This document shows, one piece after another, positions 1-64,000 of a DNA stretch of 64,000 nt. This DNA comes from a virus. How positions within the stretch are numbered: position 1 is the stretch's first letter; each line of letters starts with the position of its first letter. A model generated the notes under the pieces. It had not been told where the DNA came from. It searched no databases and was given only the letters and a program-made list of their open reading frames with translations. Made by a program: the position numbers and the translations under genes. The stretch lies in IMG/VR virus record IMGVR_UViG_3300022699_000224, positions 25,486-89,485 of that record, one strand, 5' to 3'.

Positions 1-1
1 T

Positions 2-250
2 TTATATGCTAAAAAAAATAAATTAGGAAAACCTCAAAGAAAAATTATAACCGATTTTTATTTTGATGGAACTATTGATAATGCTAAATCGTTATTACAT
101 GCAGGAATTAAATATGACGTTATAGATTTTAGTGGAAAAACATATAAATTTGAAGATGTTAAAGCGGTTGGTAAAGTTAATTTTATTGAAGCAATGACTG
201 AAAAAGAATGGAAAAAAGTGGAAAAAGAAATATGGCGAAGAATAAAATAG
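2..250 (+). CDS. RecA/UvsX-like recombinase, C-terminal fragment (5' end outside window)
   Basis: Open from the window edge to a TAG stop; 82 residues are visible and the start is missing. The visible part reads like the C-terminal end of a phage RecA/UvsX-type strand-exchange protein: a run FYFDGTIDNAKSLL, then IDFSGKTYKFE (the SG-x-x-Y pattern that follows the RecA core), then a charged helical tail. Such proteins coat single-stranded DNA and drive recombination-dependent replication. The neighbouring UvsY-like, SbcC and SbcD genes fit that role. The catalytic Walker motifs lie outside the window, so this is a resemblance and not proof. The next gene starts inside its last 19 bases. Confidence 0.5.
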   Translation, partial: LYAKKNKLGKPQRKIITDFYFDGTIDNAKSLLHAGIKYDVIDFSGKTYKFEDVKAVGKVNFIEAMTEKEWKKVEKEIWRRIK

Positions 251-531
251 AAAGAAAATTAATTTGCGAATGCGGATATGTAGTTAATAATAAGAAAGAA
301 TATTTTAATCATTTAGAAAAATGCGGATTAAAACTAAATAGGAAATTAAAGGACAAAGAGGAAAAGAATAAAATGAGAATTACAATAGAATCGTTAGATA
401 ATAAAAGAAAAGCGATTATTGAAACTCATGAATATATAGATATTTATGAAATAGCAGAGGAGTTACGAGGTTTATTAATTGCTTGGGGTTATCATTCTAA
501 TACTGTTAAAGAAATATTACCAGAGGAATAA
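232..531 (+). CDS. small zinc-finger-like protein
   Basis: 99 residues, function not recognised. Residues 10-30 hold a Cys-x-Cys then His-x4-Cys arrangement (CECGY...HLEKCG), a plausible one-zinc finger. The second half is a separate acidic, helical domain. An in-frame ATG exists 24 bases upstream at 208, but the ATG at 232 is preferred because it follows the GGAAAAAG stretch and gives a shorter overlap with the upstream gene. It ends one base before the RNA ligase start region, so it is probably co-translated with it. Confidence 0.6.
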   Translation: MAKNKIERKLICECGYVVNNKKEYFNHLEKCGLKLNRKLKDKEEKNKMRITIESLDNKRKAIIETHEYIDIYEIAEELRGLLIAWGYHSNTVKEILPEE

Positions 532-532
532 T

Positions 533-1444
533 ATGCAATCTCTTCCAAAATATACAAAAATATTAACTCTTGGGTCAGCTTATACCCAAAATGCTTTAAA
601 AGGAGAAATTATTATACAAGAAAAAGTTGATGGTAGTCAATTTCGTTTTGGAATAAATAAGAATAAAGAATTAGTTATAGGAACTCATAGAACTATAGTA
701 ACTTGTCCAGAAGAAAATAAAATGTTTGCAAAAGGTATTAAATATGTGCAAAGCATTGAAAAAATTTTAAAATCATTTCCAGTAAATACATATTTTTTTG
801 GCGAATATTTAAAAACATCTAAACATAATATATTAGAATATGATAGAATTCCTAATAATCATATCATATTATTTGATATTTTCTCCAACAATAAATGGAT
901 AACAAAAAGACAAGAATTATTAAATTATGCTAATAAATTAAATTTAGAAATAGTGCCAGAATTATATAAAGGAATTATTAATTTAGAAAATTTAAAAAAG
1001 TTATTAAATACTTCAAGTTGTTTAGGAAAAGAATTAGTTGAGGGAATAGTAATTAAGAATTATAATCAAACTATATTATTAGGTGGTAAAGTATTTCCAT
1101 TATTTACTAAATATGTAAGAGATAAATTTAAAGAAAGACATAATACTCAATGGAAGAAACAATCTAAAAAGAATTCAATAGAAAAGTTTATTCATAGTTT
1201 TAATACTAAAGCTAGATGGAATAAAGCATTACAATACTTGAAAGAAAATAATCAATTAGAAAATAAACCTAGAGATATAGGAAAGCTAATTAAAAGAGTT
1301 AAAGATGATATTATAGAAGAAGAAACTGAAAATATTAAAGATTTTTTGTTTAAAAAATTCAGTTGTGATATTTTACGTAAATCTACTTATGGATTACCTG
1401 AATGGTATAAAAATAAGTTATTGGAAAATATAAAGGGAGAATAA
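533..1444 (+). CDS. ATP-dependent RNA ligase (Rnl2-like)
   Basis: 303-residue nucleotidyltransferase-type ligase that would seal 3'-OH/5'-phosphate RNA ends through an enzyme-AMP intermediate. The motifs are in order: motif I EKVDG with the adenylated lysine at K31, FGEYL at 89-93, the ILFDIF strand near 112, motif IV VEGIVIK at 169-175, and motif V KYV at 193-195. The rest is a family-specific C-terminal domain. The start at 533 follows AGAGGAATA; the longer reading from 479 would run backward through the previous gene. Together with the P-loop kinase at 3741 and the HAD protein at 13653 it may form an RNA repair set against host anticodon nucleases. Confidence 0.85.
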   Translation: MQSLPKYTKILTLGSAYTQNALKGEIIIQEKVDGSQFRFGINKNKELVIGTHRTIVTCPEENKMFAKGIKYVQSIEKILKSFPVNTYFFGEYLKTSKHNILEYDRIPNNHIILFDIFSNNKWITKRQELLNYANKLNLEIVPELYKGIINLENLKKLLNTSSCLGKELVEGIVIKNYNQTILLGGKVFPLFTKYVRDKFKERHNTQWKKQSKKNSIEKFIHSFNTKARWNKALQYLKENNQLENKPRDIGKLIKRVKDDIIEEETENIKDFLFKKFSCDILRKSTYGLPEWYKNKLLENIKGE

Positions 1445-2167
1445 ATGTTAGGAATTATTATGTTATTAGGATTATTAATGTTGATTACGATAATTCATGA
1501 ATTAGGGCATTTAGTAGTTGCAAAACTTAGTGGAGTAAAAGTAGAAATATTTAGTATAGGATTTGGATTAAAATTATTTGGATTTAAAATAGGAGAAACT
1601 GAATATAGAATATCATTAATACCCTTTGGAGGATATTGCGAAATAAAAGAATATAGTAATTCTAATAAAGAAGAAAATAATACTTTATATAGTAAAAGAT
1701 ATTTAATAAAAGTAGCAATAGCATTAGCAGGGGTAATAGCTAATTTGCTAACTGCTTTTGGTATATTATTTATGGTATCTTATTTTATAAGTAAATCTTT
1801 TATTCTAGCTTTTGAATATAGTATAAATTTTATATATGATATTATATTAGTAACTATAATAAGTTTAAAATTATTATTTACAGGAAAACTTGTATTTAAA
1901 GGATATTTATTAAATACAGTTAATATAATAGGACAATATAATAATATTATATATTGGCTATTATTTTTTGTTATTTTCAGTATTACAGTAGCAATATTTA
2001 ATTTGATACCTTTTCCATCTTTGGATGGTTCATTGCCTTTTTTATCTAGTTTAGAAAAAATATTTGATAAGAAAAAAGCTATTAAAATAAATAATATTAT
2101 ATGTAAAATAGGATTTATTATTTTAATAATTTTAACTGTTCTATGCGTTATTATAGGAGTTTTATAA
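1445..2167 (+). CDS. site-2 (M50) intramembrane metalloprotease
   Basis: 240-residue multi-spanning membrane protein with zinc protease signatures: HELGH at 18-22 inside the first hydrophobic segment and NLIPFPSLDG at 186-195 in a later one (the N/P...DG motif supplying the third metal ligand), plus the family's PFGGYCE stretch at 60-66. M50 enzymes cut membrane-embedded substrates such as anti-sigma factors or signal peptides. No PDZ domain is visible, so this is a minimal form. Its ATG directly abuts the RNA ligase stop and its stop overlaps the next ATG, so it sits firmly in the phage operon. The substrate is unknown. Confidence 0.85.
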   Translation: MLGIIMLLGLLMLITIIHELGHLVVAKLSGVKVEIFSIGFGLKLFGFKIGETEYRISLIPFGGYCEIKEYSNSNKEENNTLYSKRYLIKVAIALAGVIANLLTAFGILFMVSYFISKSFILAFEYSINFIYDIILVTIISLKLLFTGKLVFKGYLLNTVNIIGQYNNIIYWLLFFVIFSITVAIFNLIPFPSLDGSLPFLSSLEKIFDKKKAIKINNIICKIGFIILIILTVLCVIIGVL

Positions 2168-2433
2168 TGAGTAAAAGAAAGAATAAATATATAAGAAAGT
2201 TAAGAAAATTAAATAAGTCATGGCAATTATTAAATAGAGGTTTAAGTTTAATTAAAAAGGTTTTTCCTAAAGATAAAGATATAGATTATTATTATTGGAA
2301 GATTGATAAATTAAGTAATAAATTGGTTATTCTAATAAGAAATAAATTAGAAAGTAAATATGTGAACGAAGAATGGAAAAAAATGGTCAAGAGATTAACA
2401 GATAATAAAGGTGATAACAAATGGGAAGTATAA
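2167..2433 (+). CDS. small basic helical protein
   Basis: 88 residues, strongly basic, no recognised family. The ATG at 2167 shares a base with the preceding TAA, which indicates coupled translation; an upstream in-frame ATG at 2143 lies inside the protease gene and is less likely. The charge suggests nucleic-acid binding, but nothing specific can be shown. Confidence 0.6.
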   Translation: MSKRKNKYIRKLRKLNKSWQLLNRGLSLIKKVFPKDKDIDYYYWKIDKLSNKLVILIRNKLESKYVNEEWKKMVKRLTDNKGDNKWEV

Positions 2434-2594
2434 GAGCATTTGAATGTCAAAAATGCGGAATATATATATCTTATAAACAAATAGGAACATTACAATATAA
2501 TAAAGTATATATAAAGAAATGTTCTAAGTGTAATTATATAAATAAAGTGATTTTGAATAAATATAATGATGATAAAAATAAGGAGAAATCATGA
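2421..2594 (+). CDS. 57-residue zinc-ribbon protein
   Basis: A short gene in another frame than its neighbours, starting ATGGGAAGT after AAAGGTGATAACA and ending TGA over the next ATG. Two Cys pairs, CQKC at 9-12 and CSKC at 34-37, make a compact zinc ribbon. It overlaps the upstream gene by 13 bases and the downstream one by 4, the tight spacing typical of this operon. Several similar mini zinc ribbons occur in this genome; their role is unknown. Confidence 0.7.
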   Translation: MGSIRAFECQKCGIYISYKQIGTLQYNKVYIKKCSKCNYINKVILNKYNDDKNKEKS

Positions 2595-3040
2595 GAGTAA
2601 GAGAATTAGAAAAATTATTTAAATCTGAAGATACTTTAGAAGAAGTATTAGATAAATGTAAAGAAGATTTTGAATTAATAGATTATAATGCTAATACAGT
2701 ATTAAAAATGAATTTATCATCTAATCCTGAAGAAGTTAAAAAAACATTAAATGAATTGTCAGGAGCTTCTATGAATTTAAGACCTATTTTGGCTATAGCC
2801 AAAACTATTAAAAAGAATAAAGAATTAGTTAAATATCATAATTTAAAGACTGATATAGTAAATAATGGAAAAAAATTTGTATCTGCTTCCGTAGAAAGAG
2901 AGGCAAGTGCTTATGTTAAATCTTATAGAAGAGTTAGAAATATTATAGAAGCATATGTGGAAAGTGCTGATAAAGGTATAAGTTCTTTACAAAGTATATT
3001 AAAGGAATTAATTACTGAAAAAAATAGTGAAAAGGAATAA
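2591..3040 (+). CDS. helical phage protein, possibly a UvsY-like recombination mediator
   Basis: 149 residues, almost entirely helical and charged. The second half (from about residue 85) reads VSASVEREASAYVK, then RRVRNIIEAYVESADKGISS, a pattern I have seen in conserved small phage replication proteins and similar in layout to the C-terminal helices of T4 UvsY, which loads UvsX on SSB-coated DNA. The RecA/UvsX-like gene 2.3 kb upstream makes this plausible. Homology is not proven; it could also be an unrelated conserved phage protein. Good Shine-Dalgarno AAGGAGAAATC. Confidence 0.4.
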   Translation: MRVRELEKLFKSEDTLEEVLDKCKEDFELIDYNANTVLKMNLSSNPEEVKKTLNELSGASMNLRPILAIAKTIKKNKELVKYHNLKTDIVNNGKKFVSASVEREASAYVKSYRRVRNIIEAYVESADKGISSLQSILKELITEKNSEKE

Positions 3041-3059
3041 TAATTGATAGAGGTAACAA

Positions 3060-3461
3060 ATGGATAATTCTAATATTTTTAAAATTTGGGGAGAACGTAG
3101 AAGATTATTATTAACGGATAAATCTGAAATAGATTTATTATATTTAAAAAAAGATTGTTTTTGTTCTACACATAGACATGATAAAAAAATTAATAGATTT
3201 GTAGTTGTAGACGGAAGAGTAAAAATAGAAACTGAATTTGGTAGTAAAATACTATATAAAAATGATACATGGGAAGTTAATCCTAAAACTATACATAGAT
3301 TTATTGCTTTAAAAAATAGTATTATGATAGAATTGGCATACGTTAATAAAGGTAAAATAAATCCTAAAGATATTAAGAGATTTTATCAAGGTGGTAAAAT
3401 TATTAATAATGAATATATTAGTGAAAATGAACTTAGAAAAAAAGGATTATTAGAATTATGA
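3060..3461 (+). CDS. cupin-domain protein
   Basis: 133 residues containing a single small cupin barrel. Cupin motif 1 is visible as STHRHDKK...FVVVDGRVKIETE (His residues at about 38 and 40, Glu/Asp later) and motif 2 as VNPKTIHRF near residues 78-86. The closest general resemblance is to the C-terminal cupin of mannose-6-phosphate isomerase/GDP-mannose pyrophosphorylase proteins. It could bind a sugar or metal; the substrate cannot be told. The last 4 bases overlap the next gene. Confidence 0.7.
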   Translation: MDNSNIFKIWGERRRLLLTDKSEIDLLYLKKDCFCSTHRHDKKINRFVVVDGRVKIETEFGSKILYKNDTWEVNPKTIHRFIALKNSIMIELAYVNKGKINPKDIKRFYQGGKIINNEYISENELRKKGLLEL

Positions 3462-3739
3462 AAACTTTAGCGTTATATGAGAATATTAAAAAATTCAAAC
3501 TTAATATTACATCTGCGGATTTACAGTCATTTAATACTTGTGAAAAGTTAGCTGATTATATTTATAATAAAGTAATAGATAAAGAAAATATAGATGATAT
3601 TTTAAATCGTGTTATTATAAAACAAATTAAAATTGAACCTAATCAAGATAAAATGAGTTCTATTTATATAATATATTATTTATTAGAAGAGATACTAGAT
3701 GCTAAAGAGTGTTATGAACGATTAAAAATAGGATTATAA
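3458..3739 (+). CDS. hypothetical protein
   Basis: 93 residues, soluble and helical, no motif recognised. It overlaps the cupin gene by 4 bases (ATGA) and is followed two bases later by the kinase gene, so it is part of the same transcript. Confidence 0.55.
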   Translation: MKTLALYENIKKFKLNITSADLQSFNTCEKLADYIYNKVIDKENIDDILNRVIIKQIKIEPNQDKMSSIYIIYYLLEEILDAKECYERLKIGL

Positions 3740-3740
3740 T

Positions 3741-4229
3741 ATGGATTCTAGACATCTTATTATTTTAGTTGGAAATATAGGAACAGGTAAAACTACACTA
3801 GTTAAAAAATATCAAAAAAAGGGATATGTAGTTATTGCTAGAGACCAATTACGATATACTATAGGTAATGGAGAATATATTTTTAATCATAATTATGAAC
3901 CTATTATTTGGGATTCCGAATTATATATGTTTGAAAGATTTATAGAATTAGGCGTTGATGTTATAATTGATGAAGTAGGATTAAATAAAAAAATGAGAAA
4001 TAGATATATTTCTAAAGCAAAATATTACAATTATTTTATAACTGTTATAGTATTTCCAAAATTAACTATGAAAGAATCTGTTGATAGAAGATTAAATAAT
4101 CCACATGGACAACCTGATAGAAATTTATGGGAAAGAGTATGGAAAAATTTTGATGAAATATATGAAGAACCTACTAAAGATGAAGGTATTGATGAAATTA
4201 TAAGGTTAAAAAGGGAGGATGTTATATGA
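3741..4229 (+). CDS. P-loop polynucleotide kinase-like protein
   Basis: 162 residues. Walker A is GNIGTGKTT at 11-19, followed by IARDQLR at 33-39, the D-x-x-R element that polynucleotide kinases use to position the 5'-OH substrate. DEVGLNKKMRNRYI at about 77-90 and a lid-like RRLNNPHGQ complete a kinase fold like the N-terminal half of T4 Pnkp. The phosphatase half is absent; a separate HAD protein at 13653 could supply it. The expected role is to phosphorylate RNA or DNA 5' ends for the RNA ligase at 533. Other P-loop kinases of this size cannot be excluded. Confidence 0.7.
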   Translation: MDSRHLIILVGNIGTGKTTLVKKYQKKGYVVIARDQLRYTIGNGEYIFNHNYEPIIWDSELYMFERFIELGVDVIIDEVGLNKKMRNRYISKAKYYNYFITVIVFPKLTMKESVDRRLNNPHGQPDRNLWERVWKNFDEIYEEPTKDEGIDEIIRLKREDVI

Positions 4230-4441
4230 GTATGCATAAATCTTTAAAAATTAAAAAGTTTAATAAAAAGAAAAAAAGAAATGTTAGAAAAAAACATGAA
4301 AGATTTTTAAAATATATGGAAAATGTGGGTAAAAAGAAAGCATATAAAAACGTATTTAATCTTCCTAAAGAGAAAGTTATTAAGTTTAAAGTTAAGAAAA
4401 AAGAAGAAAAAGATACAGAAGAAACTGATAATATTGTTTGA
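4226..4441 (+). CDS. small basic protein resembling the PVC-group small basic protein family
   Basis: 71 residues, with a very basic N-terminal two thirds and an acidic tail. It begins MSMHKSLK, has RNV near residue 18, HERF near residue 25, and FNLPKEKV near residue 44. This is the order of conserved points I recall for the roughly 60-residue small basic protein of Planctomycetes, Verrucomicrobia and Chlamydiae (TIGR04137). If correct, the gene was probably taken from such a host and suggests rRNA or ribosome association. It overlaps the kinase gene by 4 bases after GGGAGGATGTTAT. The identification is from memory only. Confidence 0.5.
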   Translation: MSMHKSLKIKKFNKKKKRNVRKKHERFLKYMENVGKKKAYKNVFNLPKEKVIKFKVKKKEEKDTEETDNIV

Positions 4442-4464
4442 TTTAATAAAAAAGGAATAGTTAT

Positions 4465-5124
4465 ATGTATTTAATAAAAAGAGTTTTAGAATGGAATAAA
4501 GATAATAATGGTTGGAGTATTTGTCCTAATGATAATTCTATTAAAATTAAAATAGGCGATGAAGTAAATGTTAGCCCACGTGCTGTAATAGATAAAGAAG
4601 CTATAATTGGAAACAGAGTTATAATTGGAGATGATACAGAAATAGGCGATACTACATATATAGATGATGATGTTGAAATTGGTAATAATGTTGATATTGG
4701 CTCTGATGTAATAATTAGCAGTCATACTAAAATTGGTAATCAAGTTATAATTGGTAGTATGACTCAAATGGGTTTTTATACTAAAATTGGCAATCAAGTT
4801 ACCATAGGCAAATGCACAGGATTAGGATTAGGAACTACTATAGGCGATGGAACTAAAATAAGCAGTGGGGTAAATCTATATGCAGGAATTGAAATTGGAG
4901 ATAATGCTAAGATTTTAAAAACTCCTTTACAAATTCAAGGTTCTAAAGATTTGGTTATATATGCTGAAGATTTAATTCAGATAGGTATGGATAGTAATAA
5001 TAGAATGAGTATAAAAGAATGGGAAGAAAAAGCAGATAATATATTAAAAAAATGTAATTATACTTCAAAACAGATAAAAGAATATAAACAATATTTAAAT
5101 TTTATAAAAGGATTTAATAAGTAA
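4465..5124 (+). CDS. left-handed beta-helix (hexapeptide-repeat) protein
   Basis: 219 residues. Residues about 28-155 consist of at least fifteen imperfect hexapeptide turns of the form I-G-x-x-(V/T)-x (for example VIIGDDTEIGD, VEIGNNVDIGS), the hallmark of left-handed parallel beta-helices in acyl- and nucleotidyl-transferases such as LpxA or GlmU. The C-terminal 60 residues are helical. No catalytic histidine of the LpxA type is obvious, so it may be an acetyltransferase, a carbonic-anhydrase-like trimer or a structural protein. Confidence 0.7.
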   Translation: MYLIKRVLEWNKDNNGWSICPNDNSIKIKIGDEVNVSPRAVIDKEAIIGNRVIIGDDTEIGDTTYIDDDVEIGNNVDIGSDVIISSHTKIGNQVIIGSMTQMGFYTKIGNQVTIGKCTGLGLGTTIGDGTKISSGVNLYAGIEIGDNAKILKTPLQIQGSKDLVIYAEDLIQIGMDSNNRMSIKEWEEKADNILKKCNYTSKQIKEYKQYLNFIKGFNK

Positions 5125-5140
5125 AATAGGAGGTATATTT

Positions 5141-5338
5141 ATGGGTGATGTTATTAGAGCAACTGCAATAAATTATTTAAACTTTTTTAAAAAAGCATAT
5201 AAGAAATATAAAGCAACTGATAAGGATACTCGTATGAAAACCGCTTTAAATAGGATAGAGAAATTTATTAAAAAACAACCTACAATAGAAAATTTTATGC
5301 GAGAAGAAATAAAGAAAATTAAAAATGAAATTAATTAA
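5141..5338 (+). CDS. small helical hypothetical protein
   Basis: 65 residues, lysine-rich helices, no motif. It has a strong Shine-Dalgarno (TAGGAGGTATATTT) and its end overlaps the polymerase start by 14 bases, so polymerase translation, which has only a weak Shine-Dalgarno of its own, is probably coupled to this gene. Confidence 0.6.
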   Translation: MGDVIRATAINYLNFFKKAYKKYKATDKDTRMKTALNRIEKFIKKQPTIENFMREEIKKIKNEIN

Positions 5339-8300
5339 TATACATAGTAATGGAAGAACTATATATTTATTTTGGAGAGATAACGAAAATAAATTACATG
5401 TAAAACGTAAAAAAGATTTTTTTCCTTATTATTATGAAATATCTCCAAATGAAGAAGGGAAATATAAAGGATATGATAATTCTCCATTGAAAAAAATATA
5501 TGTATCTAAACCAAACGAAGTCAGAAAATTAAGAAGCTCTAACGCATATGAGGCAGATATAATATTTACTAAACGATTCTTAATAGATAAAATAGATAAA
5601 ATAGAGCCTTGTCCTATAAAAATTGCTTATATAGATATAGAAGTTAAAGCTCCTGAATTTCCTAATCCTGATAACGCACAATATCCAGTTTCATGTATTA
5701 GCGTCGGTAACTCTTTTAAAAAAGAAATTAAAACTTTTTGGATAAAAAATTTTGATACTGAATTTGATTTAATAGAAACATTTATAAAATATATGAGAAA
5801 AGAAAAGTATGACCTTTTTTGTAGTTGGCATGTAGATTTTGATTATAATTATTTATATAATCGTTATCCTGATTTTGCAAAAAAACTTAGTCCAATAAAT
5901 GAAACTAGATATGGTAACGATAAAGTCTTATATCCTGCTGGAATATCTATTATAGATTATTTAAGCTGGTTTAAAGCATTTACAAGAAATAAATATAGAG
6001 TATATAGTTTAGACGCAGTTGCTCAAAAAGATTTACAAGAAAAAACATGGGGTAATACTGATTTTGATTCTTTAAATGATGAAATTAAAAAAAAGAATAT
6101 TAATGATGTTAAAAGAATGATTAAATTGGAAAATAAATATAATATAGTTTCATTATTTGATGAAATTCGTAGATTTTCTAAAGTAGAATGGGAAGATTTA
6201 GGAACTTATAATTCTAGAGTTATAGATATGTTAGTATTACAAGAAGCAAAAAATCAAAAAATAGTTTTACCTATGAAACCAAGAGATAAGATAAAAGAAG
6301 AATTCGAAGGAGCATATAGAGATACTTATGAAACAGGTAGATTTTTTAATGTAGGCAAATATGATTTAAGCGGTGCTTATATGTATGCTATTATAGATTT
6401 AGCTTTAGATTCTGCTAATATTAAAGAAAATTCTAATAATAATACTATACCTGTTAATATTACAGATAGAAAAACTCATAAAATTTTGAATACGTATAAT
6501 GTAGAACAAAATAAAAACGGTATATTACCATTAGTAGCAAAAAAATTAATTGATGAAAAGAATAAATTAAAAAAAGAACGAGCTTTATTAGACCCTAATT
6601 CAGAAGAATATAAAATATTAGATAAACGATATGATGCTTTAAAGGTTATAGTGCTTAGTTGTTGGGGAGTTATAGGTAATCAGTATTTCAGATTATTTGA
6701 TTCTAGAGTAGCAGGGATGATTACTTCTGTAGTTAGAAGTCTTATTTGGTATGTAGATGATAAATTGAAAGAATTAGGATATAAAGTCTTATATGTTGAT
6801 ACAGATGGGTTAATAATAGATGATAAAGGGGAAACTATTACAGATTTATTAAATGATTTAATAACTAAATGGGCTAAAGAAAAATTTAATAAAAAGGTAT
6901 CTATAAGATTTGATTGTGAAGGACATTTTGAGAAATTATATATTGCTACTAAATGCAGATATAAAGGTTATTTAAAAACAGATACAGGTATTAAAGAAGA
7001 AACTAAAGGATTAGAAATTAAAAGAAAGGACTCAACTAAGTATATACAGAAATTTCAGGATAAATTGATTGATAAAATTTTAAATAAAGAATCAGAAGAA
7101 ATAGTTATTAAATGGATTAATAACAAAATTAATAATTTTAAAAATAATAAATTAACTGATATTGCATTTCCTTGTAAATTATCTAGGAAACCTAATGATT
7201 ATAAAAATATTCCTATATTTTTAAGAGCATTAAATAATACTGAAAATTTTAATAAAAAAGTAGGGGAATTATATTATTATATTTATGTTAAGCCTAATAA
7301 AGAGAGAAAACGTAAAACAATTATAAAAGTAAAAGAAAAAGAAAATATAATATTAAATAAAGATTTATCTAGAAAGGAAGGTATAGTATACGCAAGAAAA
7401 ACTTATGAGAATTCTAATTTGAAAACATCAGATATAAGTGTATTACATAAAAGAGAAAAAGCTAAAGATGTAGTAGCATTTGATAAAGATAACTATGACC
7501 ATATAAATAAAGAAGATATTGATTGGAAAAAAATGATTGATAGAAATATAATGATGAAAATAGATTCTATATTTAAATCTATGAAATGGGATATAAAAAA
7601 ATTAAATTTTGCGGAGGAAGTGTCGAAAGAGACACATCGAAATACCATTTCGAAAAGTAAGGTGCAAGTCCTTAACTCCGCTCCAAAATCTAATAATAAA
7701 AAATATCCTAATGATTATCCAATAGAAAAAGGTAAAACTTTATCTAAAGAAGAATTAAAAAAATTAAATTTAAAGTGTAAACCAAAAATAAAAAATAGAG
7801 ATAAAATAGAAGAATTTTTAAAAATAAATAATAATAAACAAATAAAAGCATTAAAAAATAATTTTAATCCTGAACCTTATATAGAAGAATATAATTTAGA
7901 TTTTCAATGGGTTAGTTTCATTAATACTATTAGTTCTACTATGTTTAAAAATAGACCTGGAAGAAGTATTAAATTATTAGTAAAAGATAAAAATTATGAT
8001 TTTATATATGGAATTATTTCTTTAAGTAGTCCTATGATTAATAAAAAAATTAATAAATACTTTAAAGATAATAATAAAATGCCTAAAGTAGATTTTAATT
8101 TTATAAATAGACATATTATAGATATAAATGTATGTGTAGGAACAGGAATATTAACTAAATATTTAACAGGTAAATTGTTAACATATATTGCATTATCCGA
8201 AGAAATTAAAAATATGTGGGATAAAAAATATAATACTGATATAAAATATATAATGACTACTTCTATTTATGGAAAATCATCTATTTATAATAGAATTAAA

Positions 8301-8624
8301 TCATTTAAATTTTTAGGATTATCTGAAGGTTGGAATGTAACTTTTACTCAAAAACAAATAGATTGGTTAAAAAAAGAACATAAAAAACTATATCCTCATC
8401 ATAAACTTTCAATTTCAGGAAAATCGTCTCATTTGTTCCGTAGATGGAATCAAGTTTGGAGAAAATACCATGATAAAATGCCATTTTTTCCTTATAAATT
8501 AAGAAGAGGAACTTATTTATTTGATATTAATAAAACTCCTTTTTTAAGTATAAAAGATAATATAAAATATTGGAAAAAAAGATGGTATTATCCTAGAAAG
8601 GAAAGATTAAAGAATGAAAAATAA
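5325..8624 (+). CDS. family B DNA polymerase fused in frame to a DUF4338 (DruA-like) domain
   Basis: 1099 residues. Residues 1-760 are a family B replicative polymerase: exonuclease motif I D104-I-E106, exo II near D171/D173, palm motif A DLSGAYMY with D347, a diverged motif B KVIVLSCWG from 440 (usual Asn replaced by Leu, usual Tyr by Trp), motif C YVDTDG with D492 and D494, and CRYKGY near 544. The thumb seems to end at about 758 (KSMKWDIKKL). Residues 763-787 are encoded by a tRNA-shaped sequence. From about 800 to 1099 there is a second domain with LSSPMI, CVGTG, GKLLTYIALS, TTSIYGKSSIYNR and GLSEGW, which I recognise as DUF4338, the DruA family. No ATG begins the second domain before residue 873, so it appears to be expressed only as a fusion. 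Confidence 0.85.
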   Translation: MKLINIHSNGRTIYLFWRDNENKLHVKRKKDFFPYYYEISPNEEGKYKGYDNSPLKKIYVSKPNEVRKLRSSNAYEADIIFTKRFLIDKIDKIEPCPIKIAYIDIEVKAPEFPNPDNAQYPVSCISVGNSFKKEIKTFWIKNFDTEFDLIETFIKYMRKEKYDLFCSWHVDFDYNYLYNRYPDFAKKLSPINETRYGNDKVLYPAGISIIDYLSWFKAFTRNKYRVYSLDAVAQKDLQEKTWGNTDFDSLNDEIKKKNINDVKRMIKLENKYNIVSLFDEIRRFSKVEWEDLGTYNSRVIDMLVLQEAKNQKIVLPMKPRDKIKEEFEGAYRDTYETGRFFNVGKYDLSGAYMYAIIDLALDSANIKENSNNNTIPVNITDRKTHKILNTYNVEQNKNGILPLVAKKLIDEKNKLKKERALLDPNSEEYKILDKRYDALKVIVLSCWGVIGNQYFRLFDSRVAGMITSVVRSLIWYVDDKLKELGYKVLYVDTDGLIIDDKGETITDLLNDLITKWAKEKFNKKVSIRFDCEGHFEKLYIATKCRYKGYLKTDTGIKEETKGLEIKRKDSTKYIQKFQDKLIDKILNKESEEIVIKWINNKINNFKNNKLTDIAFPCKLSRKPNDYKNIPIFLRALNNTENFNKKVGELYYYIYVKPNKERKRKTIIKVKEKENIILNKDLSRKEGIVYARKTYENSNLKTSDISVLHKREKAKDVVAFDKDNYDHINKEDIDWKKMIDRNIMMKIDSIFKSMKWDIKKLNFAEEVSKETHRNTISKSKVQVLNSAPKSNNKKYPNDYPIEKGKTLSKEELKKLNLKCKPKIKNRDKIEEFLKINNNKQIKALKNNFNPEPYIEEYNLDFQWVSFINTISSTMFKNRPGRSIKLLVKDKNYDFIYGIISLSSPMINKKINKYFKDNNKMPKVDFNFINRHIIDINVCVGTGILTKYLTGKLLTYIALSEEIKNMWDKKYNTDIKYIMTTSIYGKSSIYNRIKSFKFLGLSEGWNVTFTQKQIDWLKKEHKKLYPHHKLSISGKSSHLFRRWNQVWRKYHDKMPFFPYKLRRGTYLFDINKTPFLSIKDNIKYWKKRWYYPRKERLKNEK
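7611..7685 (+). tRNA. tRNA-shaped sequence (Gly-like, loop ACC) inside the polymerase ORF
   Basis: 75 nt that fold as a full cloverleaf. The acceptor pairs GCGGAG (7611-7616) with CTCCGC (7676-7681), with a G-A mismatch at the seventh pair, then U and an encoded CCA (7683-7685). The D-arm is GTGTC/GACAC (7620-7635). The anticodon arm is TCGAA/TTCGA with 7-nt loop ATACCAT (7637-7653), giving U33, anticodon ACC and A37. The variable loop is 4 nt and the T-arm TAAGG/CCTTA with loop TGCAAGT (7658-7674). G1-C72, C2-G71, C35, C36 and U73 match bacterial tRNA-Gly identity. Against a working tRNA: no GG in the D-loop, G at position 55, and the rare A34. The frame stays open across it (codons 763-787). 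Confidence 0.45.
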
Positions 8625-8826
8625 ATGTAAGTGTAAAAAACCAGATAGAGTAATAAGTATTCTTAATGGAATAGGTTTTAAATGTGCAAAGTGTAATAAG
8701 TGGATAAAAATATTTCATAAAAAGTTTCATAAACCTACTAAAATAAGAAAATCTAAGAAGAAATATAATAGAAGAAAAGCAAAAAAGAAATTAAGACAAA
8801 AATTAAGAGAGGAGGATATTTCATGA
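8614..8826 (+). CDS. small basic zinc-ribbon protein
   Basis: 70 residues with two Cys pairs in the N-terminal half (CKCKKP at 5-9, CAKC at 24-27) and a lysine/arginine-rich C-terminal tail. It is likely to bind nucleic acid through a zinc ribbon. The start overlaps the polymerase stop by 11 bases and the stop TGA overlaps the next ATG, so it belongs to the polymerase transcript. Confidence 0.6.
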   Translation: MKNKCKCKKPDRVISILNGIGFKCAKCNKWIKIFHKKFHKPTKIRKSKKKYNRRKAKKKLRQKLREEDIS

Positions 8827-8954
8827 TTTATTTGATTATATTAGCAATGTTAATATTAGTTGCTTTTATTGCAGGTATGTTTGTTCAAAGAAATAATTAT
8901 ATTCTAAAACCAAAAAAACCTAAAGATATGCATTATGGTAAAATTAATAACTAG
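8823..8954 (+). CDS. 43-residue single-span membrane peptide
   Basis: A short gene with start ATG overlapping the previous TGA (TCATGA) and preceded by GAGAGGAGGATATTTC, a strong Shine-Dalgarno. Residues 2-20 form one hydrophobic helix (LIILAMLILVAFIAG), followed by a short basic tail. It could be a small membrane modulator, but no family is recognisable. Confidence 0.6.
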   Translation: MIYLIILAMLILVAFIAGMFVQRNNYILKPKKPKDMHYGKINN

Positions 8955-8966
8955 GAGGTGAGGTAA

Positions 8967-9206
8967 ATGATTAAAGGTCAAGATTTAAATATTGAACTTA
9001 AAAAATTAGATTTAAAAATCAGTAAATCTAGCATTACCAATTCTGATGTAGTTAAAGCTATAACTTTACTTATTAAATTAGCTAGAGATATTAGACAAAA
9101 TCAAGTTTTGATGATGAAAGAGAGGGGTATAGATTTGATAAAGCCTCCAAAAGAAAAAAGAGATAAAGATAATACAGAACCTACTAAATCAGATACTAAA
9201 AAATAA
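8967..9206 (+). CDS. hypothetical helical protein
   Basis: 79 residues: an amphipathic helical N-terminal half and a highly charged, probably disordered tail from about residue 58. It has a strong Shine-Dalgarno, TAGGAGGTGAGG. No family recognised. It is the last gene before the structured RNA at 9215. Confidence 0.6.
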   Translation: MIKGQDLNIELKKLDLKISKSSITNSDVVKAITLLIKLARDIRQNQVLMMKERGIDLIKPPKEKRDKDNTEPTKSDTKK

Positions 9207-9214
9207 TTAATTTC

Positions 9215-9289
9215 GGGGCTTGTGGTTTAATAGCCTGATAACTTACTAGGGATTCCTGGTGAGAAATTGTAGATTAACTACCAAGCCCC
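9215..9289 (+). ncRNA. structured RNA element with a tRNA-like outline
   Basis: An 8-bp closing stem, GGGGCTTG (9215-9222) with CAAGCCCC (9282-9289), encloses a strong hairpin: CTTACTAGG (9242-9250) and CCTGGTGAG (9255-9263) pair over nine positions (seven Watson-Crick or A-U/G-C and two wobble) around the loop GATT. A smaller hairpin, GTAG/CTAC, follows at 9269-9281. The whole is 75 nt, tRNA-sized, but the T-arm, D-arm and CCA are not canonical. It begins 8 bases after one gene and ends 15 bases before the next start, so it may be a leader element controlling the gene at 9305, or a decayed tRNA. Confidence 0.45.
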
Positions 9290-9304
9290 TTTACGGAGTA
9301 AGAG

Positions 9305-9739
9305 ATGAAATTAGAACAGCAAGTATGTAGTTTAGAATTAGCCAAGAAACTTAAAGAGTTAGGAGTTAAGCAAGAGAGTTTGTTTTATTGGCAGAGATAT
9401 ACAGAAAAAAAGACAGGTATTGAAGAATGGGATTTAGCCCTAAGAGGTAAACATACAAGAGATAACGCTTGGAGTTGTTTAACAGGTAATTACCACGATG
9501 GGAGACAATGGATAAGTCATTGGGTAGAAAAAGATGAGGAATACTCCGCCTTCACAGTTGCAGAGCTTGGGGAGATGTTGCCTAAGGGAACTCAATCATA
9601 TCATACTTCGTTTGACTGGTGTTTAACAAATCCTAAATGGGCAACTTCTTATATACAACCAAATTCAACCTTTCTAACATATACCGACACCGAAGCCAAC
9701 GCCAGAGCCAAGATGCTTATATATTTAATTGAGGAATAA
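9305..9739 (+). CDS. conserved phage/prophage hypothetical protein, foreign composition
   Basis: 144 residues beginning KLEQQVCSLELAKKLKELG, a sequence type that I recall from many unrelated phages and prophages, where it has no known function. It is rich in Trp (WQRY, EEWD, AWSC, QWISHW), so probably a compact soluble fold. Codon use is clearly less AT-rich than in the neighbours, with many C- and G-ending codons. Together with the structured DNA on both sides this suggests recent acquisition as a cassette. The start follows CGGAGTAAGAG. Confidence 0.75.
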   Translation: MKLEQQVCSLELAKKLKELGVKQESLFYWQRYTEKKTGIEEWDLALRGKHTRDNAWSCLTGNYHDGRQWISHWVEKDEEYSAFTVAELGEMLPKGTQSYHTSFDWCLTNPKWATSYIQPNSTFLTYTDTEANARAKMLIYLIEE

Positions 9740-10067
9740 AAAAATGACTAACCCCAATTGCCTTATGTGGCGTGGTAGCCTACTGATAGTTTTTTAGTGT
9801 TTAACTTGCAAAAATAACACTACGTTACAATAATTCGTTTCGTGAAATTAATCAACAGAGCAGACCAACTGCCCTATGGCAAAAGGGGTAATGGGGGCTA
9901 GATTGGAAAATCAAAATAAGTTATTAAAAGGTTCTTTCTGGTTGAAAAAATCCACTAAGAATGATATTTAAATTGCCCCAAGCCCTCTGCAACGCTAAAG
10001 AGAGAACAGTCAAGGTAAAAGATACCTAAAAAAGATAAAAAATATTTAAATAAACGATTAATTTATT
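9740..10067 (+). other. 328-bp non-coding stretch with many potential RNA stems
   Basis: No ORF longer than 17 codons. It is richer in G+C than its surroundings and full of complementary segments: a hairpin TAGTGTT/AACACTA (9795-9822), a small hairpin TGCC/GGCA at about 9870-9880, CCCC...TTGCC at about 9752-9762 that can pair with GGCAA..GGGG at about 9878-9888, and GGGGGCT (9893-9899) that can pair with AGCCCTC (9981-9987). The segments compete, so a single fold cannot be chosen by eye. It may be a structured non-coding RNA. No tRNA, group I intron core or promoter could be identified. Confidence 0.35.
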
Positions 10068-10928
10068 ATGAAAATACTTATTTTTGGCGATACACATATA
10101 AGAGAAGAAAATATAGAAGAGTTAAAATTAATATTTAATGAAATTTTATCTATAAATGCAGATAAAGTAATTCATTTAGGTGATTATTATGATAGAAATA
10201 GACCAACTCCTAAAGAATTATATTTTGGCACTAAAATAGCTAAACGATTTTATAATAAATATAAAGATGTTACTATAATTTCTGGTAACGGTCAACATGA
10301 TATATTAAATAATTATAGTATTATTCAATATTTAGAAAATATTGGTATTAATACAATAAAAGGAGATTATATTTATAATAATATGCTTTTTGGTCATTTT
10401 ATGTTAAATGAATCTAAATTAGAATATGGTAGTGGTAGATGTGGTATTAAGGATTTAAAAAAATATCATAAAGTATTTTTGGGGCATCAGCATGAATTTG
10501 AAGAGTTAAAAAGGAATACAATTTATCATATAGGTTCAGTTAGGTTTTGTAATTTTAATGAAGTAAATGATTCTTATAAACGAATTGCGATATTAGAAAA
10601 TAATAATATTAAATTCATTAAATTAAAAAGTCCTTATAAAATGTTAGATATTACTAATATAGAAAAATTAAATGATTTAGATAAAAATACTAAAGTAAGA
10701 CTAATATATTCTAATTATAATAATTTTAAATCAGATATAAATAATATACCTAAATATAAATCTAAATTTGCTAATTTCAAGTTAAAATTAAGTTTTGATA
10801 ATACGTTAAATACTTCTAATATTAAAATTTCTAATAAGAAAAAAAAGTTAATTGATATTTTAAATGAGGGAATAAACAAGATTAATGATAATGAAGTAAA
10901 AAATTTATTAAAAGAAATTATTAAATAA
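10068..10928 (+). CDS. SbcD/gp47-like nuclease, calcineurin-type metallophosphoesterase
   Basis: 286 residues with the metallophosphoesterase motifs in order: GDTHI at 8-12, GDYYD at about 39-43, GNGQHD at about 74-79 (a variant of GNHD), GHF, and GHQH at about 138-141, followed by a strand-rich capping region. It sits three bases upstream of a Rad50/SbcC-type ATPase, the arrangement of T4 gp47-gp46 and bacterial SbcD-SbcC. This complex trims DNA ends for recombination-dependent replication and can degrade host DNA. Confidence 0.85.
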   Translation: MKILIFGDTHIREENIEELKLIFNEILSINADKVIHLGDYYDRNRPTPKELYFGTKIAKRFYNKYKDVTIISGNGQHDILNNYSIIQYLENIGINTIKGDYIYNNMLFGHFMLNESKLEYGSGRCGIKDLKKYHKVFLGHQHEFEELKRNTIYHIGSVRFCNFNEVNDSYKRIAILENNNIKFIKLKSPYKMLDITNIEKLNDLDKNTKVRLIYSNYNNFKSDINNIPKYKSKFANFKLKLSFDNTLNTSNIKISNKKKKLIDILNEGINKINDNEVKNLLKEIIK

Positions 10929-10930
10929 TT

Positions 10931-12361
10931 ATGAAAATATTAAAAATAAAATTAAAGAACTTTAAAAACTTTTCTACCGAAAAAGAATTTTATTTTGGTA
11001 AACTTAATTTTATTAAAGGTAATAACGGAACAGGTAAAACTACTTTAGCATTAGAAAGTATATTATTTTGTCTTTATGGTTATACCTTTAAGAATTCATT
11101 AGCAGGGTTACCTACAAGAGAAAAATCTAAATCATGTAACGTAGAAATAACAGTTAAAGATAAAAATAATAAATATATAATTTTTAGGTCTTATCCTACT
11201 AAAATAAAAATACAAAAAGATAATGAAGAATTAAAATTTTCTAATAATTTAGAAGCTCAAAGATTTATAGATAAATTATTTGGTAATAGAATTAATTTTA
11301 TTAAGTTTAGAACTATAGATGCATATAGAAAAGAATCTAACTTTTTAGAAGAAGGTAATACTGCGTTTAAACGTATTTTATTTTCTTCTTCAGATGAAAT
11401 TTTTAGTAAAATAAAGGATAAACTTAATAATTTAAAACACGAAAGAGAAATATTTAATAAAGAAACTGCATCAGTAAATAATCATTATCCATCATTAAAA
11501 AGACTAAGTGTTCTTAATAATAATATAAATAAATTAGATAAGAATATAAAAAATACCCAAAGAGAAATAAAGTTTATAAATAAAGATTATATTAAAAATG
11601 AGAGACAAAAGTCTAAGTTAGCAGAAAGAAAACAACGTTATGCTTCACAACAAACTAGATTAAAACAAACTAAAAAGTGTTATACTTGTGGACAAGAATT
11701 ATCTAAAGAAAAACAAAAGAAAATATTAGAAAATTTAAAAAAAGAAATAAATATATTAGAATCAACAATGCCTAAAGTAAATAATCAGTTAGATATAACA
11801 AAAACAATGCTTAAAGAATTAGAAATAGAATTAAATAGTCAACGTAATAAAAAAGATATTATTAATAATTTAAAATATAAACTACAAGAAAGAATAAAAC
11901 AAAAAGATTATAAATGGACTAATAAAGATGTATTAGTAGTTAAAAAAGCAATTAAAGAAATAGATAATTTATCAACATATTATTTAACTGAAAGTATTAA
12001 AATATTAAAACCTATTATTAATTCTGTATTAGAGAAAATAAATTTTAAAGTGAATTTTGAAATAAATGATAAAGGAAAATTTATAATTACATTAAAAAAA
12101 GATAATATAAAATATAATTACAAAGATTTGTCTACAGGACAAAAACTTATATTACAAATAGCTTTTAAATTAGCATTATTAATTGAAAAAAATGAAAGTG
12201 GAATAATAATAGCAGATGAAGGATTAAGTTCATTGGATGAAATTAATTTATTACATATTATTCATATATTTGAAAATTATCCGTTTCAATTATTTTTAGT
12301 ATTGCATAATGCTCCTGTAATGCCAGAGTCAATTAAAATAATTAATTTGGAGGAAAAATGA
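10931..12361 (+). CDS. SbcC/gp46-like (Rad50 family) ATPase
   Basis: 476 residues, short for the family. Walker A is GNNGTGKTT at 30-38, a coiled-coil middle carries a zinc-hook CYTC (C250, C253), the ABC signature LSTGQK lies near residue 402, and Walker B IIIADEGLSSLDE near 427. Two coils flank the hook, so it should dimerise through zinc. It forms the nuclease complex with the preceding SbcD-like protein. The ATG lies three bases after the previous stop, and the stop overlaps the next start (ATGA). Confidence 0.88.
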   Translation: MKILKIKLKNFKNFSTEKEFYFGKLNFIKGNNGTGKTTLALESILFCLYGYTFKNSLAGLPTREKSKSCNVEITVKDKNNKYIIFRSYPTKIKIQKDNEELKFSNNLEAQRFIDKLFGNRINFIKFRTIDAYRKESNFLEEGNTAFKRILFSSSDEIFSKIKDKLNNLKHEREIFNKETASVNNHYPSLKRLSVLNNNINKLDKNIKNTQREIKFINKDYIKNERQKSKLAERKQRYASQQTRLKQTKKCYTCGQELSKEKQKKILENLKKEINILESTMPKVNNQLDITKTMLKELEIELNSQRNKKDIINNLKYKLQERIKQKDYKWTNKDVLVVKKAIKEIDNLSTYYLTESIKILKPIINSVLEKINFKVNFEINDKGKFIITLKKDNIKYNYKDLSTGQKLILQIAFKLALLIEKNESGIIIADEGLSSLDEINLLHIIHIFENYPFQLFLVLHNAPVMPESIKIINLEEK

Positions 12362-12858
12362 AACAATGTCAACATAAATTAATAAAAACAATTACTTTAG
12401 CAGATGGAGTTTATAATATATGCAAAGATTGTTTAAAAATTATATCAGAAACAAAGAGATACAAAACTATCCCTGAATTACAAATTATTTGTCATAATAT
12501 TGCAGTTAAAAAAGGTTTTTGGGATTGTCCAGAATGTAATGGAACAGGTAAGAAGAAATCTTTATTTTTACAATTCATAAATAGCGAATATAATTATGAT
12601 GAATGTAATAATTGTAATGGAAACGGTCATATTAATAGAAACAATGGAGAATTAATTGCTTTAATGCATGCAGAATTATCTGAAGCTTTAGAAGATTTAA
12701 GAAAAGGTAATGATAAACATGTAGGGGAAGAATTAGCTGATTGTGTTATAAGAATTTTAGATTTTTGTCAAGGAAGAGATATTGATTTAGCACATGAAAT
12801 AGAAAATAAAATAAAGAAAAATAAAAAAAGACCTTATAAACATAATAAAAAATTTTAG
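12358..12858 (+). CDS. MazG-like nucleotide pyrophosphohydrolase with inserted zinc finger
   Basis: 166 residues. The all-alpha NTP pyrophosphatase signature is present as E106-x-x-E109 (HAELSEALE) and E125-x-x-D128 (EELADC). An N-terminal Cys/His pair region (CQH at 4-6, CKDC at 22-25) and a DnaJ-type double CxxCxGxG (C57, C60, C83, C86: CPECNGTG and CNNCNGNG) are inserted before the catalytic helices. MazG-type phage enzymes hydrolyse dNTPs or alarmones such as ppGpp during infection. The zinc module is unusual and might mediate dimerisation or RNA/protein contact. Confidence 0.75.
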   Translation: MKQCQHKLIKTITLADGVYNICKDCLKIISETKRYKTIPELQIICHNIAVKKGFWDCPECNGTGKKKSLFLQFINSEYNYDECNNCNGNGHINRNNGELIALMHAELSEALEDLRKGNDKHVGEELADCVIRILDFCQGRDIDLAHEIENKIKKNKKRPYKHNKKF

Positions 12859-12870
12859 ATAGGAGGTAAA

Positions 12871-13122
12871 ATGGAACTTTTATCAGATTTAGAAAATAAA
12901 TTATATGATTATATTAAAAAGAATAAAGAAGTTACTTATGATGCAATAAGAAAGAATTTAGGGCTTAATTATATGGGAGCTATTGGTAAATTACTTAATT
13001 TAAAATTAATAGAAAAAGGAAAACGCAAAACAAATGAAACTATATCAACAGGATTTGATAGATATGGAACTAAATTAGTAAAAATTTTAAAATTAAAAGA
13101 TAAAAAGGAGAATAATGTCTAA
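12871..13122 (+). CDS. probable winged-helix DNA-binding protein
   Basis: 83 residues. The N-terminal two thirds fit a small winged helix: a helix (LENKLYDYIKK), a helix-turn-helix (TYDAIRKNLGLNYMGAIGKLL) and a short wing-like strand pair. The C-terminus is basic. It might regulate phage or host transcription. A strong TAGGAGGTAAA precedes the ATG. The fold is inferred from pattern only. Confidence 0.5.
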   Translation: MELLSDLENKLYDYIKKNKEVTYDAIRKNLGLNYMGAIGKLLNLKLIEKGKRKTNETISTGFDRYGTKLVKILKLKDKKENNV

Positions 13123-13309
13123 TAAAAAAAGTAAATTTTATTATGAAATTAGAAAATTAGTAACTTCTTTGCATGGAGTGAAATACGAAGAATTATCAAG
13201 AGGAATTAGGAGAGATATAGATAAAACTACGAATAAAATAATTAATTTATTTATTGATACTACTATAGTAGAATTAAAATCGTTATTAAGAAATACAATA
13301 ATTAATTAA
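13115..13309 (+). CDS. hypothetical protein
   Basis: 64 residues, helical and basic at the N-terminus, no motif recognised. It overlaps the preceding gene by 8 bases with an internal AAGGAGAATA Shine-Dalgarno. Confidence 0.55.
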   Translation: MSNKKSKFYYEIRKLVTSLHGVKYEELSRGIRRDIDKTTNKIINLFIDTTIVELKSLLRNTIIN

Positions 13310-13321
13310 GGAGGTAAAAAC

Positions 13322-13651
13322 ATGTCAAGACCTAATAATGAAAAACAAAAACCTAATACTGTAAAAGAACAGATTCCAGAAAAACAATTAAGAGATGTTA
13401 AAAAAAGATTAGATAAAAAACAACAATTATTACAAGAGTTTTTACAATTATCTATCACAGCTACTAAAATAAGACAAAAGATAGATGATATTTATGAAAG
13501 AATTAACGATAATGGTCAAAAAATAAGAACATCTATCCAACATGCTTATAAAAAAATGAAATTAGGTAAAAAGAAGAATTATCAATGGAGATTTGATGGT
13601 AGAGATTCTTTTATCGGTATAGAAATGCCTTTAGAGAAACCTAAAAAATAA
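13322..13651 (+). CDS. coiled-coil hypothetical protein
   Basis: 109 residues. A proline-rich N-terminus is followed by a long helix with heptad-like spacing (about 20-80) and then a short basic, aromatic tail (YQWRFDGRD). No family recognised. Strong Shine-Dalgarno AAGGAGGTAAAAAC. Confidence 0.55.
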   Translation: MSRPNNEKQKPNTVKEQIPEKQLRDVKKRLDKKQQLLQEFLQLSITATKIRQKIDDIYERINDNGQKIRTSIQHAYKKMKLGKKKNYQWRFDGRDSFIGIEMPLEKPKK

Positions 13652-13652
13652 A

Positions 13653-14156
13653 ATGTTAACAATAATAAACAAATTAATTTGGGATATACATAAATTATTA
13701 GCTTATATTAGAAGAGAAAAATTTAGCGCTTTAAGATTTCTAAATAAGTATAATAAAATAGAAATTAAATATAAAGGTTATTTATCATTTGATTTTGATT
13801 CTGTCATTGCAACATATAAAAGACCTTTTAAATATGATATTTTAGGGAAACCTAATAAAGAAATAATTAAAGTTATGAGATATTATTATGAAAAAGGTTA
13901 TCATATTAATATTTTTACAGGGCGTATACTTACTCCTAAAATGAAAAAATGGTTAAGTAAATACAAAGTGCCTTATCATACTTTTAATGTAAATCCTAAA
14001 GTCTTTGATAATGCTTGTAGATTTAAACCATATTATGATTGTATAATTGATGATAAAGGTTTAAATTATCATTTTAAATATAATGCAAAATCTAAAAAGC
14101 AATTAATTAAAGAAATAGATGAAATAATTAAATGGAGCAAAGAGGGTAAAAAATGA
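13653..14156 (+). CDS. HAD-superfamily phosphatase-like protein
   Basis: 167 residues. Motif I is SFDFDSV with nucleophile D47 and acid/base D49, motif II IFTGR near residue 88, and motif IV IIDDKG near residue 129, all in HAD order. The space between motif I and II is compact, as in phage nucleotidase/polynucleotide phosphatase-like HADs. It may remove 3'-phosphates or cyclic phosphates as the missing partner of the kinase at 3741 and RNA ligase at 533, or act on nucleotides. It overlaps the next gene by 4 bases. Confidence 0.65.
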   Translation: MLTIINKLIWDIHKLLAYIRREKFSALRFLNKYNKIEIKYKGYLSFDFDSVIATYKRPFKYDILGKPNKEIIKVMRYYYEKGYHINIFTGRILTPKMKKWLSKYKVPYHTFNVNPKVFDNACRFKPYYDCIIDDKGLNYHFKYNAKSKKQLIKEIDEIIKWSKEGKK

Positions 14157-14635
14157 AAATTATAGATATAATGTATGAACCAGAAAAGAATAAGTATTCT
14201 TTATTAGAAGAAAATTCAAAAAGAAAAGAAATATCTAAAAAAGAATTTTATGATATTCTTCATTTCAAAGAAAAAAAAGCAGAATTTACTGGTAAATATT
14301 CTTTAATGATAGGAAGGTGGCAACCTTTACATAAAGGTCATATTAAATTAATTAGAAAAGTATTAAATCAAGGAAATAAAGTATGTATAGGTATAAGAGA
14401 TAGTAAAAAAGATAATAAAAACCCTTATTCAATTGAAGAAAGAATTGATATGATAAAGCAAGAATTCGGTCAAGAAATAATAAATGAAACAATTAAATAT
14501 GTAGCATTACCTGATATTAAAGAAGTAGTATATGGTAGAAAAGTAGGATGGGGAATTAGAGAAATAAGGTTAGATGAAAAAATAGAAAATATTTCAGCTA
14601 CTAATATAAGGAGAAAATTAAATAATGAAATTTAA
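14153..14635 (+). CDS. NMN adenylyltransferase-like nucleotidyltransferase
   Basis: 160 residues. A roughly 45-residue N-terminal extension is followed by the nucleotidyltransferase signature GRWQPLHKGH (54-63), very close to the GRFQPxHxGH of archaeal-type NadM, and by ISATNIRRKL near 148-157 (the ISxTxxR phosphate-binding motif). This family transfers AMP or CMP; NMN or nicotinate mononucleotide would be the substrate if it is NadM-like, giving NAD or its deamido form. With the NAD synthetase at 23206 it would form the last two NAD steps. The overlap with the next gene is 11 bases. Confidence 0.7.
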   Translation: MKIIDIMYEPEKNKYSLLEENSKRKEISKKEFYDILHFKEKKAEFTGKYSLMIGRWQPLHKGHIKLIRKVLNQGNKVCIGIRDSKKDNKNPYSIEERIDMIKQEFGQEIINETIKYVALPDIKEVVYGRKVGWGIREIRLDEKIENISATNIRRKLNNEI

Positions 14636-14828
14636 ATATACTAGAGAAGAATTACAAGAAGCATTAAAAGATGTTAAACAATTTATTTTAATGACTAAAG
14701 ATACTCCTAATGGAACTCCAAAACGTTTATTGATTTTTCGGGATTTATTGAAAAAAGAATTGATAATAAAAAACCATACTCCTCATAAATTGGAAGAATT
14801 AAAACATTTCAAAGAAAAAGAGAGATAA
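14625..14828 (+). CDS. small helical hypothetical protein
   Basis: 67 residues, charged and helical. No motif recognised. It starts inside the nucleotidyltransferase gene after AAGGAGAAAATTAAATA and stops directly before the LamG gene's ATG, so it bridges the DNA metabolism and surface cassettes transcriptionally. Confidence 0.55.
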   Translation: MKFKYTREELQEALKDVKQFILMTKDTPNGTPKRLLIFRDLLKKELIIKNHTPHKLEELKHFKEKER

Positions 14829-16310
14829 ATGAATAATAAATATAAAAAAATATTGAATCCCTTTATAAGTTCTCTACAATACGTTTTAAATGATGATAAT
14901 ATAGATGTTTATAAGAACGAACAATATATTAAAGATAGTTTAGCTAATGGAAAAATTTGGGATATTAGTCATTCAGAAGATAATGATTTTAAAAGAATAA
15001 TACAAATTTTTCATCAAACTACCCAATTAGAGAATAGTCTTGATTTTGATTTGGGAGATGAAAATTTATTCGTGCAAGAAAACGAAGATAAAACTGAATT
15101 TACTAATCAAGGTGAATTACAATTACAATTTTCTCCTTGGGCATCAACTTATGCAGGTTGGCACTTAAATGAATCATCTGGAAATATAGCATATGATTTT
15201 TCTGATAACGAAAGAAATGCAATTACTGTAAATAATCCTTTATGGATAGAAGGTAAATTAAATAATTGTTTACAATTTAATGGAATTAATCAATATGTAA
15301 ATTGTGGAGATATAGCTAATTTTGATTATGATGAATCATTTAGTTTAGAATGTTGGTTTAAAACTAAAAGTAAAAATCAAATTATACTTAGTCGTATGGA
15401 TAATAATTTAGTAAGAGGATGGCAATTAGTGCTTCATAAATCTACTTCGATTTATTTTGGATTATATCATACAACAGTCCCTACAAATGCTTTAGTTGTT
15501 TATACTGATTCTACAGGTTGGAATGATGATGAATGGCATCATATAATTATGACTTATGATGGAACTAATAGTCCTTCTGGAATTTGTATTTATATAGATA
15601 GAGAAAAACAATCTTTGATTACATATGGTAATACTTTAACAAGTTCTATAAAAAACCCTGCTAATTGTCAAATTTCAGGAAGAGATGGAGATACTCTTCT
15701 TTGGAAAGGAAATATAGATGAAACTATTATTTATGATAAAACATTAACTGTTGATGAAGTAGCAAATAGATGGAATTCAGGACAAGGAATTGAATTAACA
15801 GGATATGATATTTCTCAAGGTTGGTATGTTCATACTAATGAAAATCAAATAGATACTTCATTATGGAAAAATATAATCAATATAGGATTTACAGAAACTA
15901 AACCAACTGAAACAGAAATAAGATATTATATATCAACTGATAATAGAAATACTTGGAAATATTGGGATAATGACCATTGGAAGAGTGAAAATAATTTAGA
16001 TAATATAGATATACTAGGCAATAGTTCAAGTGAATTAGAATCTTTAAATGAAAATAATTGGATAGATATTGGTTTAACAGATACCTTTGATATTGCTATG
16101 AGTTTAAAGACTATAAATGCAGAAAATACTCCTAGTTTAAGTCAAATTGATATTGCGTATAGATTTCCAGGTAAAATTAAATGTAAAGATTCTCAAATAA
16201 GAATAGAATTAATTTCCCCAACTCTTACTAGAATTACTAATATTTCAGGTGTATTAACTAGTCCTTTAACAGATTTAAGAGCAAATATATTAATTGAAAA
16301 AAAATTATAA
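14829..16310 (+). CDS. LamG/concanavalin-like domain structural protein
   Basis: 493 residues. The N-terminus ILNPFISSLQYV (about 8-19) closely matches that of the beta-helix protein at 55085-56209, so the two may dock to the same virion site. Residues about 105-325 are a LamG/concanavalin-A-like jelly roll (GWHLNESSG, FNGINQYVNCG, FSLECWFKT, WHHIIMTYDG, GNIDETIIYDK). The C-terminal part is beta-rich. It is probably a fibre or receptor-binding/carbohydrate-binding virion protein, although it is transcribed with the left arm and not with the late genes. Confidence 0.7.
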   Translation: MNNKYKKILNPFISSLQYVLNDDNIDVYKNEQYIKDSLANGKIWDISHSEDNDFKRIIQIFHQTTQLENSLDFDLGDENLFVQENEDKTEFTNQGELQLQFSPWASTYAGWHLNESSGNIAYDFSDNERNAITVNNPLWIEGKLNNCLQFNGINQYVNCGDIANFDYDESFSLECWFKTKSKNQIILSRMDNNLVRGWQLVLHKSTSIYFGLYHTTVPTNALVVYTDSTGWNDDEWHHIIMTYDGTNSPSGICIYIDREKQSLITYGNTLTSSIKNPANCQISGRDGDTLLWKGNIDETIIYDKTLTVDEVANRWNSGQGIELTGYDISQGWYVHTNENQIDTSLWKNIINIGFTETKPTETEIRYYISTDNRNTWKYWDNDHWKSENNLDNIDILGNSSSELESLNENNWIDIGLTDTFDIAMSLKTINAENTPSLSQIDIAYRFPGKIKCKDSQIRIELISPTLTRITNISGVLTSPLTDLRANILIEKKL

Positions 16311-16321
16311 CTTAACTAATT

Positions 16322-17062
16322 ATGAAATCAATAAGAAAAATAAGTGTAAAAACAGTAGCTTTAAAAACTATTATATATAGAATTTTTATAATTTTAGTGC
16401 AAGCATTTTTTACTTTTCTTTATATTAAAAATTTTTCTAAAGCATTAAATATAAGTATAGGATGGAATGTAATTAATATAGGATTATATTTTATTTATGA
16501 ATATTTATTTGCTAAAAAGTGGGATATGACTATTCAAACTAAAGGAGCTGTTATATGGTTAACAGGTTTGCCTTGTAGCGGTAAGACTACTATAGGTAAT
16601 AAATTAGCTACTATATTAAAAAGAAAAGGATTAAATGTAGAAAGACTTGATGGAGACATAGTAAGAAAAGGTAAATTAAGTGATGATTTAGGATTTTCTA
16701 AAGAAGATAGAGATAAAAATATTAATAGAATTACATTTGTAAGTAAATTATTATCTAGAAATAAAACAATAGTAATAGCATCTTTTGTTTCCCCCTATAT
16801 ATATACACGAAATAATATAAGAAATAATGTTACAAATTTTATAGAAGTTTATGTAAAAGCTTCATCTGAAATATGTGCTAAAAGAGATGTAAAAGGAATG
16901 TGGGCTAAAGCAAAAAAAGGAATAATAAAAGGATTTACAGGATATGATGACCCTTATCAAAAGCCTAATAATCCAGAAATTATATGTAATACCGAAAAAG
17001 AAAATTTAAGTAATAGTGTTAATAAAATATTAGTCTATTTAGAGAATAAAAAAATTATATAG
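16322..17062 (+). CDS. cysC: adenylylsulfate kinase with N-terminal DUF2061 membrane domain
   Basis: 246 residues. Residues about 8-67 form two hydrophobic spans of the DUF2061 type (VALKTIIYRIF...IYEYLFAKKW). The rest is an APS kinase: P-loop GLPCSGKTT at 82-90, LDGDIVRKGKLSDDLGFS from 108, VSPYIYTRNNIRNN near 157 and GFTGYDDPYQKP near 205. It converts APS to PAPS, the sulfate donor for sulfotransferases, and four sulfotransferase-like genes lie within 6 kb. The membrane anchor suggests PAPS is made at the membrane. No ATP sulfurylase is visible, so APS would come from the host. The start has no clear Shine-Dalgarno. Confidence 0.85.
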   Translation: MKSIRKISVKTVALKTIIYRIFIILVQAFFTFLYIKNFSKALNISIGWNVINIGLYFIYEYLFAKKWDMTIQTKGAVIWLTGLPCSGKTTIGNKLATILKRKGLNVERLDGDIVRKGKLSDDLGFSKEDRDKNINRITFVSKLLSRNKTIVIASFVSPYIYTRNNIRNNVTNFIEVYVKASSEICAKRDVKGMWAKAKKGIIKGFTGYDDPYQKPNNPEIICNTEKENLSNSVNKILVYLENKKII

Positions 17063-17072
17063 GAGACTGAAT

Positions 17073-18341
17073 ATGAAAATAGGAGTAATAGGTTGCGGAT
17101 ATATAGGATTAAATACTTCATTATTTTTTGCTAAAAAGGGTATAGAAGTTATAGGTATAGATATTGATAGAACTAAAGTAGAAGCTATTAATAGAGGAGA
17201 AATTATTATTAAAGAATTAAAAGATTGGCTTCCTTTCGATAGCAAACCTTTATTTAATAATTATATAAAAGCATATACTGATAGTATTAATTTATTAAAT
17301 AGAGGAGATATAGACGTAATCTTTATAGCAGTGCCTACTGAAAAAAATGGAAAGCCTTATTTTAAATGTTTAGAACCTGTTATAAATGATATAATGATGT
17401 CTCCATGTAGAAAATCTTTAGTAATTATTGAGTCTACTTTAATGCCAGGAGTATCTGATAAATATATTAAACCTTATATAAAAAATTTTGTTGTAGCTCC
17501 TCGTAGGGATTGGTTTGATATGGAAGGTAGGAATATCGAAAATATACCAAGAATAGTAGGAGGAAATACTAAAGAAAATACTAAAAAAGCTATTGATATT
17601 TTAAAGTTAGTATGTAAAAAATTAATTCCTTGCACTTATAAAGAAGCAGAATTAGTTAAAGCAACGGAAAATTCAATAAGACATATAGGAGCAGTTTATG
17701 CTCAAGAATTAACTTTAGCTCATCCTGATATAGATATTAGAAAAGTATTAAAATTAGCATCTACGAAATGGAATGTGCCTTTTTATTATCCAAATGTATT
17801 GGGGTCTGGAGGCTACTGTATTCCGTTAAGTAGTAGATATGTAAAACAGTCAGCAAAAAATCCAAAGGATTTAACAATATTAGATAGTGTAATAAATAGA
17901 GATGATAACGTTTCAGAAATTATTGCTAATTATGTTAAACAAAGTAATACTAATTTCCCTTTAGCTTTATTAGGAATTAGCTATTTAGGAAATTTAAAAG
18001 TGGCTATATTATCAGGTAGTTTACGATTTTTAAAACACTTTAATAAATTAGATAATATTTATGTTAATGACCCTTTATACTCAAATAATGAACTTAAAGA
18101 CTATACTGGATTTTCTAAAATAGAATTAAATGAATTAAATAAAACTAAAGTGATTATTATAGGAGTAAATCACGATTTTTATAAACAAAATGTAAAAAAG
18201 ATAATAGCACAAACCCAAAATGCTAAAGTAATATTAGATATTTTTGGGGTTTTAGAACAATATCAGGAATCTTTTAAATGTCCTTATATAGTTCCAGGTA
18301 GGACTAATTGGAGAATAGATTTAAAAATATTATTAAAATAG
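17073..18341 (+). CDS. UDP-glucose/GDP-mannose dehydrogenase family protein
   Basis: 422 residues. The N-terminal Rossmann motif is GVIGCGYIGL at 4-13 with DID near 28 for NAD. The central domain carries the catalytic Glu stretch IIESTLMPG and the active-site Cys in GSGGYCIPLS near residue 252. The C-terminal UDP-binding domain contains LGISYLGN. It oxidises a nucleotide sugar to its uronic acid (UDP-glucuronate or a HexNAc uronate of the WecC type; the substrate cannot be told). It belongs to the glycan cassette. Good Shine-Dalgarno TAGGAGACTGA. Confidence 0.85.
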   Translation: MKIGVIGCGYIGLNTSLFFAKKGIEVIGIDIDRTKVEAINRGEIIIKELKDWLPFDSKPLFNNYIKAYTDSINLLNRGDIDVIFIAVPTEKNGKPYFKCLEPVINDIMMSPCRKSLVIIESTLMPGVSDKYIKPYIKNFVVAPRRDWFDMEGRNIENIPRIVGGNTKENTKKAIDILKLVCKKLIPCTYKEAELVKATENSIRHIGAVYAQELTLAHPDIDIRKVLKLASTKWNVPFYYPNVLGSGGYCIPLSSRYVKQSAKNPKDLTILDSVINRDDNVSEIIANYVKQSNTNFPLALLGISYLGNLKVAILSGSLRFLKHFNKLDNIYVNDPLYSNNELKDYTGFSKIELNELNKTKVIIIGVNHDFYKQNVKKIIAQTQNAKVILDIFGVLEQYQESFKCPYIVPGRTNWRIDLKILLK

Positions 18342-18349
18342 GAATAAAT

Positions 18350-19405
18350 ATGAAAATAAAATTAGCTATTTTTTGCGGTTGTTATGGTAAACATCCTTTT
18401 GGAGGTCCTGCTATTCGTATGCGTAATATAGCCGAAATGTTATCGGAACATAATATAGATTTTAATATCTTTCATAATCATGATTGTCATGAAGATTATT
18501 ATAGACCTGAAGCAATTAAAATAAGTAGAAATATAAATAAAGTAGATTTAAATAAGTTTAATGTTTTTTGGGTTGAACAAGATTTTAGATATGTTACATT
18601 ATTAAATAATAAAGGTATAGAACCAATTATAGGAACTAATATAATACCTAATTCTTGCCCTCAACATGCAATTCCATATATGGATGATTTAGCTAGAAGT
18701 AAACAAAGAATTAAATTAATTAATGAAACAAAACGAATAAAAACGTTAAGAGGCAAATTCTGGCTAGCTCAATCTGATTTTCAAACTAAAGAATTTAGAA
18801 AAATGGGTTTAGATGATACTATATCTATATATCAAGCAAGTAATCCAGTAAATATAAAACAATTTAAATCTTCATACGTAGATAAATCAAAAATAATTAT
18901 AGGATGGACAGGTAAAAATGTATGGCAAAAAAAACCTGAATTTTTAAAAGAAATAGCTTCTGAATTAGAAAACACTATATTTTATTATTTAAGTGAAAGA
19001 ATGAATGAGATAACTTATTTTCCAGATAACGTTAAACAGATAACAGGTAATACAAATATCCAAATGCCTGAAATTTTAAATGAATTATCAATATTTATGT
19101 CTACAAGTGTAACTGAATTACAACCTTTAGGAGTTTTAGAAGCAATGGCATGCGGATTACCAGTAATGGCTTTTAGAACTAGTAGTTTACCTGAATTAGT
19201 TAAACATAATGAAAATGGTATATTAATAGATTTAGCTAATAGAGAACATTATGTAGTAGAAATAAAAAGATTACTTAAAAACCCTGATAAAATAAAAAAA
19301 TTAGGTAAAAATGCTAGAAAATTTATTGTAAATAATTTTTCATATAAAGCATTATTTCCTAAATATAAGAAATTTTTAGAAAAATATGTAAGGATAAACT
19401 CATGA
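18350..19405 (+). CDS. GT4-family glycosyltransferase
   Basis: 351 residues, GT-B fold. The N-terminal acceptor domain begins with a glycine-rich loop (HPFGGPAIRMRN). The C-terminal donor site has the GT4 signature STSVTELQPLGVLEAMACGLPV with the E-x7-E pair, followed by LPELVKHNENGILI. It transfers a sugar from a nucleotide donor; both substrates are unknown. The ATG at 18350 after TAGGAATAA is preferred over the longer reading from 18308, which would run into the dehydrogenase. It overlaps the next gene by 4 bases. Confidence 0.82.
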   Translation: MKIKLAIFCGCYGKHPFGGPAIRMRNIAEMLSEHNIDFNIFHNHDCHEDYYRPEAIKISRNINKVDLNKFNVFWVEQDFRYVTLLNNKGIEPIIGTNIIPNSCPQHAIPYMDDLARSKQRIKLINETKRIKTLRGKFWLAQSDFQTKEFRKMGLDDTISIYQASNPVNIKQFKSSYVDKSKIIIGWTGKNVWQKKPEFLKEIASELENTIFYYLSERMNEITYFPDNVKQITGNTNIQMPEILNELSIFMSTSVTELQPLGVLEAMACGLPVMAFRTSSLPELVKHNENGILIDLANREHYVVEIKRLLKNPDKIKKLGKNARKFIVNNFSYKALFPKYKKFLEKYVRINS

Positions 19406-20004
19406 AATATAATAAAAAATTTTTAATAATAGGACATGGAAATTGCGGAACAGGTTTTATGAGTAAAATTTTACAATCAATAGGGTTTGATATAGGACAT
19501 GAATATATGGGTAAAGATGGAATGAGTTGTTGGTGTTGGTCAGTTACCGATAAGGATAATGATTATCCATTTGGTATAAAATATAAGGATAGATATAAGT
19601 TTGCTAATATTATTATAGCAATTAGAAATCCATTAGATGCAATACAAACTATAAATTATAGGGCTAATAAATCTAGATTAAGTAGGAAATTTAGAGAAAA
19701 ACATTTAAAAATTAAATTTTTTCCAGATGATTATAATAGTTCGGCTATTTCTTACTTAAAATGGTATGAATTAATATTTAAAAATCATCCAGATGCAATA
19801 AAAATTCATGTTGAACAAGCAGAAAAAGAATTAGCTAAAAAATTAGATTTAAGTTTTAAATATAGAATTCCTCATGATATAAATTCAAATAAAAATAAAT
19901 CAGGATATAAGAAAATTTCGCATAGGCAACTTATAAAAAAAATAAAACCTGAAATAGTAAAAGAAGTAATATTATTTGCTATGAAAGAAGGATATATAAA
20001 ATGA
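19402..20004 (+). CDS. sulfotransferase-like protein (1 of 4)
   Basis: 200 residues. The 5'-phosphosulfate-binding loop is GHGNCGTGF at 11-19 and the 3'-phosphate-binding segment IAIRNPLDAIQT near 73, the two PAPS-contact motifs of the P-loop sulfotransferase fold. A small size and low similarity to the three neighbours suggest a different acceptor. It would transfer sulfate from PAPS to a glycan or other hydroxyl acceptor. Four-base overlaps on both sides indicate tight co-translation. Confidence 0.65.
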   Translation: MKYNKKFLIIGHGNCGTGFMSKILQSIGFDIGHEYMGKDGMSCWCWSVTDKDNDYPFGIKYKDRYKFANIIIAIRNPLDAIQTINYRANKSRLSRKFREKHLKIKFFPDDYNSSAISYLKWYELIFKNHPDAIKIHVEQAEKELAKKLDLSFKYRIPHDINSNKNKSGYKKISHRQLIKKIKPEIVKEVILFAMKEGYIK

Positions 20005-20600
20005 ATAAATTATTATTTATTATAGGAATGAGACGTTCAGGAACTAGTATTTTACGAAAATTAATACTTAAAAATCCTGAAGTTGATTGGATAGATTTTG
20101 AACCTCAAGAGTTATTATTAGCAACTGATATAATAAATATAAATAGATATAAAAATAATGAATATTTTAATAAAGTCATACAAAGATATAAACAAGAAAA
20201 TAATAGATATATTGGATGTAAATTAGCATTAAATCCAGGTATTATGGCAATGAGATGGAAATGTTTATATAGAGAATTTCCTAAAGCTAAATTTATTTTT
20301 ATTACAAGAAATTGGTATGATAGTTATCAATCATGGTTAAGCGTAGATATGGATAATATAAGAGGAGTATGTAATTATAAAATGTATAAGGATTGGGCGA
20401 AAAAAATAAAAGATAGTTTTAGAGTATTTTGTAATGAAAATAGTAATTCAATTTTAATTAAATACGAATTTTTACTTAATAATGCTGATAATGAAATGTC
20501 TAAAATATGGAAACTATTAAAAATTCTTAAAATAGAAAATTTACAAAAGTTGATTAAAATACCTGAATATATACTAGGAAAAAAAATAGGACTAAGATGA
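20001..20600 (+). CDS. sulfotransferase-like protein (2 of 4)
   Basis: 199 residues. The P-loop-like 5'-PSB motif GMRRSGTSI lies at 9-17 and the 3'-PB motif FIFITRNWYDSYQSW near 96-110 (R-N-x-x-D-S pattern). It is the most canonical of the four in its N-terminal motif. It is a probable PAPS-dependent sulfotransferase acting in the glycan cassette; the acceptor is unknown. Confidence 0.72.
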   Translation: MNKLLFIIGMRRSGTSILRKLILKNPEVDWIDFEPQELLLATDIININRYKNNEYFNKVIQRYKQENNRYIGCKLALNPGIMAMRWKCLYREFPKAKFIFITRNWYDSYQSWLSVDMDNIRGVCNYKMYKDWAKKIKDSFRVFCNENSNSILIKYEFLLNNADNEMSKIWKLLKILKIENLQKLIKIPEYILGKKIGLR

Positions 20601-21391
20601 AATCAATATATAAAAATCTAAAATATTTTGTATTATTTATAGGATATGAAAGAAGCGGTCATTCTTTAGTAGGTGCATTGTTAGATGCACATAAGAATGT
20701 TATTATTCCTCATGAATATCATGTTTTGAAGAAATTAAAAGAAAGAGATTTCGAGACCAGAGAAGAATTATTTGATAAATTAATAAAAAGGTCAAAGTGG
20801 CAAAAAAATTGTCAAGAGGGAGGAAGAAGTCAAGGGCAAATTCGTATTAGAAATGAGAGAAAATATAGAGAAATAATTTATAAATATAATGTTCCTAATC
20901 AGTATCAAGGAGATTTTACAGAATTAAATATAATAGGAGATAAAAAAGGTGATGGAATTTGTATTGAATATGAAAATAATCCATCTTTACTAACACAATT
21001 AATGGATATAATTAAAATACCTATTAAGTATATTCATGTTATTAGGAATCCTTTTGATAATATAGGTAGAATGGGATTAAATAGAATAGATGAATATTTT
21101 ACAAGAGTTAAAACTGTAGAAAATATTAAAAGAATACATAGTATGGATGTTATAGATATATATCATGAAAATATTATTAAAAATCCAACTAAAGAATTAC
21201 TAAAATTAACTAATTTTTTAAAAATAGAAACTGATGAAAAGTGGATTCAAGATTGTGCATCTATTATATTTGATAAACCTCATCGAAGTAGATATACAAA
21301 AAAATGGACAAGAAGAAAAAAGAATAAAGTTTTAAATAATATGAAGAAATATAGTTTTTTTGAACCTTATTTACAGGAGAATTATGAATAA
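20597..21391 (+). CDS. sulfotransferase-like protein (3 of 4)
   Basis: 264 residues. The 5'-PSB motif GYERSGHSL lies at 17-25 and the 3'-PB motif YIHVIRNPFDNIGRM near 147-161. YHENIIKNPTKELLKLTNFL near 190 matches the helix that follows the substrate site in bacterial sulfotransferases (the NP-x-x-x-x-x-x-x-x-FL pattern). It is probably PAPS-dependent. It overlaps the previous gene by 4 bases. Confidence 0.75.
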   Translation: MKSIYKNLKYFVLFIGYERSGHSLVGALLDAHKNVIIPHEYHVLKKLKERDFETREELFDKLIKRSKWQKNCQEGGRSQGQIRIRNERKYREIIYKYNVPNQYQGDFTELNIIGDKKGDGICIEYENNPSLLTQLMDIIKIPIKYIHVIRNPFDNIGRMGLNRIDEYFTRVKTVENIKRIHSMDVIDIYHENIIKNPTKELLKLTNFLKIETDEKWIQDCASIIFDKPHRSRYTKKWTRRKKNKVLNNMKKYSFFEPYLQENYE

Positions 21392-22316
21392 TTATAAATT
21401 AATTATTTTAGGTTATCCAGTTAATAATCCAAAGGAAATTACATATTGTTTTCAAATGTTAACCTACGGATTATATAAATATTTTAGTAAACTATCTCAT
21501 GTGAAAGTTATACAAAAATCTGTTAAAGAAGATTTGACAATTTTGCCTAATGCAGATTTTATTATAGTTAGTGATATAAGAGAATTTTTTAATAAAAAAA
21601 ATTTAGCATTGTTAAGAACTAAATGCAAAAAAGTAATATCCTTTTTAGAAAATAGAATTCAAAGTGATTATTCTTTTTGTTTTAAAGATGCAGGTAGTAA
21701 ATTTCAGCCAAAAGAAAAATCTAAGATTATACATGCTCCCTATTTACCTGATTTAGTGAAAATACCAAAATCTCGTCATAGAAACACTATTTTATTAGAC
21801 CATATATGGTTATATTGGTGGAAACAAAACAAAAATGATTGGGAAATAAGTAAAGATATTTATAAATGGTTATATGAAATTAAAGATAAATACGAAATAG
21901 CATGTCTTGTTAAAGAACATAAAGACCATGCAGGGGATTGGTCTAAAGAACATTTAAAAGTATTACCATCATTTATAAAACCTATTTTTTCAAGTAATTA
22001 TGTAGATTATTTAAAAGCGACAGAAAAATATGAATATTTTATTTTAACCCATGCAGGTAGTTATAATTATAGTATTATAGATATGATAGCAAGGGGTATA
22101 AAAGTTTTAGTGCCAAAAATTAATAGACATTTATATGCGCCAATAGATTTAGTAAAAAGATTTAATTTTCAAATATTTAAAAATAAACACCAATTATTAA
22201 ATATATTAAAAAATAGACGCAGAGAACCATGCGCAGAATGTATTAGAGGTTATTTTTGCACTCCTATGAACGAAGTAGTTGAAATAATTGATAAAAAATT
22301 AAGGAGCTGGTTATGA
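21384..22316 (+). CDS. probable GT-B glycosyltransferase
   Basis: 310 residues. No signature is strong, but the layout is that of a two-Rossmann GT-B enzyme: an N-terminal alpha/beta half ending in DFIIVSDIREFF, and a C-terminal half with HAGSYNYSIIDMIARGIKVLVP near 235-256, which resembles the donor-binding helix of glycosyltransferases. Four Cys near the C-terminus (CAECIRGYFC) may bind a metal. The ATG at 21384, after ACAGGAGAAT, is preferred over an upstream one at 21360. It overlaps the previous stop by 8 bases. Confidence 0.55.
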   Translation: MNNYKLIILGYPVNNPKEITYCFQMLTYGLYKYFSKLSHVKVIQKSVKEDLTILPNADFIIVSDIREFFNKKNLALLRTKCKKVISFLENRIQSDYSFCFKDAGSKFQPKEKSKIIHAPYLPDLVKIPKSRHRNTILLDHIWLYWWKQNKNDWEISKDIYKWLYEIKDKYEIACLVKEHKDHAGDWSKEHLKVLPSFIKPIFSSNYVDYLKATEKYEYFILTHAGSYNYSIIDMIARGIKVLVPKINRHLYAPIDLVKRFNFQIFKNKHQLLNILKNRRREPCAECIRGYFCTPMNEVVEIIDKKLRSWL

Positions 22317-23206
22317 AACCTTGTGATGTAAAAATATATAGCATATGGGGTATTAGTTTTTGCGGTTCTACTTTATTATCATATTGTTTAGGTAAATCTC
22401 CTGATTTATTTAGTGTAGGGGAATCTCATTGGTTAAAAAATGATATAAATAAAGCTATATGCAAAATTCATGGAGTTAATTGTAATTTTTGGGATAAAAA
22501 TTTCAGAAAAAATATAGATAATAGACGTAATCCTTATCCTATGATAAGAAATAAAGCATTTCATGAATATAATATAAAAGCCTTATTATTATCAGATAAA
22601 AATGCAGATATTTATGAAACTATTATGGCTCCTAAAGGATATGAAAGAATTGATAAAGCTATTTTATTATGTAAAAATCCATATAATCATTTGGCTAGTG
22701 TATTAAGAAAACCTAATAAGAGTATGGGATTTTCTAAAGATATGACTAAAATAGAGTTAGTAAAAAAATCTTTATATAAATATAAAGTTCATTATAAAAA
22801 GGCATATGGATTATTAATATTAAAAGATATTCCGTTTATGATAATAGATTTTGATAATTTTACGAATGACCCTAATTTTTGGCTATATCGAATGTGTCAA
22901 TTTTTAGATATAAAATATACAAATGATATGTCTAAATATTGGAAATTAAATGATAAATCTCATCAATTAGGTGGGAATAGACTAGTATCTTGTAATTTTG
23001 ATTCAGAACCTATGAAAGATGTTTTTTTAGATTTACAATATAATTCTAAAGCACAAGAATGGTATAGAAAGGCACAAAGACATATAAAAACAGATAATAG
23101 ATGGATAAAAGAGTTAACAAATGAACAGAAAATAATTGTTTCGCAATCAGATGCATTAAAGACATTTAAATTATTCAAAAAATCAGCAGGCGAGGTGATT
23201 AATTAA
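22313..23206 (+). CDS. sulfotransferase-like protein (4 of 4)
   Basis: 297 residues. The N-terminal loop SFCGSTLL at 16-23 and AILLCKNPYNHLASVLR near 125-141 occupy the places of the 5'-PSB and 3'-PB motifs; the usual Arg of RNP is replaced by Lys. KSHQLGGNR near 220 is a stretch often seen near the C-terminus of this fold. It is the most divergent of the four. It ends one base into the NAD synthetase ATG. Confidence 0.62.
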   Translation: MKPCDVKIYSIWGISFCGSTLLSYCLGKSPDLFSVGESHWLKNDINKAICKIHGVNCNFWDKNFRKNIDNRRNPYPMIRNKAFHEYNIKALLLSDKNADIYETIMAPKGYERIDKAILLCKNPYNHLASVLRKPNKSMGFSKDMTKIELVKKSLYKYKVHYKKAYGLLILKDIPFMIIDFDNFTNDPNFWLYRMCQFLDIKYTNDMSKYWKLNDKSHQLGGNRLVSCNFDSEPMKDVFLDLQYNSKAQEWYRKAQRHIKTDNRWIKELTNEQKIIVSQSDALKTFKLFKKSAGEVIN

Positions 23207-23904
23207 TGAAGAGTATAGAAAATAAAATAATGAATTGGATTGGAGATAAAGTTAAAGATACTAAGACTAATGGAATAGTTATAGGTTTATCAGGTGGTAT
23301 AGATTCTTCTGTATCTGCTGTTTTATGTAGAAAAATATTGGATAAATTAAAAGTATTTGGAATAATATTACCTTGTTATTCTAATAATAATGATTTAAGA
23401 GATGCAGAATTACTTACTAATAAATTTGATATTCAGTATATAATATATCCCTTAAATGATATGTATGATAGTTTTAAATCCCATAATCCCTTATCAGATA
23501 ATTTAACCGATGCTAATTTAAAATCCAGACTTAGAATGGCAGTGTTATATTATTATGCTAACTATTATAATTCGCTTGTAGTAGGCACTACTAATAAGAC
23601 TGAATATGAAATTGGATATTATACTAAATATGGCGATGGAGGAGTTGATATAGAGCCTATAGCAGACTTATATAAAACAGAAATAAAAAAATTAGCTAAA
23701 TATTTAAAAATTCCTGACAAAATAATTAATAAAGCTCCATCAGCAGGATTATGGAAAGGTCAAACTGATGAAGATGAACTAGGTATTACTTATAGTGAAT
23801 TAGACAAACAATTAAAAAGCAAAAAATATAGTAAACTAGTTAGAGATTTAATTAATAAATCAAAACACAAACGTCAAATGCCTCCTTATTGTAAATTAAA
23901 ATGA
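23206..23904 (+). CDS. nadE: NAD+ synthetase (ammonia-type)
   Basis: 232 residues, full length for the glutaminase-less form. The PP-loop is GLSGGIDSS at 27-35. VGTTNKTEYEIGYYTKYGDG and DIEPIADLYKTEIKKLAKYL form the deamido-NAD site, and PSAGLWKGQTDEDELG is the closing loop. It amidates nicotinate adenine dinucleotide to NAD with ATP and ammonia. It lies among glycan genes but could pair with the NadM-like protein at 14153 to restore NAD. Shine-Dalgarno GAGGTGATTAATTA. Confidence 0.9.
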   Translation: MKSIENKIMNWIGDKVKDTKTNGIVIGLSGGIDSSVSAVLCRKILDKLKVFGIILPCYSNNNDLRDAELLTNKFDIQYIIYPLNDMYDSFKSHNPLSDNLTDANLKSRLRMAVLYYYANYYNSLVVGTTNKTEYEIGYYTKYGDGGVDIEPIADLYKTEIKKLAKYLKIPDKIINKAPSAGLWKGQTDEDELGITYSELDKQLKSKKYSKLVRDLINKSKHKRQMPPYCKLK

Positions 23905-24512
23905 AATTTATAACCTTTTATACAGAAGATACTATTTACGAAAAAGGGTTTAAAAAGTTATTAGAACCTTCTCTAAAAAAATTTGCGTTACCTTACTATG
24001 TAATAAAAATAAAAGATAGAGGGGGATGGGCTAAAAATACTTGTCAAAAACCAAAAATTATTTTAGATTGTTTGAATTTATTTGATGAAGATTTGTGTTA
24101 TATTGATTCTGATGCCAAAATTATTAAATATCCTGAAAAACTATTTATGATACCTAAACATTTTGATATAGCAGTGCATTATTTATCTTGGGAAAATTTT
24201 TATGGCAGGGATTCAGATAAAGGGAAATACGAATTAATAGATGGCACTATTTGGATTAAAAATAATAATAAAATGAAAAGATTTATTAAAAATTGGAAAG
24301 AACAAACAACAGATAGAGAATTAAATCATCAAAAACGATTACATAAAATGTTAGCTAATAAAAAAACTATTAATGTTTATGATTTTGGTAGAGAATATTG
24401 TTATATTATAAATACTAGTTTTGGTAAAAAACCAGCAAAAAAATTAAAAAATCCTGTTATAGTTCATTATCAATATAGTAGAAAAGCTAAAAAAGGTAAA
24501 TTATATGGCTAA
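23901..24512 (+). CDS. GT-A nucleotide-diphospho-sugar transferase-like protein
   Basis: 203 residues. The alpha/beta N-terminal half leads to LCYIDSDAKI near residues 66-75, a D-x-D metal/nucleotide-sugar motif, followed by IDGTIWIKNNN and a C-terminal HYQYSRK. This resembles phage-borne GT-A folds of the GT77/DUF-type group. Sugar and acceptor are unknown. It overlaps the NAD synthetase by 4 bases and belongs to the glycan cassette. Confidence 0.62.
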   Translation: MKFITFYTEDTIYEKGFKKLLEPSLKKFALPYYVIKIKDRGGWAKNTCQKPKIILDCLNLFDEDLCYIDSDAKIIKYPEKLFMIPKHFDIAVHYLSWENFYGRDSDKGKYELIDGTIWIKNNNKMKRFIKNWKEQTTDRELNHQKRLHKMLANKKTINVYDFGREYCYIINTSFGKKPAKKLKNPVIVHYQYSRKAKKGKLYG

Positions 24513-24532
24513 ATAGTATTAAGGAGATTCAA

Positions 24533-25426
24533 ATGTTAAAAAATAGTAAAGTATTAGTTACAGGCGGTGCAGGGTTTATAGGTTCACATATAGTAGATGA
24601 ATTAGTAAAAAATAATAATAAAGTAATAGTGATAGATAATTTTAGTAACGGTAGATTATTTAATCTGATAAATAATATTAAAGATATAAAAATATATTGG
24701 AATGATATTAGAAACATAGATATAGTAGATAAAGCGTGTGAAGAAGTAGATTATGTAATTCATCAAGGTGCGTTAGCTAATGTAACCGAATCTATTAAAT
24801 CTCCTGAAAAATATTTTAGTATTAATGTATTAGGAACTAGAAATATATTACATAGCGCATTAAAAAATAATGTAAAGAAGATAGTTTTAGCTTCTTCTTC
24901 TGCTGTAGAATATTTAACTTCTCCTTATGCTTATAATAAAAAAAATAATGAAAATGATACTTTATCATATATAAAAAATTTTAATTTTCCTATAGTAGCA
25001 TTAAGATATTATAATGTATACGGAGCAAGGCAAAAAGTTAAAACTGATGGTGCAGTTATACCAAATTTTATGAATAAAATATTGAGTAATGATTTTCCTT
25101 TTATATACGGAGATGGAACTCAAAAAAGAGATTTTGTATATGTTAAAGATGTAGTTAACGCTAATCTCTATGCATTAACTTCTAATAATATAGGAATATA
25201 TAGCGTTGGTTTTGGAACAGCATATTCAATAAATTATTTATGTAATACTATTAAAAAATTAGCATTTAAAAATATGAAAACTGTATATATGGAAGCTAGA
25301 AAAGGAGATGTAAAATTATCTCAGTCTAATTGTCGTGAATATTTAACGAATTGGAAACCTAAATTTAATTTAAAAAAAGGATTAAAAGAAACTATTAAAT
25401 ATTATAAGGAGACAATCAAATGTTGA
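24533..25426 (+). CDS. NAD-dependent nucleotide-sugar epimerase/dehydratase (extended SDR)
   Basis: 297 residues. The Rossmann signature is VTGGAGFIGSH at 9-19, VIDNFSNG near 34 is typical of GalE-like enzymes, SSSAVEY and YAYNK (Y-x3-K) make the catalytic triad region, and RYYNVYGARQ follows the substrate loop. It would interconvert UDP-sugars such as UDP-glucose/galactose or uronates, feeding the neighbouring transferases. It uses NAD, the product of the nearby synthetase. Shine-Dalgarno AAGGAGATTCAA. Confidence 0.85.
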   Translation: MLKNSKVLVTGGAGFIGSHIVDELVKNNNKVIVIDNFSNGRLFNLINNIKDIKIYWNDIRNIDIVDKACEEVDYVIHQGALANVTESIKSPEKYFSINVLGTRNILHSALKNNVKKIVLASSSAVEYLTSPYAYNKKNNENDTLSYIKNFNFPIVALRYYNVYGARQKVKTDGAVIPNFMNKILSNDFPFIYGDGTQKRDFVYVKDVVNANLYALTSNNIGIYSVGFGTAYSINYLCNTIKKLAFKNMKTVYMEARKGDVKLSQSNCREYLTNWKPKFNLKKGLKETIKYYKETIKC

Positions 25427-25941
25427 ATAAAATTATAAGTTTGATATTATTAAGTATCTTAGGTGGTATATTAGGAACATATGCAGGAGCAGATGAAACT
25501 TCAAAAGGAATACGTAGATTTGGAATTCCAGGTATATTAATGATAATAGCTTGGTTAAATTTACATAATTGGTTAGTTTTATTTGTAATGCTGTTATCAT
25601 TTGGTCTTAGTTTAGGATATGGTATTCCATGTGGAACAGATAAAGGTTCTACTCTTGGTAGATTTTGGTATAAAATATTTAGAGGAAATAAAAAATTATC
25701 TAATATTTTTACTAGAGGCGCTATTGCTTTAGTATTAAATATAGGTTTATTAATTATTCCTATTATAAAAGGAAATTGGTTTATATATATGATTACTGGT
25801 ATAACTATATTATTAAATCATAGTTTATTATCATGGAGAAATTGGGGAACTTTTAAGTTTTTAAATAAAAATTTAAATTGGATAGACTTTGTAGTATATA
25901 TTATTTTTACTGGAAGTGCATTATGTTTGATATTAATATAA
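25420..25941 (+). CDS. polytopic membrane protein
   Basis: 173 residues with about five hydrophobic spans (near 5-24, 34-50, 52-66, 102-120 and 123-137) and a loop GYGIPCGTDKGSTLGRFWYKIF. No family recognised. It overlaps the epimerase by 7 bases and the next gene by 19, so it belongs to the cassette. It could be a flippase-like or scaffold membrane component, but that is only position-based. Confidence 0.6.
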   Translation: MLNKIISLILLSILGGILGTYAGADETSKGIRRFGIPGILMIIAWLNLHNWLVLFVMLLSFGLSLGYGIPCGTDKGSTLGRFWYKIFRGNKKLSNIFTRGAIALVLNIGLLIIPIIKGNWFIYMITGITILLNHSLLSWRNWGTFKFLNKNLNWIDFVVYIIFTGSALCLILI

Positions 25942-26711
25942 AATCTAATCAAGCAATTATTATAGGGGGAGGCTATAGTATTAAAAAAGGTATTAAAAAA
26001 GGTCTCTTTAATAAAATTAAAGATAAATTTACTATAGGTTGTAATTATAGTTATAAATATTTTAATTCTACTATATTATGTTATGTAGATAAACCTTTTT
26101 ATGAAAAACAAAGTAAAATAAATAAATTTAAAAAGATTCCTTTAGTTATAGGAAAATATTTTCCAGATATTAATATTAATTCCAATACTATTCCATTAAA
26201 AGTTACTCATAAATATAATAGAGATTTATCTAAAGGAGTATACAAAAGTAGTTTAGTAGGTTATTTTGCTCTAAGTTTAGCTATACATTTATTAGATAAA
26301 GGCGAAATTTTTCTATTAGGATTTGATTTTGGAGAAATTAGAAGAACTGATTATGACAAATTACTTAAATCTAAGAAACAAATAAACGAATTAGTATTGA
26401 GAGATAATAAAAATAGACCATTAACTCATTTTTATCAAAATAATATAGAACATAGAGGAATAGGTAAAATTAATTTTTATAATGGAAAAGATAGAGCTAA
26501 AAAAGATTTTTCTGTTTATTTAAATGAGAAAAAAGTTAAAATTTATAACGTTTCTTTAATCAGTAAAATACCAGATAATATTTTTCAGAAAATTAGTTAT
26601 GATAAATTTTTTAAAAAATTAAATAATAAACAATATAATCAAAATAAAGTTAGGGCTTATATTAAAAATAAATGTTTAAAATTAAAAAAAATACATGAAA
26701 TAAATAAATAA
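25923..26711 (+). CDS. DUF115/sialyltransferase-like Rossmann protein
   Basis: 262 residues. It starts with AIIIGGGYSIKKG (about 11-23), a glycine-rich strand-loop, and has GEIFLLGFDFGE near 132-143, the pattern of the DUF115/MAF and GT29-like glycan-transfer families. The C-terminal third is basic and helical. It is probably a glycosyltransferase of the cassette. The ATG at 25923 inside the end of the membrane-protein gene is chosen; the longer reading from 25878 translates membrane-protein sequence in another frame. Confidence 0.5.
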   Translation: MFDINIKSNQAIIIGGGYSIKKGIKKGLFNKIKDKFTIGCNYSYKYFNSTILCYVDKPFYEKQSKINKFKKIPLVIGKYFPDININSNTIPLKVTHKYNRDLSKGVYKSSLVGYFALSLAIHLLDKGEIFLLGFDFGEIRRTDYDKLLKSKKQINELVLRDNKNRPLTHFYQNNIEHRGIGKINFYNGKDRAKKDFSVYLNEKKVKIYNVSLISKIPDNIFQKISYDKFFKKLNNKQYNQNKVRAYIKNKCLKLKKIHEINK

Positions 26712-26721
26712 GGAGGACTTA

Positions 26722-27333
26722 ATGAAATATTTTTTTACTTCGGATTTACATTTAGGTCATGCAAATATAATAAAATATTGCGGAAGAACTATATTTATGA
26801 CAAAAAAAGATAAAAATATTTATAAATCTTTACGATATACTAGCAAAGACAAACAACGATTATTTAAAATAAGTAATCTTTCTTTAAATAAAATGAATAA
26901 AGGACTTATAAGAAATTGGAACGAAAGAGTAAAAAAAGAAGATATTATTTTTCATATAGGAGATTTTTGTTTTAAAAAAGTTTCATCTAAGAAATCTATA
27001 GAATGGGAAAAGTTATTAAATGGTAAAGTTATTCATATAGAGGGAAATCATGATTCTAATAATAGCACTAAAACTATTATAAAAAATTTAGTAATTAAAT
27101 ACAGTAATAAAAAAATAAATTTAGTTCATAACCCTACCCACGCTGATTATTATTATAATATAAATTTTGTTGGTCATGTTCATAATCTTTGGAAATTTAA
27201 AAGAATTAAAACTCATTATGGTTTTACTGATTTAATAAATGTAGGAACAGATGTATGGAATTATTATCCTGTAACATTTAATGAGATAATGAAAGAATAT
27301 AATCAATGGTTAAATAAGGAGATTAAGACATGA
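26722..27333 (+). CDS. calcineurin-type metallophosphoesterase
   Basis: 203 residues with SDLHLGHANI at 7-16, HIGDFCF near 79, EGNHDSN near 106, and VGHVHNLW near 153: all five metal-binding blocks in order. This is a stand-alone phage phosphoesterase of the type that often starts TSDLHLGHxNII. Substrates may be nucleotides or cyclic phosphodiesters. It is unrelated in detail to the SbcD-like protein at 10068. Shine-Dalgarno AAGGAGGACTTA. Confidence 0.85.
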   Translation: MKYFFTSDLHLGHANIIKYCGRTIFMTKKDKNIYKSLRYTSKDKQRLFKISNLSLNKMNKGLIRNWNERVKKEDIIFHIGDFCFKKVSSKKSIEWEKLLNGKVIHIEGNHDSNNSTKTIIKNLVIKYSNKKINLVHNPTHADYYYNINFVGHVHNLWKFKRIKTHYGFTDLINVGTDVWNYYPVTFNEIMKEYNQWLNKEIKT

Positions 27334-27590
27334 ATAAATCTATAAATGATATACCAAAAGGCTTTTACTGTTACACTAGATTAAAAAATGGTAAATTAAA
27401 AATTTGTCCTTATTGGAGTAAAAATAATAGTAAACCGAAACAAAACAACGGTTATTGTGCTTATTTAGAAAAAGGAGATTGGGAATATAGTAAAGGTATT
27501 ACATTATTATGGGATATGTGCAAGATGTGTGGTATAAATGAATACACAGATAAAGAATTGGATGAAATGTGGGAACAAGGAGAATTATAA
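27330..27590 (+). CDS. cysteine-rich conserved phage protein
   Basis: 86 residues. CPYW near 26, GYCAYLEKGDWE near 45 and LLWDMCKMCGIN near 63 form a pattern that I recall from other phage hypothetical proteins without known function. At least five Cys suggest a metal site. It overlaps the phosphoesterase gene by 4 bases and abuts the next gene. Confidence 0.6.
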   Translation: MNKSINDIPKGFYCYTRLKNGKLKICPYWSKNNSKPKQNNGYCAYLEKGDWEYSKGITLLWDMCKMCGINEYTDKELDEMWEQGEL

Positions 27591-28058
27591 ATGATAAAAA
27601 AAGGAGATATATTATTGGTTAAATATAATTTAGACCCTATAGGTTGGTTAATTCGTAAATTTACTAAATCTAATTGGAATCATGTAGCATGGGTGTTAAA
27701 TAAATATACTGTTATAGAATCATGTCGAAAAGGAATAATATTAACTCCTATTTCAAAATATAAAAATAAAATTTTATATGAAACTAAACTTAAAAGAATA
27801 AAAAATATATCTAAAAAAGACTTAGATATAGCAATTAATATAGCTTTAAAATTTAAACGAAAAAGAAATTATTTTAAATTATTACTTACTTTTATTAATG
27901 TATATTTAAAAATCAATAATAAACTCCCTGACGTAACTTGTTCAGGGCTAATTTCTTATTGTTTAAGTAAAGTAAGTTTTTATTTTAACAAAAATAAACA
28001 TCCATTAATGACAGTGCCTGAAGATATTAATAAATGTAGGAGACTGTATAATGTGTAA
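27591..28058 (+). CDS. permuted NlpC/P60 (YiiX-like) papain-fold protein
   Basis: 155 residues. GDILLVKY at 5-12 and SNWNHVAWVL near 27-36 place the catalytic His, and VTCSGLISYCLSKV near 117-130 the catalytic Cys, in the circularly permuted NlpC/P60 order. Such enzymes cut amide or ester bonds in peptidoglycan or lipids. It could contribute to lysis or envelope remodelling, but there is no signal peptide or holin next to it. Confidence 0.65.
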   Translation: MIKKGDILLVKYNLDPIGWLIRKFTKSNWNHVAWVLNKYTVIESCRKGIILTPISKYKNKILYETKLKRIKNISKKDLDIAINIALKFKRKRNYFKLLLTFINVYLKINNKLPDVTCSGLISYCLSKVSFYFNKNKHPLMTVPEDINKCRRLYNV

Positions 28059-28752
28059 TAAAGAATTAAATTTTACTATTTTAGTTCCAATTTATAATGA
28101 ATCCAAAACTTTATATTCAATGTTAAAAAAATTAAAAGATTGTAATTATAATTATTTAATAGTAGATGATGGGTCTAATGATGGAACTAAAACTATTTTA
28201 CATCAATCTAAAACTAATTTTATAAATTATAAATATAATAGAGGTAAAGGTTATGCTATTAAAGTAGGAGCTAAATTAATATTAGAATCTACTAATAATG
28301 ATTATATCTTAATTATAGATGGAGACGGTCAAATGAGCTTTGAGGACATTAAATATTTTATTATGAGTGCTTACAGTTATCCTAAAGCTAAAATATTTAT
28401 AGGAGATAGATTACATAATCGTTCTTCTATACCGTTATTTAGATATTATATTAATAAAGTTATGAGCTTTTTATTATCTAAAATATCAGGACAAAGAATA
28501 AATGACAGTCAATGCGGATTTCGCTTAATACATAAAGATATATTTAAACTTAAACTTAATTCTAATAATTTTGAATTTGAAAGTGAAATGTTAATTAAGG
28601 CAAGTAAAATGGGATATAAAATAAAAAATGTTCCAATAAGATGTATTTATAAACCAAATAGAATAAGTAAAATAAATCCTATAAAAGATACTATAAGATT
28701 TATTAAACTTCTATTTAATTTATTGAAAAAAGGAGGGAATACATGTATATAA
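28051..28752 (+). CDS. GT2-family glycosyltransferase
   Basis: 233 residues, GT-A fold of the polyprenyl-phosphate mannosyl/glucosyl type: LVPIYNESKTL at 11-21, VDDGSNDGTK near 37, NRGKGYAIKVGAK near 63, and the metal motif IIDGDGQM (D-x-D) near 90, then a C-terminal GFRLIHKDIF. No C-terminal membrane helices, so it is soluble. It closes the glycan cassette. It overlaps both neighbours by 8 to 10 bases. Confidence 0.85.
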   Translation: MCNKELNFTILVPIYNESKTLYSMLKKLKDCNYNYLIVDDGSNDGTKTILHQSKTNFINYKYNRGKGYAIKVGAKLILESTNNDYILIIDGDGQMSFEDIKYFIMSAYSYPKAKIFIGDRLHNRSSIPLFRYYINKVMSFLLSKISGQRINDSQCGFRLIHKDIFKLKLNSNNFEFESEMLIKASKMGYKIKNVPIRCIYKPNRISKINPIKDTIRFIKLLFNLLKKGGNTCI

Positions 28753-29132
28753 TTACTTTTACTGACGGAACTACTTTTAAAGGAGAAAGTCCTAATAATT
28801 CTAAATGGAATACAATGCCAAATAAGGCTATAAAAAGATTACGATACAAAATATTAGGTCATAAAATATTATTTGAAAATTTTGAAGCATATAATCATAT
28901 AGTAGAAAGAATTGCTAATATTTCTATACCTACAGGAGAAAAGATAAGTAGAGTAATATTAATGACTAAATATAATAAAGTAGTTCGTAAATTAATTTTT
29001 GATTATATTAATAAAAAAGTTCATATAGAATTTGCTACTTGGAGTCAAGAATTTAATGGTAGGAAAGTTACAGGTTGGAAAAAAGGTATTGAATATAATA
29101 CTAATTTAAATCCTATATGGAAAGTTAACTAA
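28743..29132 (+). CDS. conserved phage hypothetical protein
   Basis: 129 residues, beta-rich: it starts IITFTDGTTFKG, has a middle YNHIVE and ends with GWKKGIEY. I recall this pattern from many phages, usually near virion genes, without known function. It is the last gene on the + strand before the convergent junction; its stop overlaps the stop of the - strand gene by 8 bases and no intrinsic terminator is visible there. Confidence 0.65.
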   Translation: MYIITFTDGTTFKGESPNNSKWNTMPNKAIKRLRYKILGHKILFENFEAYNHIVERIANISIPTGEKISRVILMTKYNKVVRKLIFDYINKKVHIEFATWSQEFNGRKVTGWKKGIEYNTNLNPIWKVN

Positions 29133-29646
29133 GATATTTGTAAGGATTATCAAAATCTATATAAAGTCTAACTTTTGTATCTGGTAAATTTTTACTATTA
29201 TGACTAGTATAAAATCCTATATTTAAAGTAACTTTCTTAATATTATCATTTTCTTCATCTTCTATATCTTCAATAAAAATAAAATCGCTTTGATAAATAT
29301 CAAAATCACTAGTATCATCTCTAACAAATGTCCTATAGTCAAAATCTTCGCCTTGATATATTAAAGCATAATTAATAAAAGGCACAAAGTTAACATTCAT
29401 TCTAGAAAATTCTATTTCCCAATTCTTATATAAAACTTGACTATTTGAATAATTTTTAAAATCGAAATAAATCCATCCAGAGTCGTATTCAAAGCCACTT
29501 TTAAATAAATGTTTTCTTACCTTAACTTTTTCTACATTATCCTTTAAACTAGTAATATCTTCTTTTTCTCGGTCAATAGAATTAGATACTTTTTTATGGT
29601 TAGACCATAATTTTTTAATTTTGTGCGGAGTATTTTTGTATTTCAT
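29125..29646 (-). CDS. virion-associated protein with MKY..KIKKLW N-terminus
   Basis: 173 residues. It begins MKYKNTPHKIKKLW, then a charged coil, then a beta-rich, aromatic, acidic domain. The first 14 residues match those of the proteins ending at 31108 and 31582, suggesting a shared docking peptide in a small paralogous set at the end of the late operon. It starts inside the previous gene (32-base overlap) with no obvious Shine-Dalgarno. It is probably a fibre or baseplate accessory protein. Confidence 0.55.
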   Translation of the reverse strand: MKYKNTPHKIKKLWSNHKKVSNSIDREKEDITSLKDNVEKVKVRKHLFKSGFEYDSGWIYFDFKNYSNSQVLYKNWEIEFSRMNVNFVPFINYALIYQGEDFDYRTFVRDDTSDFDIYQSDFIFIEDIEDEENDNIKKVTLNIGFYTSHNSKNLPDTKVRLYIDFDNPYKYLS

Positions 29647-31108
29647 GATATTCTAAAGGATTTTTTATTTTTACGATAAATTTTAAGGATATAGGTATGC
29701 TCTCTGAAGTATATAATACCCTTTCTTTAAAAGTATGATTTTTATTTTCTGTCCAATTTGGTATAGATGGGTATACGTTAGTGTAAGTATCATTATATTC
29801 TACATATTCATATTCTTGATATATTTTTTTAGCTTTAACCGTTTTCAGTATTTTTCCATCCATTATTAATCTATACTTTGTTCTATCTTCTTCTGTTTCA
29901 GGAGATACTCTAAAAAATCTTTTTCTATTAGAACCTCCGTAACCTGATTCTATAGAAGTAGATAATATTTTTTTTACTGGATAAGGGTCAGGATTACGTT
30001 TTATAGTTACAGTTGAAATTGATACTTCTTCTGCTGGTGGAAGATAACAATTCCATTTATCAGAATCTCCTTCATCTTCACCTGTATCATACATTTCTAT
30101 TTTATATCTTAAATTAGTATCATAAAAAACCCAATAATTATTTTTTTCAAAATCAGGTAAAATTATATCAGTATCTATATCAGTATCTACATAAACAAAT
30201 CCACTAGAGTAACTTTGCCACGTATCTCCTACTTTTCTTTGCATTACACCATTTAAAACTATCTCATAATTATTACCATAAGTGCCATTATATGTAACAC
30301 CATCTTGATAGTGAGTTACATAATCATAAATAGGGTCGTCATCTTCATCATATCCTGTTAATTCATATACAGTATATTCTCTTAAAGCTCTCATATTTAT
30401 GGTAGTAGAATTCATAGAATAAATTTGTAATTTATTACCATATTCATTTCCCTCATTACCTTCATAAGTTCCATGCATGAAACATCTATAAAGTTCAGTA
30501 GGTTGCGGTGCTGGATTAGTAGTAACTGTAACAGTTACTACATCACCTTTAATTCTATATTGAGTTCCATATTTTGTAAAATATATCCAAGTCTGATTTC
30601 CATCTTCATCATAAGCAGTTCTCCAGTTATCTTTATAATGTTTTACAGTGCCATCATCAATATATTCTTGAGTAGTAATGCCATCAGGTAAACCTATTCC
30701 TTTATATATAATAGTGCCATCAGTATAAACTTCTACATAATCTTCTTCCCATCTTGACATTTCCCATTCAGGAGAAATAGCCACTGGTTTTTCTTTAGTA
30801 TCATGAGTTTTTACCAATACCGCTACATCAACAAAAGGAATTAAATTTTCTGGTAAATAAAAATCTAGATACTTTTCATATAATACTTGTTCAGGAATTA
30901 GAGTTCCTTTATCAGTAACTCTATTATAATTAGTAGAAGGGTCAAAATTTTCCCATTCTGTTTCTTTTAAAGTAACAGCAGGGGTTATTTTATCTCCTCT
31001 AAGAAAATAATTTTTTACTGTATTATCTAGATTAGTTAACTTTACTTTATTACTTTTTATCTTATCATAGATTTTTCTTATTTTATTCTTTTTTTGTTTG
31101 TATTTCAT
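29615..31108 (-). CDS. beta-rich virion protein, probable tail fibre component
   Basis: 497 residues. The N-terminal MKYKQKKNKIRKIYDKIK peptide and coil are followed by a long beta- and aromatic-rich, acidic region with many short Asp/Gly/Tyr turns (for example YEVxLNGxxQ, TYNGTYGNNYE). No enzymatic motif. The position at the distal end of the tail genes suggests a fibre or receptor-binding protein. It overlaps the upstream gene by 26 bases. Confidence 0.55.
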   Translation of the reverse strand: MKYKQKKNKIRKIYDKIKSNKVKLTNLDNTVKNYFLRGDKITPAVTLKETEWENFDPSTNYNRVTDKGTLIPEQVLYEKYLDFYLPENLIPFVDVAVLVKTHDTKEKPVAISPEWEMSRWEEDYVEVYTDGTIIYKGIGLPDGITTQEYIDDGTVKHYKDNWRTAYDEDGNQTWIYFTKYGTQYRIKGDVVTVTVTTNPAPQPTELYRCFMHGTYEGNEGNEYGNKLQIYSMNSTTINMRALREYTVYELTGYDEDDDPIYDYVTHYQDGVTYNGTYGNNYEIVLNGVMQRKVGDTWQSYSSGFVYVDTDIDTDIILPDFEKNNYWVFYDTNLRYKIEMYDTGEDEGDSDKWNCYLPPAEEVSISTVTIKRNPDPYPVKKILSTSIESGYGGSNRKRFFRVSPETEEDRTKYRLIMDGKILKTVKAKKIYQEYEYVEYNDTYTNVYPSIPNWTENKNHTFKERVLYTSESIPISLKFIVKIKNPLEYHEIQKYSAQN

Positions 31109-31394
31109 AAAATGCTCTTTTATTTGTTATATATAATTTAACATCTACATACATAGGAACTGCATAATATCCAGTTGCTCGCAACCACGATTCTACATAT
31201 CCTTTCAATTTATAATGATTATCATCTACTTTTTCAAAGACATAATCAAAAGCAGAATAATAATAATTCTTATTAAAATCATCACTAGTAAATTCTTCTA
31301 AATAATAATCTTCTGTATAAAAAATAGGAACTACCTTTAAATAAGGTAATACCCATTCAGGATAACCTTCCAAGTCTTTTTCAAAATATATCAT
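31083..31394 (-). CDS. small beta-rich virion-associated protein
   Basis: 103 residues, aromatic and acidic. PEWVLPYLKVVPIFY near 12-26 aligns loosely with LIPFVDVAVLV of the 497-residue neighbour. It starts on TAATG overlapping the previous stop, so it depends on re-initiation. It may be the second half of a paralogue of its neighbours that split by a frame change. Confidence 0.5.
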   Translation of the reverse strand: MIYFEKDLEGYPEWVLPYLKVVPIFYTEDYYLEEFTSDDFNKNYYYSAFDYVFEKVDDNHYKLKGYVESWLRATGYYAVPMYVDVKLYITNKRAFYEIQTKKE

Positions 31395-31582
31395 TATACA
31401 TCCACTCTGTCAAAAGAAGGTAAGACTTCTCCTGTATACAAAATAATTTCGTATCTTTTATTTACTATTGAATTAACAGGAGATACTACTTTCCAATTTT
31501 TTAAATCATTAATAGTATTTCTATTGATTTCAGTTAATCTATAAAGTTTTTTTATCTTATGACTAATATTTATATATTTCAT
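31394..31582 (-). CDS. short MKY..KIKKLY protein
   Basis: 62 residues beginning MKYINISHKIKKLY, the same N-terminal peptide as two downstream proteins. It ends after a short beta segment. Both ends overlap neighbours by the TAATG pattern. It could be a stand-alone docking peptide or the N-terminal half of a split gene with 31083-31394. Confidence 0.5.
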   Translation of the reverse strand: MKYINISHKIKKLYRLTEINRNTINDLKNWKVVSPVNSIVNKRYEIILYTGEVLPSFDRVDV

Positions 31583-33876
31583 TATACCACATACTCATCG
31601 TTTGCAGGGTCGTATTTTATAGCTATTTTTCTACGATAAGATGGAATAATATACGTAGGGTCATCTTCATCAGGATAATCTTCATCTAATAAATCCATTT
31701 CATAAGAAGATAATTTATTATCACATGTTAAAGTTACCTGCATTTGACTTGAACTAATATTTACCTGCTTAACTGCAACAGGAAATCCACTATTATTTTT
31801 ATATATATTATCTTGAGTAGTATTAGTAATATTAAGTCTAGTTAATAACTCTATTCCATAATATAAATATCCATCTATCATTAATTTAACATTTGCGGAA
31901 GTTACAGGTAAAATATCACCATTAATATTTTTTAGTTTCTCATATTCTACGCTTGCAACTTCTTTAGCATAATCTACATAATCATAGCCTTCATTTCTTT
32001 CTTTATATAATCCACTTTCTTCATCTACCCATCTAGATTTAGGAAAATGTTGTCCATTTTTAGAACTAATTTCTCTATATGGAGCACTTCCTAAAGTATA
32101 ATATCCTAAATCTATTTCAATGTCAGATAATTCCCTCTGCCTAAAATATCTTGCGTAATAAATATCCCACACATCTGCACTTAAACTACTCAAACTAGTT
32201 CCAACATAAATACCGCTACCGCCATAAGGAATAAAACTTGTAGGTGTATAATAATTTTCAAAAAAATGATATGCTCTAACAAACCAGAAATAAGTCCAAT
32301 TTTGTTTAGGAACAAATTCTCCTAAAGATAATTCTGTAGACACTTCATTAAAACCAAAATGATTATGCCTTATCACGTTTTCTATAGTTTTAGTGCCTAA
32401 ATCTATTTTTATACCTTTATATATTTCAGGATTTTCGTCATTAGGGTCTATAACAGGGTTATCTATAACAATATCATCTACAATAACATCATATAAATTT
32501 CTTTTAGCAGTTTTTAAAGTTAAAGGTAAATCAATAGTATTAAAATTCTTAGTATATTCATCACCTTTGGCAGAAACTTGAATTCTTTCACTAGAACCCA
32601 TAAAATTTAAACTATTTATATTACCAGAAAATACAGTTATAGATTTTATTTTTATTACTATTGTATTTTGATTAGTAATTTGATTATAATTACCATCTAC
32701 TGTATAATCTGGTTTATCATGATACCTACCAAGAATAAAAGTAGCAGTTGATTCAGTATCAATAGTATGATTAATACTTATAGATTCTAAATCTAAATCG
32801 GTTACTTCAGTTCCATCGATATATACATGAAAATCAGTTCTTGCTATAGGATTTAAAGCTATTTCATCAAAAGTATATTTAATAAAACGCAAATCGGTAT
32901 TTAATATATTCTCTTCAGTTACATTAAATCTAAAATCACTTATAATTTTATTAGCATATAAAGTATCTATTTGAGATTCTAAAGTCTTAGTTACCTGTAA
33001 ATTAAATCTGAAATCTGAATCTAATTTACTTATTTGACTTTCGTCAATAACAATAATTTCACCGTTAGAATCATTAGTTCCGCAATAAGTATAATTCCAT
33101 TCATCATAACTATCTATATTTTCTACATTATCAGTATCACCTGTATCTATTTGAGTTCTATCTGTTAAATTATTTATATTTAATTTCATAACTTGACCTT
33201 CAGAGCAACCTACATAAATTTGATTTGTAGTATCATTAATAGTTAAATCTTTAGCATTTTTAGCAGTTTCACCTGTATTATTAAAATCAAAAGTTACCCA
33301 TGAAGGAATACCTCCGCTACTTATAGTTACTTTAACTATCTTAGCAGGGTCAGAATCGCAAACTATAAATAATTCGGAGTTTCTTGCTTTTAATTTAGTA
33401 GCATATGAAACAGTTGTTTGTTCTTGAGCTATAATCTCATCAGATAAATATATATCATCAGACTTTTCTAATTCTTCTTGAGTTAAATTTAATTGAATAG
33501 TATCTGATAGATAAATTTGTTCAGAAAGATTAAGATTCTCTTGAGGGATATTTAACTCTATATTATCAGACAAATATATAGAATCTGATGATTCTTGCAC
33601 TTTATCTGTAGTTATAAATATATTATCTGATAAATAAAGATTATCTGATAATTCTTGTTTTTGTAGAGTTAAATTTAACTCTATTTCATCAGATAAATAA
33701 AGACTATCTGATAAATTAATATCTTCTTGAGGAATATTTAATAAAATACTATCAGAAATATAAATAGTATCAGAAGATTCTTGTTGAGGAGTGCTTGTAG
33801 TTATAAAATTAAAATTTCTAAAAACATCTCCAGCAGAAGAAGATATTGTATTAAATTTTCTTATATTTTCTGCCAC
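31582..33876 (-). CDS. large distal tail/hub-like protein with N-terminal LSD-YLSD repeats
   Basis: 764 residues starting at GTG (33874-33876) after AGAGGGATTTCAA; no nearby in-frame ATG exists. Residues about 34-150 are six imperfect 20-21-residue repeats built on LSDxxYLSDxIxLN. A beta-propeller-like stretch (SGGIPSWVTFDF, IYVGCSEGQVMKLN) follows to about 280. From about 345 to the end comes a hub-like region (DFHVYIDGTEV, ISINHTIDTESTATFILG, IVIKIKSITVFSGNI, QMQVTLTCDNKLS) like tail tip/baseplate proteins. It is likely part of the tail tip downstream of the tape measure. Confidence 0.65.
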   Translation of the reverse strand: MAENIRKFNTISSSAGDVFRNFNFITTSTPQQESSDTIYISDSILLNIPQEDINLSDSLYLSDEIELNLTLQKQELSDNLYLSDNIFITTDKVQESSDSIYLSDNIELNIPQENLNLSEQIYLSDTIQLNLTQEELEKSDDIYLSDEIIAQEQTTVSYATKLKARNSELFIVCDSDPAKIVKVTISSGGIPSWVTFDFNNTGETAKNAKDLTINDTTNQIYVGCSEGQVMKLNINNLTDRTQIDTGDTDNVENIDSYDEWNYTYCGTNDSNGEIIVIDESQISKLDSDFRFNLQVTKTLESQIDTLYANKIISDFRFNVTEENILNTDLRFIKYTFDEIALNPIARTDFHVYIDGTEVTDLDLESISINHTIDTESTATFILGRYHDKPDYTVDGNYNQITNQNTIVIKIKSITVFSGNINSLNFMGSSERIQVSAKGDEYTKNFNTIDLPLTLKTAKRNLYDVIVDDIVIDNPVIDPNDENPEIYKGIKIDLGTKTIENVIRHNHFGFNEVSTELSLGEFVPKQNWTYFWFVRAYHFFENYYTPTSFIPYGGSGIYVGTSLSSLSADVWDIYYARYFRQRELSDIEIDLGYYTLGSAPYREISSKNGQHFPKSRWVDEESGLYKERNEGYDYVDYAKEVASVEYEKLKNINGDILPVTSANVKLMIDGYLYYGIELLTRLNITNTTQDNIYKNNSGFPVAVKQVNISSSQMQVTLTCDNKLSSYEMDLLDEDYPDEDDPTYIIPSYRRKIAIKYDPANDEYVV
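33427..33771 (-). repeat. six tandem 60-63-bp coding repeats
   Basis: Within the tail gene, six imperfect units of 20-21 codons encode (L/S)SDxxYLSDxIxLNxxQE. Spacing is regular and the motifs SD..YLSD are kept in all, while the connecting residues vary. Coding repeats of this size in tail proteins often expand and contract by recombination. Confidence 0.7.
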
Positions 33877-33894
33877 TTGAAATCCCTCTGTCTC

Positions 33895-34920
33895 TTATGA
33901 ATTAGATTGATAAGTAACCAAAATTTTATCACTGTCTATAGAAGGTCTAAGTTCTGGAGTAACTAAAATTCCATTTGCATCAGAAGAAATTTTTAAAGGA
34001 CTATCCCATGAAGAACTATCCACATCATATTTAATTGAATAAGCTTCATCATCTGAAGGATTAGTATATACAAAATAAATATTATTACTTCCATCTACAG
34101 TAACAAAACAACTACTAGGAGTAAAACCTAAATTATAATTAGCATTATTTATTTCTATTGTAGATAAATCATTAGTTATTCTAAAAATATGTAAATAATT
34201 AGAATAAACACAACCAACAATGATTTTATTATTATGGTCGCATACTAAATTTGTAAAATCATATTCTTGATTTCCAATACCTAGAGTTTTATATGTTCCT
34301 GTTCCGAATTTTTTAACTAAATTATAACTTCCAGCTGAAATAGCCATACCATTATAAAATATGTTACCACTAGAATCTATACAATAACTATAACCTCTAT
34401 TTCCACCATGGTGAACACTACCAGTTGATTCATCTGAAAATCCTCCCGATAAATTAATAGTCTTTAAATAAACTATCTCATCATCAGTTCTACCATATCC
34501 TATTTTCAATTTAGAATTAAAGCTATCCCAACGCACTTCAATTTTACATGCTGTTGCTATACTTAAACTTTCATTATCTAAATCTTTTTGACCAATATCA
34601 GTAGAAGTATTAATAAGCCAACCCCAAATATCATCATTTTTAATTAAGGTAATATAGACTTTATCTTGTCCTTTTAAATTAACTATCTGAATACTACTCA
34701 TAGGAAAACTCATTCCACTACTAAAATCAGATTCAGTTAAAGTTTTTTTATGAGACCAAGTTGCTCCATCATCTTCACTTTTATGTATTTCTACATAATT
34801 AGAAGTATTATGAAATATAGTCCAATAATTACCATCATCATCGCTACATATCCAAGAATGAGGAGTTGATAAATCAAAAACAACTATACTAGCATCGTTA
34901 TCTATTTGATATTCTGCCAT
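33895..34920 (-). CDS. BNR/Asp-box beta-propeller virion protein
   Basis: 341 residues, all beta. Asp-box-like turns are visible (SEDDGATWSHK near 48, SSGNIFYNG, DGSNNIYFVYTN), typical of sialidase-like six-bladed propellers. The catalytic Arg triad of a sialidase cannot be assigned, so binding and not hydrolysis is more likely. It probably decorates the tail tip or acts in receptor recognition. Shine-Dalgarno TAGGAGAGAGTAATT. Confidence 0.6.
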   Translation of the reverse strand: MAEYQIDNDASIVVFDLSTPHSWICSDDDGNYWTIFHNTSNYVEIHKSEDDGATWSHKKTLTESDFSSGMSFPMSSIQIVNLKGQDKVYITLIKNDDIWGWLINTSTDIGQKDLDNESLSIATACKIEVRWDSFNSKLKIGYGRTDDEIVYLKTINLSGGFSDESTGSVHHGGNRGYSYCIDSSGNIFYNGMAISAGSYNLVKKFGTGTYKTLGIGNQEYDFTNLVCDHNNKIIVGCVYSNYLHIFRITNDLSTIEINNANYNLGFTPSSCFVTVDGSNNIYFVYTNPSDDEAYSIKYDVDSSSWDSPLKISSDANGILVTPELRPSIDSDKILVTYQSNS

Positions 34921-34938
34921 AATTACTCTCTCCTAAAA

Positions 34939-35397
34939 TTAACTTCTTGCTACTGTTATGGTAATTTTTACATATAAATCAGTATCACTATCTACATTTT
35001 TAGCTGAAAATGTAAACCTATCTAACATAGTAGATGCACTACCTGAACCATCAAACACACCTGCTTCAGTTATTGCGTAAGATTCACCTGAACCAAAAGT
35101 AAAAGTTTTTTCAAAAATCGCTTTATAATCTGCTTCATAAGAACCTCCTGTATCATCAGCCTGTTCTTTAGTTATTTCTGCTTCTAAAGCAGTATCACTA
35201 TTAGTAGGTGAGGTGCTACCTGTTCCTATACCTATATAACTAAAATCAGTAGACGATACACCATTAATTAATTTAGCAACTCTTTCTAATCCGTCATTAA
35301 CAATTAAATTACTACTTTCTGCTTTATCTATAACCTTTCCATTTTTATCTCTTACTTCTACTAAATAATTACCTCGAATAACTAACTTATTATCCAT
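34939..35397 (-). CDS. conserved phage tail-fibre-like structural protein
   Basis: 152 residues. VRDKNGKVIDKAESSNLIVNDGLERVA, IGIGTGST, EADYKAIFEKTFTF and ITEAGVFD form a pattern common in small phage structural proteins encoded next to tail genes. The ATG at 35395-35397, preceded by AGGAGGAAACATAAC, is chosen over an in-frame ATG 60 bases upstream, because the Shine-Dalgarno lies between them. Confidence 0.7.
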   Translation of the reverse strand: MDNKLVIRGNYLVEVRDKNGKVIDKAESSNLIVNDGLERVAKLINGVSSTDFSYIGIGTGSTSPTNSDTALEAEITKEQADDTGGSYEADYKAIFEKTFTFGSGESYAITEAGVFDGSGSASTMLDRFTFSAKNVDSDTDLYVKITITVARS

Positions 35398-35463
35398 GTT
35401 ATGTTTCCTCCTTAATTTTATTTTTATTTTATCTTTAATTGTAAATTTTTTTCTCATATTATT

Positions 35464-36045
35464 TTAAACTGTTATATTCCAAGAAGAAATATTCCAAATT
35501 CCTCCGCTTCCTTGATATATTTTTACTAGCTTAGAGGGATATTGATAAGTAGCAATCCAAAAATTATCATCATTGTCCTTATCAAATGTTCTTGCATAAT
35601 TAATACCTGATAAATCAATTTTTTCTACTAAATTTCTATTAGAACCATAATATCTAATAATCTTAGCATTTTCACCACTGACTTCGCCAGGTGTCAAAAT
35701 ATTTACATATATATTATCGCTAATTATAGCTTTAGGATTTTCATTTATTCCTGTAGGAATTGAAATATTGTAATTAGTGGTAAAAGGATTATTAACTGCA
35801 TATACTTTAGCTATATAAGAAGAATCTTCCACTGCACACCATAAATAATTACCAAAAATAGTCATATCTACAATATTATCTACAGATGGAGTTACTTCAA
35901 AAAAAGTTTGATTTAAATTAAATGCACTTACTTTTCTTAATACAGTTTCTCCAGATTCTCCCTTAAATGCTATCCAAAGGTAATCTCCCTGTTTAATTAT
36001 AGATTTTATTTTAGTTTTGCTAAAATTATAATTCTTAAATTGCAT
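35464..36045 (-). CDS. beta-propeller-like virion protein
   Basis: 193 residues. Short repeated beta units such as DYLWIAFKGESGE, NYLWCAVEDSS and DDNFWIATYQYPSK recur every 45-60 residues, as in propeller blades. No catalytic motif. It is probably part of the tail appendage group with the adjacent propeller gene. Confidence 0.55.
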   Translation of the reverse strand: MQFKNYNFSKTKIKSIIKQGDYLWIAFKGESGETVLRKVSAFNLNQTFFEVTPSVDNIVDMTIFGNYLWCAVEDSSYIAKVYAVNNPFTTNYNISIPTGINENPKAIISDNIYVNILTPGEVSGENAKIIRYYGSNRNLVEKIDLSGINYARTFDKDNDDNFWIATYQYPSKLVKIYQGSGGIWNISSWNITV

Positions 36046-36054
36046 ATTTATCCC

Positions 36055-36699
36055 TTAATTTGTTGCATATTTTATTACAAATACAGGTGTCTCTGCTCCT
36101 GCATTAGCAAAATTAGCAGGAACTATAATTTTTAATTGACAATATAATACTTTAGCTCCGCTTAATGAGCCATTTTCATTATTTAACCATAAAAAATGAC
36201 CGTCTGAACTACCAGCTAATCTTGAACCTTCTGTTGGAGAAGTTCCTAACCAATTATTGCCAGGTGCTGAATCTGTAGTAGTTAAACCCCAAATCCAACT
36301 ATTAGATGGAGTTCCTTCTCCTAAACTATAATCATTTGTAGAATCCATATCACTATCATCCCATACTTCTAATACGGGTTCTGATACAGTTGCTCCATCA
36401 AAAGAAAATGCAAATACATATTGTTTCTTTTGATTTCCTGCATTATGGATTTCTTTTAGCAGATTAGCATTTGCATCTGCAAGAAAATAGTGCGGAATAA
36501 TTTGTGCTGAATCTGTAATTACAATACCTGCTTGATTTAAATCAGAAGAACTAGGTAAAGCTTCTCCATCTTTAACGACATCTGAACCATTAGAAAAAAC
36601 TATATAATCATTATCTAAATCTATGTCTACCCAATCTACACCAGAACTTCCATATGCTAAATCTTGAGTATCGCAATTAACAGCTATAGTTAAAGTCAT
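36055..36699 (-). CDS. beta-rich structural protein
   Basis: 214 residues, acidic, all beta by composition, without recognised motif. Position between the distal tail gene and appendage genes suggests a tail tip component. Good Shine-Dalgarno GGAGGGAGAAAT upstream. Confidence 0.55.
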   Translation of the reverse strand: MTLTIAVNCDTQDLAYGSSGVDWVDIDLDNDYIVFSNGSDVVKDGEALPSSSDLNQAGIVITDSAQIIPHYFLADANANLLKEIHNAGNQKKQYVFAFSFDGATVSEPVLEVWDDSDMDSTNDYSLGEGTPSNSWIWGLTTTDSAPGNNWLGTSPTEGSRLAGSSDGHFLWLNNENGSLSGAKVLYCQLKIIVPANFANAGAETPVFVIKYATN

Positions 36700-36711
36700 A
36701 TTTCTCCCTCC

Positions 36712-37131
36712 TTACCAGGAATTTACTATAAATGTTACAATATATTCTTGTAAATCTGTTCTAAGACTACTAGGATATGTTATAGGATTAATTCTTTTAA
36801 CATTATATTCATAATAAGTAGAATCTGTTTTATCTACTCTTAATACATAAGGAGTATTTAATTCAATAGCACTCTCTATTGTATCTATTTTTACTGTTAT
36901 TTCTTCATATCCTTCATCTGCATTATCTATTACAAATAAACCTCTAATTTCTAAATCCCATGTATCATTACCTCCATCAACTATAATGCTACCTTTCCCT
37001 CTTTGTCCTTTAATTTCTATAGTTTTCTTTACAGTTTGAGGTAAATTTGTAGACTGCACTATTGGAAAAGTATAAACTAAATCTGTTCCGTTAGAAGCAT
37101 ATAATTTGAAATAAGGTTTGGTTAAAGCCAT
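36712..37131 (-). CDS. distal tail-like protein
   Basis: 139 residues, beta sandwich type: KTIEIKGQRGKGSIIVDGGNDTWDL near 36-60 and a C-terminal EYIVTFIVNSW. The gene directly follows the tape measure in transcription order, the usual place of the distal tail protein in siphoviruses. Size is small for a complete Dit, so it may be only the ring domain. Confidence 0.6.
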   Translation of the reverse strand: MALTKPYFKLYASNGTDLVYTFPIVQSTNLPQTVKKTIEIKGQRGKGSIIVDGGNDTWDLEIRGLFVIDNADEGYEEITVKIDTIESAIELNTPYVLRVDKTDSTYYEYNVKRINPITYPSSLRTDLQEYIVTFIVNSW

Positions 37132-37145
37132 ATTTTATAATCTCC

Positions 37146-40100
37146 TTAAAATTCCTCTATTGCATTATTAATACTTTTTCTTATATCTGAACTCTTGTCT
37201 TTAATCGCATCTCTAACTTTTTCATTTATTTTTTCTATTATTCTATCACTATCTAAATTAACTTTAAGGTCTGATTTTACACTTATAGGGATAGTAGGGG
37301 CGATTTGCGTAAATCGTGAAATAGTTTCTCTTCTGATACCTGTAGGAGTTGGTCTTTCTTCTATAGGTATTTCTCTACCTGCTCCCTCAAAAAAGAATTT
37401 AGATGCTATTGCTCCTTGTGTAAAAGTAGGAAATGCTTTACTTATTACTCTTCTTTCTCTACCTGTTAAACCTTCAAATTCAGATATACCTTGTAAAACT
37501 TCTCCTATAGCTTTAGCAGTATTAATTCCATATTTTTGTGCTAATTTATATAATTTTACACTTTCACTAGATACTGACCTTTGTTCTTCTTTTTCTGCTG
37601 TAATAGCTCTTTCTATTTCTAACAAATTCTTTAATACATCTAATTCGCTTTGTTCTGTAAATAATACACTCTCTAAATTAGCTTTTAATGATAATACTTG
37701 AGATTCTGATATACCCCTAGTTCTTAATAAAGCCAATTCTTGTTCTATTAATAAAGAAGTAAGTTCTCTTCTATAACTAGCTTCTTTCTCTATTACTTTA
37801 TTATGTGCTTTAGTTAATTGTAAAATATATTTCTCTTCAGATAAACATTTTTTCAAACCTATTAGAGTTTTTGCTCTATATCTAGCAATATCTAATTCGC
37901 TGGCTCCCCTTTCTTTCATAAGCGAAGCTATATGTCTCAAATGTTCTTTTTTTTCTTTCAGTATACGAATATTAATTTTTCCACCTGGAGCCAAATCTTT
38001 TTGTAATTCCTCTATCTTTTGTAATTCTTTCCTTTCCTCTGCTCGTTTTCTTTTAATTTCGTCTATTCTATTAGCATATTCAATAAATCCTTCAAATTCT
38101 AATAAACCCATATCTTCTGTATCTTTAGTAGCTGATTTTATTTCTTTTTTTAATTTTTTACTTGCTTCAATAGCTTGTGGTATTTTTAAAAGTAATGCGT
38201 TTCCTACTGTCTCTAAACCTAATCTTAAAGTCTTAGACCATCTAGATATTAATAATATACTATTAGAAAAATGTTGACTTAACCATCCTATAGTTTTACC
38301 AAATGTATCAATATAAGGTCTAGTAGAAACTAAAGCATTATTAATGTCTTTTAATGCACTAGCAAAATCACCTGAAGCATAAACTCCGCTAATTAAGTCA
38401 TTACCCAAAACTGCTAATATATTCCTAAATCTATTAGCTTGTGCAATAGTAGTTCCCATTCTTATTCTAGCTACTCTTTCAGAAAAACCTTCAGCGTTTT
38501 CATCAGCATTTTTTATAGCTTTTGCTAAATCCTCATAATTAGCTATAGCTAATCTTATAGCAACTGCACCTCTAGTGGCAAATACTCTTCTTAATGCTTC
38601 TGCTTGTTCTGCTGTTATTTTAGCAGATTCACCAAGAGATTCTTTAATAAGTTTTATTGTATTTAGAAAATTTATAGGCTTATCAGGGTCAAATGTTATA
38701 CCAAAAATTGATGCTAATTTGTCCGCATTTTTTGTTAATTGTAACAATGCTCTACCAGTTAATCTACCTGTTCTACCTGAACGTAATAATCTAGTATTTA
38801 AAAAACCTAATAAAGTTACAATATCTGTAAAACTATCACTAACACCTGATAAATAAGGAGCTAATTTAGTATAACCTTCTACTAATTCATCTAACTGAAC
38901 ATCTTGTGTATTTCCACACCAAAAAGACTTGCCATTTCTTCTCACAAACAAAGTGTGATATTTAGGCACTTCCACACAATAGACAAGTCCTTTGTAGTCT
39001 ATCCATTCTTCAATTGAAGTAATTTTTCTGTTTTCTTTATTAGCATAATATTCATTTTTCTTATTATACATCAAAAATTCCACTCTCTCAGAAAAACTGA
39101 CACTCCAAGAACCTCTTGATTTAGTATGGATTCCATTAATTGTTTTTTTAGTTCCTTTCCTAAAATGGCAAGTGCTTCCATAATTTGCTTTAAGTGCAAT
39201 TTCCTGGAAATCATCTTTCATTTTTTCAGAGCTTGTTATGATGCCAAAACTATCACAATTTTTACGATAATAACCATCTCCCAAAGTATAAGTATTTATA
39301 AAACACCTTAGCAAGTCTTTGGATAAACCCTTTACAAAATCAGGAATATATTTTTCATATGATTTACCAAATTGTTTGAGATAATGACAAAGCTGTTTGT
39401 TATTAATAATAAAGCCTCTCTCAAATTCAGAAACGTGAAATGGTATTTCTTCCATAACTTTGGATAATTTATTCCAATATTTTGATTTTTTGGATTGATA
39501 AATTGTTATCCTATAAGTTGGGTCATCTGCATTTTTCCATGTATAACTTCCTTCACTTAAATACCATCCTAAAAATTTAAGCCATAATTTCATTGGAATT
39601 TTTTTAGCTTTGCTTTTTCCAGTTTTATTTTCTACTCCAGGTAAAACAAAATATTCTGGATTTTCTCCAATCCAATTACTACCACGATAAAACCCTTTGG
39701 GTCTTCCAAATACTTTTTCTGCTTCTGTCAAAATGTATTTTTGGCTTTTTGGTCTATATCCTACTTTAGTATATAATTTATGTCTAGGGGTTACTTTAAT
39801 GTCAGCAAAACGCCCTTTCAAATGGCATAATTTTCCATTAAAATGCTTTACAACATATTCTATGGGTTTTTGATATTCTATTCTGTTGTTTTTAGGATTC
39901 AAAGTAGCAACTTTCTCAGTCCTATCCAAATTCTTGAAATATTTCCATCCCTTGTCCGTAAGAACTTCAGTATCTGGAGTATAACAAGCATAAGTATAAG
40001 TTAATACATCAGATATTTTCTGAAATTTTTCAGCACTTGTTAAAGTTTCATCCATATATTGACCCATAGTATTAAAAGAACCTGCAACTGCTCTTGCCAT

Positions 40101-40610
40101 ATCCTTCGCTTCAATACCAGTTCCTACCATTGCATTTACAGTAGGAACAAAACCTGCAACTGCTTCTTCTGTTTCTAAGTTAGAAGTTTTAAGAAAATAA
40201 AAAGCTTCTGATAATTCCTTTAATGATATTCTAGTTTTAGTTGCCATGTCTAAAATAGTTCTTTCTATAACCTTAATATCAGCTTCTATACTTTCACTAC
40301 TACCATGCATAACAGTTCTTATACGAGCCATTCCTTCTTCTAATTCTAAATTAGCTCTAACTACACCGCTAATAGTTCTAATAACTCCTAGCATAGCACT
40401 TCGTAATGCTAACCATACAGGAGCAACTATTAAAGCTCGTTTACCTGCTTTTTTAAGCACTTGGTCAAATGATTGAACACTTTTACCTGATTTATCGGTA
40501 GTAGTTTTTACTCTTTTTTGTGTCTTAGATATATTAGTTAGTCCTCTAGATACCGTTTTATGTCCTTTAATAGTAGCAAGAAAACTAATTAAGTAATTTT
40601 TAAAACCCAT
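37146..40610 (-). CDS. tail tape-measure protein interrupted by an intein
   Basis: 1154 residues as read; 795 after removal of the intein (residues 209-567). The N-terminal extein has a hydrophobic segment near 62-82 and the tape-measure core pattern (EEGMARIRTVM, TRISLKELSEAFYFLKTSN, MVGTGIEAKDMARAVAG). The C-terminal extein continues QDVQLDELVEGYTKLAPYL and TGRALLQL, then long helical/coiled regions. It sets tail length: at about 0.15 nm per residue the 795-residue extein predicts a tail of roughly 120 nm. It follows two chaperone-type genes, as in other siphoviruses. Confidence 0.88.
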   Translation of the reverse strand: MGFKNYLISFLATIKGHKTVSRGLTNISKTQKRVKTTTDKSGKSVQSFDQVLKKAGKRALIVAPVWLALRSAMLGVIRTISGVVRANLELEEGMARIRTVMHGSSESIEADIKVIERTILDMATKTRISLKELSEAFYFLKTSNLETEEAVAGFVPTVNAMVGTGIEAKDMARAVAGSFNTMGQYMDETLTSAEKFQKISDVLTYTYACYTPDTEVLTDKGWKYFKNLDRTEKVATLNPKNNRIEYQKPIEYVVKHFNGKLCHLKGRFADIKVTPRHKLYTKVGYRPKSQKYILTEAEKVFGRPKGFYRGSNWIGENPEYFVLPGVENKTGKSKAKKIPMKLWLKFLGWYLSEGSYTWKNADDPTYRITIYQSKKSKYWNKLSKVMEEIPFHVSEFERGFIINNKQLCHYLKQFGKSYEKYIPDFVKGLSKDLLRCFINTYTLGDGYYRKNCDSFGIITSSEKMKDDFQEIALKANYGSTCHFRKGTKKTINGIHTKSRGSWSVSFSERVEFLMYNKKNEYYANKENRKITSIEEWIDYKGLVYCVEVPKYHTLFVRRNGKSFWCGNTQDVQLDELVEGYTKLAPYLSGVSDSFTDIVTLLGFLNTRLLRSGRTGRLTGRALLQLTKNADKLASIFGITFDPDKPINFLNTIKLIKESLGESAKITAEQAEALRRVFATRGAVAIRLAIANYEDLAKAIKNADENAEGFSERVARIRMGTTIAQANRFRNILAVLGNDLISGVYASGDFASALKDINNALVSTRPYIDTFGKTIGWLSQHFSNSILLISRWSKTLRLGLETVGNALLLKIPQAIEASKKLKKEIKSATKDTEDMGLLEFEGFIEYANRIDEIKRKRAEERKELQKIEELQKDLAPGGKINIRILKEKKEHLRHIASLMKERGASELDIARYRAKTLIGLKKCLSEEKYILQLTKAHNKVIEKEASYRRELTSLLIEQELALLRTRGISESQVLSLKANLESVLFTEQSELDVLKNLLEIERAITAEKEEQRSVSSESVKLYKLAQKYGINTAKAIGEVLQGISEFEGLTGRERRVISKAFPTFTQGAIASKFFFEGAGREIPIEERPTPTGIRRETISRFTQIAPTIPISVKSDLKVNLDSDRIIEKINEKVRDAIKDKSSDIRKSINNAIEEF
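38910..39986 (-). mobile_element. 359-residue intein with LAGLIDADG homing endonuclease
   Basis: It begins at Cys209 (CYTPDTEVLTDKGW, block A) and ends at Asn567, followed by Thr as the +1 extein nucleophile. Block B is VTPRH (T274, H277). The two dodecapeptide endonuclease motifs are LGWYLSEG (347-354) and INTYTLGDG (438-446). Block F is VYCVEVPKYHTLFV from 543, and block G WCGN at 564-567, with Gly in place of the usual penultimate His. All splicing blocks are present, so it should splice. Base composition looks less AT-rich than the flanks, consistent with transfer. Confidence 0.92.
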
Positions 40611-40955
40611 TTATTTTCGCCTCTTCTTTTTACTATGAAAAGAAATAGTAGGGATATTAGTATTATTTACTTTTTTAGGCTTATTTTTATCTTTGTCCTT
40701 ATTTCTATATAACAAATAAGCATCTGTTCTTAAATCATTTTTGATTATTTTTTCATCTAAATAATTAACGCCTGAACGTAAATCTGAATATAATATATGA
40801 TATATTTCTAGCCATCTCATAAACAAAATCTGAATAAAAGAAAAATCTCTATTGTTATTAAATAATTTAATATTATTTCCCATTTCTTTTGCTCTAGAAT
40901 ATAAGAATTGCCAATAAGAAGAACGTGCTAATCGTCTTATGTCTTTTTCTCTCAT
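40611..40955 (-). CDS. probable second tail assembly chaperone-type protein
   Basis: 114 residues, helical N-terminus (ARSSYWQFLYSRAKEMG) and very basic C-terminal tail. It lies directly upstream of the tape-measure gene (one base) and overlaps the preceding gene by 4 bases (ATGA), the position of the second chaperone in siphoviruses. No slippery frameshift site is needed because it has its own start. Confidence 0.5.
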   Translation of the reverse strand: MREKDIRRLARSSYWQFLYSRAKEMGNNIKLFNNNRDFSFIQILFMRWLEIYHILYSDLRSGVNYLDEKIIKNDLRTDAYLLYRNKDKDKNKPKKVNNTNIPTISFHSKKKRRK

Positions 40956-41593
40956 TCTTGATTAGACCTCTCATAAATTAAATAATTTAAATAATAAAAT
41001 GCTTGCGACATTAATTCATCATTATCTGATTGCATAAAATCTTTATATGTAGAAAATACTCTTTTCCATTTTTTATCTTTATCCAATTTTTCTAAAATTT
41101 TAAAACAATAATATGCATTTACTGCATTTAATAATTGGTCTTCCAGAGAATAACTAAGTAAATCTGATATTTTAATATGAATATTCATTTGTTTTTCTTT
41201 TAACTCGTCAATTTCTCTAGTAAAATCTTTTACTACTTTATCATCAGATACTTTAGCTAATTGTAATAATTTTTGTTCTATTTCAGCCTGTAATTGTATG
41301 CGGTCTCTTTCTAATTTTTTTATATCTATACCTTTTTTCTTATATTTCTTTATCCATTGTTCTTTAGGTAAATAAGAATCATCATTTATAAACTTTAAAT
41401 ATGTTTTTCTTCTAAAATTCTCAATATCTAATTGTTCTTCGTAATTAGCTTTTCTAATTCTATAATCAATACCGTCAATTCTAAACTTAATCTGATTGTT
41501 TACTACCATATTTTCTAATTTAGTATCTATTCCAATTTTATTAAGAACTTCTAATAATTTTTTAGCTTGTTTACTATTATTTTTCTTACTCAT
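40952..41593 (-). CDS. tail assembly chaperone-like protein
   Basis: 213 residues, mostly helical: an N-terminal domain to about 90, a long coiled coil (DIKKLERDRIQLQAEIEQ onward), and a C-terminal helical domain. The ATG at 41593, preceded by GGAGGTAAGA, is chosen; an ATG 12 bases earlier overlaps the Shine-Dalgarno. The location between the major tail protein and tape measure fits a chaperone. Confidence 0.5.
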   Translation of the reverse strand: MSKKNNSKQAKKLLEVLNKIGIDTKLENMVVNNQIKFRIDGIDYRIRKANYEEQLDIENFRRKTYLKFINDDSYLPKEQWIKKYKKKGIDIKKLERDRIQLQAEIEQKLLQLAKVSDDKVVKDFTREIDELKEKQMNIHIKISDLLSYSLEDQLLNAVNAYYCFKILEKLDKDKKWKRVFSTYKDFMQSDNDELMSQAFYYLNYLIYERSNQE

Positions 41594-41632
41594 TCTTACC
41601 TCCATAATAAAAATACCTAAGAATATACACTT

Positions 41633-41887
41633 CTATTGTGTTTTCTTAGGTTTAATTTTAAATTTGACTTTTAATTCTAGACTAAGTTTGATTAATTTTT
41701 TTAAATGTCTAGTAAATTCATATATATTTTCTTTTGCCAAATTTTTATATAATTTAGCATTTAAACTTTTAGAGTCTTCTAATACTTCAACTCTTTTACA
41801 TAATATTCCAACTAAAGCCCTAGCTTCATTATCTATTAAGTCGTTTACTATTTCTAAAATTTCTTTATTATTTTCGCACTTATTCAT
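41633..41887 (-). CDS. small helical protein between tail tube and chaperone genes
   Basis: 84 residues, all helical, charged. The ATG at 41887, preceded by TAGGTGCAAAGT, is preferred to an in-frame GTG 9 bases upstream that lies inside the Shine-Dalgarno. It may be a chaperone or a small tail component. It follows the 36-nt hairpin at 41910-41945. Confidence 0.5.
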   Translation of the reverse strand: MNKCENNKEILEIVNDLIDNEARALVGILCKRVEVLEDSKSLNAKLYKNLAKENIYEFTRHLKKLIKLSLELKVKFKIKPKKTQ

Positions 41888-41909
41888 ACTTTGCACCTAC
41901 TTTTAATTG

Positions 41910-41945
41910 GTAGGAGAGCCATCGACTCGGTCAACGCCCTCCTAC
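41910..41945 (-). promoter_or_regulatory. intergenic RNA hairpin after the major tail protein gene
   Basis: On the - strand, GTAGGAG pairs with CTCCTAC (7 bp), enclosing a second small stem TTGAC/GTCGA with loop CGA. No U-run follows, so it is not a standard terminator. It lies ten bases after the major tail gene stop and ends about 20 bases before the next start. It may stabilise the 3' end of the abundant upstream mRNA or mark a processing site. Confidence 0.55.
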
Positions 41946-41955
41946 TTTATTATAT

Positions 41956-43203
41956 TTAAGATTCTAATTCAGATTCATTAGCAGAAATCTTTAACTCTTC
42001 TCCTTCTAAGGTAGCTTCTTTTGTTACATACTCGTTAACATTTGCTCCACCACGTAATTCAGTTGGAGATAAATTACTAGCTCTAAAACCATATTTAAAA
42101 GTATCTTTAGTGTTATCGCTATAAATTTTTAATATTAAACTAGCTTCATCGGTCAATTTAGAAACATCAATCTTACCATAAGAGGAACTTACTCCTCTCA
42201 TAACTTCTTCTATTGTAAGACTATCCAATATTCTACCTAAAGTAATAGTTACAGTTTTATCATTAATACCTCTACTAACAACATCTTTATTACCAATTTC
42301 TCTCTGGTCTTCTCTTTCAAAACTAACATCTATTGCTACACTTTGTAATCTGTAAATATAATCAGAACTAGAAGGTTTACCACTAGCAGGTATATAAAGA
42401 TATATTTCAGCAGAATCTCCCAACAGACCAGCAGGGTCAGTATCATTCTCTACAAAAATAGTAGAAGGAGCTGAAGAAGAAGTATAATATAATTTAATTA
42501 CATCTCCATTACTAACAGTAGCAACTGTAACTTTAGATGAAGTTTCAGTATAATCTCCATCAGATTTACTTAATACAGTTGAAGTGCCACTTGCACTAAC
42601 TCTAACTACTCTTATCATATATTTTCCTGAAACATCAGGGTCTTCTGTTGCAGTATTATCTAAACTTATTTCATAATCTGTATCATTACCTGTTATATCT
42701 TCTTTTTGATAAATATAATATTTATTATCATTTTCCCAATATATAGCATTTTCACCAACAAAATCAAAACTTCTTTCTATAATAGCTTGAGGTTCTGAAA
42801 TATTAATAGAAAAACCATTAACTCTTAATTCAGGATATTGAAAAGTTCCTATAAAAGTTCCGTCATCATCAGTCAAATAAGCACATATATCGAAATAAGA
42901 AGTTTTAAAATCATTCAAATTAATAGGGTCAACCCCACTACCTGAACCGCCTTTAGTTTTAGTGTTTACTAATTTTTGCCAAAGTTCTATATTACTATAC
43001 TCATACTGACTCATACTATAAGTAATAGATGGGCTAGTTTTTAAATAACCTACAACTCCATCTCTTCCTACTTCTTCTACTTTTTCCCGATTCAAAGTTT
43101 CAGTAGGGTCTATACTTTGCACCCTATCTAATTCCGCTGGAGAAACATCTCCATTAATGGGAAAAATTCTAGGTTTATAATACGAACTATGTATTAAACT
43201 CAT
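41956..43203 (-). CDS. major tail (tube) protein
   Basis: 415 residues, beta-rich, acidic, no Cys near the N-terminus motif set. It lies two genes upstream of the tape measure with chaperone-like genes between, the standard siphovirus position. An inserted stretch about 175-270 (ITGNDTDYEISLDNT ... SGTSTVLSKSDGDY) looks like an added beta domain exposed on the tube. No sheath protein is present, which argues against a contractile tail. Shine-Dalgarno GGAGGGCTAAAAAT. Confidence 0.7.
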   Translation of the reverse strand: MSLIHSSYYKPRIFPINGDVSPAELDRVQSIDPTETLNREKVEEVGRDGVVGYLKTSPSITYSMSQYEYSNIELWQKLVNTKTKGGSGSGVDPINLNDFKTSYFDICAYLTDDDGTFIGTFQYPELRVNGFSINISEPQAIIERSFDFVGENAIYWENDNKYYIYQKEDITGNDTDYEISLDNTATEDPDVSGKYMIRVVRVSASGTSTVLSKSDGDYTETSSKVTVATVSNGDVIKLYYTSSSAPSTIFVENDTDPAGLLGDSAEIYLYIPASGKPSSSDYIYRLQSVAIDVSFEREDQREIGNKDVVSRGINDKTVTITLGRILDSLTIEEVMRGVSSSYGKIDVSKLTDEASLILKIYSDNTKDTFKYGFRASNLSPTELRGGANVNEYVTKEATLEGEELKISANESELES

Positions 43204-43261
43204 ATTTTTAGCCCTCCTTTTTGGCTATTTTTAATAAGATTTTCTCTTCTTTAGAAAATCT

Positions 43262-43552
43262 CTATCTATCATTTTTATGTCTTTCATTACATATAGATTC
43301 ACGCTTGACAATAGCTTTATCTATCTTGCCAAGTCGTCTAAATATTTTATCTAATTTTTTATTTAAATCTACTTTATATTCCTTTTCATTACTCTTTAAT
43401 TCTTTAATATCTTTGTTTATATGTTGAATTTCGTTATTACTAATTTTATATAATGCATACGAATTAGTTATAACTTTTAAAATTCCAATAATACTACTAA
43501 TAGCAAGTATTGTTCTCCAGTAAGAAGTTATAAAATTAATAATTATTTCCAT
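43262..43552 (-). CDS. XhlA/holin-accessory-like small membrane protein
   Basis: 96 residues. One hydrophobic span at about 4-25, then a charged coiled coil ending IVKRESICNERHKN, a topology and ending like haemolysin XhlA and other phage lysis accessory proteins. The only candidate lysis membrane protein in the late operon. Function is inferred from topology; it may also be a tail assembly factor. Confidence 0.45.
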   Translation of the reverse strand: MEIIINFITSYWRTILAISSIIGILKVITNSYALYKISNNEIQHINKDIKELKSNEKEYKVDLNKKLDKIFRRLGKIDKAIVKRESICNERHKNDR

Positions 43553-43568
43553 CTTAATTCCTTTTATT

Positions 43569-44045
43569 TTAAGTTTCTATTTTTCCAAGACTAATAGTTA
43601 AAGTAATTATATGACGAAATCTATCATGTTTATCTAAATTATTTTTATCTAAATCAAAATTTATAGGAGAATCGTCTATATCTAAAACTCTAAGTCTTCC
43701 ATTTTCTATTTTAGATTTTACTTTTCCATCTTCAATTACATATTCATAATAAATAAATCCATCTTTAACTTTAGATATTAACCAATCTTTTATATCTAAA
43801 CGATTACCATCATTAGAACCAAATATATCTACTAAAACTTGTGCAGTTCTCAATGTAGCATTATTTCCTATTTCAATTGTTTCATGTTCTGTAGTTCCAA
43901 CTCTAATACAAATAGATGGTAACTCTATACTATAAATCTTAGCAAAAGTTTTTTCTACTCTGTCATTATTCCAATCTGCTTGAAATTGACCTTTTAAATA
44001 ATCTATAATACTTGCTTCTATGTTTCTACTTATACGATATGCCAT
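43569..44045 (-). CDS. tail terminator/completion-like protein
   Basis: 158 residues. It starts ISRNIEASIIDYLKGQFQ and continues SICIRVG, TLRTAQVLVDIFGSNDG and HIITLTISLG, an alpha/beta layout like small tail terminator proteins. It lies between the neck protein and the major tail protein, as expected. Assigned by position and layout. Confidence 0.5.
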   Translation of the reverse strand: MAYRISRNIEASIIDYLKGQFQADWNNDRVEKTFAKIYSIELPSICIRVGTTEHETIEIGNNATLRTAQVLVDIFGSNDGNRLDIKDWLISKVKDGFIYYEYVIEDGKVKSKIENGRLRVLDIDDSPINFDLDKNNLDKHDRFRHIITLTISLGKIET

Positions 44046-44585
44046 TTATTTTCTTCTCTTTAATTTTCTTATTATATTTTTAATGTCTATATTTAATTTA
44101 AGACGAGTAGCCTCTATATAATTTGTAGGTCTTATCGAAGAAGGAGTATTAGTTCCTTTCGTAATTCTTCTAACTTTTGTAACTCTAGCTCTTCCTGTTC
44201 CTCTTAAACTAGGGTCTGCATTGCCATCAGTAAATTTTACAGGTCTATATTTTCCTCCTCCTGGAATAAAAGGCTCTCCTGTTATTTTTTTACCATAATT
44301 AATTACATACCAATAAGGAGCCTGTCTATTTAATACTTCTCTATTACCAATTCCCCATTCAATTTTACCTGCACCATGAATTCTATCTAAGGTAATCGCC
44401 ATAGCTAAATTACCAGTGCTACCTTGTCTATGAAGTCCTGTAGTAATATAATTTCTAATATATTTTAATAATTTATTTCCTAACTCAAATGCTTGAGCCT
44501 GAAATTCAAACCAATCTCTTTCTATAGTCTTTGATATTATTCTCTTTACATTAAATTTAGGAGTTATTTTTATCCGCATGCCCAT
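44046..44585 (-). CDS. head-tail neck (HK97 gp10-like) protein
   Basis: 179 residues. A helical N-terminus (EFQAQAFELGNKLLKYIRNYI) is followed by a glycine-rich, basic middle (YWYVINYGKKITGEPFIPGGG) and a basic helical C-terminus. The pattern of a helix followed by W.-.NYG..G is common in gp10-type neck proteins. There is no clear Shine-Dalgarno; ATGs at 44585 and 44579 are both possible. Confidence 0.55.
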   Translation of the reverse strand: MGMRIKITPKFNVKRIISKTIERDWFEFQAQAFELGNKLLKYIRNYITTGLHRQGSTGNLAMAITLDRIHGAGKIEWGIGNREVLNRQAPYWYVINYGKKITGEPFIPGGGKYRPVKFTDGNADPSLRGTGRARVTKVRRITKGTNTPSSIRPTNYIEATRLKLNIDIKNIIRKLKRRK

Positions 44586-44603
44586 TTATAATATATGACC
44601 TCT

Positions 44604-44957
44604 TTACGACTCTTTTTTTGAATATACATAAGCTCTTAAATAATTACCTTCTATTCTATATTGTAATCTACCATTAATACGCCAACCATTATATAATTCT
44701 CCATTTATTTCTATTTTATGAGACCTTTTTAATAAATTTTCACGTTTCTTTTTTATAATTATTTCTTTAGCTTTATCAGTTATTATACCTGGAATTTTCC
44801 ATTGAATAGAAGAAAAATTTAAATCGCTAACAATAGCTTTAACAGGTAAAGGATTAAGCATTGTAGATTCAACTGTATGTTCATAAGGGTCAATTTCAGT
44901 TTCTACTGCTAAATAAATTCTAATATATTTTGATTTGTCTCTGAATAAATTATCCAT
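44604..44957 (-). CDS. head-tail connector-like protein
   Basis: 117 residues, mixed alpha/beta: MLNPLPVKAIVSDLNF near 33-48 and a C-terminal YRIEGNYLRAYVY. Common layout for small head-closure proteins. It directly precedes the gp10-like gene. The endonuclease gene sits just upstream and ends 3 bases before its start. Confidence 0.5.
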   Translation of the reverse strand: MDNLFRDKSKYIRIYLAVETEIDPYEHTVESTMLNPLPVKAIVSDLNFSSIQWKIPGIITDKAKEIIIKKKRENLLKRSHKIEINGELYNGWRINGRLQYRIEGNYLRAYVYSKKES

Positions 44958-44960
44958 AAA

Positions 44961-45581
44961 TTAAATAATTCCTAAATATTTAAGTTCTTTTTCTTTTAAT
45001 ATTTCAAAATTAATATCTTCTAATTTTTTCTGAAATTTTTGAATTTTATTTCTTGCATATTTTGAAAACTGTCCTTTTATTTCTATATATAAATCTTTTT
45101 CAGGTAAATAAAAATCTGGTGTATAAGTAGTATTTCCTAAATCAAAAGTTTTAGGTTCATATTGCCATTTAATATTATTTTTATCTAAATATTGTGCATA
45201 AGCAATTTCCCAGGAAGAACGCATCCTAATATTTTTATAATTTCCTGCTTTTGGAGGAATACATATCCTCCCATAAGTAGGAGATAATTTTCCAGATTTT
45301 CCAAACATCGGATTATTTTCTCCAATTTTATTGCAAGACCTACATTTTTTAGTATTATTCCAACATTGATAACCTATTTGTTTATTACAAGTTATACAAA
45401 AATATTTTTTTCTCTTGATAGCATTATTACCTTTCCAATTTGGATGATTTTCTTTATAATAATGTTTTCCGTAAAAATTATTATTTTTTCCTCTCATCAT
45501 TTTTGAGTGTCTTTTATCTTGACATTTTCTACATCTTTGTCCGCTACATTTTTTATTACAATCTATACATTTATTTTTCAT
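44961..45581 (-). CDS. free-standing homing-endonuclease-like protein (PD-D/ExK nuclease with zinc fingers)
   Basis: 206 residues. It begins with Cys-rich zinc knuckles (CIDCNKKC at 5-12, CRKC at 17-20), a second Cys set (CITC at 62-65, CRSC at 80-83), and between and after them NUMOD3-like N-x-x-(Y/F)-G-K motifs (NFYGKH, NPMFGKSG). The C-terminal part is a small nuclease: E125 in SSWEIAYAQYL, D156 in TPDFYLP, and E167-x-K169 in IEIKG. The gene sits 1-3 bases from both neighbours in the late operon, as mobile endonuclease genes do. Confidence 0.78.
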   Translation of the reverse strand: MKNKCIDCNKKCSGQRCRKCQDKRHSKMMRGKNNNFYGKHYYKENHPNWKGNNAIKRKKYFCITCNKQIGYQCWNNTKKCRSCNKIGENNPMFGKSGKLSPTYGRICIPPKAGNYKNIRMRSSWEIAYAQYLDKNNIKWQYEPKTFDLGNTTYTPDFYLPEKDLYIEIKGQFSKYARNKIQKFQKKLEDINFEILKEKELKYLGII

Positions 45582-45582
45582 A

Positions 45583-47973
45583 TTACGACCACATTAAACC
45601 TGTTCCATGTATTTTTAAATCTTTATTATTTGCGGTTATTAATTTATATTCCATATTAGTTCCACTGCCTATACCAGATTGAGTTAAATCTACATCTCCA
45701 GCTAATACTCTTTTAGAAGTTTCATAATCTCCTTCATCTGCTAAGGTAATTTCAGCCCAAGTAGAACCTCCATCTTTACTTGCATATGCTTTTAAATCTG
45801 TATTAATAGTTATACTATCAACATCTTCTTCAAAAATTATTATTCTTGTATTATCAGGTTCTGTTTCAGCACTAAAAGAATCAGAAATTAAAGTCATATT
45901 ATAAGGAGTTCCTGTTCCACTAGCATATTCGTGAGATGATGGAGTAAAATTAGAAGTCCAACGAGCTATGCCCTTAGAAATTCTAATCTCATCAAGCCAT
46001 CCATTGAAATAAGATTCCTCTAAAACTTGGTTTTTCTTGCCTACATATAAATCATCAGTAGAATCATTTATAGTTATTCCTGTTACATCGCTTGTAGAAC
46101 CTATTTGAGAGCCATCAACAAAAGCGTAGCAATTATTACCACTTCTAACAACTGCTAAATGATACCAAGTATTAGCAGAAGGAGACCAGTTCCAAGAAGT
46201 ATTATTACTATTGCTACCATCAGTAGAATAATAAAATCTTAAAGTGCTATCTCCAGTTACATACAAAATCATCCAAGCTCTATTTGTATCTGGATATTGT
46301 CCTATAATAGCAGATTGATTTACTGAACTATCCCATCTTATCCATAAATCTACCGTAAAATCTCCACTTCCAAAATCCCAATTCGTTGAATCAGGAATAC
46401 TTAAATAATCGCCTGTTCCGTCAAAATACATTGAACTATTACTAAATTTATATTGTGCTTGGTCTATTTTAGCATCTGCATGATAACTAACTATATGATT
46501 ATTTCCACTTTCATCTCCACCAGAAGCGTCTCCTGTAGATGTTGCTCCATCTGTTCCGTCAAAATGAGCTAAAAATGCAGTATCTTGAGCAGAGATATGT
46601 TCGCTAGTAGGGATTGTTATAGTATCACTATTATCATTTTGAGGAGAAGCAGAAAATGCATTAGTATGAGTAATTCTTATTTCATCCATCCAACCATTAA
46701 AATAATCAGAAGTTCCTGAATTGCTTCCTATATATAAAGTAGCAGAAAAAGTATCAGTAGAAGCAGATGTATTATAAGCTATTTGATTTCCGTCTTTATA
46801 TACTCCGTATTCGTTACCAACTTTACAAACAGCAATATGATGCCAATCAGTATTTGTAATTTCTCCAGCTCTTGTTGTCTCTATTATAGGACTTCCTTCT
46901 GAATAATAATCAAATCCTATTCCGCTACCATCATTGTGATTAACTTTCCAAAAATTCGACCCATCTTCACTATAAATGAAATATACTTCTGTTCCAGAAT
47001 GGTCAGCGTGTTTAACCCAAAAGTCAATAGTAAAATTAGTTGAATCTATATCAAAATCACTATATCCAGGTATGGTTAAATAATCACTATCGCCATCAAA
47101 TAAACACGAACTTTCGCCAAATTTATACTGTGCGGTGTCTAATTGTGCAGTTCCATTAAATGTTATAGAATGAGATTTACTCTCATCTGTTCCATTTCCA
47201 TGTAATAACAATTTAGTATATTCATCTATTCCTGCTGGCTCTTTTTCTGGAGAATATAAATCATTAGTAGAATCATATTCTTCATGAGTAGAAGATGCAG
47301 TATCTATTCCACTTTCATCTTCATATTCATCTACAATACCATCTAACATATTTAATTGTGTCAAAGAACCGTTTATGGCAATTCTAAAAGCATTTAATAA
47401 AATATTATGTTCTATTCTGCCAGCTATTTTTAAAGTTGAATCAGTGCGTTTAATAGTAAAATCATCTATATTAGTTAAATTGTCTACTTCTGATTGAGTA
47501 TATTTATCTAAATTACTTATATCAGCTTCAACTAAAGCTCTAGATTCCCAATCAACTCCATCTGCTACTAAAACATTACGATTAGTAGGAGTAGATGTAT
47601 TTACATCAGATAAATCAGATAATTGAGACGCTCCGCCTCCACTACCTGACCATTCTGACCAACTAGAACCATCAAAATAATAAAATTTATTTTCATCATC
47701 TACCCAACAAATCCAACCTTCTGATGGAGTATAATAATTCCATTGTCCAGAATGATAATGTGCAATATCATTATCGTGTCCAGCCCAATCAGTTCCACTA
47801 TCTCCTGATATAATTAAATATCTATCATCAGTAGAAGGAACGCCAGGAGGACTAGTAGTATCCTTATCTTTAACACTAGCTTGCCAACTTAATCCTGATG
47901 GGTTTAAATCCTTTTGTAATAATTCATAATCTCTTAATTGGTCTCTAGATATTCCAGTATTTCTATCAGCCAT
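45583..47973 (-). CDS. tail fibre/appendage protein with DUF2793-like and two LamG domains
   Basis: 796 residues. Residues about 25-110 match the DUF2793 style (QASVKDKDTTSPPGVP, DRYLIISG, DWAGHDNDIAHY, GWICWVDDENKFYYFDGSSW). Two LamG/concanavalin jelly rolls follow: about 255-440 (LLLHGNGTDESKSHSITFNG ... WMDEIRITHTNAF) and about 465-665 (AHFDGTDGATSTGD ... WLDEIRISKGIARW). The C-terminus is a beta domain. Probable carbohydrate-binding fibre or capsid decoration. Ends just before the endonuclease gene. Confidence 0.72.
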   Translation of the reverse strand: MADRNTGISRDQLRDYELLQKDLNPSGLSWQASVKDKDTTSPPGVPSTDDRYLIISGDSGTDWAGHDNDIAHYHSGQWNYYTPSEGWICWVDDENKFYYFDGSSWSEWSGSGGGASQLSDLSDVNTSTPTNRNVLVADGVDWESRALVEADISNLDKYTQSEVDNLTNIDDFTIKRTDSTLKIAGRIEHNILLNAFRIAINGSLTQLNMLDGIVDEYEDESGIDTASSTHEEYDSTNDLYSPEKEPAGIDEYTKLLLHGNGTDESKSHSITFNGTAQLDTAQYKFGESSCLFDGDSDYLTIPGYSDFDIDSTNFTIDFWVKHADHSGTEVYFIYSEDGSNFWKVNHNDGSGIGFDYYSEGSPIIETTRAGEITNTDWHHIAVCKVGNEYGVYKDGNQIAYNTSASTDTFSATLYIGSNSGTSDYFNGWMDEIRITHTNAFSASPQNDNSDTITIPTSEHISAQDTAFLAHFDGTDGATSTGDASGGDESGNNHIVSYHADAKIDQAQYKFSNSSMYFDGTGDYLSIPDSTNWDFGSGDFTVDLWIRWDSSVNQSAIIGQYPDTNRAWMILYVTGDSTLRFYYSTDGSNSNNTSWNWSPSANTWYHLAVVRSGNNCYAFVDGSQIGSTSDVTGITINDSTDDLYVGKKNQVLEESYFNGWLDEIRISKGIARWTSNFTPSSHEYASGTGTPYNMTLISDSFSAETEPDNTRIIIFEEDVDSITINTDLKAYASKDGGSTWAEITLADEGDYETSKRVLAGDVDLTQSGIGSGTNMEYKLITANNKDLKIHGTGLMWS

Positions 47974-47980
47974 ATTATAT

Positions 47981-48130
47981 CTATCCCTTTAGAAGTCCTA
48001 TTTTCTTAGCAATAAGTATAACTAAATCCTTAAAGTCTTTATCAGTTAAGTCTTTTATACTTTTATTTTTAAACTTTTTTATTGATTTTATCAATTCTCT
48101 TTGTTTTTTATTTATTAGTCTTTTGACCAT
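47981..48130 (-). CDS. 49-residue basic helical protein
   Basis: ATG at 48128-48130 preceded by AGGAAAAAGAAAAA, stop TAG at 47981-47983. The reading is M-V-K-R-L-I-N-K-K-Q onward with a lysine-rich helix ending in KKIGLLKG. It overlaps the upstream gene by 16 bases and fills an otherwise empty gap. No family recognised; small size makes it tentative. Confidence 0.5.
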   Translation of the reverse strand: MVKRLINKKQRELIKSIKKFKNKSIKDLTDKDFKDLVILIAKKIGLLKG

Positions 48131-48324
48131 TTTTTCTTTTTCCTATCAAGAGATTTTATTGTTAAAGTTAATAAATATTCCATTCCGCATTTTTTGCACT
48201 TTAATCTAAATCTACTATTTGACCTTATATAATCTCCGCTTTTAGTTTTAATATCTAAAGGCATAACATAAAGGTTAGTAGATTTACATAATTTACATTT
48301 AAAATCAATTTTGGTTGTAATCAT
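48115..48324 (-). CDS. small zinc-ribbon protein
   Basis: 69 residues with CKLC at 10-13 and CKKC at 43-46, spaced like a zinc ribbon, and a basic C-terminus. Overlaps its upstream neighbour by one base. Function unknown. Confidence 0.6.
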   Translation of the reverse strand: MITTKIDFKCKLCKSTNLYVMPLDIKTKSGDYIRSNSRFRLKCKKCGMEYLLTLTIKSLDRKKKKWSKD

Positions 48325-48578
48325 TATTTTTCTGGTTGTAATAAATCATTAATGAATAACAATATACCTTCTACTCTATGTAATTGTCTTTGGATTTCTT
48401 TTATTTTGTTAAGTTTATTTTTACGTTCAGTTTTAGCCCATTCTAATTTAGCCACTATTAGTTTTCTCAATCTATCGGAATCTAACTTTCTAGTTTTTTC
48501 CATACGTTTTAGAGTTTTCTTCATCTTTTTCTTTTTTGTTTTTTTTAATTTTTGACTTTGTTTTCCTTTTAATTTCAT
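48324..48578 (-). CDS. very basic coiled-coil protein
   Basis: 84 residues. The first 30 are nearly all Lys/Arg, the rest a heptad-patterned helix (KIKEIQRQLHRVEGILLFI). It may bind DNA or the capsid interior. Position in the late operon suggests a virion or assembly role. Shine-Dalgarno GGAGGTAATATG region. Confidence 0.55.
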   Translation of the reverse strand: MKLKGKQSQKLKKTKKKKMKKTLKRMEKTRKLDSDRLRKLIVAKLEWAKTERKNKLNKIKEIQRQLHRVEGILLFINDLLQPEK

Positions 48579-48630
48579 ATTACCTCCATACTATAAAGTT
48601 TAATGTGTTTTTTAGGTTAATCAATTAGTT

Positions 48631-49392
48631 TTAAGTAGCGATATAATGAATCAATAAAATATCACCAGATTCAGGTGCGGTAGTAAATTCTACCGTAGTT
48701 CCTGTAAGAGTATAATCTTCACCAGAACCTTCCTGCTGTAACAAACCATTCAAGAATACCTGAACTGAATTAGTTACAGGACTAGAATCTAAAGTAAATG
48801 TAGTATTAGTTCCATCACAATTAGCAGATTCATCTGCTAATTTAATCTCACTTTCTTGGAGATAATCTTCTGTTATAGAAGTTTTAGAAGTCCATTCCAT
48901 GTAACTTCCGCTATTATTCCAAGTAAGCACATAACCATCAACACCTGCACCTTCTGCATTATTGATAGCTATTTTTCCAACTGTAACACCATCATCTTTT
49001 AATTGTAAATTGCCACCGCTAATTTCTATTCCAGAATCATCTACCTGAACGTCTAATACTCCATCAGAATCAGTTGCTAAAGCATTTCCTGCGATAGCAT
49101 CTACAAAATCTACTATAGACTCCTTATCAGAACCGTTATCTCCTGTATCTACAAATGCTATATAGTCATTAGCTACATCTATAGCATCTTCGCTAAGTTC
49201 ATTTAAATCAACAATTAACGCACTAGCACTATTAGCTAATCCGTTACCTGCTATAGCTGTAACAAAATCATCTACAGCTTCTACTTTAATAGCTCCATCT
49301 GTATCTTTAAATGCTAACGAATCAGCAGTTATATCTATAGCTTCATCAGAAAGATTTATTTGTTGACCTCTTATTCTCGTATTAAGTGCCAT
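48631..49392 (-). CDS. repeat-containing structural protein (fibre/decoration type)
   Basis: 253 residues. The module DxxADSLAFKDTDGAIKVEAVDDFVTAIAGNGL occurs at about 20-52 and again as DVANDYIAFVDTG...SIVDFVDAIAGNAL at about 75-105, a repeat common in virion fibre-like proteins of many phages. The C-terminal domain (TTFTLDSSPVTNSVQVFLNGLLQ, GDILLIHYIA) is a typical phage structural beta domain. Expected to be abundant, as its Shine-Dalgarno GGGAGG is strong but partly buried in a leader hairpin. Confidence 0.65.
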   Translation of the reverse strand: MALNTRIRGQQINLSDEAIDITADSLAFKDTDGAIKVEAVDDFVTAIAGNGLANSASALIVDLNELSEDAIDVANDYIAFVDTGDNGSDKESIVDFVDAIAGNALATDSDGVLDVQVDDSGIEISGGNLQLKDDGVTVGKIAINNAEGAGVDGYVLTWNNSGSYMEWTSKTSITEDYLQESEIKLADESANCDGTNTTFTLDSSPVTNSVQVFLNGLLQQEGSGEDYTLTGTTVEFTTAPESGDILLIHYIAT

Positions 49393-49403
49393 ATATTTCG
49401 CCT

Positions 49404-49431
49404 CCCTTTTAGCTTATTTTAAGCTCAAGGG
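49404..49431 (-). promoter_or_regulatory. leader hairpin covering part of a Shine-Dalgarno
   Basis: On the - strand, AGCTTA/TAAGCT (6 bp, loop AAA) is extended by CCCTT pairing with AAGGG. The AAGGG overlaps the Shine-Dalgarno GGGAGG of the structural gene that starts at 49392. The 138-bp leader also holds ACTC/GAGT and GGAGA/TCTCC hairpins. Translation may be tuned by the fold. No convincing promoter was found in this leader. Confidence 0.45.
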
Positions 49432-49530
49432 TCATTTCATTTTTAAACTCTTATGAGTATTTAGGAGATTTAACCCTCTCCAACACATTAAACTCAACAA
49501 TTTCAAATTCAAATTACACGTGTAAATAAT

Positions 49531-49803
49531 TTATGTATTAATATAACCAGAACCTCCGCATTTACACGAAGAATAACCTCTTCTTACATTAGTTCCGCAT
49601 GAACATTTTTTTATTATTTTATTACTTTCTAGGTGTTTAAATAATTTTTTTAAATTATTATATGTAAAATCCATTACTTGTGATTTAAAATATTTAAATT
49701 CCTTAGTTCTACAATCAAATTTAAACGATAATAAATCTAAAGTTTTTTTCATAATATCTAGATTTTTTAAATATATTTCTCTTGCTAATTGAATTTTTTG
49801 CAT
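49531..49803 (-). CDS. helical protein with C-terminal zinc knuckle
   Basis: 90 residues. A helical body is followed by CSCGTNVRRGYSSCKCGGSGY near the C-terminus, a four-Cys knuckle. It lies in the connector region. No clear Shine-Dalgarno. Function not recognised. Confidence 0.5.
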   Translation of the reverse strand: MQKIQLAREIYLKNLDIMKKTLDLLSFKFDCRTKEFKYFKSQVMDFTYNNLKKLFKHLESNKIIKKCSCGTNVRRGYSSCKCGGSGYINT

Positions 49804-49808
49804 AATAT

Positions 49809-50159
49809 TTAATATTGTTTTAAATAATTAACTTCTATTTCATCATTTGTAATACTATTTATAGGTAATTTGAACTTATTATTACTAATAACCGTAATAT
49901 TTTTTTCTTTAATACCATTAAAAAATACTTGCAAAGTATCTTCCTGAAAATCATATTCAGTTTGAAAGGTTTTTGAATCTAATTTAGAAGGTATCTCATT
50001 ATATATTATTAAATTTGTTATTAAACCTAATAAATATTCTCTACCGCCAAAAAAATCTACTGTCTTTAAATTAGTATTAAAAATTTCTTTTTCTACACAT
50101 TCTACATCAAATGATTCATATTCTACTATTTTAACTTTTAATTCTTCAGTAAGAGCCAT
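49809..50159 (-). CDS. small structural protein
   Basis: 116 residues ending in a beta domain with EYDFQEDTLQVFFNGIKEKN and INSITNDEIEVNYLKQY, the type of domain repeated in the 253-residue protein downstream (VQVFLNGLLQ). Probably a virion component. Shine-Dalgarno AAGGAGAAAAGATGGC. Confidence 0.5.
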   Translation of the reverse strand: MALTEELKVKIVEYESFDVECVEKEIFNTNLKTVDFFGGREYLLGLITNLIIYNEIPSKLDSKTFQTEYDFQEDTLQVFFNGIKEKNITVISNNKFKLPINSITNDEIEVNYLKQY

Positions 50160-50168
50160 CTTTTCTCC

Positions 50169-50513
50169 TTAATCCCTACTATCTAGGGTAACATCTCGTA
50201 TTTTTAGTTTACCACTAAATAATACATCTGTATTTCCTTCATCGTCTTTATAATCCATACTATAATAATATTGACCAGGAGTTAAGTTAGTATCAGATGC
50301 TGTTAACTGAATTAATGTTTTGCCATTTGTAGGGTCAGAATGATTAGTAACTTTTTTATTAATTTTAGCTTGAGCGTCTGAATCGCTGAAGTTCTTTTTT
50401 ACTACAAAATAAATAGTCCAATCTGTTATATTCTTAGCTACTCCATTCTTAGTAAATATCAGTTCATAAGCCTTTGTGCAATTTTTATTAAGTGCTAAAT
50501 CCTTATGTTCCAT
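50169..50513 (-). CDS. Ig-like/BppU-type N-terminal structural domain protein
   Basis: 114 residues. YELIFTKNGVAKNITDWTIYFVVKK, then LTPGQYYYSMDYKDDEGN and VLFSGKLKIRD: a beta sandwich pattern like small phage baseplate or fibre-base domains. Position in the connector/decoration block. No enzymatic motif. Confidence 0.5.
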   Translation of the reverse strand: MEHKDLALNKNCTKAYELIFTKNGVAKNITDWTIYFVVKKNFSDSDAQAKINKKVTNHSDPTNGKTLIQLTASDTNLTPGQYYYSMDYKDDEGNTDVLFSGKLKIRDVTLDSRD

Positions 50514-50524
50514 ATTTTCCTCTC

Positions 50525-51088
50525 TTACTTATCAAAGTCTATTATGTCTGTTACTCCTAATCCTATTTGATAACGAGTAATTAATTTTTCTATACGTTCT
50601 TCCTTTGACAATTTATTATTATAAACTACTCTAATATTAGGTAATACATATTGATTGTAATCTGGTTTTATTAAAATTCCGCTTATAAGTGCAATTAAAT
50701 CTAAGGTTTTATTATCAGGAGTAGGATATATATCATTGTCTTCTATTTCGTAGTCTGTATCTTCATGCGCAAATATACTTATCCAAACTAAACTATGAGT
50801 AATATAATCTTCTAATTCTGTATCTGAATATTCAGTAGCTTTGAAATAAACTATTATTTCATCCCCATTATTTAGTGAGACTGTAATTTCAATTTGTTTA
50901 TTAACACTATCATAAGTATATTCTCCACTGCCTAATTCAGTTCCATTCTTAGTTATTTTGGTAACTTCAGTAATATTAGATTCAGATATATCAAATATTT
51001 TAGAGTTAGTATAAGTAAAATTCTCATAATCTGTTTTAGCACTATCTTGAACTATAGCTCTAACTTTATTCTTTAGAGTTGTTAGCAT
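50525..51088 (-). CDS. head-tail connector-type protein
   Basis: 187 residues. A short N-terminal helix (LTTLKNKVRAIVQDS) is followed by a beta insertion resembling the fibre-type domain (VTKITKNGTELGSGEYTYD), then a helical domain (TELEDYITHSLVWISIF). Location downstream of the major capsid gene fits an adaptor. It overlaps the upstream gene by 23 bases. Confidence 0.5.
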   Translation of the reverse strand: MLTTLKNKVRAIVQDSAKTDYENFTYTNSKIFDISESNITEVTKITKNGTELGSGEYTYDSVNKQIEITVSLNNGDEIIVYFKATEYSDTELEDYITHSLVWISIFAHEDTDYEIEDNDIYPTPDNKTLDLIALISGILIKPDYNQYVLPNIRVVYNNKLSKEERIEKLITRYQIGLGVTDIIDFDK

Positions 51089-51548
51089 TATCGTTCCCCT
51101 GTTTTTTTAATTCTCTATTTCTTTTATTTCTCCGATATAATATTTCTTTACCTCTAGACTTAAAAAATCTAAATCCGTTTTTTAATAATACATCTTTAAG
51201 AGGATTATTTTTTTTAATTTTACAATATAATTCAGTATCTATAATATTCCAATTTATTATTTTTAATAATTTATTTGCACCTTTATTATTTTCTGATAAT
51301 ATTTTAACATATTTTCTATTAGCATTATCAGACCATCCAGTAACAAAAGCTACTCCTTCCTCTTTTCCAAAAAATAATTTATCTCCTAGTCTAGAATATT
51401 TAAATAATAAGTGAGAATTATCTCTTAGAAATAGACGTATATTATCTCTAGTTATATAGAAATCAGAATAAACATCTACTATATCAGTTAATATTTCTAT
51501 TAACAGCTTTCTATCTTTTTTTGATAATTGAGTTTTATATATAATCAT
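51066..51548 (-). CDS. GNAT-like acetyltransferase-fold protein
   Basis: 160 residues. EEGVAFVTGWSDNANRKYVKIL near 65-86 and LLKNGFRFFKSRGKEILYRR near 120-139 fit the beta4-alpha3 and C-terminal strands of a GNAT. The GNG..G acetyl-CoA loop is weak. Proteins of this type are known in phage head modules, where their role is not known to me. It directly follows the major capsid gene. Confidence 0.5.
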   Translation of the reverse strand: MIIYKTQLSKKDRKLLIEILTDIVDVYSDFYITRDNIRLFLRDNSHLLFKYSRLGDKLFFGKEEGVAFVTGWSDNANRKYVKILSENNKGANKLLKIINWNIIDTELYCKIKKNNPLKDVLLKNGFRFFKSRGKEILYRRNKRNRELKKQGNDNANNSKE

Positions 51549-51565
51549 GTTAAAATTTAAGTTAT

Positions 51566-51589
51566 GGTAGGGGGTATATACCCCCTACC
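51566..51589. terminator. perfect GC-rich palindrome after the major capsid gene
   Basis: GGTAGGGGG and CCCCCTACC form a 9-bp stem around TATATA (12 bp if read as a full palindrome). It lies about 18 bases after the capsid stop on the - strand. No U-run follows on the - strand, so it may be a partial terminator or 3' mRNA stabiliser that raises capsid output relative to downstream genes. Confidence 0.55.
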
Positions 51590-51606
51590 TTTAATATCAT
51601 CGATTA

Positions 51607-52581
51607 TTAAAGAATCGAACTAAGGTCAGCCGATTTAACGATTGCCTTTGGATTCTTAATAACTTCAACTATAGATTCGTAACCGTATACACCATAAGCT
51701 AATGTATTCGGGTTAGTTCCGCCTATATTCACAGGGAAAGGATTTACGAACAAAGCTCTTTGAGCCTCGTCCACTTTTGCACCCATCATATTGGCTATAT
51801 CCGTAGAAATTCTCCTTCTCACAAAGTGAATAGGTTTTCCTTCGGTTAACTGCGAATTACGAGCAACCAATATACATTTATTTTTATCAAGCAGTTTGAC
51901 TGTTGATTGGGAAGCAATAGTTCCTTTCTTAACTTGACCAATAACTTTGATAGGTGTTATGTCTAATGCTTTCAACTTATCTGGCAAATTCACATTATAA
52001 TTATGAGAACTTGCATTTTCCTTATCATAAACATCAATAGCATTTTTAACATTAGAACCGCATAATAACACAAAATTATCTCCATAATCTTCTGCTGTTT
52101 GTTTCATCTCAACGATAATATCATATAAATCTTCACCAGAATCTACAGCTATTTCAGATATATCGCCAGAATCTAATATCGCTTTAAGAATACGATATAT
52201 TTCTAACTTATCCATGCTTCTAGTAATAGCTTCTTTCTTCCTAGCTAAAGCTCCTAAATCAGGATTACCCTGACCAGATGCACCGCTAAGAATTTCATCC
52301 ACTAATACATAACGTAATCTTGAATTTAAACCCTGAAACGTCAACAGAGTATCGGTTTTAGGGTCTACCTTTAAAGCATTTACACGACCATCAGCTTCAA
52401 CCTGCAAAACCTCGTCAACTTCATCATCATATTGTGAAAGGTTATAAACCTTCTCACCTGGATTAGCAGTATCAATATCAGCAATCTCATTAAGTGCCAC
52501 AGACACAGGGAAATTGATGTCTATAGGTTCGCCTATAGTTTTAGCAATCTTTAGATTTAAACCACTAAATTTGTCATTCAT
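51607..52581 (-). CDS. major capsid protein
   Basis: 324 residues. Directly downstream of the prohead protease/scaffold gene, with the extended N-terminal arm and alpha/beta core of HK97-fold capsids (INFPVSVALNEIADIDTANPGE, LLTFQGLNSRLRYVLVDEIL, DNFVLLCGSNVKNAIDVYD, C-terminal FVNPFPVNIGGTNPNTLAYGVYGYESIVEV). Codon use is visibly less AT-rich than in neighbouring genes, as for very highly expressed genes. A Shine-Dalgarno AAAGAGGTATTTTTATA precedes the ATG. Confidence 0.85.
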   Translation of the reverse strand: MNDKFSGLNLKIAKTIGEPIDINFPVSVALNEIADIDTANPGEKVYNLSQYDDEVDEVLQVEADGRVNALKVDPKTDTLLTFQGLNSRLRYVLVDEILSGASGQGNPDLGALARKKEAITRSMDKLEIYRILKAILDSGDISEIAVDSGEDLYDIIVEMKQTAEDYGDNFVLLCGSNVKNAIDVYDKENASSHNYNVNLPDKLKALDITPIKVIGQVKKGTIASQSTVKLLDKNKCILVARNSQLTEGKPIHFVRRRISTDIANMMGAKVDEAQRALFVNPFPVNIGGTNPNTLAYGVYGYESIVEVIKNPKAIVKSADLSSIL

Positions 52582-52685
52582 TATAAAAATACCTCTTTTT
52601 ACTTTTTTTAATTTTTTATTATCTTTAAATACTTATCTTTTTATATTAAAGGATTCTTACTTATCTTTTCAGATACCTTTTATTC

Positions 52686-55064
52686 CTATTTTTTATTTCT
52701 ACCAAATGCAATATCATCTACTTCTTTTCTGATATCTTTCCAATATGTTTCATCTTGGACTTTCTTACCAACTGATAGAGATGATTTTTTTATTTCACTA
52801 TTCTCTTTATTAGCTTTTGCTTTAGCAAATATTTTGTCAACTAATATTTCTTCATCCGAAATATCATTACCATAATCACCTATAATTTTTCTTCTTTTAT
52901 TTATCTCTTCAGCGTTTTCTTTATAAAAAGTTATTTTTTCTTCCGCTTTATTTTTAATATCTTCTATATGTTTCTTAGCTTCTATTAATTGTTTAGCTAC
53001 TTTTCTAATACCAGTAGTTAACAAATTTTCTTTATCATTAAATTCTTGTTTGGCGGTTTTTAAATTTTTCTTAACATCATAACCACGTTTTACTGCTTTA
53101 CGTATGACTTTTCTATATTCTTCTTTTGCAGTATTTAACTCATCTATTTTAGCTATTTTAATATCTTTTATTTTCTTATTAACTTTTTTTAATGCTTCTC
53201 TAACTAACCTAGTTCTAGGATATTTATCATTTTCAGAAGATTTTTTTACTTTCTTTTTAGAATCTGTCTTATTAGATTTATCTTTTTTACTTTCTACAGT
53301 TTTTAATTTATCTCTAAACTTTTCTAATGTAATCTTAGCTCTCTTTCTCAATTCTGTAGCAGTAATAGAATCTGTTATAGGTTTAATTTGATTAACTCTA
53401 GCAAAAGCATTACGAAGATGAGGTAAATCTACTTTACCCTCTTTATTTTTAAATGGTAAATGTCTAGCTCGCTTATCTTCAGTTTTACCTGACTTATATG
53501 CAGGTTCAATTACTGCAAACGCACTATCAGGTAAATCATTAATATATTTAGTTGTCCATTCTGCACTTTTCTTAGGATTCTTCTCATCTTGCTTTTTAGA
53601 CTTTTTAGAAGATTTTAATTTTTTTTCTTCAGAATTCACTTTATTCCCTCCTTCTTCGCTAGATTTATTTAATTCCTTTTCTTTATTGGAATCTATCTCT
53701 GTAATTGTTTCTAAAACTTTATATTGTTTTTTCTTATTTATATCATAAGAAAAATTTAAGCCACATCTAGGACATGTCAAATTTCTATTTGTTAATTTAG
53801 ATGTTCCAGATATAGGGATTATTTTTCCGCATTGATAACAAGTTACATTAGAAATATACATAAATGATAATTTTTGTGCTATCTCATTAGTAGCAGTTGG
53901 TATTTTAAAACTTGCAGTATATTCCTTAGCACAACTTTGACATTTTAATTTTATTTCCTTGTCATTTCTAGATAAAATTAACCAATTACTCACTCTACAA
54001 GAAGGACATGAAATTTTAAAATCTTTAATTTGAGGAGGATATTTCATATCTCCTGTTTGTCCATTTAAAATTGCAAAACATTTTGGACATTTTATAGTTC
54101 CTTGAGTATATTCTCCTACTTGATGTAAACTTATTTCTTCATTACAATTAGAACAAACTATTTTATGAGTTTGTTGTTCTGGTTTGTCTTTAATATTATC
54201 AATCTTATTATCTTCTTTATTTACAGGATTTTTATTTTTAGTTAATTCTGACTTTTCTACTTCTACTGGTTTCTTTGTATCTTCTTTTTTAACTTCAAGG
54301 TTAGATTTTTCCTTATTTTTTTCTTTATTTTTCTCTACAGATACAGGTTTTTCTTTCTGTTTATTCTCTTCCTGAAGTTTGTTATAATTTTTTTCTACCT
54401 CTTCTTTAAAATAATCAGCTTTAATAAGTTTATCGTTTTTATATTTAGATGCAAAAACTAATCCTTTAGGTTTTTTTGTAGAATTTTGTTTAGCTAACTT
54501 CAAAACTTCTGCATCTTTAAATGCAGGTTTCTCTCTAAATAATAAAGCACCGCCTGCAAGTTCCATTTCTAACAATTCATAAGTTCCATCTGATAATTTT
54601 TTATATTTATCTTCAGGACACCATATTTCATAAGAAGTAGTTAATTTGCCTTTTTTAAACAGTTTTTTAGCTTCTTCCCATTCCTTATCAAAATTACTCT
54701 TATAAAATACTCCATAAGCTACTACCATATCTTCTTTCTCTAAATAACGATAATCAATATAATGACCAATAACTTTATTTCTATCATGGTCTATATCTAC
54801 AGGTTTACCTATTAAAGTTGGTAATGCTTTTAATAATTTCTTTTTAGGTAATCTATCTTTATTTCTATTAGCTTTATTAGCAAAAGTATATATGGTTTTA
54901 AAACCTGCTAAATCTTTAGAATCTTTTAACATGTAACCTCTTGCTTTTGCTATTTTAAATATTTCATCACTTTCTTTACTTTGTTCTAAAATTACCGTTT
55001 TAGAATTTTTTAAATAATCGTTAAGAAAACTCTTAACTAATACATTAGTCATTATATCATTCAT
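52686..55064 (-). CDS. prohead protease fused to zinc ribbons and scaffold-like coiled coil
   Basis: 792 residues. Residues about 80-150 are a phage prohead protease-like domain: IGKPVDIDHD with H93, and KLTTSYEIW with S144. After a charged linker come three four-Cys zinc ribbons: C304/C307/C326/C329, C353/C356/C375/C378 and C409/C412/C431/C434. Then a domain with WTTKYINDLPDSAFAVIEP and VDLPHLRNAFARVNQI, known from other phage head proteins, and a long lysine-rich coiled coil typical of scaffolds. It would shape and then process the procapsid. Strong Shine-Dalgarno TAGGAGGAAAAATTA. Confidence 0.78.
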   Translation of the reverse strand: MNDIMTNVLVKSFLNDYLKNSKTVILEQSKESDEIFKIAKARGYMLKDSKDLAGFKTIYTFANKANRNKDRLPKKKLLKALPTLIGKPVDIDHDRNKVIGHYIDYRYLEKEDMVVAYGVFYKSNFDKEWEEAKKLFKKGKLTTSYEIWCPEDKYKKLSDGTYELLEMELAGGALLFREKPAFKDAEVLKLAKQNSTKKPKGLVFASKYKNDKLIKADYFKEEVEKNYNKLQEENKQKEKPVSVEKNKEKNKEKSNLEVKKEDTKKPVEVEKSELTKNKNPVNKEDNKIDNIKDKPEQQTHKIVCSNCNEEISLHQVGEYTQGTIKCPKCFAILNGQTGDMKYPPQIKDFKISCPSCRVSNWLILSRNDKEIKLKCQSCAKEYTASFKIPTATNEIAQKLSFMYISNVTCYQCGKIIPISGTSKLTNRNLTCPRCGLNFSYDINKKKQYKVLETITEIDSNKEKELNKSSEEGGNKVNSEEKKLKSSKKSKKQDEKNPKKSAEWTTKYINDLPDSAFAVIEPAYKSGKTEDKRARHLPFKNKEGKVDLPHLRNAFARVNQIKPITDSITATELRKRAKITLEKFRDKLKTVESKKDKSNKTDSKKKVKKSSENDKYPRTRLVREALKKVNKKIKDIKIAKIDELNTAKEEYRKVIRKAVKRGYDVKKNLKTAKQEFNDKENLLTTGIRKVAKQLIEAKKHIEDIKNKAEEKITFYKENAEEINKRRKIIGDYGNDISDEEILVDKIFAKAKANKENSEIKKSSLSVGKKVQDETYWKDIRKEVDDIAFGRNKK

Positions 55065-55084
55065 TAATTTTTCCTCCTAATTCT

Positions 55085-56209
55085 TTAATGTAAATCATGA
55101 ATATTTCCGCTATTATCTTTATATACTAGTTTACTATTATCAGTAGAATAAAAAATACTATTATTCGGAGCTGATACATTATCGCTAGATTTAGGTATTA
55201 TATAATTATTATTATCTATATTATTACTGATTAAATTTAAAACATCTTTAACTGTATCACCTGTAATAGATGAATCATTTTTAATCTGACTAGCAGGTCT
55301 ATATATATTAGGAGCATTACCTGTCAAAGTTCCTGTGATTTCCGAGCTGACTAAAGTTAGTGTTCCATTATTAATATAATTACCTCTTAATGAACTATTA
55401 TAACAAGTAAAAGTTACATCTGATGGAATAGTTACAGTAATAGAATCTGAAGAAAATCTAACACCGTCTCTTACCTGGATATTACCTTTTCCTCCATTCA
55501 AAAGATTAAAAGAAGTATCGCCTACTTTTACGCAACTACTTAATAATAAATAAGTTCCTGTTGAAGAATTCCAATTATTAGGTTTATTTGCATTTTCATC
55601 TGATTCTAAATTTATTTCTCCGACGGTGCAACCATCTCCAATACCGCACATAGCTACATTGTTTATATTTAAAGTGCTACTAGAAAGTAATGCACTATCA
55701 TTAAATTCCATGTAATTTATATTTTCTAAAGTAATCGTAGTATTCCAAATTACACCGTTACTAAATACTAATTCGCCTATTGTAGTGCTATCTGTAGCAC
55801 CTATAATTTCTATCGGTTTTCCAATAGTTATGTGTGCAATTTCTAAAAAAACTATATTGTTATTATCTTTAGTTGATTGAATAGAATTACCAGAAGAAGG
55901 TTCTATTTTTGTAACCTGCCTACCTCTTCCGTTAATTTGAATATTTTTTAATTTAGTATTTTCTAATACCACATTTTCTTCATAAACACCTGCACCTAAT
56001 TCAATACAATAAGGAACATTAGACTCATTATCTCCGTTATCTATAATAGTATTTATAGCTTTCATAATAGTAGCAAAAGGTGCAGAAATACTGCCATCAT
56101 TATTATCACTACCTATAGTTTTATCTACATATAAAGTTTTACCTGCTTCTACCTTAACTACTCTCTGTAAGTTTGATGTAAAAGGATTTATTATATTTGT
56201 ATATTTCAT
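55085..56209 (-). CDS. right-handed beta-helix protein in the head module
   Basis: 374 residues. NIINPFTSNLQRV near 5-17 matches the N-terminus of the LamG protein at 14829. LYVDKTIGSDNNDGSISAPFATIMKAIN (read in parts, near 25-53) is the typical start of a pectate-lyase-like parallel beta-helix; repeating short beta turns follow to about 310. The C-terminus NSIFYSTDNSKLVYKDNSG is typical of phage appendage proteins. No catalytic site is visible. Between portal and protease genes it might be a head fibre. Confidence 0.6.
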   Translation of the reverse strand: MKYTNIINPFTSNLQRVVKVEAGKTLYVDKTIGSDNNDGSISAPFATIMKAINTIIDNGDNESNVPYCIELGAGVYEENVVLENTKLKNIQINGRGRQVTKIEPSSGNSIQSTKDNNNIVFLEIAHITIGKPIEIIGATDSTTIGELVFSNGVIWNTTITLENINYMEFNDSALLSSSTLNINNVAMCGIGDGCTVGEINLESDENANKPNNWNSSTGTYLLLSSCVKVGDTSFNLLNGGKGNIQVRDGVRFSSDSITVTIPSDVTFTCYNSSLRGNYINNGTLTLVSSEITGTLTGNAPNIYRPASQIKNDSSITGDTVKDVLNLISNNIDNNNYIIPKSSDNVSAPNNSIFYSTDNSKLVYKDNSGNIHDLH

Positions 56210-56212
56210 AAT

Positions 56213-56455
56213 TTACTCCAATTTATCATAGTCTTTATAATCTAAAGTTGCTCTATTAGTATAAGCATTTGATAAATTATATTTTCCATCTGCATATTGA
56301 TAATAATCTAAAGAAGATGATTCTTGTTCTCTCATTACTATTACTCTGCCTTTTGGATGAACCAAAAAATAGTAGGTATAATTGAGGTCGTCCTTAGCTA
56401 CTGCATGTATAATATATTCTGATAAAGGACTATCTGCAAATTTAGTTGTTGCCAT
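56213..56455 (-). CDS. small conserved phage protein
   Basis: 80 residues: FADSPLSEYIIHAVAKDDLNYTYYFLVHPKG near the start, then VIVMREQ and DYYQYADGKY. Beta-rich, no motif. The ATG at 56455 after AAGGTGATAAAA is chosen over one 9 bases earlier. It overlaps the portal gene end by 14 bases. Confidence 0.55.
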   Translation of the reverse strand: MATTKFADSPLSEYIIHAVAKDDLNYTYYFLVHPKGRVIVMREQESSSLDYYQYADGKYNLSNAYTNRATLDYKDYDKLE

Positions 56456-58313
56456 TTTTATCACCTTTTTTGTAATTATTTTTTATAATTCTATTTATCT
56501 TATTATCTCCTAACTTAGCTCTGCTTGATTTTTTTACCCATATTCCATTTTTATTTTTCTTTGCAATCTTTTTAATAGCAGACCAAGCTACTTGAAATGC
56601 TTTTTCTTCTGAATTGTATTGTTTATACGCTTTATTAAATACAGTTATAAAAGTTTGCTGTAAACTTTCAGACATATTTTCTTTTATATTTTTAGGTAAT
56701 TGATTAATATTATTATAAGGAGCTTTTATTAACTTTTTACCTTTTACATTAGGAGGTAAATTAAGTCTACCTTTTCCAGGTCTATTAATTCGTCTCATTT
56801 CTCCCTTACACTTCGGACATTTAAAATCTTTACAATGCTTATTAGAACTAACTTTATGTCCACATTTTATACACTCACATTTTATAACTTTAGATTGACT
56901 TTCTATATCATATTCCTGTTTTTCTATTTCATCTTTTTTATCATCTGAAATATCTTCTTCATCAGTATCTTGTTTAGTTTTAGGTAAATCATTAATAGTA
57001 TTTTCTTGATTTCTAGTTACAACAGGATATAATTTCTTTTCTATTCCTCTTTTAGTTTCTTTCTCTCTTCTCATAACTTCTGTCTCAAAATCAACTTCAG
57101 CTATAAGCTCTACTGCAGTCTGCGAAGATACTCTACCTCTATCATATAATTGTCTTATATGGTCTTTAAATTCAGCAGTCATGAAAGAATTAATAGGAGA
57201 ATTAGTAATATGAAAATCTGCGTTCATATATTTTCTATGTTCTTTATTTTTATCTTTGATAAGTAATACCAAATGTTTAATAACTTGTTTAAAATTACTG
57301 ACTGCTTTTTTTGTGGTAGTAATAAATGCTTTAGGATTTAAAATAGATTCTCGTCTAGAAGAAGAAACCGCTTCTGCTATATCTATAAACCCTAAACCTG
57401 ATAAAATATTTTTTTCTGCTACTGTAAATAATTGAGGATTAAAAATAGAGGATAAATCAGGGATTAAATGTTTAATTTGTTCATCAAAATTAGTAGCTCT
57501 TACAGGAGTTTTAGTATTTCCTTCTCCTACTGTTTGAGTATTAACTTTTTTCATTAATGCTTTAAATTCCTCTATAATTTCTGTTAATTCTTCATTACTA
57601 TAACTTTTAATTTGTTGCGAAGCTAATTCAGGACTTCCTTTAAGAATTAACAGCATATAAGGTATAATTTGGTCTAATACTTTAGTCTCATTATTTTTAA
57701 TAGATTGAATTATTTTCCAGTTATGATAAATGCCTCTCCTAATTAGATAAGGTTTTGGATATTTATCATACCATCTACCTGAAGTAGGTGCAAATATACA
57801 ATTATTTCTTAATTTATTCTTTTCATTGTTAATATCGTTAAGATAATATTCATAACTCTCTAAAGTTAAATCAGAACTTTTATCTATATCTTTAGCATAA
57901 ATACTACCTCCATCTACAAAAAACATTTTAGTAGGTAATATTATATTATTTTTCTCTGTCCACTCTGCTATTTTTAATACTGGAAATGAACCGTTTTTAA
58001 ATAATTCTTTATAGTATTCTTCTGCTAATGGATTAATACCGACTGGAATTTTTCCATTATAACCTATATTAATATTATCTAACCATTCTCTTAGTATTAC
58101 ATTTAAATCCTCATTACTAGTTTCAATATTAAAATCTACAGAAGCAGAATCAACTGCAAAGTCAGTTAAAGAATCTACTAAACCTGATACATCATCTTCT
58201 AGCATACTATTAATAGCATTTACTTGGTCGTGATATTCACTAGGAACTACTACCTTAGATAACATCATAGATAATATATAATTCAGAAAAATATTATTTT
58301 CATTATTTGGCAT
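56442..58313 (-). CDS. portal protein with zinc ribbon and ChaB-like C-terminal domain
   Basis: 623 residues. The first 420 or so form a portal body: helical clip/stem segments, WYDKYPKPYLIRRGIYHNW near 190, and AVSSSRRESILNPKAF near 315, located right after the large terminase. A linker leads to a four-Cys ribbon (CECIKCGHK...CPKC near 470-500) and then a ChaB-like domain (NNINQLPKNIKENM, AFQVAWSAIKK near 540-585). The ATG at 58313 with AGGAG seven bases before it is chosen over an ATG 15 bases upstream that lies over the Shine-Dalgarno. Confidence 0.8.
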   Translation of the reverse strand: MPNNENNIFLNYILSMMLSKVVVPSEYHDQVNAINSMLEDDVSGLVDSLTDFAVDSASVDFNIETSNEDLNVILREWLDNINIGYNGKIPVGINPLAEEYYKELFKNGSFPVLKIAEWTEKNNIILPTKMFFVDGGSIYAKDIDKSSDLTLESYEYYLNDINNEKNKLRNNCIFAPTSGRWYDKYPKPYLIRRGIYHNWKIIQSIKNNETKVLDQIIPYMLLILKGSPELASQQIKSYSNEELTEIIEEFKALMKKVNTQTVGEGNTKTPVRATNFDEQIKHLIPDLSSIFNPQLFTVAEKNILSGLGFIDIAEAVSSSRRESILNPKAFITTTKKAVSNFKQVIKHLVLLIKDKNKEHRKYMNADFHITNSPINSFMTAEFKDHIRQLYDRGRVSSQTAVELIAEVDFETEVMRREKETKRGIEKKLYPVVTRNQENTINDLPKTKQDTDEEDISDDKKDEIEKQEYDIESQSKVIKCECIKCGHKVSSNKHCKDFKCPKCKGEMRRINRPGKGRLNLPPNVKGKKLIKAPYNNINQLPKNIKENMSESLQQTFITVFNKAYKQYNSEEKAFQVAWSAIKKIAKKNKNGIWVKKSSRAKLGDNKINRIIKNNYKKGDKNGNN

Positions 58314-58329
58314 CTTTTTTCTCCTCATT

Positions 58330-59964
58330 TTACCAAGACGAACTACCAGTTCCCCAATCAGAACTCATAGGTTTTGTCTTGTTAAAGTCCTTACATAACC
58401 ACTGTGCTATAGCAAAAACTAACCAAGCTGAAAATAAATGGTCTCCTGTTTCACTAACACATTCATACACTACTCTACTTCCTGATTTCGTGGAAATCAA
58501 GGATGCTAATTGTTGTTCTAATTTATAATCTATAGGTAAATTTAATCGTTGTTCATATAATAAATGTTTTAAACGTCTAACCGCCCATTCTTTAACTCTT
58601 TCTTCTCTATATATAGGTTTACCACCTTTTATTATAATTTTACCTTCAGGAGTTTTTTCAAAACCTACTTTTACTTTACCTGTTCCTGCATATCTAACTA
58701 CATTATCTTTAGAGTAAATTTCTTCTAAATCGTCTGCTAAATTTCTACCCATAGCATCACCGCAATCTAAAGCTATAATATTAGCTTGTAATTGTGTAAT
58801 AAGCCATTTAAATATTTCTAATTGTTCTTTACGTATTAAATTATATAATGTTATATTATATAGGTATTTATATGTATTTCCTATTTCTGCTAATATTATA
58901 ATATCAGTTCCTGCCGATTCTCCTATATCTGCACAAATCAAAATTCTATCTGCATTATTAGGTCTTTCTACTACAATTAAATTAGAAAAATGTTTAAAAT
59001 CTTTTTTCTTTATCTCAAATCGCTTTATTTTTTTCTTTTTTAGCCAACATCCTTTAACTCTATCCATATCAATTTCGGAAATACCATCTTCGATGATTTC
59101 TCCTTTAACAAAAACTCTATAATTTAAACTTTCTCTACCTCCAAATTTCTTAACTCTATTTTCTTCTTCTTTTTCATCCCAATGAGGGTTTACGTATTGA
59201 GGATAATTAATTATATGTTTTTGATTTTCTGGAGCATAAAAATCTTTTCCTGCTGGAGAATGCCTAGTAAAATTCGTCATTCCAGAAAAACGTAAAATTG
59301 AACCTACTTCCGCTAATGCATCATGTCGCTTTTTAGCTACTTCTTCAGTTTCAAAAGACCTTTCTTCCATCCATAATTTTTTAACGTGTTTACCATAAAA
59401 TTGATGTCCTGGATTTTTGGACTTCAAATTCATATTCACGCCTTCTAATTTCCAACCATTTTTAGTATAAAATTCGAAATTAGGAGCGCTTCTCATATGA
59501 GAAGTTTTCCATAATTTCAATATCGGATGATATTCTATAGCTCTTTTAACAGGTTCTAATACTCCTCTTAAATGAATACTATCAAGAGAAGCACACGCTG
59601 TAGGATAATTATCATCATGTAGCATAGATAAAGGTATATCTAATTTTTCTGTGCATAAAGTTTTACCGTATTTCCTTGAACCATAATTATACAAATCAGC
59701 TACATTTTTTCTTAATTGAAATTTCTTTTTTTCTTTTTTTTCTTGAGAAAGACCATGATAATGATAGTTAGCTGTAGTATCAAAATCTATTAATGCTTCT
59801 TGCGAAATCATAGGAAATTGATATAATCTTAGTTTTCCAAATTTTTCTTTACTAAAGGCTGACAAATTATCAAAATTAGAAAATAAAGACTCTACTAAAC
59901 ATCTTGGCGTATGCCAACATTCCATAAAGTCTAATTCTTCGTCAGTAATTTTTTGTGTAAGCAT
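58330..59964 (-). CDS. terL: terminase large subunit
   Basis: 544 residues. Walker A variant GSRKYGKT at 95-102 and Walker B with catalytic Glu in KLWMEERSFE near 196 form the packaging ATPase. The RNase H-like nuclease has CADIGESAGTDIII near 350 (first Asp), ALDCGDAMGRN near 405 and GDHLFSAWLVF near 512 (last Asp/His stretch). It cuts and pumps DNA into the procapsid. It lies downstream of the terS-like gene and just before the portal. Confidence 0.88.
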   Translation of the reverse strand: MLTQKITDEELDFMECWHTPRCLVESLFSNFDNLSAFSKEKFGKLRLYQFPMISQEALIDFDTTANYHYHGLSQEKKEKKKFQLRKNVADLYNYGSRKYGKTLCTEKLDIPLSMLHDDNYPTACASLDSIHLRGVLEPVKRAIEYHPILKLWKTSHMRSAPNFEFYTKNGWKLEGVNMNLKSKNPGHQFYGKHVKKLWMEERSFETEEVAKKRHDALAEVGSILRFSGMTNFTRHSPAGKDFYAPENQKHIINYPQYVNPHWDEKEEENRVKKFGGRESLNYRVFVKGEIIEDGISEIDMDRVKGCWLKKKKIKRFEIKKKDFKHFSNLIVVERPNNADRILICADIGESAGTDIIILAEIGNTYKYLYNITLYNLIRKEQLEIFKWLITQLQANIIALDCGDAMGRNLADDLEEIYSKDNVVRYAGTGKVKVGFEKTPEGKIIIKGGKPIYREERVKEWAVRRLKHLLYEQRLNLPIDYKLEQQLASLISTKSGSRVVYECVSETGDHLFSAWLVFAIAQWLCKDFNKTKPMSSDWGTGSSSW

Positions 59965-60021
59965 ATATAATTTACTATTTTTTGGAAAAACATGATATGA
60001 ACTATCAGGAAGGAACTAAAA

Positions 60022-60678
60022 CTAAATATTATTATCAGTAAATTTTTTTTCTAACCAAGAAACATAATCGGTAGGAGTTCCTAAAATTTTTGCTATATCT
60101 TCCTTTGTTATCTTATTTTCTTTATATAATTTCCAAAGATGTTTATTAAATAAAATTCTGTCTTTAAAAAAACTTTCTTTTCCTTCTTTATATTTATCAG
60201 TTCTTATATTCAAAAAAAATATTTTTGAACAGAATGGACAAGTAACTTCTCTACTGCCCTGATTTTCTTCTTTCCATATATCAAACTTTTTCTTTAAATC
60301 TTGAAGATAATCATAATTATCTTCTTTTTTGTCTATATATAAACCTAATTTATCTTGTAATTTATAAATTTCATCTAAATTAGTATTTAAAGCATCTAAT
60401 ATTTTGTTAGGAACAATATCAGAATAACTAACTCTTATACTTTTTTCTTTTTGTTTTTTATGTAAACTTTCCTGAAAATCTGCTATTGCTTGTTTATATC
60501 TATTATGATAAATTTCTCTACATACTAATTCTTCCAATAAATATAAATCAGCTAAAGATTCAAAATGATGTTGCTTTAAATATTGTTTAAATCTCTTTTT
60601 AGCTTTATTTTTTTCATTCCTATCTAAACCTATACCTTGAAATTTATATTTTTTTCTATTATTCCGTTTATTTGTCAT
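60022..60678 (-). CDS. terminase small subunit-like protein
   Basis: 218 residues. Very basic N-terminus, helical bundle about 25-130, a single CPFC knuckle near 148, and a C-terminal helix-turn-helix-like tail (ITKEDIAKILGTPTDYVSWLEKKF). It is the first gene of the late operon, directly before the large subunit, which is the usual place for DNA-recognition small subunits. A DNA-binding helix at the C- rather than N-terminus is unusual. Shine-Dalgarno TAAGGGTATTT. Confidence 0.6.
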   Translation of the reverse strand: MTNKRNNRKKYKFQGIGLDRNEKNKAKKRFKQYLKQHHFESLADLYLLEELVCREIYHNRYKQAIADFQESLHKKQKEKSIRVSYSDIVPNKILDALNTNLDEIYKLQDKLGLYIDKKEDNYDYLQDLKKKFDIWKEENQGSREVTCPFCSKIFFLNIRTDKYKEGKESFFKDRILFNKHLWKLYKENKITKEDIAKILGTPTDYVSWLEKKFTDNNI

Positions 60679-60692
60679 AAATACCCTTACAT

Positions 60693-60720
60693 AAAAAAAA
60701 GAGAGATTTTACACTCTCTT
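60693..60720 (-). terminator. intrinsic terminator between late promoter and terS
   Basis: On the - strand AAGAGAG pairs with CTCTCTT (7 bp, 8-nt loop) followed by a run of eight U. It lies only about 60 bp downstream of the predicted start of the late promoter and 15 bp before the first late gene, so late transcription must read through it. Confidence 0.85.
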
Positions 60721-60783
60721 GGTAATTATTTTATACTTTCATAAATATATAATTTTGACTCATATTATTAACCCTCTACTATA

Positions 60784-60812
60784 AGTATAACATATAAGTA
60801 TCCTATATACAA
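60784..60812 (-). promoter_or_regulatory. late-operon promoter (sigma70-like)
   Basis: On the - strand: -35 TTGTAT (60812-60807), 17-bp spacer, -10 TATACT (60789-60784), within the motif ATGTTATACTT that also occurs in the early promoters on the + strand. The only clear promoter for the roughly 31-kb late operon. Confidence 0.65.
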
Positions 60813-60866
60813 GCTAAGAATGACATTTTTATCAAAAAAACTATATACTTTTTCTAAAAATATTAA

Positions 60867-60909
60867 ATAATTTACCTAAATAACTGGTATTAAATAAGTT
60901 ACATAAAAA
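60867..60909 (-). repeat. 43-bp control repeat, copy A (faces the late promoter)
   Basis: Read on the - strand it matches copy B at 38 of 43 positions, including ATGTAACTT and ATTTAGGTAAATTAT. It lies 54 bp upstream of the late promoter's -35 box, in the same orientation relative to its promoter as copy B is to the early promoter. Confidence 0.75.
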
Positions 60910-61493
60910 ACTCTATTTTTGGCTACCAAATTTCACATATTCGTATAAAAGTAACGTAGTATCCATTAAGAAAGCGATTCCTTTTACTTATCTTATAGTA
61001 ACCATAAAAAATAAACCTATATAAATTATAAATATATACTAAAATTTGCTAATATTTACCCTATAAGACAGCATTATTTATTATTGATAATCCTTATTTA
61101 TTATATGTTATTTACCCTTATTTTACGTCAAATATTGTCGTTTTTTGCAGTTTCTTGCGTTTTATTGTTAATAGTTGAGTGTTATATAGGGCTTTTTTAG
61201 CCATTTGCTAAATTGAACCCATAGCCCTTATTTTTATAAACTGTTGTTATACAACAACTTACGTATTATTAGGAGTGTTTACATTAACTAATGGAAAAAT
61301 CTAAAATAGTTTATTGATATTTAGCTTATCAAGATACGATTTTTACTTTTACACTGTTATTAATAATTTTATCTATCCTTTTATTATACTTACTTTATAA
61401 ACTATTATTCTTTATACTGTAATAATTATTTATTATTTTTGTTTAGGTTTATTTTATAGCATTTTATTAGTATTTAGATATTTTTATAGGTTA

Positions 61494-61536
61494 TTTTTAT
61501 GTAACTTGTTTATTATCAATAATTTAGGTAAATTAT
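61494..61536 (+). repeat. 43-bp control repeat, copy B (faces the early promoter)
   Basis: Contains the 17-bp core TTGTTTATTATCAATAA (61506-61522) shared exactly with copy C, and ATTTAGGTAAATTAT shared with copy A. It ends 31 bp before the -35 box at 61567. Confidence 0.75.
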
Positions 61537-61566
61537 CATAAAAATTAAGTTTTTTATGTATCTGCC

Positions 61567-61595
61567 TTGATATTAAGAGTTATTTATGTTATACT
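61567..61595 (+). promoter_or_regulatory. early promoter (sigma70-like)
   Basis: -35 TTGATA (61567-61572), 17-bp spacer, -10 TATACT (61590-61595). Upstream of a strong Shine-Dalgarno and the small gene at 61624. The -10 region ATGTTATACTT is shared with the promoters at 60784 and 63229. Confidence 0.75.
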
Positions 61596-61623
61596 TATTA
61601 ATGTAATTAAGGAGTGATTAAAA

Positions 61624-61764
61624 ATGTTAGAGTTAAAAATTAAAAAATTAGATTGTCAGATTAAAGATTTACCTTTTAAGGTTAATCAAGAGGGTAAATT
61701 TTTAAAGGAAAGTATAAAATTAGATATTAAGGACTTAATAGACTTTGATAATTATTTTAAATAA
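61624..61764 (+). CDS. 46-residue hypothetical early protein
   Basis: ATG after AAGGAGTGATTAAAA, stop TAA. Acidic and basic residues alternate (LELKIKKLDCQIKDLPF); no motif. First small gene after the early promoter; probably expressed early and strongly. Too short for family assignment. Confidence 0.65.
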   Translation: MLELKIKKLDCQIKDLPFKVNQEGKFLKESIKLDIKDLIDFDNYFK

Positions 61765-61768
61765 AAGA

Positions 61769-61826
61769 AGGGGAGGCAAGTCTTATCGGCTTTTTGTGAC
61801 TGTAAGTATAGGTAAGGCGCTCCCCT
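61769..61826 (+). ncRNA. compact structured RNA between early genes
   Basis: A 58-nt nested fold: AGGGGAG (61769-61775) pairs with CTCCCCT (61820-61826), extended by GC/GC across one bulge. Inside it CTTATC (61782-61787) pairs with GGTAAG (61811-61816), leaving a 23-nt loop. It is much richer in G+C than its surroundings. No U-run follows, so it is not a simple terminator. It may be a small regulatory RNA, an mRNA processing signal or a protein-binding site. Confidence 0.55.
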
Positions 61827-61868
61827 AAACTAAGAATTTAATAATAAATAATTATAAACAAAAATGAA

Positions 61869-61911
61869 TTTTATTATAAATTGTTTATTATCAATAAATT
61901 ATGTTAATTTA
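61869..61911 (+). repeat. 43-bp control repeat, copy C
   Basis: Matches copy B at 34 of 43 positions, with the 17-bp core exact (61881-61897). It lies upstream of the gene at 61974. A TTGACT at 61921 and TATATA at 61950 could be promoter parts but their 23-bp spacing is too wide. Confidence 0.65.
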
Positions 61912-61973
61912 AGCCGATTATTGACTATTATAATTATTAACCTAAATGTTATATAAATAAGGAGTAATTAAAA

Positions 61974-62111
61974 ATGGCTAAGAAAATAGAACAATTTATA
62001 TTTAAAGGCGATATAGTTATAATTAATTATAATAATGGTAGAATAAAAATCGTTAACAATAAAAGGAAAAATAAAAATGTTGACACCAGATTATCAAAAA
62101 AAATATTCTAA
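61974..62111 (+). CDS. 45-residue hypothetical early protein
   Basis: ATG after AAGGAGTAATTAAAA, nearly the same leader as the gene at 61624. Basic C-terminal half. The last 35 bases overlap the next gene in another frame. No motif. Confidence 0.6.
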   Translation: MAKKIEQFIFKGDIVIINYNNGRIKIVNNKRKNKNVDTRLSKKIF

Positions 62112-62295
62112 ACAAGTTAATGTTAGATATTACAAACATTATAAAAATAAAAGTATTATTATAGTTACGTTATTTAAAGATATATTTAAGATACATAAAC
62201 GTTATTTATGCCAAAACTATACAAAAGTATATAGCTATAAGCAAAAAAATAAATTTATTCTTAAAGCTGATTATAAAAAGGAGATTATAAAATGA
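62077..62295 (+). CDS. hypothetical early protein
   Basis: 72 residues, basic and Tyr-rich (RYYKHYKNKSIIIVTLFK). Start after AAAGGAAAAATAAAA. Four-base overlap with the next gene. No family recognised. Confidence 0.6.
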   Translation: MLTPDYQKKYSKQVNVRYYKHYKNKSIIIVTLFKDIFKIHKRYLCQNYTKVYSYKQKNKFILKADYKKEIIK

Positions 62296-62675
62296 ATATT
62301 AAAATATACTTACCTGCTAATAAAAATACTAATATTAAGGGATTATGGCTTAATAATCAAGGTAAAATTATAAGCGATAATATTAGAGTATTAAATAAAA
62401 ATAATATATGCATTGATGATGTTAATATATTTATAGAAAAAATAAAAGAAAAATATAATCAAGAGGCAATATTTTATAAAGAGGTATTGACAAGAGGATA
62501 TATTCATTATAACGTTAATAAAATTGATATTTTAGAGGGATTAAAAGAAAAAATAATACATAAAGGCAATTATAGCGAATTAAAATTTTATGTAAAGTAT
62601 TATCTAAAAAAATATAGAGGCATAACTATATTTAAATTAGATAATCGTTATTTACTTGAGGCATGGCATAAATGA
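62292..62675 (+). CDS. hypothetical early protein, paralogue-like to the next
   Basis: 127 residues. The C-terminus YYLKKYRGITIFKLDNRYLL matches the form of IIKRKYKGVIYKIGNRYIV in the next protein (K-Y-x-G-x-x-x-K-x-x-N-R-Y), suggesting two related proteins with a common end domain. No known family. It overlaps both neighbours by four bases. Confidence 0.65.
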   Translation: MNIKIYLPANKNTNIKGLWLNNQGKIISDNIRVLNKNNICIDDVNIFIEKIKEKYNQEAIFYKEVLTRGYIHYNVNKIDILEGLKEKIIHKGNYSELKFYVKYYLKKYRGITIFKLDNRYLLEAWHK

Positions 62676-63046
62676 ATAAAAATATTAAATTATATCATTA
62701 TAGCAATGCAAATATTAAAGATAAAATAAAAGTTGCTTATTATGGCAATAATTATTTTACTGTTAATGATACTAAAGTAACTAATATTAAACGTAGCTTT
62801 TTTTATATCAAACCTAAGCCAGAATATTTATTATCAGCAAGTAAATATCGTTATAGCTTAAATTTTAACTTGTCTAAGTTGTATAATTTAACTAAGGACT
62901 GTAAACCTTATTTACGTAATAAGAGTATAACTCAAGCATTAAGTATAATTAAACGTAAATATAAAGGCGTTATTTATAAAATAGGCAATAGATATATAGT
63001 AAATTTATTTATTGATGTTAAATATATTCAAAAAGAGATATTATAA
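62672..63046 (+). CDS. hypothetical early protein, shares C-terminal motif with the previous
   Basis: 124 residues, basic, Tyr-rich, with the K-Y-K-G-V-I-Y-K-I-G-N-R-Y motif near residue 100. Otherwise not recognised. It may act against a host target, as small early phage proteins often do, but nothing in the sequence shows which. Confidence 0.65.
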   Translation: MNKNIKLYHYSNANIKDKIKVAYYGNNYFTVNDTKVTNIKRSFFYIKPKPEYLLSASKYRYSLNFNLSKLYNLTKDCKPYLRNKSITQALSIIKRKYKGVIYKIGNRYIVNLFIDVKYIQKEIL

Positions 63047-63081
63047 AATAAGAGTATATAAAAAAAGTGAGGTGATATAAA

Positions 63082-63174
63082 ATGTATAAATTGACTAATA
63101 GATTAAAAAAAGAGGTTGCTACATTTGCCAAAGGGAGTATATATAGATTAAATGAGAAGACAGCTTTAATATAA
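63082..63174 (+). CDS. 30-residue mini-protein
   Basis: ATG after GTGAGGTGATATAAA, stop TAA. Reading LTNRLKKEVATFAKGSIYRL. A strong Shine-Dalgarno and placement in the early run support it; the length makes it tentative. Confidence 0.45.
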   Translation: MYKLTNRLKKEVATFAKGSIYRLNEKTALI

Positions 63175-63228
63175 AAAATTATTTTTTATAACTCATTGAA
63201 ATAAAAGGACTTAGAATAAAAAATAAAT

Positions 63229-63257
63229 TTGACATTTACTCTAAAATATGTTATACT
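63229..63257 (+). promoter_or_regulatory. strong sigma70-type early promoter
   Basis: Consensus -35 TTGACA (63229-63234), 17-bp spacer, -10 TATACT (63252-63257), followed by AAAGGAGGTGAAA at the gene starting 63287. The best promoter in the window. Confidence 0.85.
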
Positions 63258-63286
63258 TTAAATAAGAATAATAAAAGGAGGTGAAA

Positions 63287-63439
63287 ATGAAAAATAGAAC
63301 CTTAATTAGAGGTAATTGTGAATATTGTGGCAAATGGTATATCTATATAGACAAAATAAATAAAGACGGAAATGTAAAATGTAGGCATTGTAAGAAAAAA
63401 TCTATGAATTGGTCAGATAGTTTATGTAAAAGTTTTTAA
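63287..63439 (+). CDS. 50-residue zinc-ribbon early protein
   Basis: ATG after AAAGGAGGTGAAA. CEYC at 11-14 and CRHC at 32-35 form a classic two-knuckle ribbon with an aromatic strand pair between. Directly behind a consensus promoter, so probably among the first proteins made. Target unknown. Confidence 0.7.
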   Translation: MKNRTLIRGNCEYCGKWYIYIDKINKDGNVKCRHCKKKSMNWSDSLCKSF

Positions 63440-63453
63440 CAAAAGAGGTTAAA

Positions 63454-63627
63454 ATGAATACGTCTATATTAAATATAAAAGAAACAATTACAGAATTAAA
63501 GCATTTATCTTGTAAATTTAGGGATAAGACTTCAGTATATTATACATCAGAATGTTCGGCTATATTTTATACTGCTGTTGCCAATGCAATTAAATATCTT
63601 TTAAAAGATGTAAACCCGAAAATTTAA
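63454..63627 (+). CDS. 57-residue hypothetical early protein
   Basis: ATG after AAGAGGTTAAA, stop TAA. Helical (NIKETITELKHL; FYTAVANAIKYLL). No motif. Co-transcribed with the zinc ribbon gene. Confidence 0.6.
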   Translation: MNTSILNIKETITELKHLSCKFRDKTSVYYTSECSAIFYTAVANAIKYLLKDVNPKI

Positions 63628-63643
63628 AAACAAATTAATATGT

Positions 63644-63649
63644 TATACT
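63644..63649 (+). promoter_or_regulatory. putative -10 element TATACT
   Basis: Within ATGTTATACTT, the same decamer as in the three better promoters, and 26 bp before the next gene start. No good -35 lies 16-18 bp upstream, so activity would need an activator or extended contacts. Confidence 0.4.
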
Positions 63650-63674
63650 TATAATAGAGATATAAGAGGATTAT

Positions 63675-63869
63675 ATGAGAAGAAAAAAAAGTTATAAAAA
63701 ATTAAAAAGAAATATAGCAAAGACTTATAGACGTAAAAGCAAAAAAAATCCTAACTATGTATATTTAATATGTAGCAAATGCGGTAAAAGTAGATATATT
63801 AGAACTAATAATAAAAAATTATATACAAAAGAAATAAGAAAAAATAATATATGTATTTTCTGTAAATAA
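63675..63869 (+). CDS. basic zinc-ribbon protein
   Basis: 64 residues. Very basic N-terminal half (RRKKSYKKLKRNIAKTYRRK), then CSKC at 33-36 and a C-terminal CIFC. Likely nucleic-acid binding. Shine-Dalgarno AAGAGGATTAT. Confidence 0.65.
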   Translation: MRRKKSYKKLKRNIAKTYRRKSKKNPNYVYLICSKCGKSRYIRTNNKKLYTKEIRKNNICIFCK

Positions 63870-63889
63870 TTATATAGGAGAAATAAAAA

Positions 63890-64000
63890 ATGAAAAAGAA
63901 TATTTATTTATTAGATGATAATTTAAAATGGCAGTGTTATAAGTATAATGAAATAAATGAATTAAATAATAGATTAGAAAAAAATAATATTATATTAGGT
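63890..64000 (+). CDS. hypothetical early protein, 3' end outside window
   Basis: 37 residues are visible from an ATG after TAGGAGAAATAAAA, open to the window edge. Helical and Asn-rich (NEINELNNRLEKNN). Not recognised. Confidence 0.55.
   Translation, partial: MKKNIYLLDDNLKWQCYKYNEINELNNRLEKNNIILG

Follow-up and report, generated by a model that had tools for sequence, protein, structure and literature searches.

The fused polymerase gene and its in-frame cloverleaf

The source of the DNA analysed here is an uncultivated bacterial virus. The window, that is, the whole stretch of 64,000 nucleotides, comprises bases 25486–89485 of an 89,485-bp IMG/VR virus record, which is linear and perhaps incomplete. 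An ORF of 1099 aa (5325–8624) encodes a family B DNA polymerase (Pfam match at residues 359–668) followed by a DUF4338 domain (residues 862–1034; the domain carries the name DruA in Pfam). The initial annotation had noticed a tRNA-shaped sequence in frame between the two domains. Its coordinates, letters and frame were right, 7611–7685 being codons 763–787, and its position was borne out by the Pfam domains and by alignment with standalone DUF4338 proteins (Table 1). The 25 RNA-encoded residues form a polar, hydrophilic linker, and the DUF4338 part lacks a separate start codon where one would be expected. The ORF also contains, at residues ~660–715, a lysine-rich polymerase insertion of ~50 residues that is absent from the related virus L020.

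Table 1. Features of the fused ORF and its 3' neighbour (window coordinates)
Feature	Position	Strand	Evidence
DNA polymerase (family B) part of the fused ORF, residues 1–762	5325..7610	+	Pfam DNA_pol_B 1e-25
C-terminal end of the polymerase part (residues 1–762), ...FKSMKWDIKKLNF	up to 7610	+	
In-frame tRNA-shaped cloverleaf, codons 763–787, peptide AEEVSKETHRNTISKSKVQVLNSAP	7611..7685	+	
Acceptor 5' strand GCGGAGG; base 7 (G) opposite A	7611..7617	+	fold
D arm GUGUCGAAAGAGACAC; without in-frame UAA, without GG	7620..7635	+	fold and loop alignment
Anticodon arm; anticodon ACC at 7644–7646; U33, A37	7637..7653	+	
T arm UAAGG UGCAAGU CCUUA; T loop as in related-phage tRNA-Phe	7658..7674	+	
Acceptor 3' strand ACUCCGC, then encoded UCCA	7675..7685	+	
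DUF4338 (DruA, predicted GNAT-fold) part; first ~17 residues are linker	7686..8621	+	Pfam DruA 1e-7, alignment with standalone proteins, predicted fold
Putative gained segment (RNA and DUF4338), from polymerase end to small cysteine-rich gene; right edge approximate	7611..8612	+	
Small cysteine-rich (zinc-ribbon-like) gene; start overlaps end of fused ORF	8613..8828	+	

Written as RNA, the element reads GCGGAGG AA GUGUCGAAAGAGACAC A UCGAAAUACCAUUUCGA AAAG UAAGGUGCAAGUCCUUA ACUCCGC UCCA. Its minimum-free-energy fold (-26.0 kcal/mol) is a cloverleaf with canonical tRNA arm lengths, which aligns with tRNA-Gly over 75 nt without a gap. Twenty of the 21 pairs are formed, the sole exception being G.A at 7-66; of the four complete arms claimed initially, all are present, but the acceptor has only 6 of 7 pairs. 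Dinucleotide shuffles of the segment folded at -13.2 +/- 2.8 kcal/mol and none of 200 was as stable (z -4.6). The codon-preserving control that had been named as a check was passed: among synonymous recodings of the same 25 residues with the codon usage of the genome, 0/20,000 were as stable as the cloverleaf (z -6.2), compared with 5/20,000 for recodings with uniform codons and 5/20,000 for permutations of the codon order of 763–787. We also scanned the window for tRNA geometry (at least 6 of 7 acceptor pairs, 5/5 anticodon and T pairs, a D arm and CCA, with variable D and V regions allowed). The element was the sole site, and Markov windows of the same composition gave 0.0025 expected sites per window (1/400), a figure to be read with the criteria having been chosen after the site was known. 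The tRNA-shaped fold at 7611–7685 is not a product of chance.

The composition of the element also sets it apart. Its GC is 0.47 (0.15 in the preceding 75 nt, 0.17 in the following 75 nt) and its GC3 is 0.48 (0.16 and 0.00, respectively). Codon adaptiveness of codons 763–787 (0.241) is the lowest among 2,545 segments of 25 codons (minimum elsewhere 0.316, median 0.768); it is 0.99 just before the RNA and 0.96 just after it, and by part it amounts to 0.99 for the polymerase end, 0.94 for the linker and 0.84 for DUF4338. We infer that the stems may still be under selection as RNA, because the element is not AT-rich, unlike the polymerase end, the linker and DUF4338, and because 20/21 pairs are kept while the loops have changed.

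When the whole record, window included, was searched for other cloverleaves, 9215–9289 was the only non-coding site to stand out, and it is not tRNA-like (4.7 bits in the tRNA model described below). It is a GC-rich branched structure with an 8-bp outer stem (GGGGCUUG/CAAGCCCC) and three hairpins (~-31 kcal/mol, z -5.2), directly before ORF 9305–9739, and is missing in L020, where gp47 is preceded by a simple hairpin. This ORF (phrog_31971, unknown function; GC 0.375) and the non-coding stretch 9740–10060 are clearly GC-richer, with atypical codons, and 9305–10060 has the look of foreign DNA inserted between two conserved early genes.

Resemblance to tRNAs

No tRNA was called by ARAGORN at 7611–7685, no Rfam family matched it at the gathering cut-off or at E <= 10, and RF00005 alone, run against the record, gave no match at E <= 10; the element thus falls short of the family and program score cut-offs of a canonical elongator tRNA. 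We built our own covariance model from ten gapless-aligning tRNAs of 75 nt, taken from E. coli and other phages, leaving the window sequence out. With filters off, the model found 7611–7685 at full length with 37.1 bits (E 4.1e-10 in 4.8 kb; runner-up site 7.0 bits), the E-value being rough owing to a short calibration and the tRNAs having been picked for the same layout as the element. Real tRNAs of the comparison phages scored 16–83 bits with the same model, a range that includes the element. With default filters the site was missed. Covariance scoring, proposed as a check in the initial annotation, therefore gave a divided answer, positive with our unfiltered model and negative with RF00005. 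ARAGORN and Rfam probably miss such elements because their filters reject the changed D and T loops, and more elements of this kind may hide in phage genes, overlooked by standard tRNA finders.

The bacterial glycine identity set comprises U73, G1-C72, C2-G71, G3-C70, C35 and C36 (PMC9976931, Table 1). All six features are present in the element, so the earlier claim of mutually consistent glycine bases held. In a compilation of 92 CCA-encoding tRNAs, the acceptor part of this set occurred in 5/5 tRNA-Gly and in 0/87 others. When isotypes were ranked by raw identity without the anticodon, Gly was among the best, with Tyr and Thr equal, and was not singled out. The evidence supports the view that the element is tRNA-type and Gly-like.

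The loops have diverged further. The unpaired bases outside the anticodon and CCA carried no tRNA signal above permutation (30% of permutations were equally good), and the D loop scored worse than random as a tRNA D loop. U8, A14, G18 and U55 are absent, replaced by A8, C14, A18 and G55, so that the canonical core and elbow set (U8, A14, G18, G19, U55, C56) is reduced to G19 and C56, for both of which a placement is possible. In the T loop UGCAAGU, G53-C61, U54, C56, A57 (the purine expected there) and A58 are retained, with G at position 55, and the 3' CCA is encoded within UCCA. If a 4-bp D stem is assumed, the loop CGAAAGAG can set A18-G19 opposite G55-C56. Among the first 64 tRNAs compiled, G55 occurred in two, a tRNA-Phe (UGCAAGU) and a tRNA-Met (UGCAAAU). 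They come from phages whose terminase shares 60% identity with that of the virus studied here, and both have A-G in place of the usual G18-G19; in the tRNA-Phe D loop, AGGUAGUA, A18-G19 stands at positions identical to those in the window loop. This shared A18-G19/G55-C56 combination, seen in two comparison sequences, suggests a possible alternative elbow. In four other phage tRNAs (L122/L147, L141, L150) U56 goes with A19 instead of C56 with G19, which indicates that the elbow pair can co-vary. The initial annotation was right that the D-loop GG and U55 are absent; the elbow appears altered, not wholly missing.

BLAST of the RNA against phages returned only short, chance-level matches, the best being 20 nt of the T arm in tRNA arrays of Felix O1-like and Mooglevirus phages (E 0.6–7). 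In Felix O1 (L145:569–626) and Citrobacter phage BSwM KMM2 (L146), an unannotated tRNA-like RNA lies between tRNA-Asn and tRNA-Tyr; it lacks an anticodon arm, and its T arm, GUAAGGUGCAAGUCCUUA, is that of the window element.

ARAGORN runs on other DUF4338-bearing T4-like phages revealed 75-nt tRNA-Gly genes with the arm spacing of the element. All tRNAs found at 80 T4-like DUF4338 loci were tRNA-Gly, at four loci that represent few independent events. Every tRNA-Gly inspected in this way (L052, L065, L066/L067 and E. coli glyT) has an in-frame UAA at codon 5, which is absent from the D arm in the window; this UAA is also where, in L052 and L065, the gene upstream ends after running into the tRNA-Gly. 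The same frame is free of stops in 39 of 111 real tRNAs, so about one third of tRNAs are open in frame, and openness by itself does not point to design. In L052, L066 and L067, the tRNA-Gly genes with the unusual anticodon ACC abut or overlap the end of a nucleotidyltransferase-like gene.

Related polymerases and the DUF4338 domain

Related polymerases, 43–54% identical, were retrieved from IMG/VR with an alignment of the window polymerase and one relative. Single-sequence scans of IMG/VR with the polymerase and with DUF4338, an exact pattern search of IMG/VR for the RNA, and a search of genome contigs with the polymerase alignment gave no matches. All nine related polymerases inspected stop 1–26 residues past the MxWDI motif region, which corresponds to the start of the RNA in the window, and none keeps the protein segment 763–787. 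In four of the nine (L020, L107, L112, L113) the polymerase is directly followed by a cysteine-rich gene that overlaps its stop and corresponds to the gene at 8613. A DUF4338 HMM had no match at E <= 1 in 11 related records, some of which are fragments. Since the relatives end at the RNA start and DUF4338 was not found in them, the RNA and DUF4338 (~7611–8612) are most simply read as a probable gain at the polymerase stop codon. Several of the related polymerase genes (L112, L113, L115/L119) are split by inserts of ~0.9–1.2 kb near residues 214, 350, 447 and 570, which are introns or inteins at several places. In L020, an HNH-endonuclease-like sequence is fused in frame to a MazG-type domain (7102–7998), and a free HNH-like ORF (1882–2673) adjoins the polymerase.

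Other T4-like phages carry DUF4338 as a gene of its own, which in several of them comes right after the polymerase with an overlapping start, and a polymerase–DUF4338 fusion was found at 0/80 T4-like DUF4338 loci. Most standalone DUF4338 proteins begin to align ~17 residues past the RNA, which places the RNA in what would be former intergenic space. The suggestion that the RNA is the end marker of an inserted element fits in so far as it lies at the left edge of the segment apparently gained; no target duplication and no second copy were found. The arrangement, an in-frame RNA between polymerase and DUF4338, is known from one metagenomic contig, and our searches returned no homologue with it.

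Published work places DUF4338 among the GCN5-like acetyltransferases (PMC10853773). Our structure model, built from 21 window and locus sequences, is of moderate confidence (pLDDT 64), and its best matches in the PDB were acetyltransferases (best E 1.3e-3); one of the many generic matches was TacT, a toxin that acetylates tRNA. DUF4338 is thus predicted to fold as a GNAT acetyltransferase.

Origin and possible fate of the RNA

The fold and frame of the 75-base stretch suggest that a tRNA gene was captured inside a coding sequence. The explanation we propose, to which we give about an even chance of being right, is that a diverged phage tRNA-Gly-type gene was caught in frame where DUF4338 was gained behind the polymerase, and has since been translated as a linker with its fold retained. 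A gene for the GNAT-fold protein would have been gained right behind the polymerase gene, at the site of a tRNA-Gly-type gene; the stop codon of the polymerase and the start codon of DUF4338 would have been lost, and the D arm lacks the in-frame UAA of an ordinary tRNA-Gly. Together these changes would yield a single ORF consisting of polymerase, 25-residue RNA-encoded linker and GNAT domain. Host RNase P might then cleave a share of the transcripts at 7610/7611; with trimming behind the encoded CCA, these would yield a tRNA-like RNA and be lost as messages, whereas uncut messages would give the fusion protein. We regard this last part as possible and rather doubtful. Cutting would produce a polymerase message that lacks a stop codon and a DUF4338 part that lacks a start, which counts against it; it would therefore be limited to a fraction of the transcripts, or else the RNA would stay uncut, acting in cis or not at all.

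The element could instead be a relic, a tRNA gene that came in together with DUF4338 or was inserted beside it, has no RNA function now and, as a hydrophilic linker, has had little time to decay. The polar character of the 25 residues, the open ORF, the frequency of stop-free frames among real tRNAs and the occurrence of the arrangement in one genome only all agree with this. Neutral decay, however, should affect stems and loops equally, whereas several core loop bases have changed and nearly all pairs are intact; moreover, the flanks, including DUF4338, are already AT-adapted, so a young age of the segment would fit only if the RNA arrived later. We consider a relic somewhat unlikely. Less probable still is a structured mRNA element of other than tRNA descent, a stable junction at the boundary between the domains that acts as a brake on ribosomes, as a barrier to nucleases or as the determinant of the polymerase to polymerase–DUF4338 ratio. 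A strong fold exactly at that boundary, loops and a D arm that are not tRNA-like, and the second branched, non-tRNA-like RNA of the genome at 9215–9289 speak for it, but the exact arm lengths, the CCA, the glycine set and the T loop of a phage tRNA-Phe would then all be coincidence.

Two further readings have hardly any probability. One is a self-cleaving ribozyme, an intron remnant or a translational bypass element. The hairpin GGUGCAAGUCC resembles a hairpin of the twister-sister ribozyme, and related polymerase genes carry inserts at other places; a real tRNA of a related phage, however, has the same hairpin as its T arm, 75 nt is below the size of a group I or II intron, and 25 codons in frame make a bypass needless. 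The twister-sister and bypass ideas were dropped, as no Rfam family matched at E <= 10 and the frame is intact. The other is an assembly artefact or a chance fold in an ordinary coding stretch. The sequence does come from a single metagenomic contig, but the downstream cysteine-rich, gp47 and gp46 genes are ordered as in relatives, so that a chimera would need two joints, and with gene order so conserved misassembly was judged unlikely. Chance is excluded by the synonymous recodings and the geometry scan.

An extension of the proposed capture would make the 75 bases dual-coding, both the linker of a polymerase–GNAT fusion and a released tRNA-Gly mimic that DUF4338 binds or acylates, by analogy with GNAT toxins such as TacT, which acts on Gly-tRNA; the specificity of TacT is determined by U73 and G71 of tRNA-Gly (PMC9976931). 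We consider this very improbable, and that the GNAT domain and the RNA are functionally linked is only a speculation.

Phage tRNA genes are common and are positioned between genes or overlap the end of a gene. We came across no report, in the open-access literature, of a complete tRNA cloverleaf preserved in frame midway through a polymerase ORF. Should the RNA be released, the polymerase fusion and the tRNA-type RNA would be alternative products of a single message, and their competition could be measured directly.

Among known systems, RNase P can cleave mRNAs, including T4 gene 32 and polycistronic operon mRNAs (PMC11143913), which like the window hold a tRNA-like structure within the message; the window element differs from them in being a full cloverleaf with CCA inside an ORF, and its cleavage is hypothetical. 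RNA1–3 of phage T5, stable RNAs of unknown function in the tRNA region, are likewise tRNA-related without a canonical gene call, but are intergenic. The same holds for the Felix O1-like RNA, which shares an 18-nt T arm with the element but has no anticodon arm and whose match has a chance-level E-value. The tRNA-Phe and tRNA-Met with G55 T loops and A-G for G18-G19, found in phages L004/L005, are otherwise canonical and lie within an intergenic tRNA array. The tRNA-Gly genes of L052, L065, L066 and L067 differ from the window element in their normal D and T loops, in the UAA in frame without readthrough, and in lying downstream of DUF4338 instead of before it. Like the element, they lie at the 3' end of a protein gene and have arms of 7/2/16/1/17/4/17/7/UCCA, the acceptor GCGG...CCGC and U73, and three of the four (L052, L066, L067) share its anticodon ACC.

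What the first reader, a model, noticed from the sequence alone, without database searches (positions are those of the whole stretch)
7600..8624. Family B polymerase fused to a DUF4338 (DruA-like) domain
The polymerase fold appears complete near residue 760, and the extra 300 residues carry the DUF4338 signatures (GKLLTYIALS, TTSIYGKSSIYNR, EGW). DruA belongs to the Druantia anti-phage system, and DUF4338 genes in phages have no settled role. A replicative polymerase carrying such a domain, with no separate start, has not been described to my knowledge.
Basis: partly seen in the sequence, partly recalled or inferred. Interest (0 to 1): 0.7.

Follow-up and report, generated by a model that had tools for sequence, protein, structure and literature searches.

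The report
Polymerase–DruA fusion hiding a tRNA-Gly
A phage DNA polymerase is fused to a DruA-like (DUF4338) domain, and the joint between them encodes a non-standard glycine tRNA that recurs beside DruA-like genes in other phages, suggesting an unrecognised protein-plus-tRNA system that may use charged glycine tRNA to modify phage DNA.

Summary
ORF 5325-8624 is one 1099-aa frame: a family-B polymerase (residues 1-762) and a DUF4338/DruA-like domain (PF14236, E=1e-7; phrog_19197, E=3.5e-22). No fused relative was found; the 80 best viral relatives are standalone genes of about 370 aa.

The joint (7611-7685, residues 763-787) is a tRNA-Gly-like cloverleaf: exact tRNA geometry, anticodon ACC, U73, encoded CCA, but no G18G19 and an altered T-loop. 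A covariance model built without it finds it at E=4e-9, the only match in the 89-kb record.

The RNA belongs with DUF4338. In nine marine T4-like loci the order is pol, tRNA-Gly, DUF4338, with the tRNA 4-10 nt after the pol stop. Of contigs >=15 kb carrying a non-canonical tRNA-Gly, 10/10 also carry PF14236, against 1/29 with a canonical one. Non-canonical copies keep every stem yet lose ribosome-linked loop features. mom genes, whose product attaches a glycinamide to adenine, have tRNA-Gly beside them in three of eleven phages.

Best guess: DUF4338 uses Gly-tRNA, charged on a dedicated tRNA, to modify phage DNA at the fork. The pairing is well supported; donor, target and chemistry are inferred.

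The parts
5325..8624 (+). Single 1099-aa ORF: family B DNA polymerase + tRNA-encoded linker + DUF4338/DruA-like domain
5325..7610 (+). Family B polymerase part, residues 1-762: exo motif DIE 104, motif A DLSGAY 347, motif B-like KVIVLSCWG 440, motif C DTDG 492; ends at the position where homologous polymerases end
7595..7601 (+). Run of seven A, in phase as A_AAA_AAA, 9 nt before the tRNA element; loss of one A would stop the polymerase at TAA 7603-7605. Possible slippage site or indel-prone site; A7 runs are common in this genome
   Evidence: frame worked out from the sequence
7611..7685 (+). tRNA-Gly-like cloverleaf read in frame as residues 763-787: acceptor GCGGAGG/ACTCCGC (one mismatch), D arm GTGT/ACAC without GG, anticodon ACC, T arm TAAGG-TGCAAGT-CCTTA, U73, CCA
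   Evidence: fold z=-4.64; unique cloverleaf-descriptor hit in the window; gap-free alignment with tRNA-Gly genes; non-circular CM hit 43.6 bits, E=3.9e-9
7686..7910 (+). Linker and divergent N-terminal part of the DUF4338 protein (residues 788-862), no ATG
7908..8621 (+). DUF4338/DruA-like domain (PF14236 core residues 862-1034) and C-terminal extension to residue 1099
10068..12361 (+). Neighbouring recombination genes: calcineurin-like phosphoesterase (10068-10928) and SMC/Rad50-like ATPase (10931-12361), the gp47/gp46 pair by analogy

Best explanation
DUF4338/DruA-like proteins of tailed phages work with a glycine tRNA, often a dedicated non-canonical one, as a two-part system. In this phage the cassette pol / tRNA-Gly / DUF4338, seen as three separate genes elsewhere, has become one reading frame, so the tRNA gene doubles as the protein linker. 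Proposed mechanism: (1) the tRNA-like RNA is cut out of part of the transcripts and charged with glycine by host GlyRS, since its acceptor stem, U73 and C35 C36 carry the glycine identity set; (2) because it lacks the D-loop/T-loop features needed for normal tRNA shape, it stays out of translation; (3) the DUF4338 domain, a GNAT-type fold according to the literature, takes glycine from the charged tRNA and transfers it to a nucleic-acid target, most likely adenine in newly made phage DNA, giving a Mom-like protective mark; (4) fusion to the polymerase, or placement in clamp-loader and helicase operons, keeps the enzyme at the fork. Shown here: the fusion, the tRNA-like element and the association. 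Inferred: charging, exclusion from translation, donor role, DNA target and chemistry. My estimates: DUF4338 and tRNA-Gly are functional partners about 0.8; the charged tRNA is the donor about 0.5; DNA is the target about 0.4.
For: Window element: aligns gap-free over 75 columns with seven tRNA-Gly genes found beside standalone DUF4338 genes; 13 of 21 pairs covary; model R2 built without it scores it 43.6 bits, E=3.9e-9, sole match up to E=10 in the whole record. Every tRNA that ARAGORN found in 98 DUF4338 loci is tRNA-Gly (8 of 8), against Arg and Leu in control polymerase loci. Regex GCGG-N55..75-CCGCTCCA: 13 hits in 104 DUF4338 loci, 0 in 75 DUF4338-free loci, Fisher p=8e-4. Reciprocal test: contigs >=15 kb with a non-canonical tRNA-Gly carry PF14236 in 10/10, with a canonical one in 1/29, p=1.7e-8. 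Nine loci have pol, then tRNA-Gly 4-10 nt after the pol stop, then DUF4338. The 21 distinct non-canonical tRNAs keep all acceptor, anticodon and T-stem pairs, yet 0/21 have a TTC T-loop (canonical set 41/43): maintained structure, not pseudogenes. Replication context of DUF4338 genes: directly after pol, between gp44 and gp62, downstream of gp41, near gp47. ParB_N-DruA fusion in L185, paralleled by ParB genes before mom-like genes. mom-like genes with tRNA-Gly adjacent: Pickles13, Phonegingi (annotated, 33 nt away), Grekaycon (unannotated, overlaps the mom 3' end, D-loop without GG). DUF4338 described as a GNAT domain in PMC10853773. GNAT enzymes that act on Gly-tRNA exist: AtaT2, TacT3 (PMC9177977).
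Against: No experiment. hhalign of the DUF4338 profile against Mom gives no support for homology (probability below 1%). Many DUF4338 loci show no tRNA-Gly in the DNA at hand, and S-B68 has none in its whole genome, so the tRNA is not obligatory (host tRNA-Gly could serve). Some linked tRNAs look canonical and could simply serve translation; 2 of 6 control cyanophages also have tRNA-Gly. The 69 non-canonical loci come largely from related T4-like marine phages, so the p-value overstates independence. In HTVC008M the tRNA is about 8 kb from the DUF4338 gene next to pol. A tRNA cut out of the window's mRNA would leave polymerase mRNA without a stop codon, a cost the model must explain.
Confidence: 0.5

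Rival explanations
1. DUF4338 acts on Gly-tRNA itself, as the GNAT toxins TacT and AtaT2 do: it acetylates or otherwise blocks glycyl-tRNA to control host translation, and the odd phage tRNA-Gly is a decoy, regulator or resistant copy.
For: GNAT toxins specific for Gly-tRNA are known (PMC9177977); the linked RNA is always tRNA-Gly in the DUF4338 loci.
Against: A resistant copy would have to work in translation, but D-loop GG and the TTC T-loop are lost; placement with polymerase, clamp loader and helicase points to DNA; no antitoxin-like partner was noticed.
Confidence: 0.15
2. The tRNA is a structural RNA cofactor, guide or expression switch of DUF4338 (for example processing of the shared transcript), and glycine charging is irrelevant.
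For: In the window and in L384, L349 and L398 the tRNA overlaps or abuts the DUF4338 frame, so cutting it out would separate the messages; loops degenerate while stems persist.
Against: In HTVC008M-like phages it lies about 8 kb away in a different transcript region; glycine identity bases (acceptor stem, U73, C35 C36) are kept in divergent copies that were not selected by those bases, such as the window and those of L070, L180, L182 and L148.
Confidence: 0.15
3. Ordinary neighbours: phage tRNA genes and DUF4338 both lie in the replication region and are linked by chance or common descent; the window copy is a decaying tRNA that happens to be open in the polymerase frame.
For: Marine T4-like phages are related to each other; some linked tRNAs are canonical; 25 codons without a stop is not rare.
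Against: Amino-acid specificity (8 of 8 glycine), the reciprocal test (10/10 against 1/29), full pairing of non-canonical copies, the same association in unrelated phages (window, L180) and beside mom genes.
Confidence: 0.12
4. The fusion is an assembly or sequencing artefact: one A too many in the A7 run at 7595-7601 removes the real polymerase stop TAA 7603-7605.
For: With six A the polymerase would end as ...DIKN* nine nucleotides before the tRNA, just as in the nine three-gene cassettes.
Against: The DUF4338 part would then have no start codon except GTG 7620, two nucleotides after GGAGG inside the tRNA, or a late ATG at 7941 inside the domain; reads were not available.
Confidence: 0.15

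Closest known systems
PF14236 DruA / DUF4338 (phrog_19197; cyanophage T4-GC 1216 'putative cytoplasmic protein')
   Same: Sequence family, conserved core motifs, co-location with polymerase and clamp-loader genes
   Different: Here fused to a polymerase with a tRNA-Gly inside the joint; relatives are standalone
Mom (phage Mu N6-carbamoylmethyl-adenine / glycinamide adenine modification)
   Same: Some mom-like genes also have tRNA-Gly next to them and ParB-like or polymerase neighbours; the Mom product is a glycinamide adduct (own knowledge); PQ898602 names its DUF4338 gene 'methylcarbamoylase mom'
   Different: No profile-profile similarity detected
Staphylococcal non-proteogenic tRNA-Gly with FemX/FemA/FemB (own knowledge)
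   Same: Dedicated tRNA-Gly lacking the D-loop GG; glycine donor to a GNAT-fold transferase outside translation
   Different: Cell-wall target, cellular genes, FemABX family; homology not tested here
GNAT toxins TacT / AtaT2 (PMC9177977)
   Same: GNAT enzymes with Gly-tRNA as substrate
   Different: Acetylate host Gly-tRNA; toxin-antitoxin genes; no dedicated tRNA gene
Druantia defence system
   Same: DruA carries DUF4338
   Different: Multi-gene bacterial defence locus; other Druantia genes not seen here

Membership tests
PF14236 DruA/DUF4338 | HMM match above the curated cut-off | tested here: met
   31.8 bits, cut-off 27; 33.2 bits for the tail alone; all 40 aligned relatives match
PF14236 DruA/DUF4338 | Conserved core residues (GKLL, TTS.YG, S.Y) | tested here: met
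   Invariant in A3 with the window as first row
Family B DNA polymerase | Exonuclease and palm motifs, full-length profile match | tested here: met
   phrog_262 positions 12-849/856, E=4e-69; DIE 104, DLSGAY 347, DTDG 492; motif B has L where relatives mostly have N
Druantia system | DruA together with druB-E or druH-E partners | tested here: not met
   No other Druantia model among nine neighbouring proteins searched; the whole record was not searched for them
tRNA-Gly | Cloverleaf geometry, glycine anticodon, U73, CCA | tested here: met
tRNA-Gly | Conserved core of translation tRNAs (U8, A14, G18 G19, U55) | tested here: not met
   A8, C14, A18 and G55 in the window; ARAGORN at default and the Rfam tRNA model find nothing
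Mom-like DNA modification enzyme | Detectable homology to Mom | tested here: not met
   hhalign probability below 1%
GNAT fold | GNAT tertiary structure | not testable with these tools
Aminoacyl-tRNA-dependent transferase | Uses charged tRNA as donor | not testable with these tools
   Association only

The most novel reading that the evidence does not exclude
Phages carry a glycyl-tRNA-dependent nucleic-acid modification system (DUF4338 plus a dedicated non-translating tRNA-Gly), Mom uses the same donor, and in this phage the tRNA gene is nested in frame as the linker of a polymerase-modifier fusion, so one transcript yields either the tRNA or the fusion protein.
Probability: 0.3. Interest if true: 0.95.

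Novelty: categorically new. Interest (0 to 1): 0.87.

Why it matters
It links an orphan phage and defence-associated domain to a specific RNA partner and so makes its function testable. If the charged tRNA is the donor, it would offer an answer to where the glycinamide of Mom-type DNA modification comes from, extend aminoacyl-tRNA use to DNA modification, and show a tRNA gene serving as coding sequence inside a replicative polymerase ORF. It also shows a class of tRNAs that standard finders miss.

Tried and rejected
Rfam scan of the joint: no family. Exact search for the window element elsewhere: none in viral contigs, phages or 84,980 genomes; single copy in its own record. Close relatives of the tail in viral contigs: none by octapeptides. 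Terminase relatives L095 and L096 are fragments without pol or DUF4338. Homology of DUF4338 to Mom by profiles: not supported. Solved structures: no relative by sequence. Plasmids: no match. Lowered ARAGORN thresholds are not diagnostic on their own (30 calls at 80% in the record), and MFE ranking alone does not single out the element, so the case rests on covariance, alignment and association. Literature searches for aminoacyl-tRNA-dependent DNA modification or tRNA-Gly in pelagiphages found nothing relevant in the held library; no preprints outside PMC were searched.

Full report
Check of the finding. The ORF 5325-8624 is a single 1099-aa frame. Pfam gives DNA_pol_B and DruA/DUF4338 in it, both above their cut-offs; PHROGs gives a near full-length polymerase up to residue 765 and phrog_19197 after it. 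In an alignment with three other family B polymerases the window polymerase ends at residue 762, where the others end or have a short C-terminal tail. The extra 300 residues are therefore not thumb.

Is the fusion unique? The 80 best DUF4338 relatives in viral contigs are standalone; those complete in the fetched DNA are mostly 350-400 aa. None of 80 polymerase relatives has an extra domain; their frames are at most about 860 aa. Five of those loci hold a DUF4338 gene, in L148 directly after pol. In Pelagibacter phage HTVC008M the DUF4338 gene overlaps the end of pol, and several viral contigs have it 0-2 nt after pol. In many cyanophages it sits between gp44 and gp62. So the fusion joins genes that are already neighbours in many phages. 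A second fusion, ParB_N with DruA, is in L185.

The hidden element. The DNA at the joint is unusually G+C-rich for its surroundings and folds into a cloverleaf (z=-4.64). A tRNA-geometry descriptor gives one hit in 64 kb on both strands, this one, and none in eight Markov shuffles of the window or in 40 Mb of random sequence of the element's own composition. The 75 nt at 7611-7685 end in CCA, with U73, anticodon ACC and a GCGG...CCGC acceptor stem. ARAGORN at default and Rfam miss it, because G18, U55 and other core bases are absent. No canonical tRNA is found by ARAGORN at default in the 89,485-base record.

Association with DUF4338. The same descriptor, run on all fetched loci, found tRNA-Gly genes beside DUF4338 genes. 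ARAGORN found tRNAs in 8 of 98 DUF4338 loci, all tRNA-Gly; three control loci had Arg or Leu. The window element aligns without gaps to these genes, and the shared cloverleaf covaries well above shuffles and slid controls. A covariance model from all eight found further degenerate copies in L070, L180 and L182; in the control set its only strong hit was in L148, which itself holds a DUF4338 gene. A model without the window sequence still finds the window element at E=3.9e-9 as the sole match.

Whole genomes. Of ten complete DUF4338 phage genomes nine have a tRNA-Gly; of six control cyanophages two do (p=0.036). HTVC008M and Mosig have a single model match each, a tRNA-Gly(ACC) without the D-loop GG and with an odd T-loop. 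The contig of L041 has the same kind. The contig of L017 has a degenerate tRNA-Gly-like copy plus a tRNA-Arg. Among large contigs chosen by polymerase, the only one with a tRNA-Gly was also the only one with PF14236.

Reciprocal test. A pattern for the odd class (D-loop AAGT) found 69 viral loci, with 21 distinct sequences. All 21 keep every acceptor, anticodon and T-stem pair and none has a TTC T-loop. All ten of their contigs >=15 kb carry PF14236, many of them two copies; of 29 contigs >=15 kb with a canonical tRNA-Gly of the same frame, one does. The two pattern sets differ in phage clade, so the p-value of 1.7e-8 is not corrected for kinship; but the association recurs in the window phage, which is not T4-like, and in L180.

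The cassette. In L384, L398, L349, L393, L395, L382, L333, L372 and L183 the order is pol, stop, 4-10 nt, tRNA-Gly, DUF4338. In L384 the DUF4338 frame is open through the tRNA and its usual ATG after the tRNA is ATT; in L349 and L398 an ATG overlaps the first base of the tRNA, though other starts exist there. The window is the extreme case: no polymerase stop, no DUF4338 start, and the tRNA read in frame as AEEVSKETHRNTISKSKVQVLNSAP. A phased A7 run just before it leaves open slippage or a one-base error.

Link to Mom. PQ898602 names its DUF4338 gene mom, and DUF4338 is called a GNAT domain in PMC10853773. Profile comparison did not show homology to Mom. Yet among eleven phages with mom-like genes, two Appaviruses have tRNA-Gly 33 nt from the gene (opposite strand), and Grekaycon has an unannotated tRNA-Gly-like RNA overlapping the gene's 3' end, with a D-loop lacking GG. 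ParB-like genes precede mom in these phages, as ParB is fused to DruA in L185; polymerase genes lie just upstream of mom in PMBT2 and Alsa_1. The known Mom product is a glycinamide adduct of adenine (own knowledge). Hence the proposal that both enzyme families draw glycine from Gly-tRNA.

What is shown and what is inferred. Shown: fusion, tRNA-like element, covariation, association in both directions, replication context. Inferred: glycylation (from identity bases), exclusion from translation (from lost core bases, by analogy with staphylococcal cell-wall tRNA-Gly, own knowledge), donor role, DNA target and the advantage of fusion.

Noticed in passing
L451:3041-3114 (Arthrobacter phage Grekaycon MK919479 46420-46493): Unannotated tRNA-Gly-like RNA (anticodon TCC, D-loop without GG) overlapping the 3' end of a mom-like acetyltransferase gene.
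   Followed up: partly
L449:2154-2228 and L450:3160-3234 (Microbacterium Appaviruses): tRNA-Gly on the opposite strand 33 nt after a mom-like gene that follows a ParB-like gene; the only match of the tRNA model in these genomes.
   Followed up: partly
L185:1154-2908: ParB_N domain fused to a DruA/DUF4338 domain in a marine proteobacterial single-cell contig.
   Followed up: no
G010, G035, G037, G038 (HTVC008M), G040, G041: Two PF14236 genes per phage, a longer one (412-435 aa frame) and a 379-380-aa frame one; division of labour unknown.
   Followed up: no
window 37146-40610 (-): Tail tape-measure-like protein (PhageMin_Tail) interrupted by an intein-like stretch, about residues 208-560 (CYTPDTEVLTDKG...FWCGN).
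   Followed up: partly
window 44961-45581 (-): Zinc-finger/NUMOD-like protein with a phage endonuclease I-like C-terminus, probably a free-standing homing endonuclease.
   Followed up: partly
window 4465-5124 (+): Hexapeptide-repeat acyltransferase gene close upstream of the polymerase gene (one 65-aa ORF in between).
   Followed up: partly
window 19402-23206 (+): Run of sulfotransferase-like and glycosyltransferase-like ORFs, judged by eye only, followed by an NAD-synthase-like ORF.
   Followed up: no
L008:5556-6053 (halovirus HCTV-5 gene 87): Gene annotated as N-acyltransferase domain overlaps the end of the family B polymerase gene, a possible parallel to pol-DUF4338 order.
   Followed up: no

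Follow-up and report, generated by a model that had tools for sequence, protein, structure and literature searches.

A phage gene cassette for probable PAPS-dependent sulfation with a proposed minimal ATP sulfurylase

The virus record IMGVR_UViG_3300022699_000224 (89,485 bp) contains a gene cassette that probably directs PAPS-dependent sulfation, and we somewhat favor the view that it is a phage sulfation module which also provides the PAPS. The studied window, a stretch of 64,000 nt from this record with a GC content of 19–33% (2-kb steps), encodes a true APS kinase and at least two true sulfotransferases, and in related viruses the APS kinase gene lies beside other sulfotransferase and glycosyltransferase genes; the sulfation route is therefore well supported. 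In the mechanism that we propose, a small nucleotidyltransferase (NT) would join sulfate and ATP into APS, which the APS kinase, judging by homology, would convert to PAPS, the kinase itself being probably tethered to the membrane through its N-terminal segment; the sulfotransferases (two by homology, one more probable and a fourth possible) would then move the sulfate onto acceptors. There is a reasonable probability that the acceptor is a glycan, which would be a surface glycan made by the neighboring dehydrogenase, epimerase and glycosyltransferases, and a HAD phosphatase might, more speculatively, remove the by-product PAP. If NT is the minimal ATP sulfurylase that we propose, the phage would produce its own PAPS.

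Gene content of the cassette

The cassette genes are all on the same strand and nearly gapless, with intergenic gaps of -11 to +20 bases (a further value of -22 depends on a start position that lacks a start codon), and positions 9700–29650 hold no terminator-like site on the + strand, the chance expectation being about three for both strands combined. The case for the single transcription unit of the first-pass annotation is weaker than was claimed.

The APS kinase (CysC) gene (16322–17062, + strand; PF01583, E 1e-54) passes TIGR00455 (204.7 vs. 138.7 bits), and the whole kinase domain of its product aligns with its best solved relative, 5cb6 (E 9e-52). The full-length domain, over the curated cut-off, contains the P-loop, LDGD..R, FS.EDR and KG..FTG..DPY motifs, which we take to be the functional motifs of APS kinases. 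The enzyme had been described as membrane-anchored: it is a canonical kinase with a hydrophobic N-terminal segment that recurs in its relatives, and from this segment, which resembles DUF2061 just below the Pfam cut-off (21.4 vs. 23.1 bits), we infer a membrane anchor. No PF01747-type ATP sulfurylase was found in the virus record, nor any PF01507 (CysH/CysD) match among 30 scanned ORFs of the window. Of the nearly complete route to a sulfated glycan that was first proposed, PAPS-dependent sulfation is well supported, but the APS-forming step had been overlooked.

Two proteins belong to the PAPS-dependent sulfotransferases, with Sulfotransfer_3 matches over the Pfam cut-off of 27 bits: those encoded at 20001–20600 (+ strand; E 1.3e-11, 45.6 bits) and 20597–21391 (+ strand; E 2.1e-8, 35.1 bits). 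The family profile of the former matches tyrosylprotein sulfotransferases (best, E 1.1e-10) and CurM, and it has homologues in three related viral loci (L004, L005, and L022); a PDB search with the latter returned nothing convincing. The product of 22313–23206 (+ strand) is a probable sulfotransferase with a sub-threshold Sulfotransfer_3 score (24.2 vs. 27 bits) and nothing useful in a PDB search. That of 19402–20004 (+ strand) is sulfotransferase-like by motif only, with GHGNCGTG and IAIRNPLDAI recognized by eye, which are presumably PAPS-loop-like motifs; it had no match in Pfam, PHROG or NCBIfam at E 0.1, its AlphaFold model, built from two sequences, has a pLDDT of 38, and it is 26% identical to L006:16391-16966, which itself barely touches Sulfotransfer_3 (E 0.0027, under cut-off). 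The cassette is thus genuine in its APS kinase and two clear sulfotransferases, whereas the count of four sulfotransferases includes one sub-threshold and one motif-only assignment.

The sugar genes begin with a nucleotide-sugar dehydrogenase (17073–18341, + strand; PF03721, E 4.9e-24; PF00984, E 9e-8), whose N, central and C domains were all matched in Pfam, the C domain under its cut-off; TIGR03026 likewise stays sub-cut-off (173.4 vs. 189.8 bits), and the translation contains a GGYC motif. The NDP-sugar dehydrogenase domains bear out part of its first-pass description as uronic acid-forming, and a uronate product is probable. It is followed by a GT4-type glycosyltransferase (18350–19405, + strand; PF00534, E 1.1e-18) and by a gene that is glycosyltransferase-like by eye (21384–22316, + strand; best PHROG E 0.019, with nothing in Pfam or NCBIfam at E 0.1). 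The epimerase and several glycosyltransferases that had been reported are present, but three of these genes lie outside the interval 16322–23206 assigned to them: one for a nucleotide-diphospho-sugar transferase-like protein (23901–24512, + strand; PF03407, E 5.2e-5, 23.8 vs. 22 bits), one for an NAD-dependent sugar epimerase/dehydratase (24533–25426, + strand; PF01370, E 5.3e-51) and one for a GT2-type glycosyltransferase (28051–28752, + strand; PF00535, E 1.7e-17). The same stretch encodes an NAD+ synthase, NadE (23206–23904, + strand; PF02540, E 2.3e-75; PRK13980 and TIGR00552 over cut-off), and a calcineurin-like phosphoesterase (26722–27333, + strand; PF12850, E 4e-7).

The nucleotidyltransferase NT

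The NT gene (14153–14635, + strand) is separated from the APS kinase gene by a gene (14829–16310, + strand) for a LamG/concanavalin-fold protein, likely a virion protein or adhesin (PF13385, E 6.7e-18; PHROG virion structural protein, E 2.7e-8). NT itself, of about 110 residues, is a minimal HxGH nucleotidyltransferase (PF01467, E 1.1e-11) and our proposed minimal ATP sulfurylase. The NT gene overlaps by 4 bases that of the HAD-type phosphatase (13653–14156, + strand; PNKP/HAD-IIIA-like; TIGR01662, E 0.0013, sub-cut-off), a candidate PAP 3′-phosphatase or other helper, and a homologue of the latter is fused to NT in L002:6460-7185, overlaps NT in L005 and also occurs in L006. Neither NT nor the phosphatase was in the gene list of the first-pass annotation.

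NT exceeds the cut-off of the general TIGR00125 domain but is under every listed NMNAT and PPAT family cut-off, including those curated for NMN adenylyltransferases (PRK01153, 52.6 vs. 127 bits; TIGR01527, 45.7 vs. 181.2 bits), which are nevertheless its nearest sequence relatives. Its AF2 model (pLDDT 91) has NMNAT and PPAT as the closest folds, and its match to 1ej2 (Foldseek E 2.4e-4; VIA Z 10.5, rmsd 2.8, 109 aligned) places it in the NMNAT fold; since PPATs tie with NMNATs, the fold does not decide the function of NT. NT aligns with the M. jannaschii NMN adenylyltransferase as far as the PDI motif (residues 80–82), the second half of the alignment being without significance, and the spacing from PDI to SxTxxR is 9 positions in NT against 34 in the M. 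jannaschii enzyme, about 25 residues shorter. Residues R42 and R89 of NT are invariant (44 of 44 sequences), whereas NMNAT lacks an arginine at the position of R42. NT thus looks like a shorter version of an NMN adenylyltransferase in which new arginines are invariant, features that would be consistent with a small anionic acceptor.

The window NT had no match to any ATP sulfurylase family: a Pfam scan (E up to 0.01) returned CTP_transf_like and not PF01747, as did a scan (E up to 0.1) of the HAD-NT fusion from L002. Likewise, PF01747 was over cut-off in none of 50 viral APS kinase records, a set excluding the window's own record. The only matches at E ≤ 0.001 in this set were from two near-identical contigs, L084 and L088 (14.5 bits vs. 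a cut-off of 24.3, model positions 172–209), and by coordinates they fall inside NT genes, which may be a weak hint in favor of NT as a sulfurylase. Among named phages, 83 records contained NT matches; most of the 20 listed are partial, covering the first part of NT, and several of these 20 are annotated as NMN adenylyltransferases. We consider the question of whether NT forms APS evenly balanced.

Related viral and cellular loci

Of 28 dereplicated viral loci with NT, 25 have a kinase of the APS kinase family fused to it or within 3 kb (21 of 24 once the four seed loci are removed), and none was found beyond 3 kb within the fetched stretches; because the scan was seeded from APS kinase loci, this count is biased toward kinase-paired NTs. 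Either domain can come first in the fusions. Most of the paired kinases (17 of 25) are short, without the C-terminal APS motif, so that NT might serve another nucleotide. No NT was present in the fetched locus for 15 of the 39 viral APS kinases that remained after dereplication, among them that of L004, with an NT about 12 kb away on the same contig (L046).

Rather than being scattered or degraded in relatives, which the first-pass annotation had named as evidence against it, the cassette keeps an APS kinase with open and different sulfotransferase genes in L004, L005, L006, and L022, while the glycan genes vary. In L005 the HAD, NT, APS kinase and three sulfotransferase genes are in series; in L004 the APS kinase is followed by a Sulfotransfer_2-like gene (19.9 vs. 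22 bits) and, farther along, by the homologue of 20001; and in L006 it is immediately preceded by a sulfate permease resembling CysP (E 1.2e-63; 215 vs. 400 bits, sub-cut-off) and followed by Sulfotransfer_2 and Sulfotransfer_3 genes. With a phmmer sulfotransferase set, the gene orders were sulfotransferase-NT-APS kinase in L022, NT-APS kinase-sulfotransferase in L063 and an NT-APS kinase fusion followed by a sulfotransferase in L055. This set picked up sulfotransferases at 13 of 39 loci with full APS kinases and at none of 17 with short kinases, counts that are too low because Pfam finds more: at the 17 short-kinase loci, Sulfotransfer_3 occurred in 4 of 107 neighboring ORFs, beside epimerases, GDP-mannose dehydratases and glycosyltransferases.

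Within 3 kb of the 39 viral APS kinases (148 ORFs sampled of 294, the window's own sulfotransferases being outside the sample), Sulfotransfer_3 and Sulfotransfer_1 were the joint commonest Pfam families, with eight members each, tied with two methyltransferase families; Sulfotransfer_2 had three members. At 5–10 kb (148 ORFs sampled of 322), Sulfotransfer_4 had one member and Sulfotransfer_1, 2, and 3 were absent among the families listed, hence at most one member each.

Outside viruses, the NT-kinase pair is found in Pelagibacter, Omnitrophota, CPR bacteria and Bacteroidota. Sixteen of 18 NT-bearing cellular genomes, many of them incomplete, matched neither known ATP sulfurylase family, PF01747 being found in one and a CysD-like protein (sub-cut-off) in another. 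Sulfotransfer_3 was present in 13 of the 18 (12 over cut-off), including 11 of the 16 without a sulfurylase. In two Pelagibacter loci the kinases are short, without the C-terminal APS motif, and the pair lies amid Rieske/GcvT-like genes with no adjacent sulfotransferase seen; AprBA is a possible alternative source of APS in Pelagibacter, according to the available text of PMC5069961. We tentatively propose, with a confidence a little short of even, that NT founds an unrecognized class of minimal ATP sulfurylases of about 110 residues, derived from NMN adenylyltransferases and working, in phages and the four bacterial groups above, with APS kinases that are either full or shortened. This class would furnish sulfation with PAPS in the absence of Sat and CysDN and explain the orphan cysC of SAR11.

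NT may be a previously unrecognized way of activating sulfate, shared with some of the most abundant ocean bacteria. If so, many of the phage cysC genes that are currently classed under sulfur assimilation would be surface-altering sulfation genes, a widespread family of small enzymes would be recognized as a third ATP sulfurylase type, and there would be a testable PAPS route for those streamlined marine bacteria in which cysC, cysQ and sulfotransferases persist without Sat and CysDN. Virion decoration, host masking and enzyme resistance, the uses suggested in the first-pass annotation, are all candidates. A sulfated surface made by the phage would be relevant to how receptors are recognized, to superinfection exclusion and to withstanding enzymes that cut polysaccharides.

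Alternative readings and known systems

NT could instead be an NMN/NaMN adenylyltransferase partnering the NadE of the cassette, with APS coming from the host ATP sulfurylase and the phage adding only the APS kinase and the sulfotransferases. Its closest sequence and fold relatives are NMNATs (together with PPATs), NadE would suit that role, and several of the listed phage matches are so annotated; we nonetheless consider it unlikely, given that NT is far under the listed NMNAT cut-offs, is shortened between PDI and SxTxxR, is accompanied by an APS kinase-family partner in most loci (those counted from APS kinase seeds) and occurs in cellular genomes, many incomplete, that mostly match neither known sulfurylase family, while NadE is absent among the 25 families listed for the neighborhoods of other viral APS kinases. 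A different 3′-phosphonucleotide donor, handled by the kinase, NT and sulfotransferase-like enzymes, is a more improbable explanation. Cj1415 of Campylobacter is a relative of APS kinase. A precedent exists in Cj1415–Cj1418, with CDP-phosphoramidate 3′-phosphate for capsule decoration (as described in the available text of PMC11800397), and the partners of NT are often short kinases; against this, the window kinase exceeds the cut-offs for APS kinases, solved members of that family align with it end to end, and L006 has a sulfate permease ahead of its APS kinase.

Regarding the acceptor, sulfation of a virion protein or of modified DNA bases in place of a glycan seems improbable, if less so than another donor. 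The tyrosylprotein sulfotransferase match of the 20001 family would suit it, as would the phage nucleotide modification systems with glycosyltransferases and sulfotransferases that the available text of PMC10829341 credits to Iyer et al. (2013), and Thy1 (thymidylate synthase) in 2 of 148 ORFs near viral APS kinases; yet the cassette in the window has sugar-nucleotide and glycosyltransferase genes as neighbors, as do the APS kinases of other viruses, and base-modification enzyme families are absent among the 25 listed of 37 (covering 53 of the record's 62 other ORFs). It is very improbable that the kinase aids assimilatory reduction by supplying host CysH for cysteine, the reading of phage cysC in the available text of PMC10914622: PF01507 was over cut-off in only 4 of the 50 viral APS kinase records (six at E 0.001; the window's record lies outside this set), and sulfotransferases are among the joint commonest neighbors of viral APS kinases. 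Sulfate assimilation thus fits this cassette poorly.

The preferred reading, a sulfation module that also provides the PAPS, has partial counterparts among known systems. Bifunctional PAPS synthetases (PAPSS1/2; the SAT/APS kinase 2gks) likewise combine a nucleotidyltransferase with an APS kinase, by fusion or co-encoding, and the viral and bacterial NT-kinase proteins show either domain order; in contrast, NT is only about 110 residues long, does not belong to PF01747 and is closest to NMNAT by sequence. With NadM/NadR-type NMN adenylyltransferases, NT has in common the HxGH and SxTxxR motifs and the fold, but it differs in the loss of about 25 residues between PDI and SxTxxR, the invariant R42 and a GR.VG motif, the APS kinase-family partner and scores far below cut-off. 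The phage cysC auxiliary metabolic genes of PMC10914622, whose main text lacks the term sulfotransferase, encode the same kinase family, which here sits with sulfotransferases and a nucleotidyltransferase rather than in the assimilatory context favored there. Viral sulfotransferases have also been described as auxiliary genes in phage genomes, co-occurring with other transferase and modification genes (PMC10829341), but the available text of that work contains neither "cysC" nor "adenylyl" and discusses no PAPS supply or APS kinase, whereas this cassette has an APS kinase. Finally, the MeOPN capsule pathway of Campylobacter (available text of PMC11800397) likewise decorates a surface glycan through a 3′-phosphorylated nucleotide donor, although, by annotation only, no counterparts of Cj1416–1418 were noticed among the annotated cassette genes.

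APS kinase and sulfotransferase-like genes of the cassette

The window, bases 25486–89485 of a virus record totalling 89,485 bases, is AT-rich (19–33% GC in 2-kb steps) and contains phage genes for a tail tape-measure-like protein, a baseplate and a family B DNA polymerase. Among its ORFs, picked by length and not by a gene finder, those of the cassette run from 13653 to 29132, all on the + strand and overlapping or with very short gaps; a promoter scan was uninformative (162 found vs. 178 expected). The first-pass annotation had described here a membrane-anchored APS kinase, four sulfotransferases, a dehydrogenase, an epimerase and glycosyltransferases as a sulfated-glycan pathway. Homology confirms the APS kinase (APSK; 16322–17062, + strand), and its anchoring in the membrane is plausible because the first 70 residues are hydrophobic, with a DUF2061 match just below cut-off, and both related phages and more distant contigs (e.g., L053 and L056) have similar hydrophobic N-terminal segments. 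Of the sulfotransferase-like genes, named by their start positions, two (20001 and 20597) exceed the Pfam cut-off and 22313 falls just short of it, while 19402 is assigned by motifs alone; its hhalign alignment with the 20001 family covered only 22 columns (probability 11), and its predicted structure was unusable. Gene 17073 does encode a nucleotide-sugar dehydrogenase. The sulfotransferase genes are followed by genes for NAD synthase, an epimerase and more glycosyltransferase-like proteins; the NAD+ synthase gene (23206–23904) thus lies within the glycan cassette and overlaps the last sulfotransferase-like gene by 1 base.

Scanning viral contigs with the window APSK retrieved 13 loci, and a second scan with an alignment 53. 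In four relatives the core of APSK and nearby sulfotransferases is kept, with variable glycan genes, but the sets of sulfotransferases are not the same: the APSK of L005 is followed directly by three consecutive ones, one of them 52% identical to 20001; in L004 the next gene after APSK is Sulfotransfer_2-like (below cut-off), and a 20001 homologue lies farther along; in L022 a 20001 homologue immediately precedes the nucleotidyltransferase gene discussed below (NT) and APSK; and in L006 APSK is preceded immediately by a CysP-like sulfate permease gene and followed by one Sulfotransfer_2 gene, one Sulfotransfer_3/Stf0 gene and a distant relative of 19402. The short contigs of L002/L003 and L007 contain APSK and NT, and no sulfotransferase was found in them. 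Surface decoration that evolves under diversifying selection would be expected to leave such a pattern, a kept core with varying glycan genes. The phosphatase gene HAD (13653–14156) does not belong to the module in general: apart from the window, only the contigs of L002/L003, L005 and L006 have it.

Viral-contig scans with the single proteins 20597, 22313 and 19402, which reach close relatives only, gave no relatives. Against named phages, tblastn of 20001 produced no match and that of the window APSK five records (best identity 40%), the two inspected being unannotated. As to the host, neither megablast of the cassette nor tblastn of a 544-residue protein (58330–59964; taken for a terminase, without family match) retrieved a phage match, and the window DNA polymerase is too distant to indicate one.

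Several other genes of the virus record were noted, with a family tally over 53 of 62 further ORFs of the record (25 families listed; eight short ORFs and the DNA polymerase set aside). Upstream of the window, the protein at L018:1710–2189 is a GGDEF (diguanylate cyclase) domain protein whose translation carries an SGDEF signature, and PF00990 appears in the tally at E 4.5e-31; surface polysaccharide is often under c-di-GMP control, and this protein may belong with the glycan cassette. Two proteins built of LGNxVxLGN hexapeptide repeats forming a left-handed beta-helix (L018:1–483 and L018:3335–4063) are possibly acyltransferase-like or structural; Hexapep matched 3 of the 53 ORFs. An MgtC-family membrane protein was recognized by eye at L018:15988–16440, PF02308 being in the tally. 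A RecA-like ORF of about 700 residues (L019:3513–5600, by eye) is perhaps interrupted by an intein; the tally contains RecA, Intein_splicing and LAGLIDADG matches and does not give the ORF bearing them. The tape-measure-like protein of the window (37146–40610) also matches an intein-splicing family, weakly (E 3e-4) and below cut-off.

Gene neighbourhoods of viral APS kinases

Phage cysC is commonly read as assimilatory (PMC10914622). We compared the ORFs within 3 kb of 39 dereplicated viral full-length APSKs, the window's included, with ORFs 5–10 kb away in the same loci, using random samples of 148 of 294 near and 148 of 322 far ORFs (25 families listed). Sulfotransfer_3 and Sulfotransfer_1 headed the near sample (8/148 each), sharing this rank with two methyltransferase families, ahead of glycosyltransferases, with many of the members of these two sulfotransferase families probably being the same proteins; Sulfotransfer_2 had three members in 148. 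In the far sample, Sulfotransfer_1, _2 and _3 were absent among the families listed, and hence had at most one member each, and Sulfotransfer_4 had one. PF01507 (CysH/CysD) passed the cut-off in 4 of 50 records with a viral APSK; the record searches with PF01507 and PF01747 (Sat-type ATP sulfurylase) covered the contigs of 50 of the 53 APSK loci, that is, all except L003, L014 and L090, and excluded the window's record. Together, the sulfotransferase-rich near neighbours and the few records with PF01507 make the assimilatory reading doubtful for these phages. Among the literature matches listed, titles and abstract beginnings contained neither a phage PAPS module feeding sulfotransferases nor an NT-APSK sulfurylase, subscription papers being mostly outside this scope.

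A candidate minimal ATP sulfurylase beside the kinase

APS is the required substrate of APS kinase. No match to a PF01747-type ATP sulfurylase was obtained in the window's virus record, and none over cut-off in the 50 related records (0/50). What recurs beside the kinase in viral loci is NT, a small HxGH nucleotidyltransferase (14153–14635) that we propose as a minimal ATP sulfurylase. Among the 39 dereplicated viral APSKs, NT is fused to the kinase in 12 (seven kinase-first, five NT-first) and lies within 3 kb in another 12. Scanning with five NTs found 33 loci, 28 after dereplication, and in 25 of these an APS-kinase-family ORF is fused or within 3 kb (21/24 without the four seed loci), a linkage count biased by the fact that all the seeds came from APSK loci; no kinase was found farther than 3 kb from NT in the fetched stretches. 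By motif pattern, 17 of the 25 NT-linked kinases are short and lack the C-terminal APS motif. The idea that these short-kinase loci are free of sulfotransferases was rejected: in a scan of 107 of their 116 neighbouring ORFs (eight on the minus strand and one very large ORF omitted), four matched Sulfotransfer_3, amid epimerases, GDP-mannose dehydratases, DegT aminotransferases and glycosyltransferases.

The structure model of NT is confident (pLDDT 91) and matches adenylyltransferases, with NMNAT first by Foldseek and PPAT and NMNAT tied by VIA (matches listed: Z 10.1–11.1, rmsd 2.6–3.2, 104–112 aligned). ATP sulfurylases were not among the best 50 rows of either fold search nor among the best 60 PDB profile matches, which excludes nothing. 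NT might be an NMN adenylyltransferase working with the cassette NadE, a reading that we consider rather unlikely, even though NMN adenylyltransferase is its closest relative and the cassette does contain a NadE gene. The profile alignment with the M. jannaschii NMNAT ends at PDI and picks up again, not significantly, ahead of the SGTxIR motif; NT has 9 positions between the two motifs and NMNAT 34, so that NT is about 25 residues shorter in the segment that presumably holds the NMN site. An alignment of 44 NTs shows invariant G14, R15, G22, H23, R42, P80, G88, R89, G92, S108, T110 and R113, and aligned NMNATs have no arginine at the place of R42. The shortened acceptor pocket and the extra arginines would fit a small anion such as sulfate. 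In yeast ATP sulfurylase an arginine, R197, is directed towards the acceptor site. Additionally, PF01747 matched at E 0.001 or better only twice in the 50 records (14.5 bits; cut-off 24.3), and by coordinates both matches lie within the NT genes of the near-identical contigs L084 and L088, weakly hinting that the SxTxxR end of NT is related to ATP sulfurylase.

Several results count against NT as a sulfurylase: besides the origin of the seeds and the many short partner kinases without APS motif, for 15 of the 39 viral APSKs the fetched locus contains no NT. Likewise, in Stenotrophomonas phage vB_SmaS_Bhz60 (Casjensviridae) the ORF covering the NT match (L179:2584–3324), annotated as a kinase, adjoins a NADAR-domain gene; a MazG gene is also close by, and none of the genes annotated within 3 kb of the match is a sulfotransferase. 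This phage is a possible laboratory system for NT. If NT is a sulfurylase, it would form APS from host sulfate and ATP, and APSK, a kinase by homology, would convert APS to PAPS, presumably at the membrane. Sulfotransferases differing in acceptor, as many as four (two identified by homology and two putative), could then decorate a glycan probably made by the cassette dehydrogenase, epimerase and glycosyltransferases.

Cellular relatives of NT and the SAR11 clade

NT also occurs in cellular genomes, with at least 563 confirmed loci in a genome scan. The best 80, which we analysed, are mostly from Pelagibacterales, with a short kinase adjoining NT; seven are from other groups (two Omnitrophota, Nomurabacteria, Roizmanbacteria, a Parcubacteria group member, Crocinitomicaceae and another Bacteroidetes). 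In these 80 loci the kinase is fused or within 1 kb in 67, farther in the locus in six and not in the locus in seven. Among 18 genomes chosen from them (the seven non-Pelagibacterales plus 11 Pelagibacterales), PF01747 was found in one (Pelagibacter HTCC9565), a CysD-like match below cut-off in one (Omnitrophota L095), and Sulfotransfer_3 at E 0.001 or better in 13 (12 over cut-off), such that 11 genomes have a sulfotransferase and neither sulfurylase was found, these absences being soft because many of the genomes are fragmentary.

In a sample of 285 Omnitrophota, NT was present in five, always as an NT-APSK fusion; three of these (L152, L176 and L178) have Pfam-confirmed sulfotransferases beside the fusion, and PF01747 is in one (the genome of L178). 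A family scan of eight cellular sulfotransferase candidates chosen by eye also included two sulfotransferases beside NT in Crocinitomicaceae L097, a weak Sulfotransfer_5 match, below cut-off, in Nomurabacteria L161, and a candidate without family match in Roizmanbacteria L092. In the latter, a serine-palmitoyltransferase-like gene (L092:1315–2556, by eye) lies between this candidate and an NT-kinase fusion, a hint of a sulfated lipid in this context.

For seven SAR11 strains, a table in PMC5069961 gives cysC in five, cysQ in all, cysN only in HTCC7211 and HIMB59, cysD only in HIMB59, and no cysH; unlike the table, a passage of its text states that Ca. P. ubique lacks cysC as well as sat, and AprBA, which can form APS from sulfite, is noted there as well. 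In the two Pelagibacter loci that we read, the kinase-NT pair is found amid Rieske, GcvT-like and MTHFR-like genes (by eye). The cysC of that table is not necessarily equal to the short kinase, and despite these neighbours the kinase-NT pair could be the missing PAPS route of SAR11.
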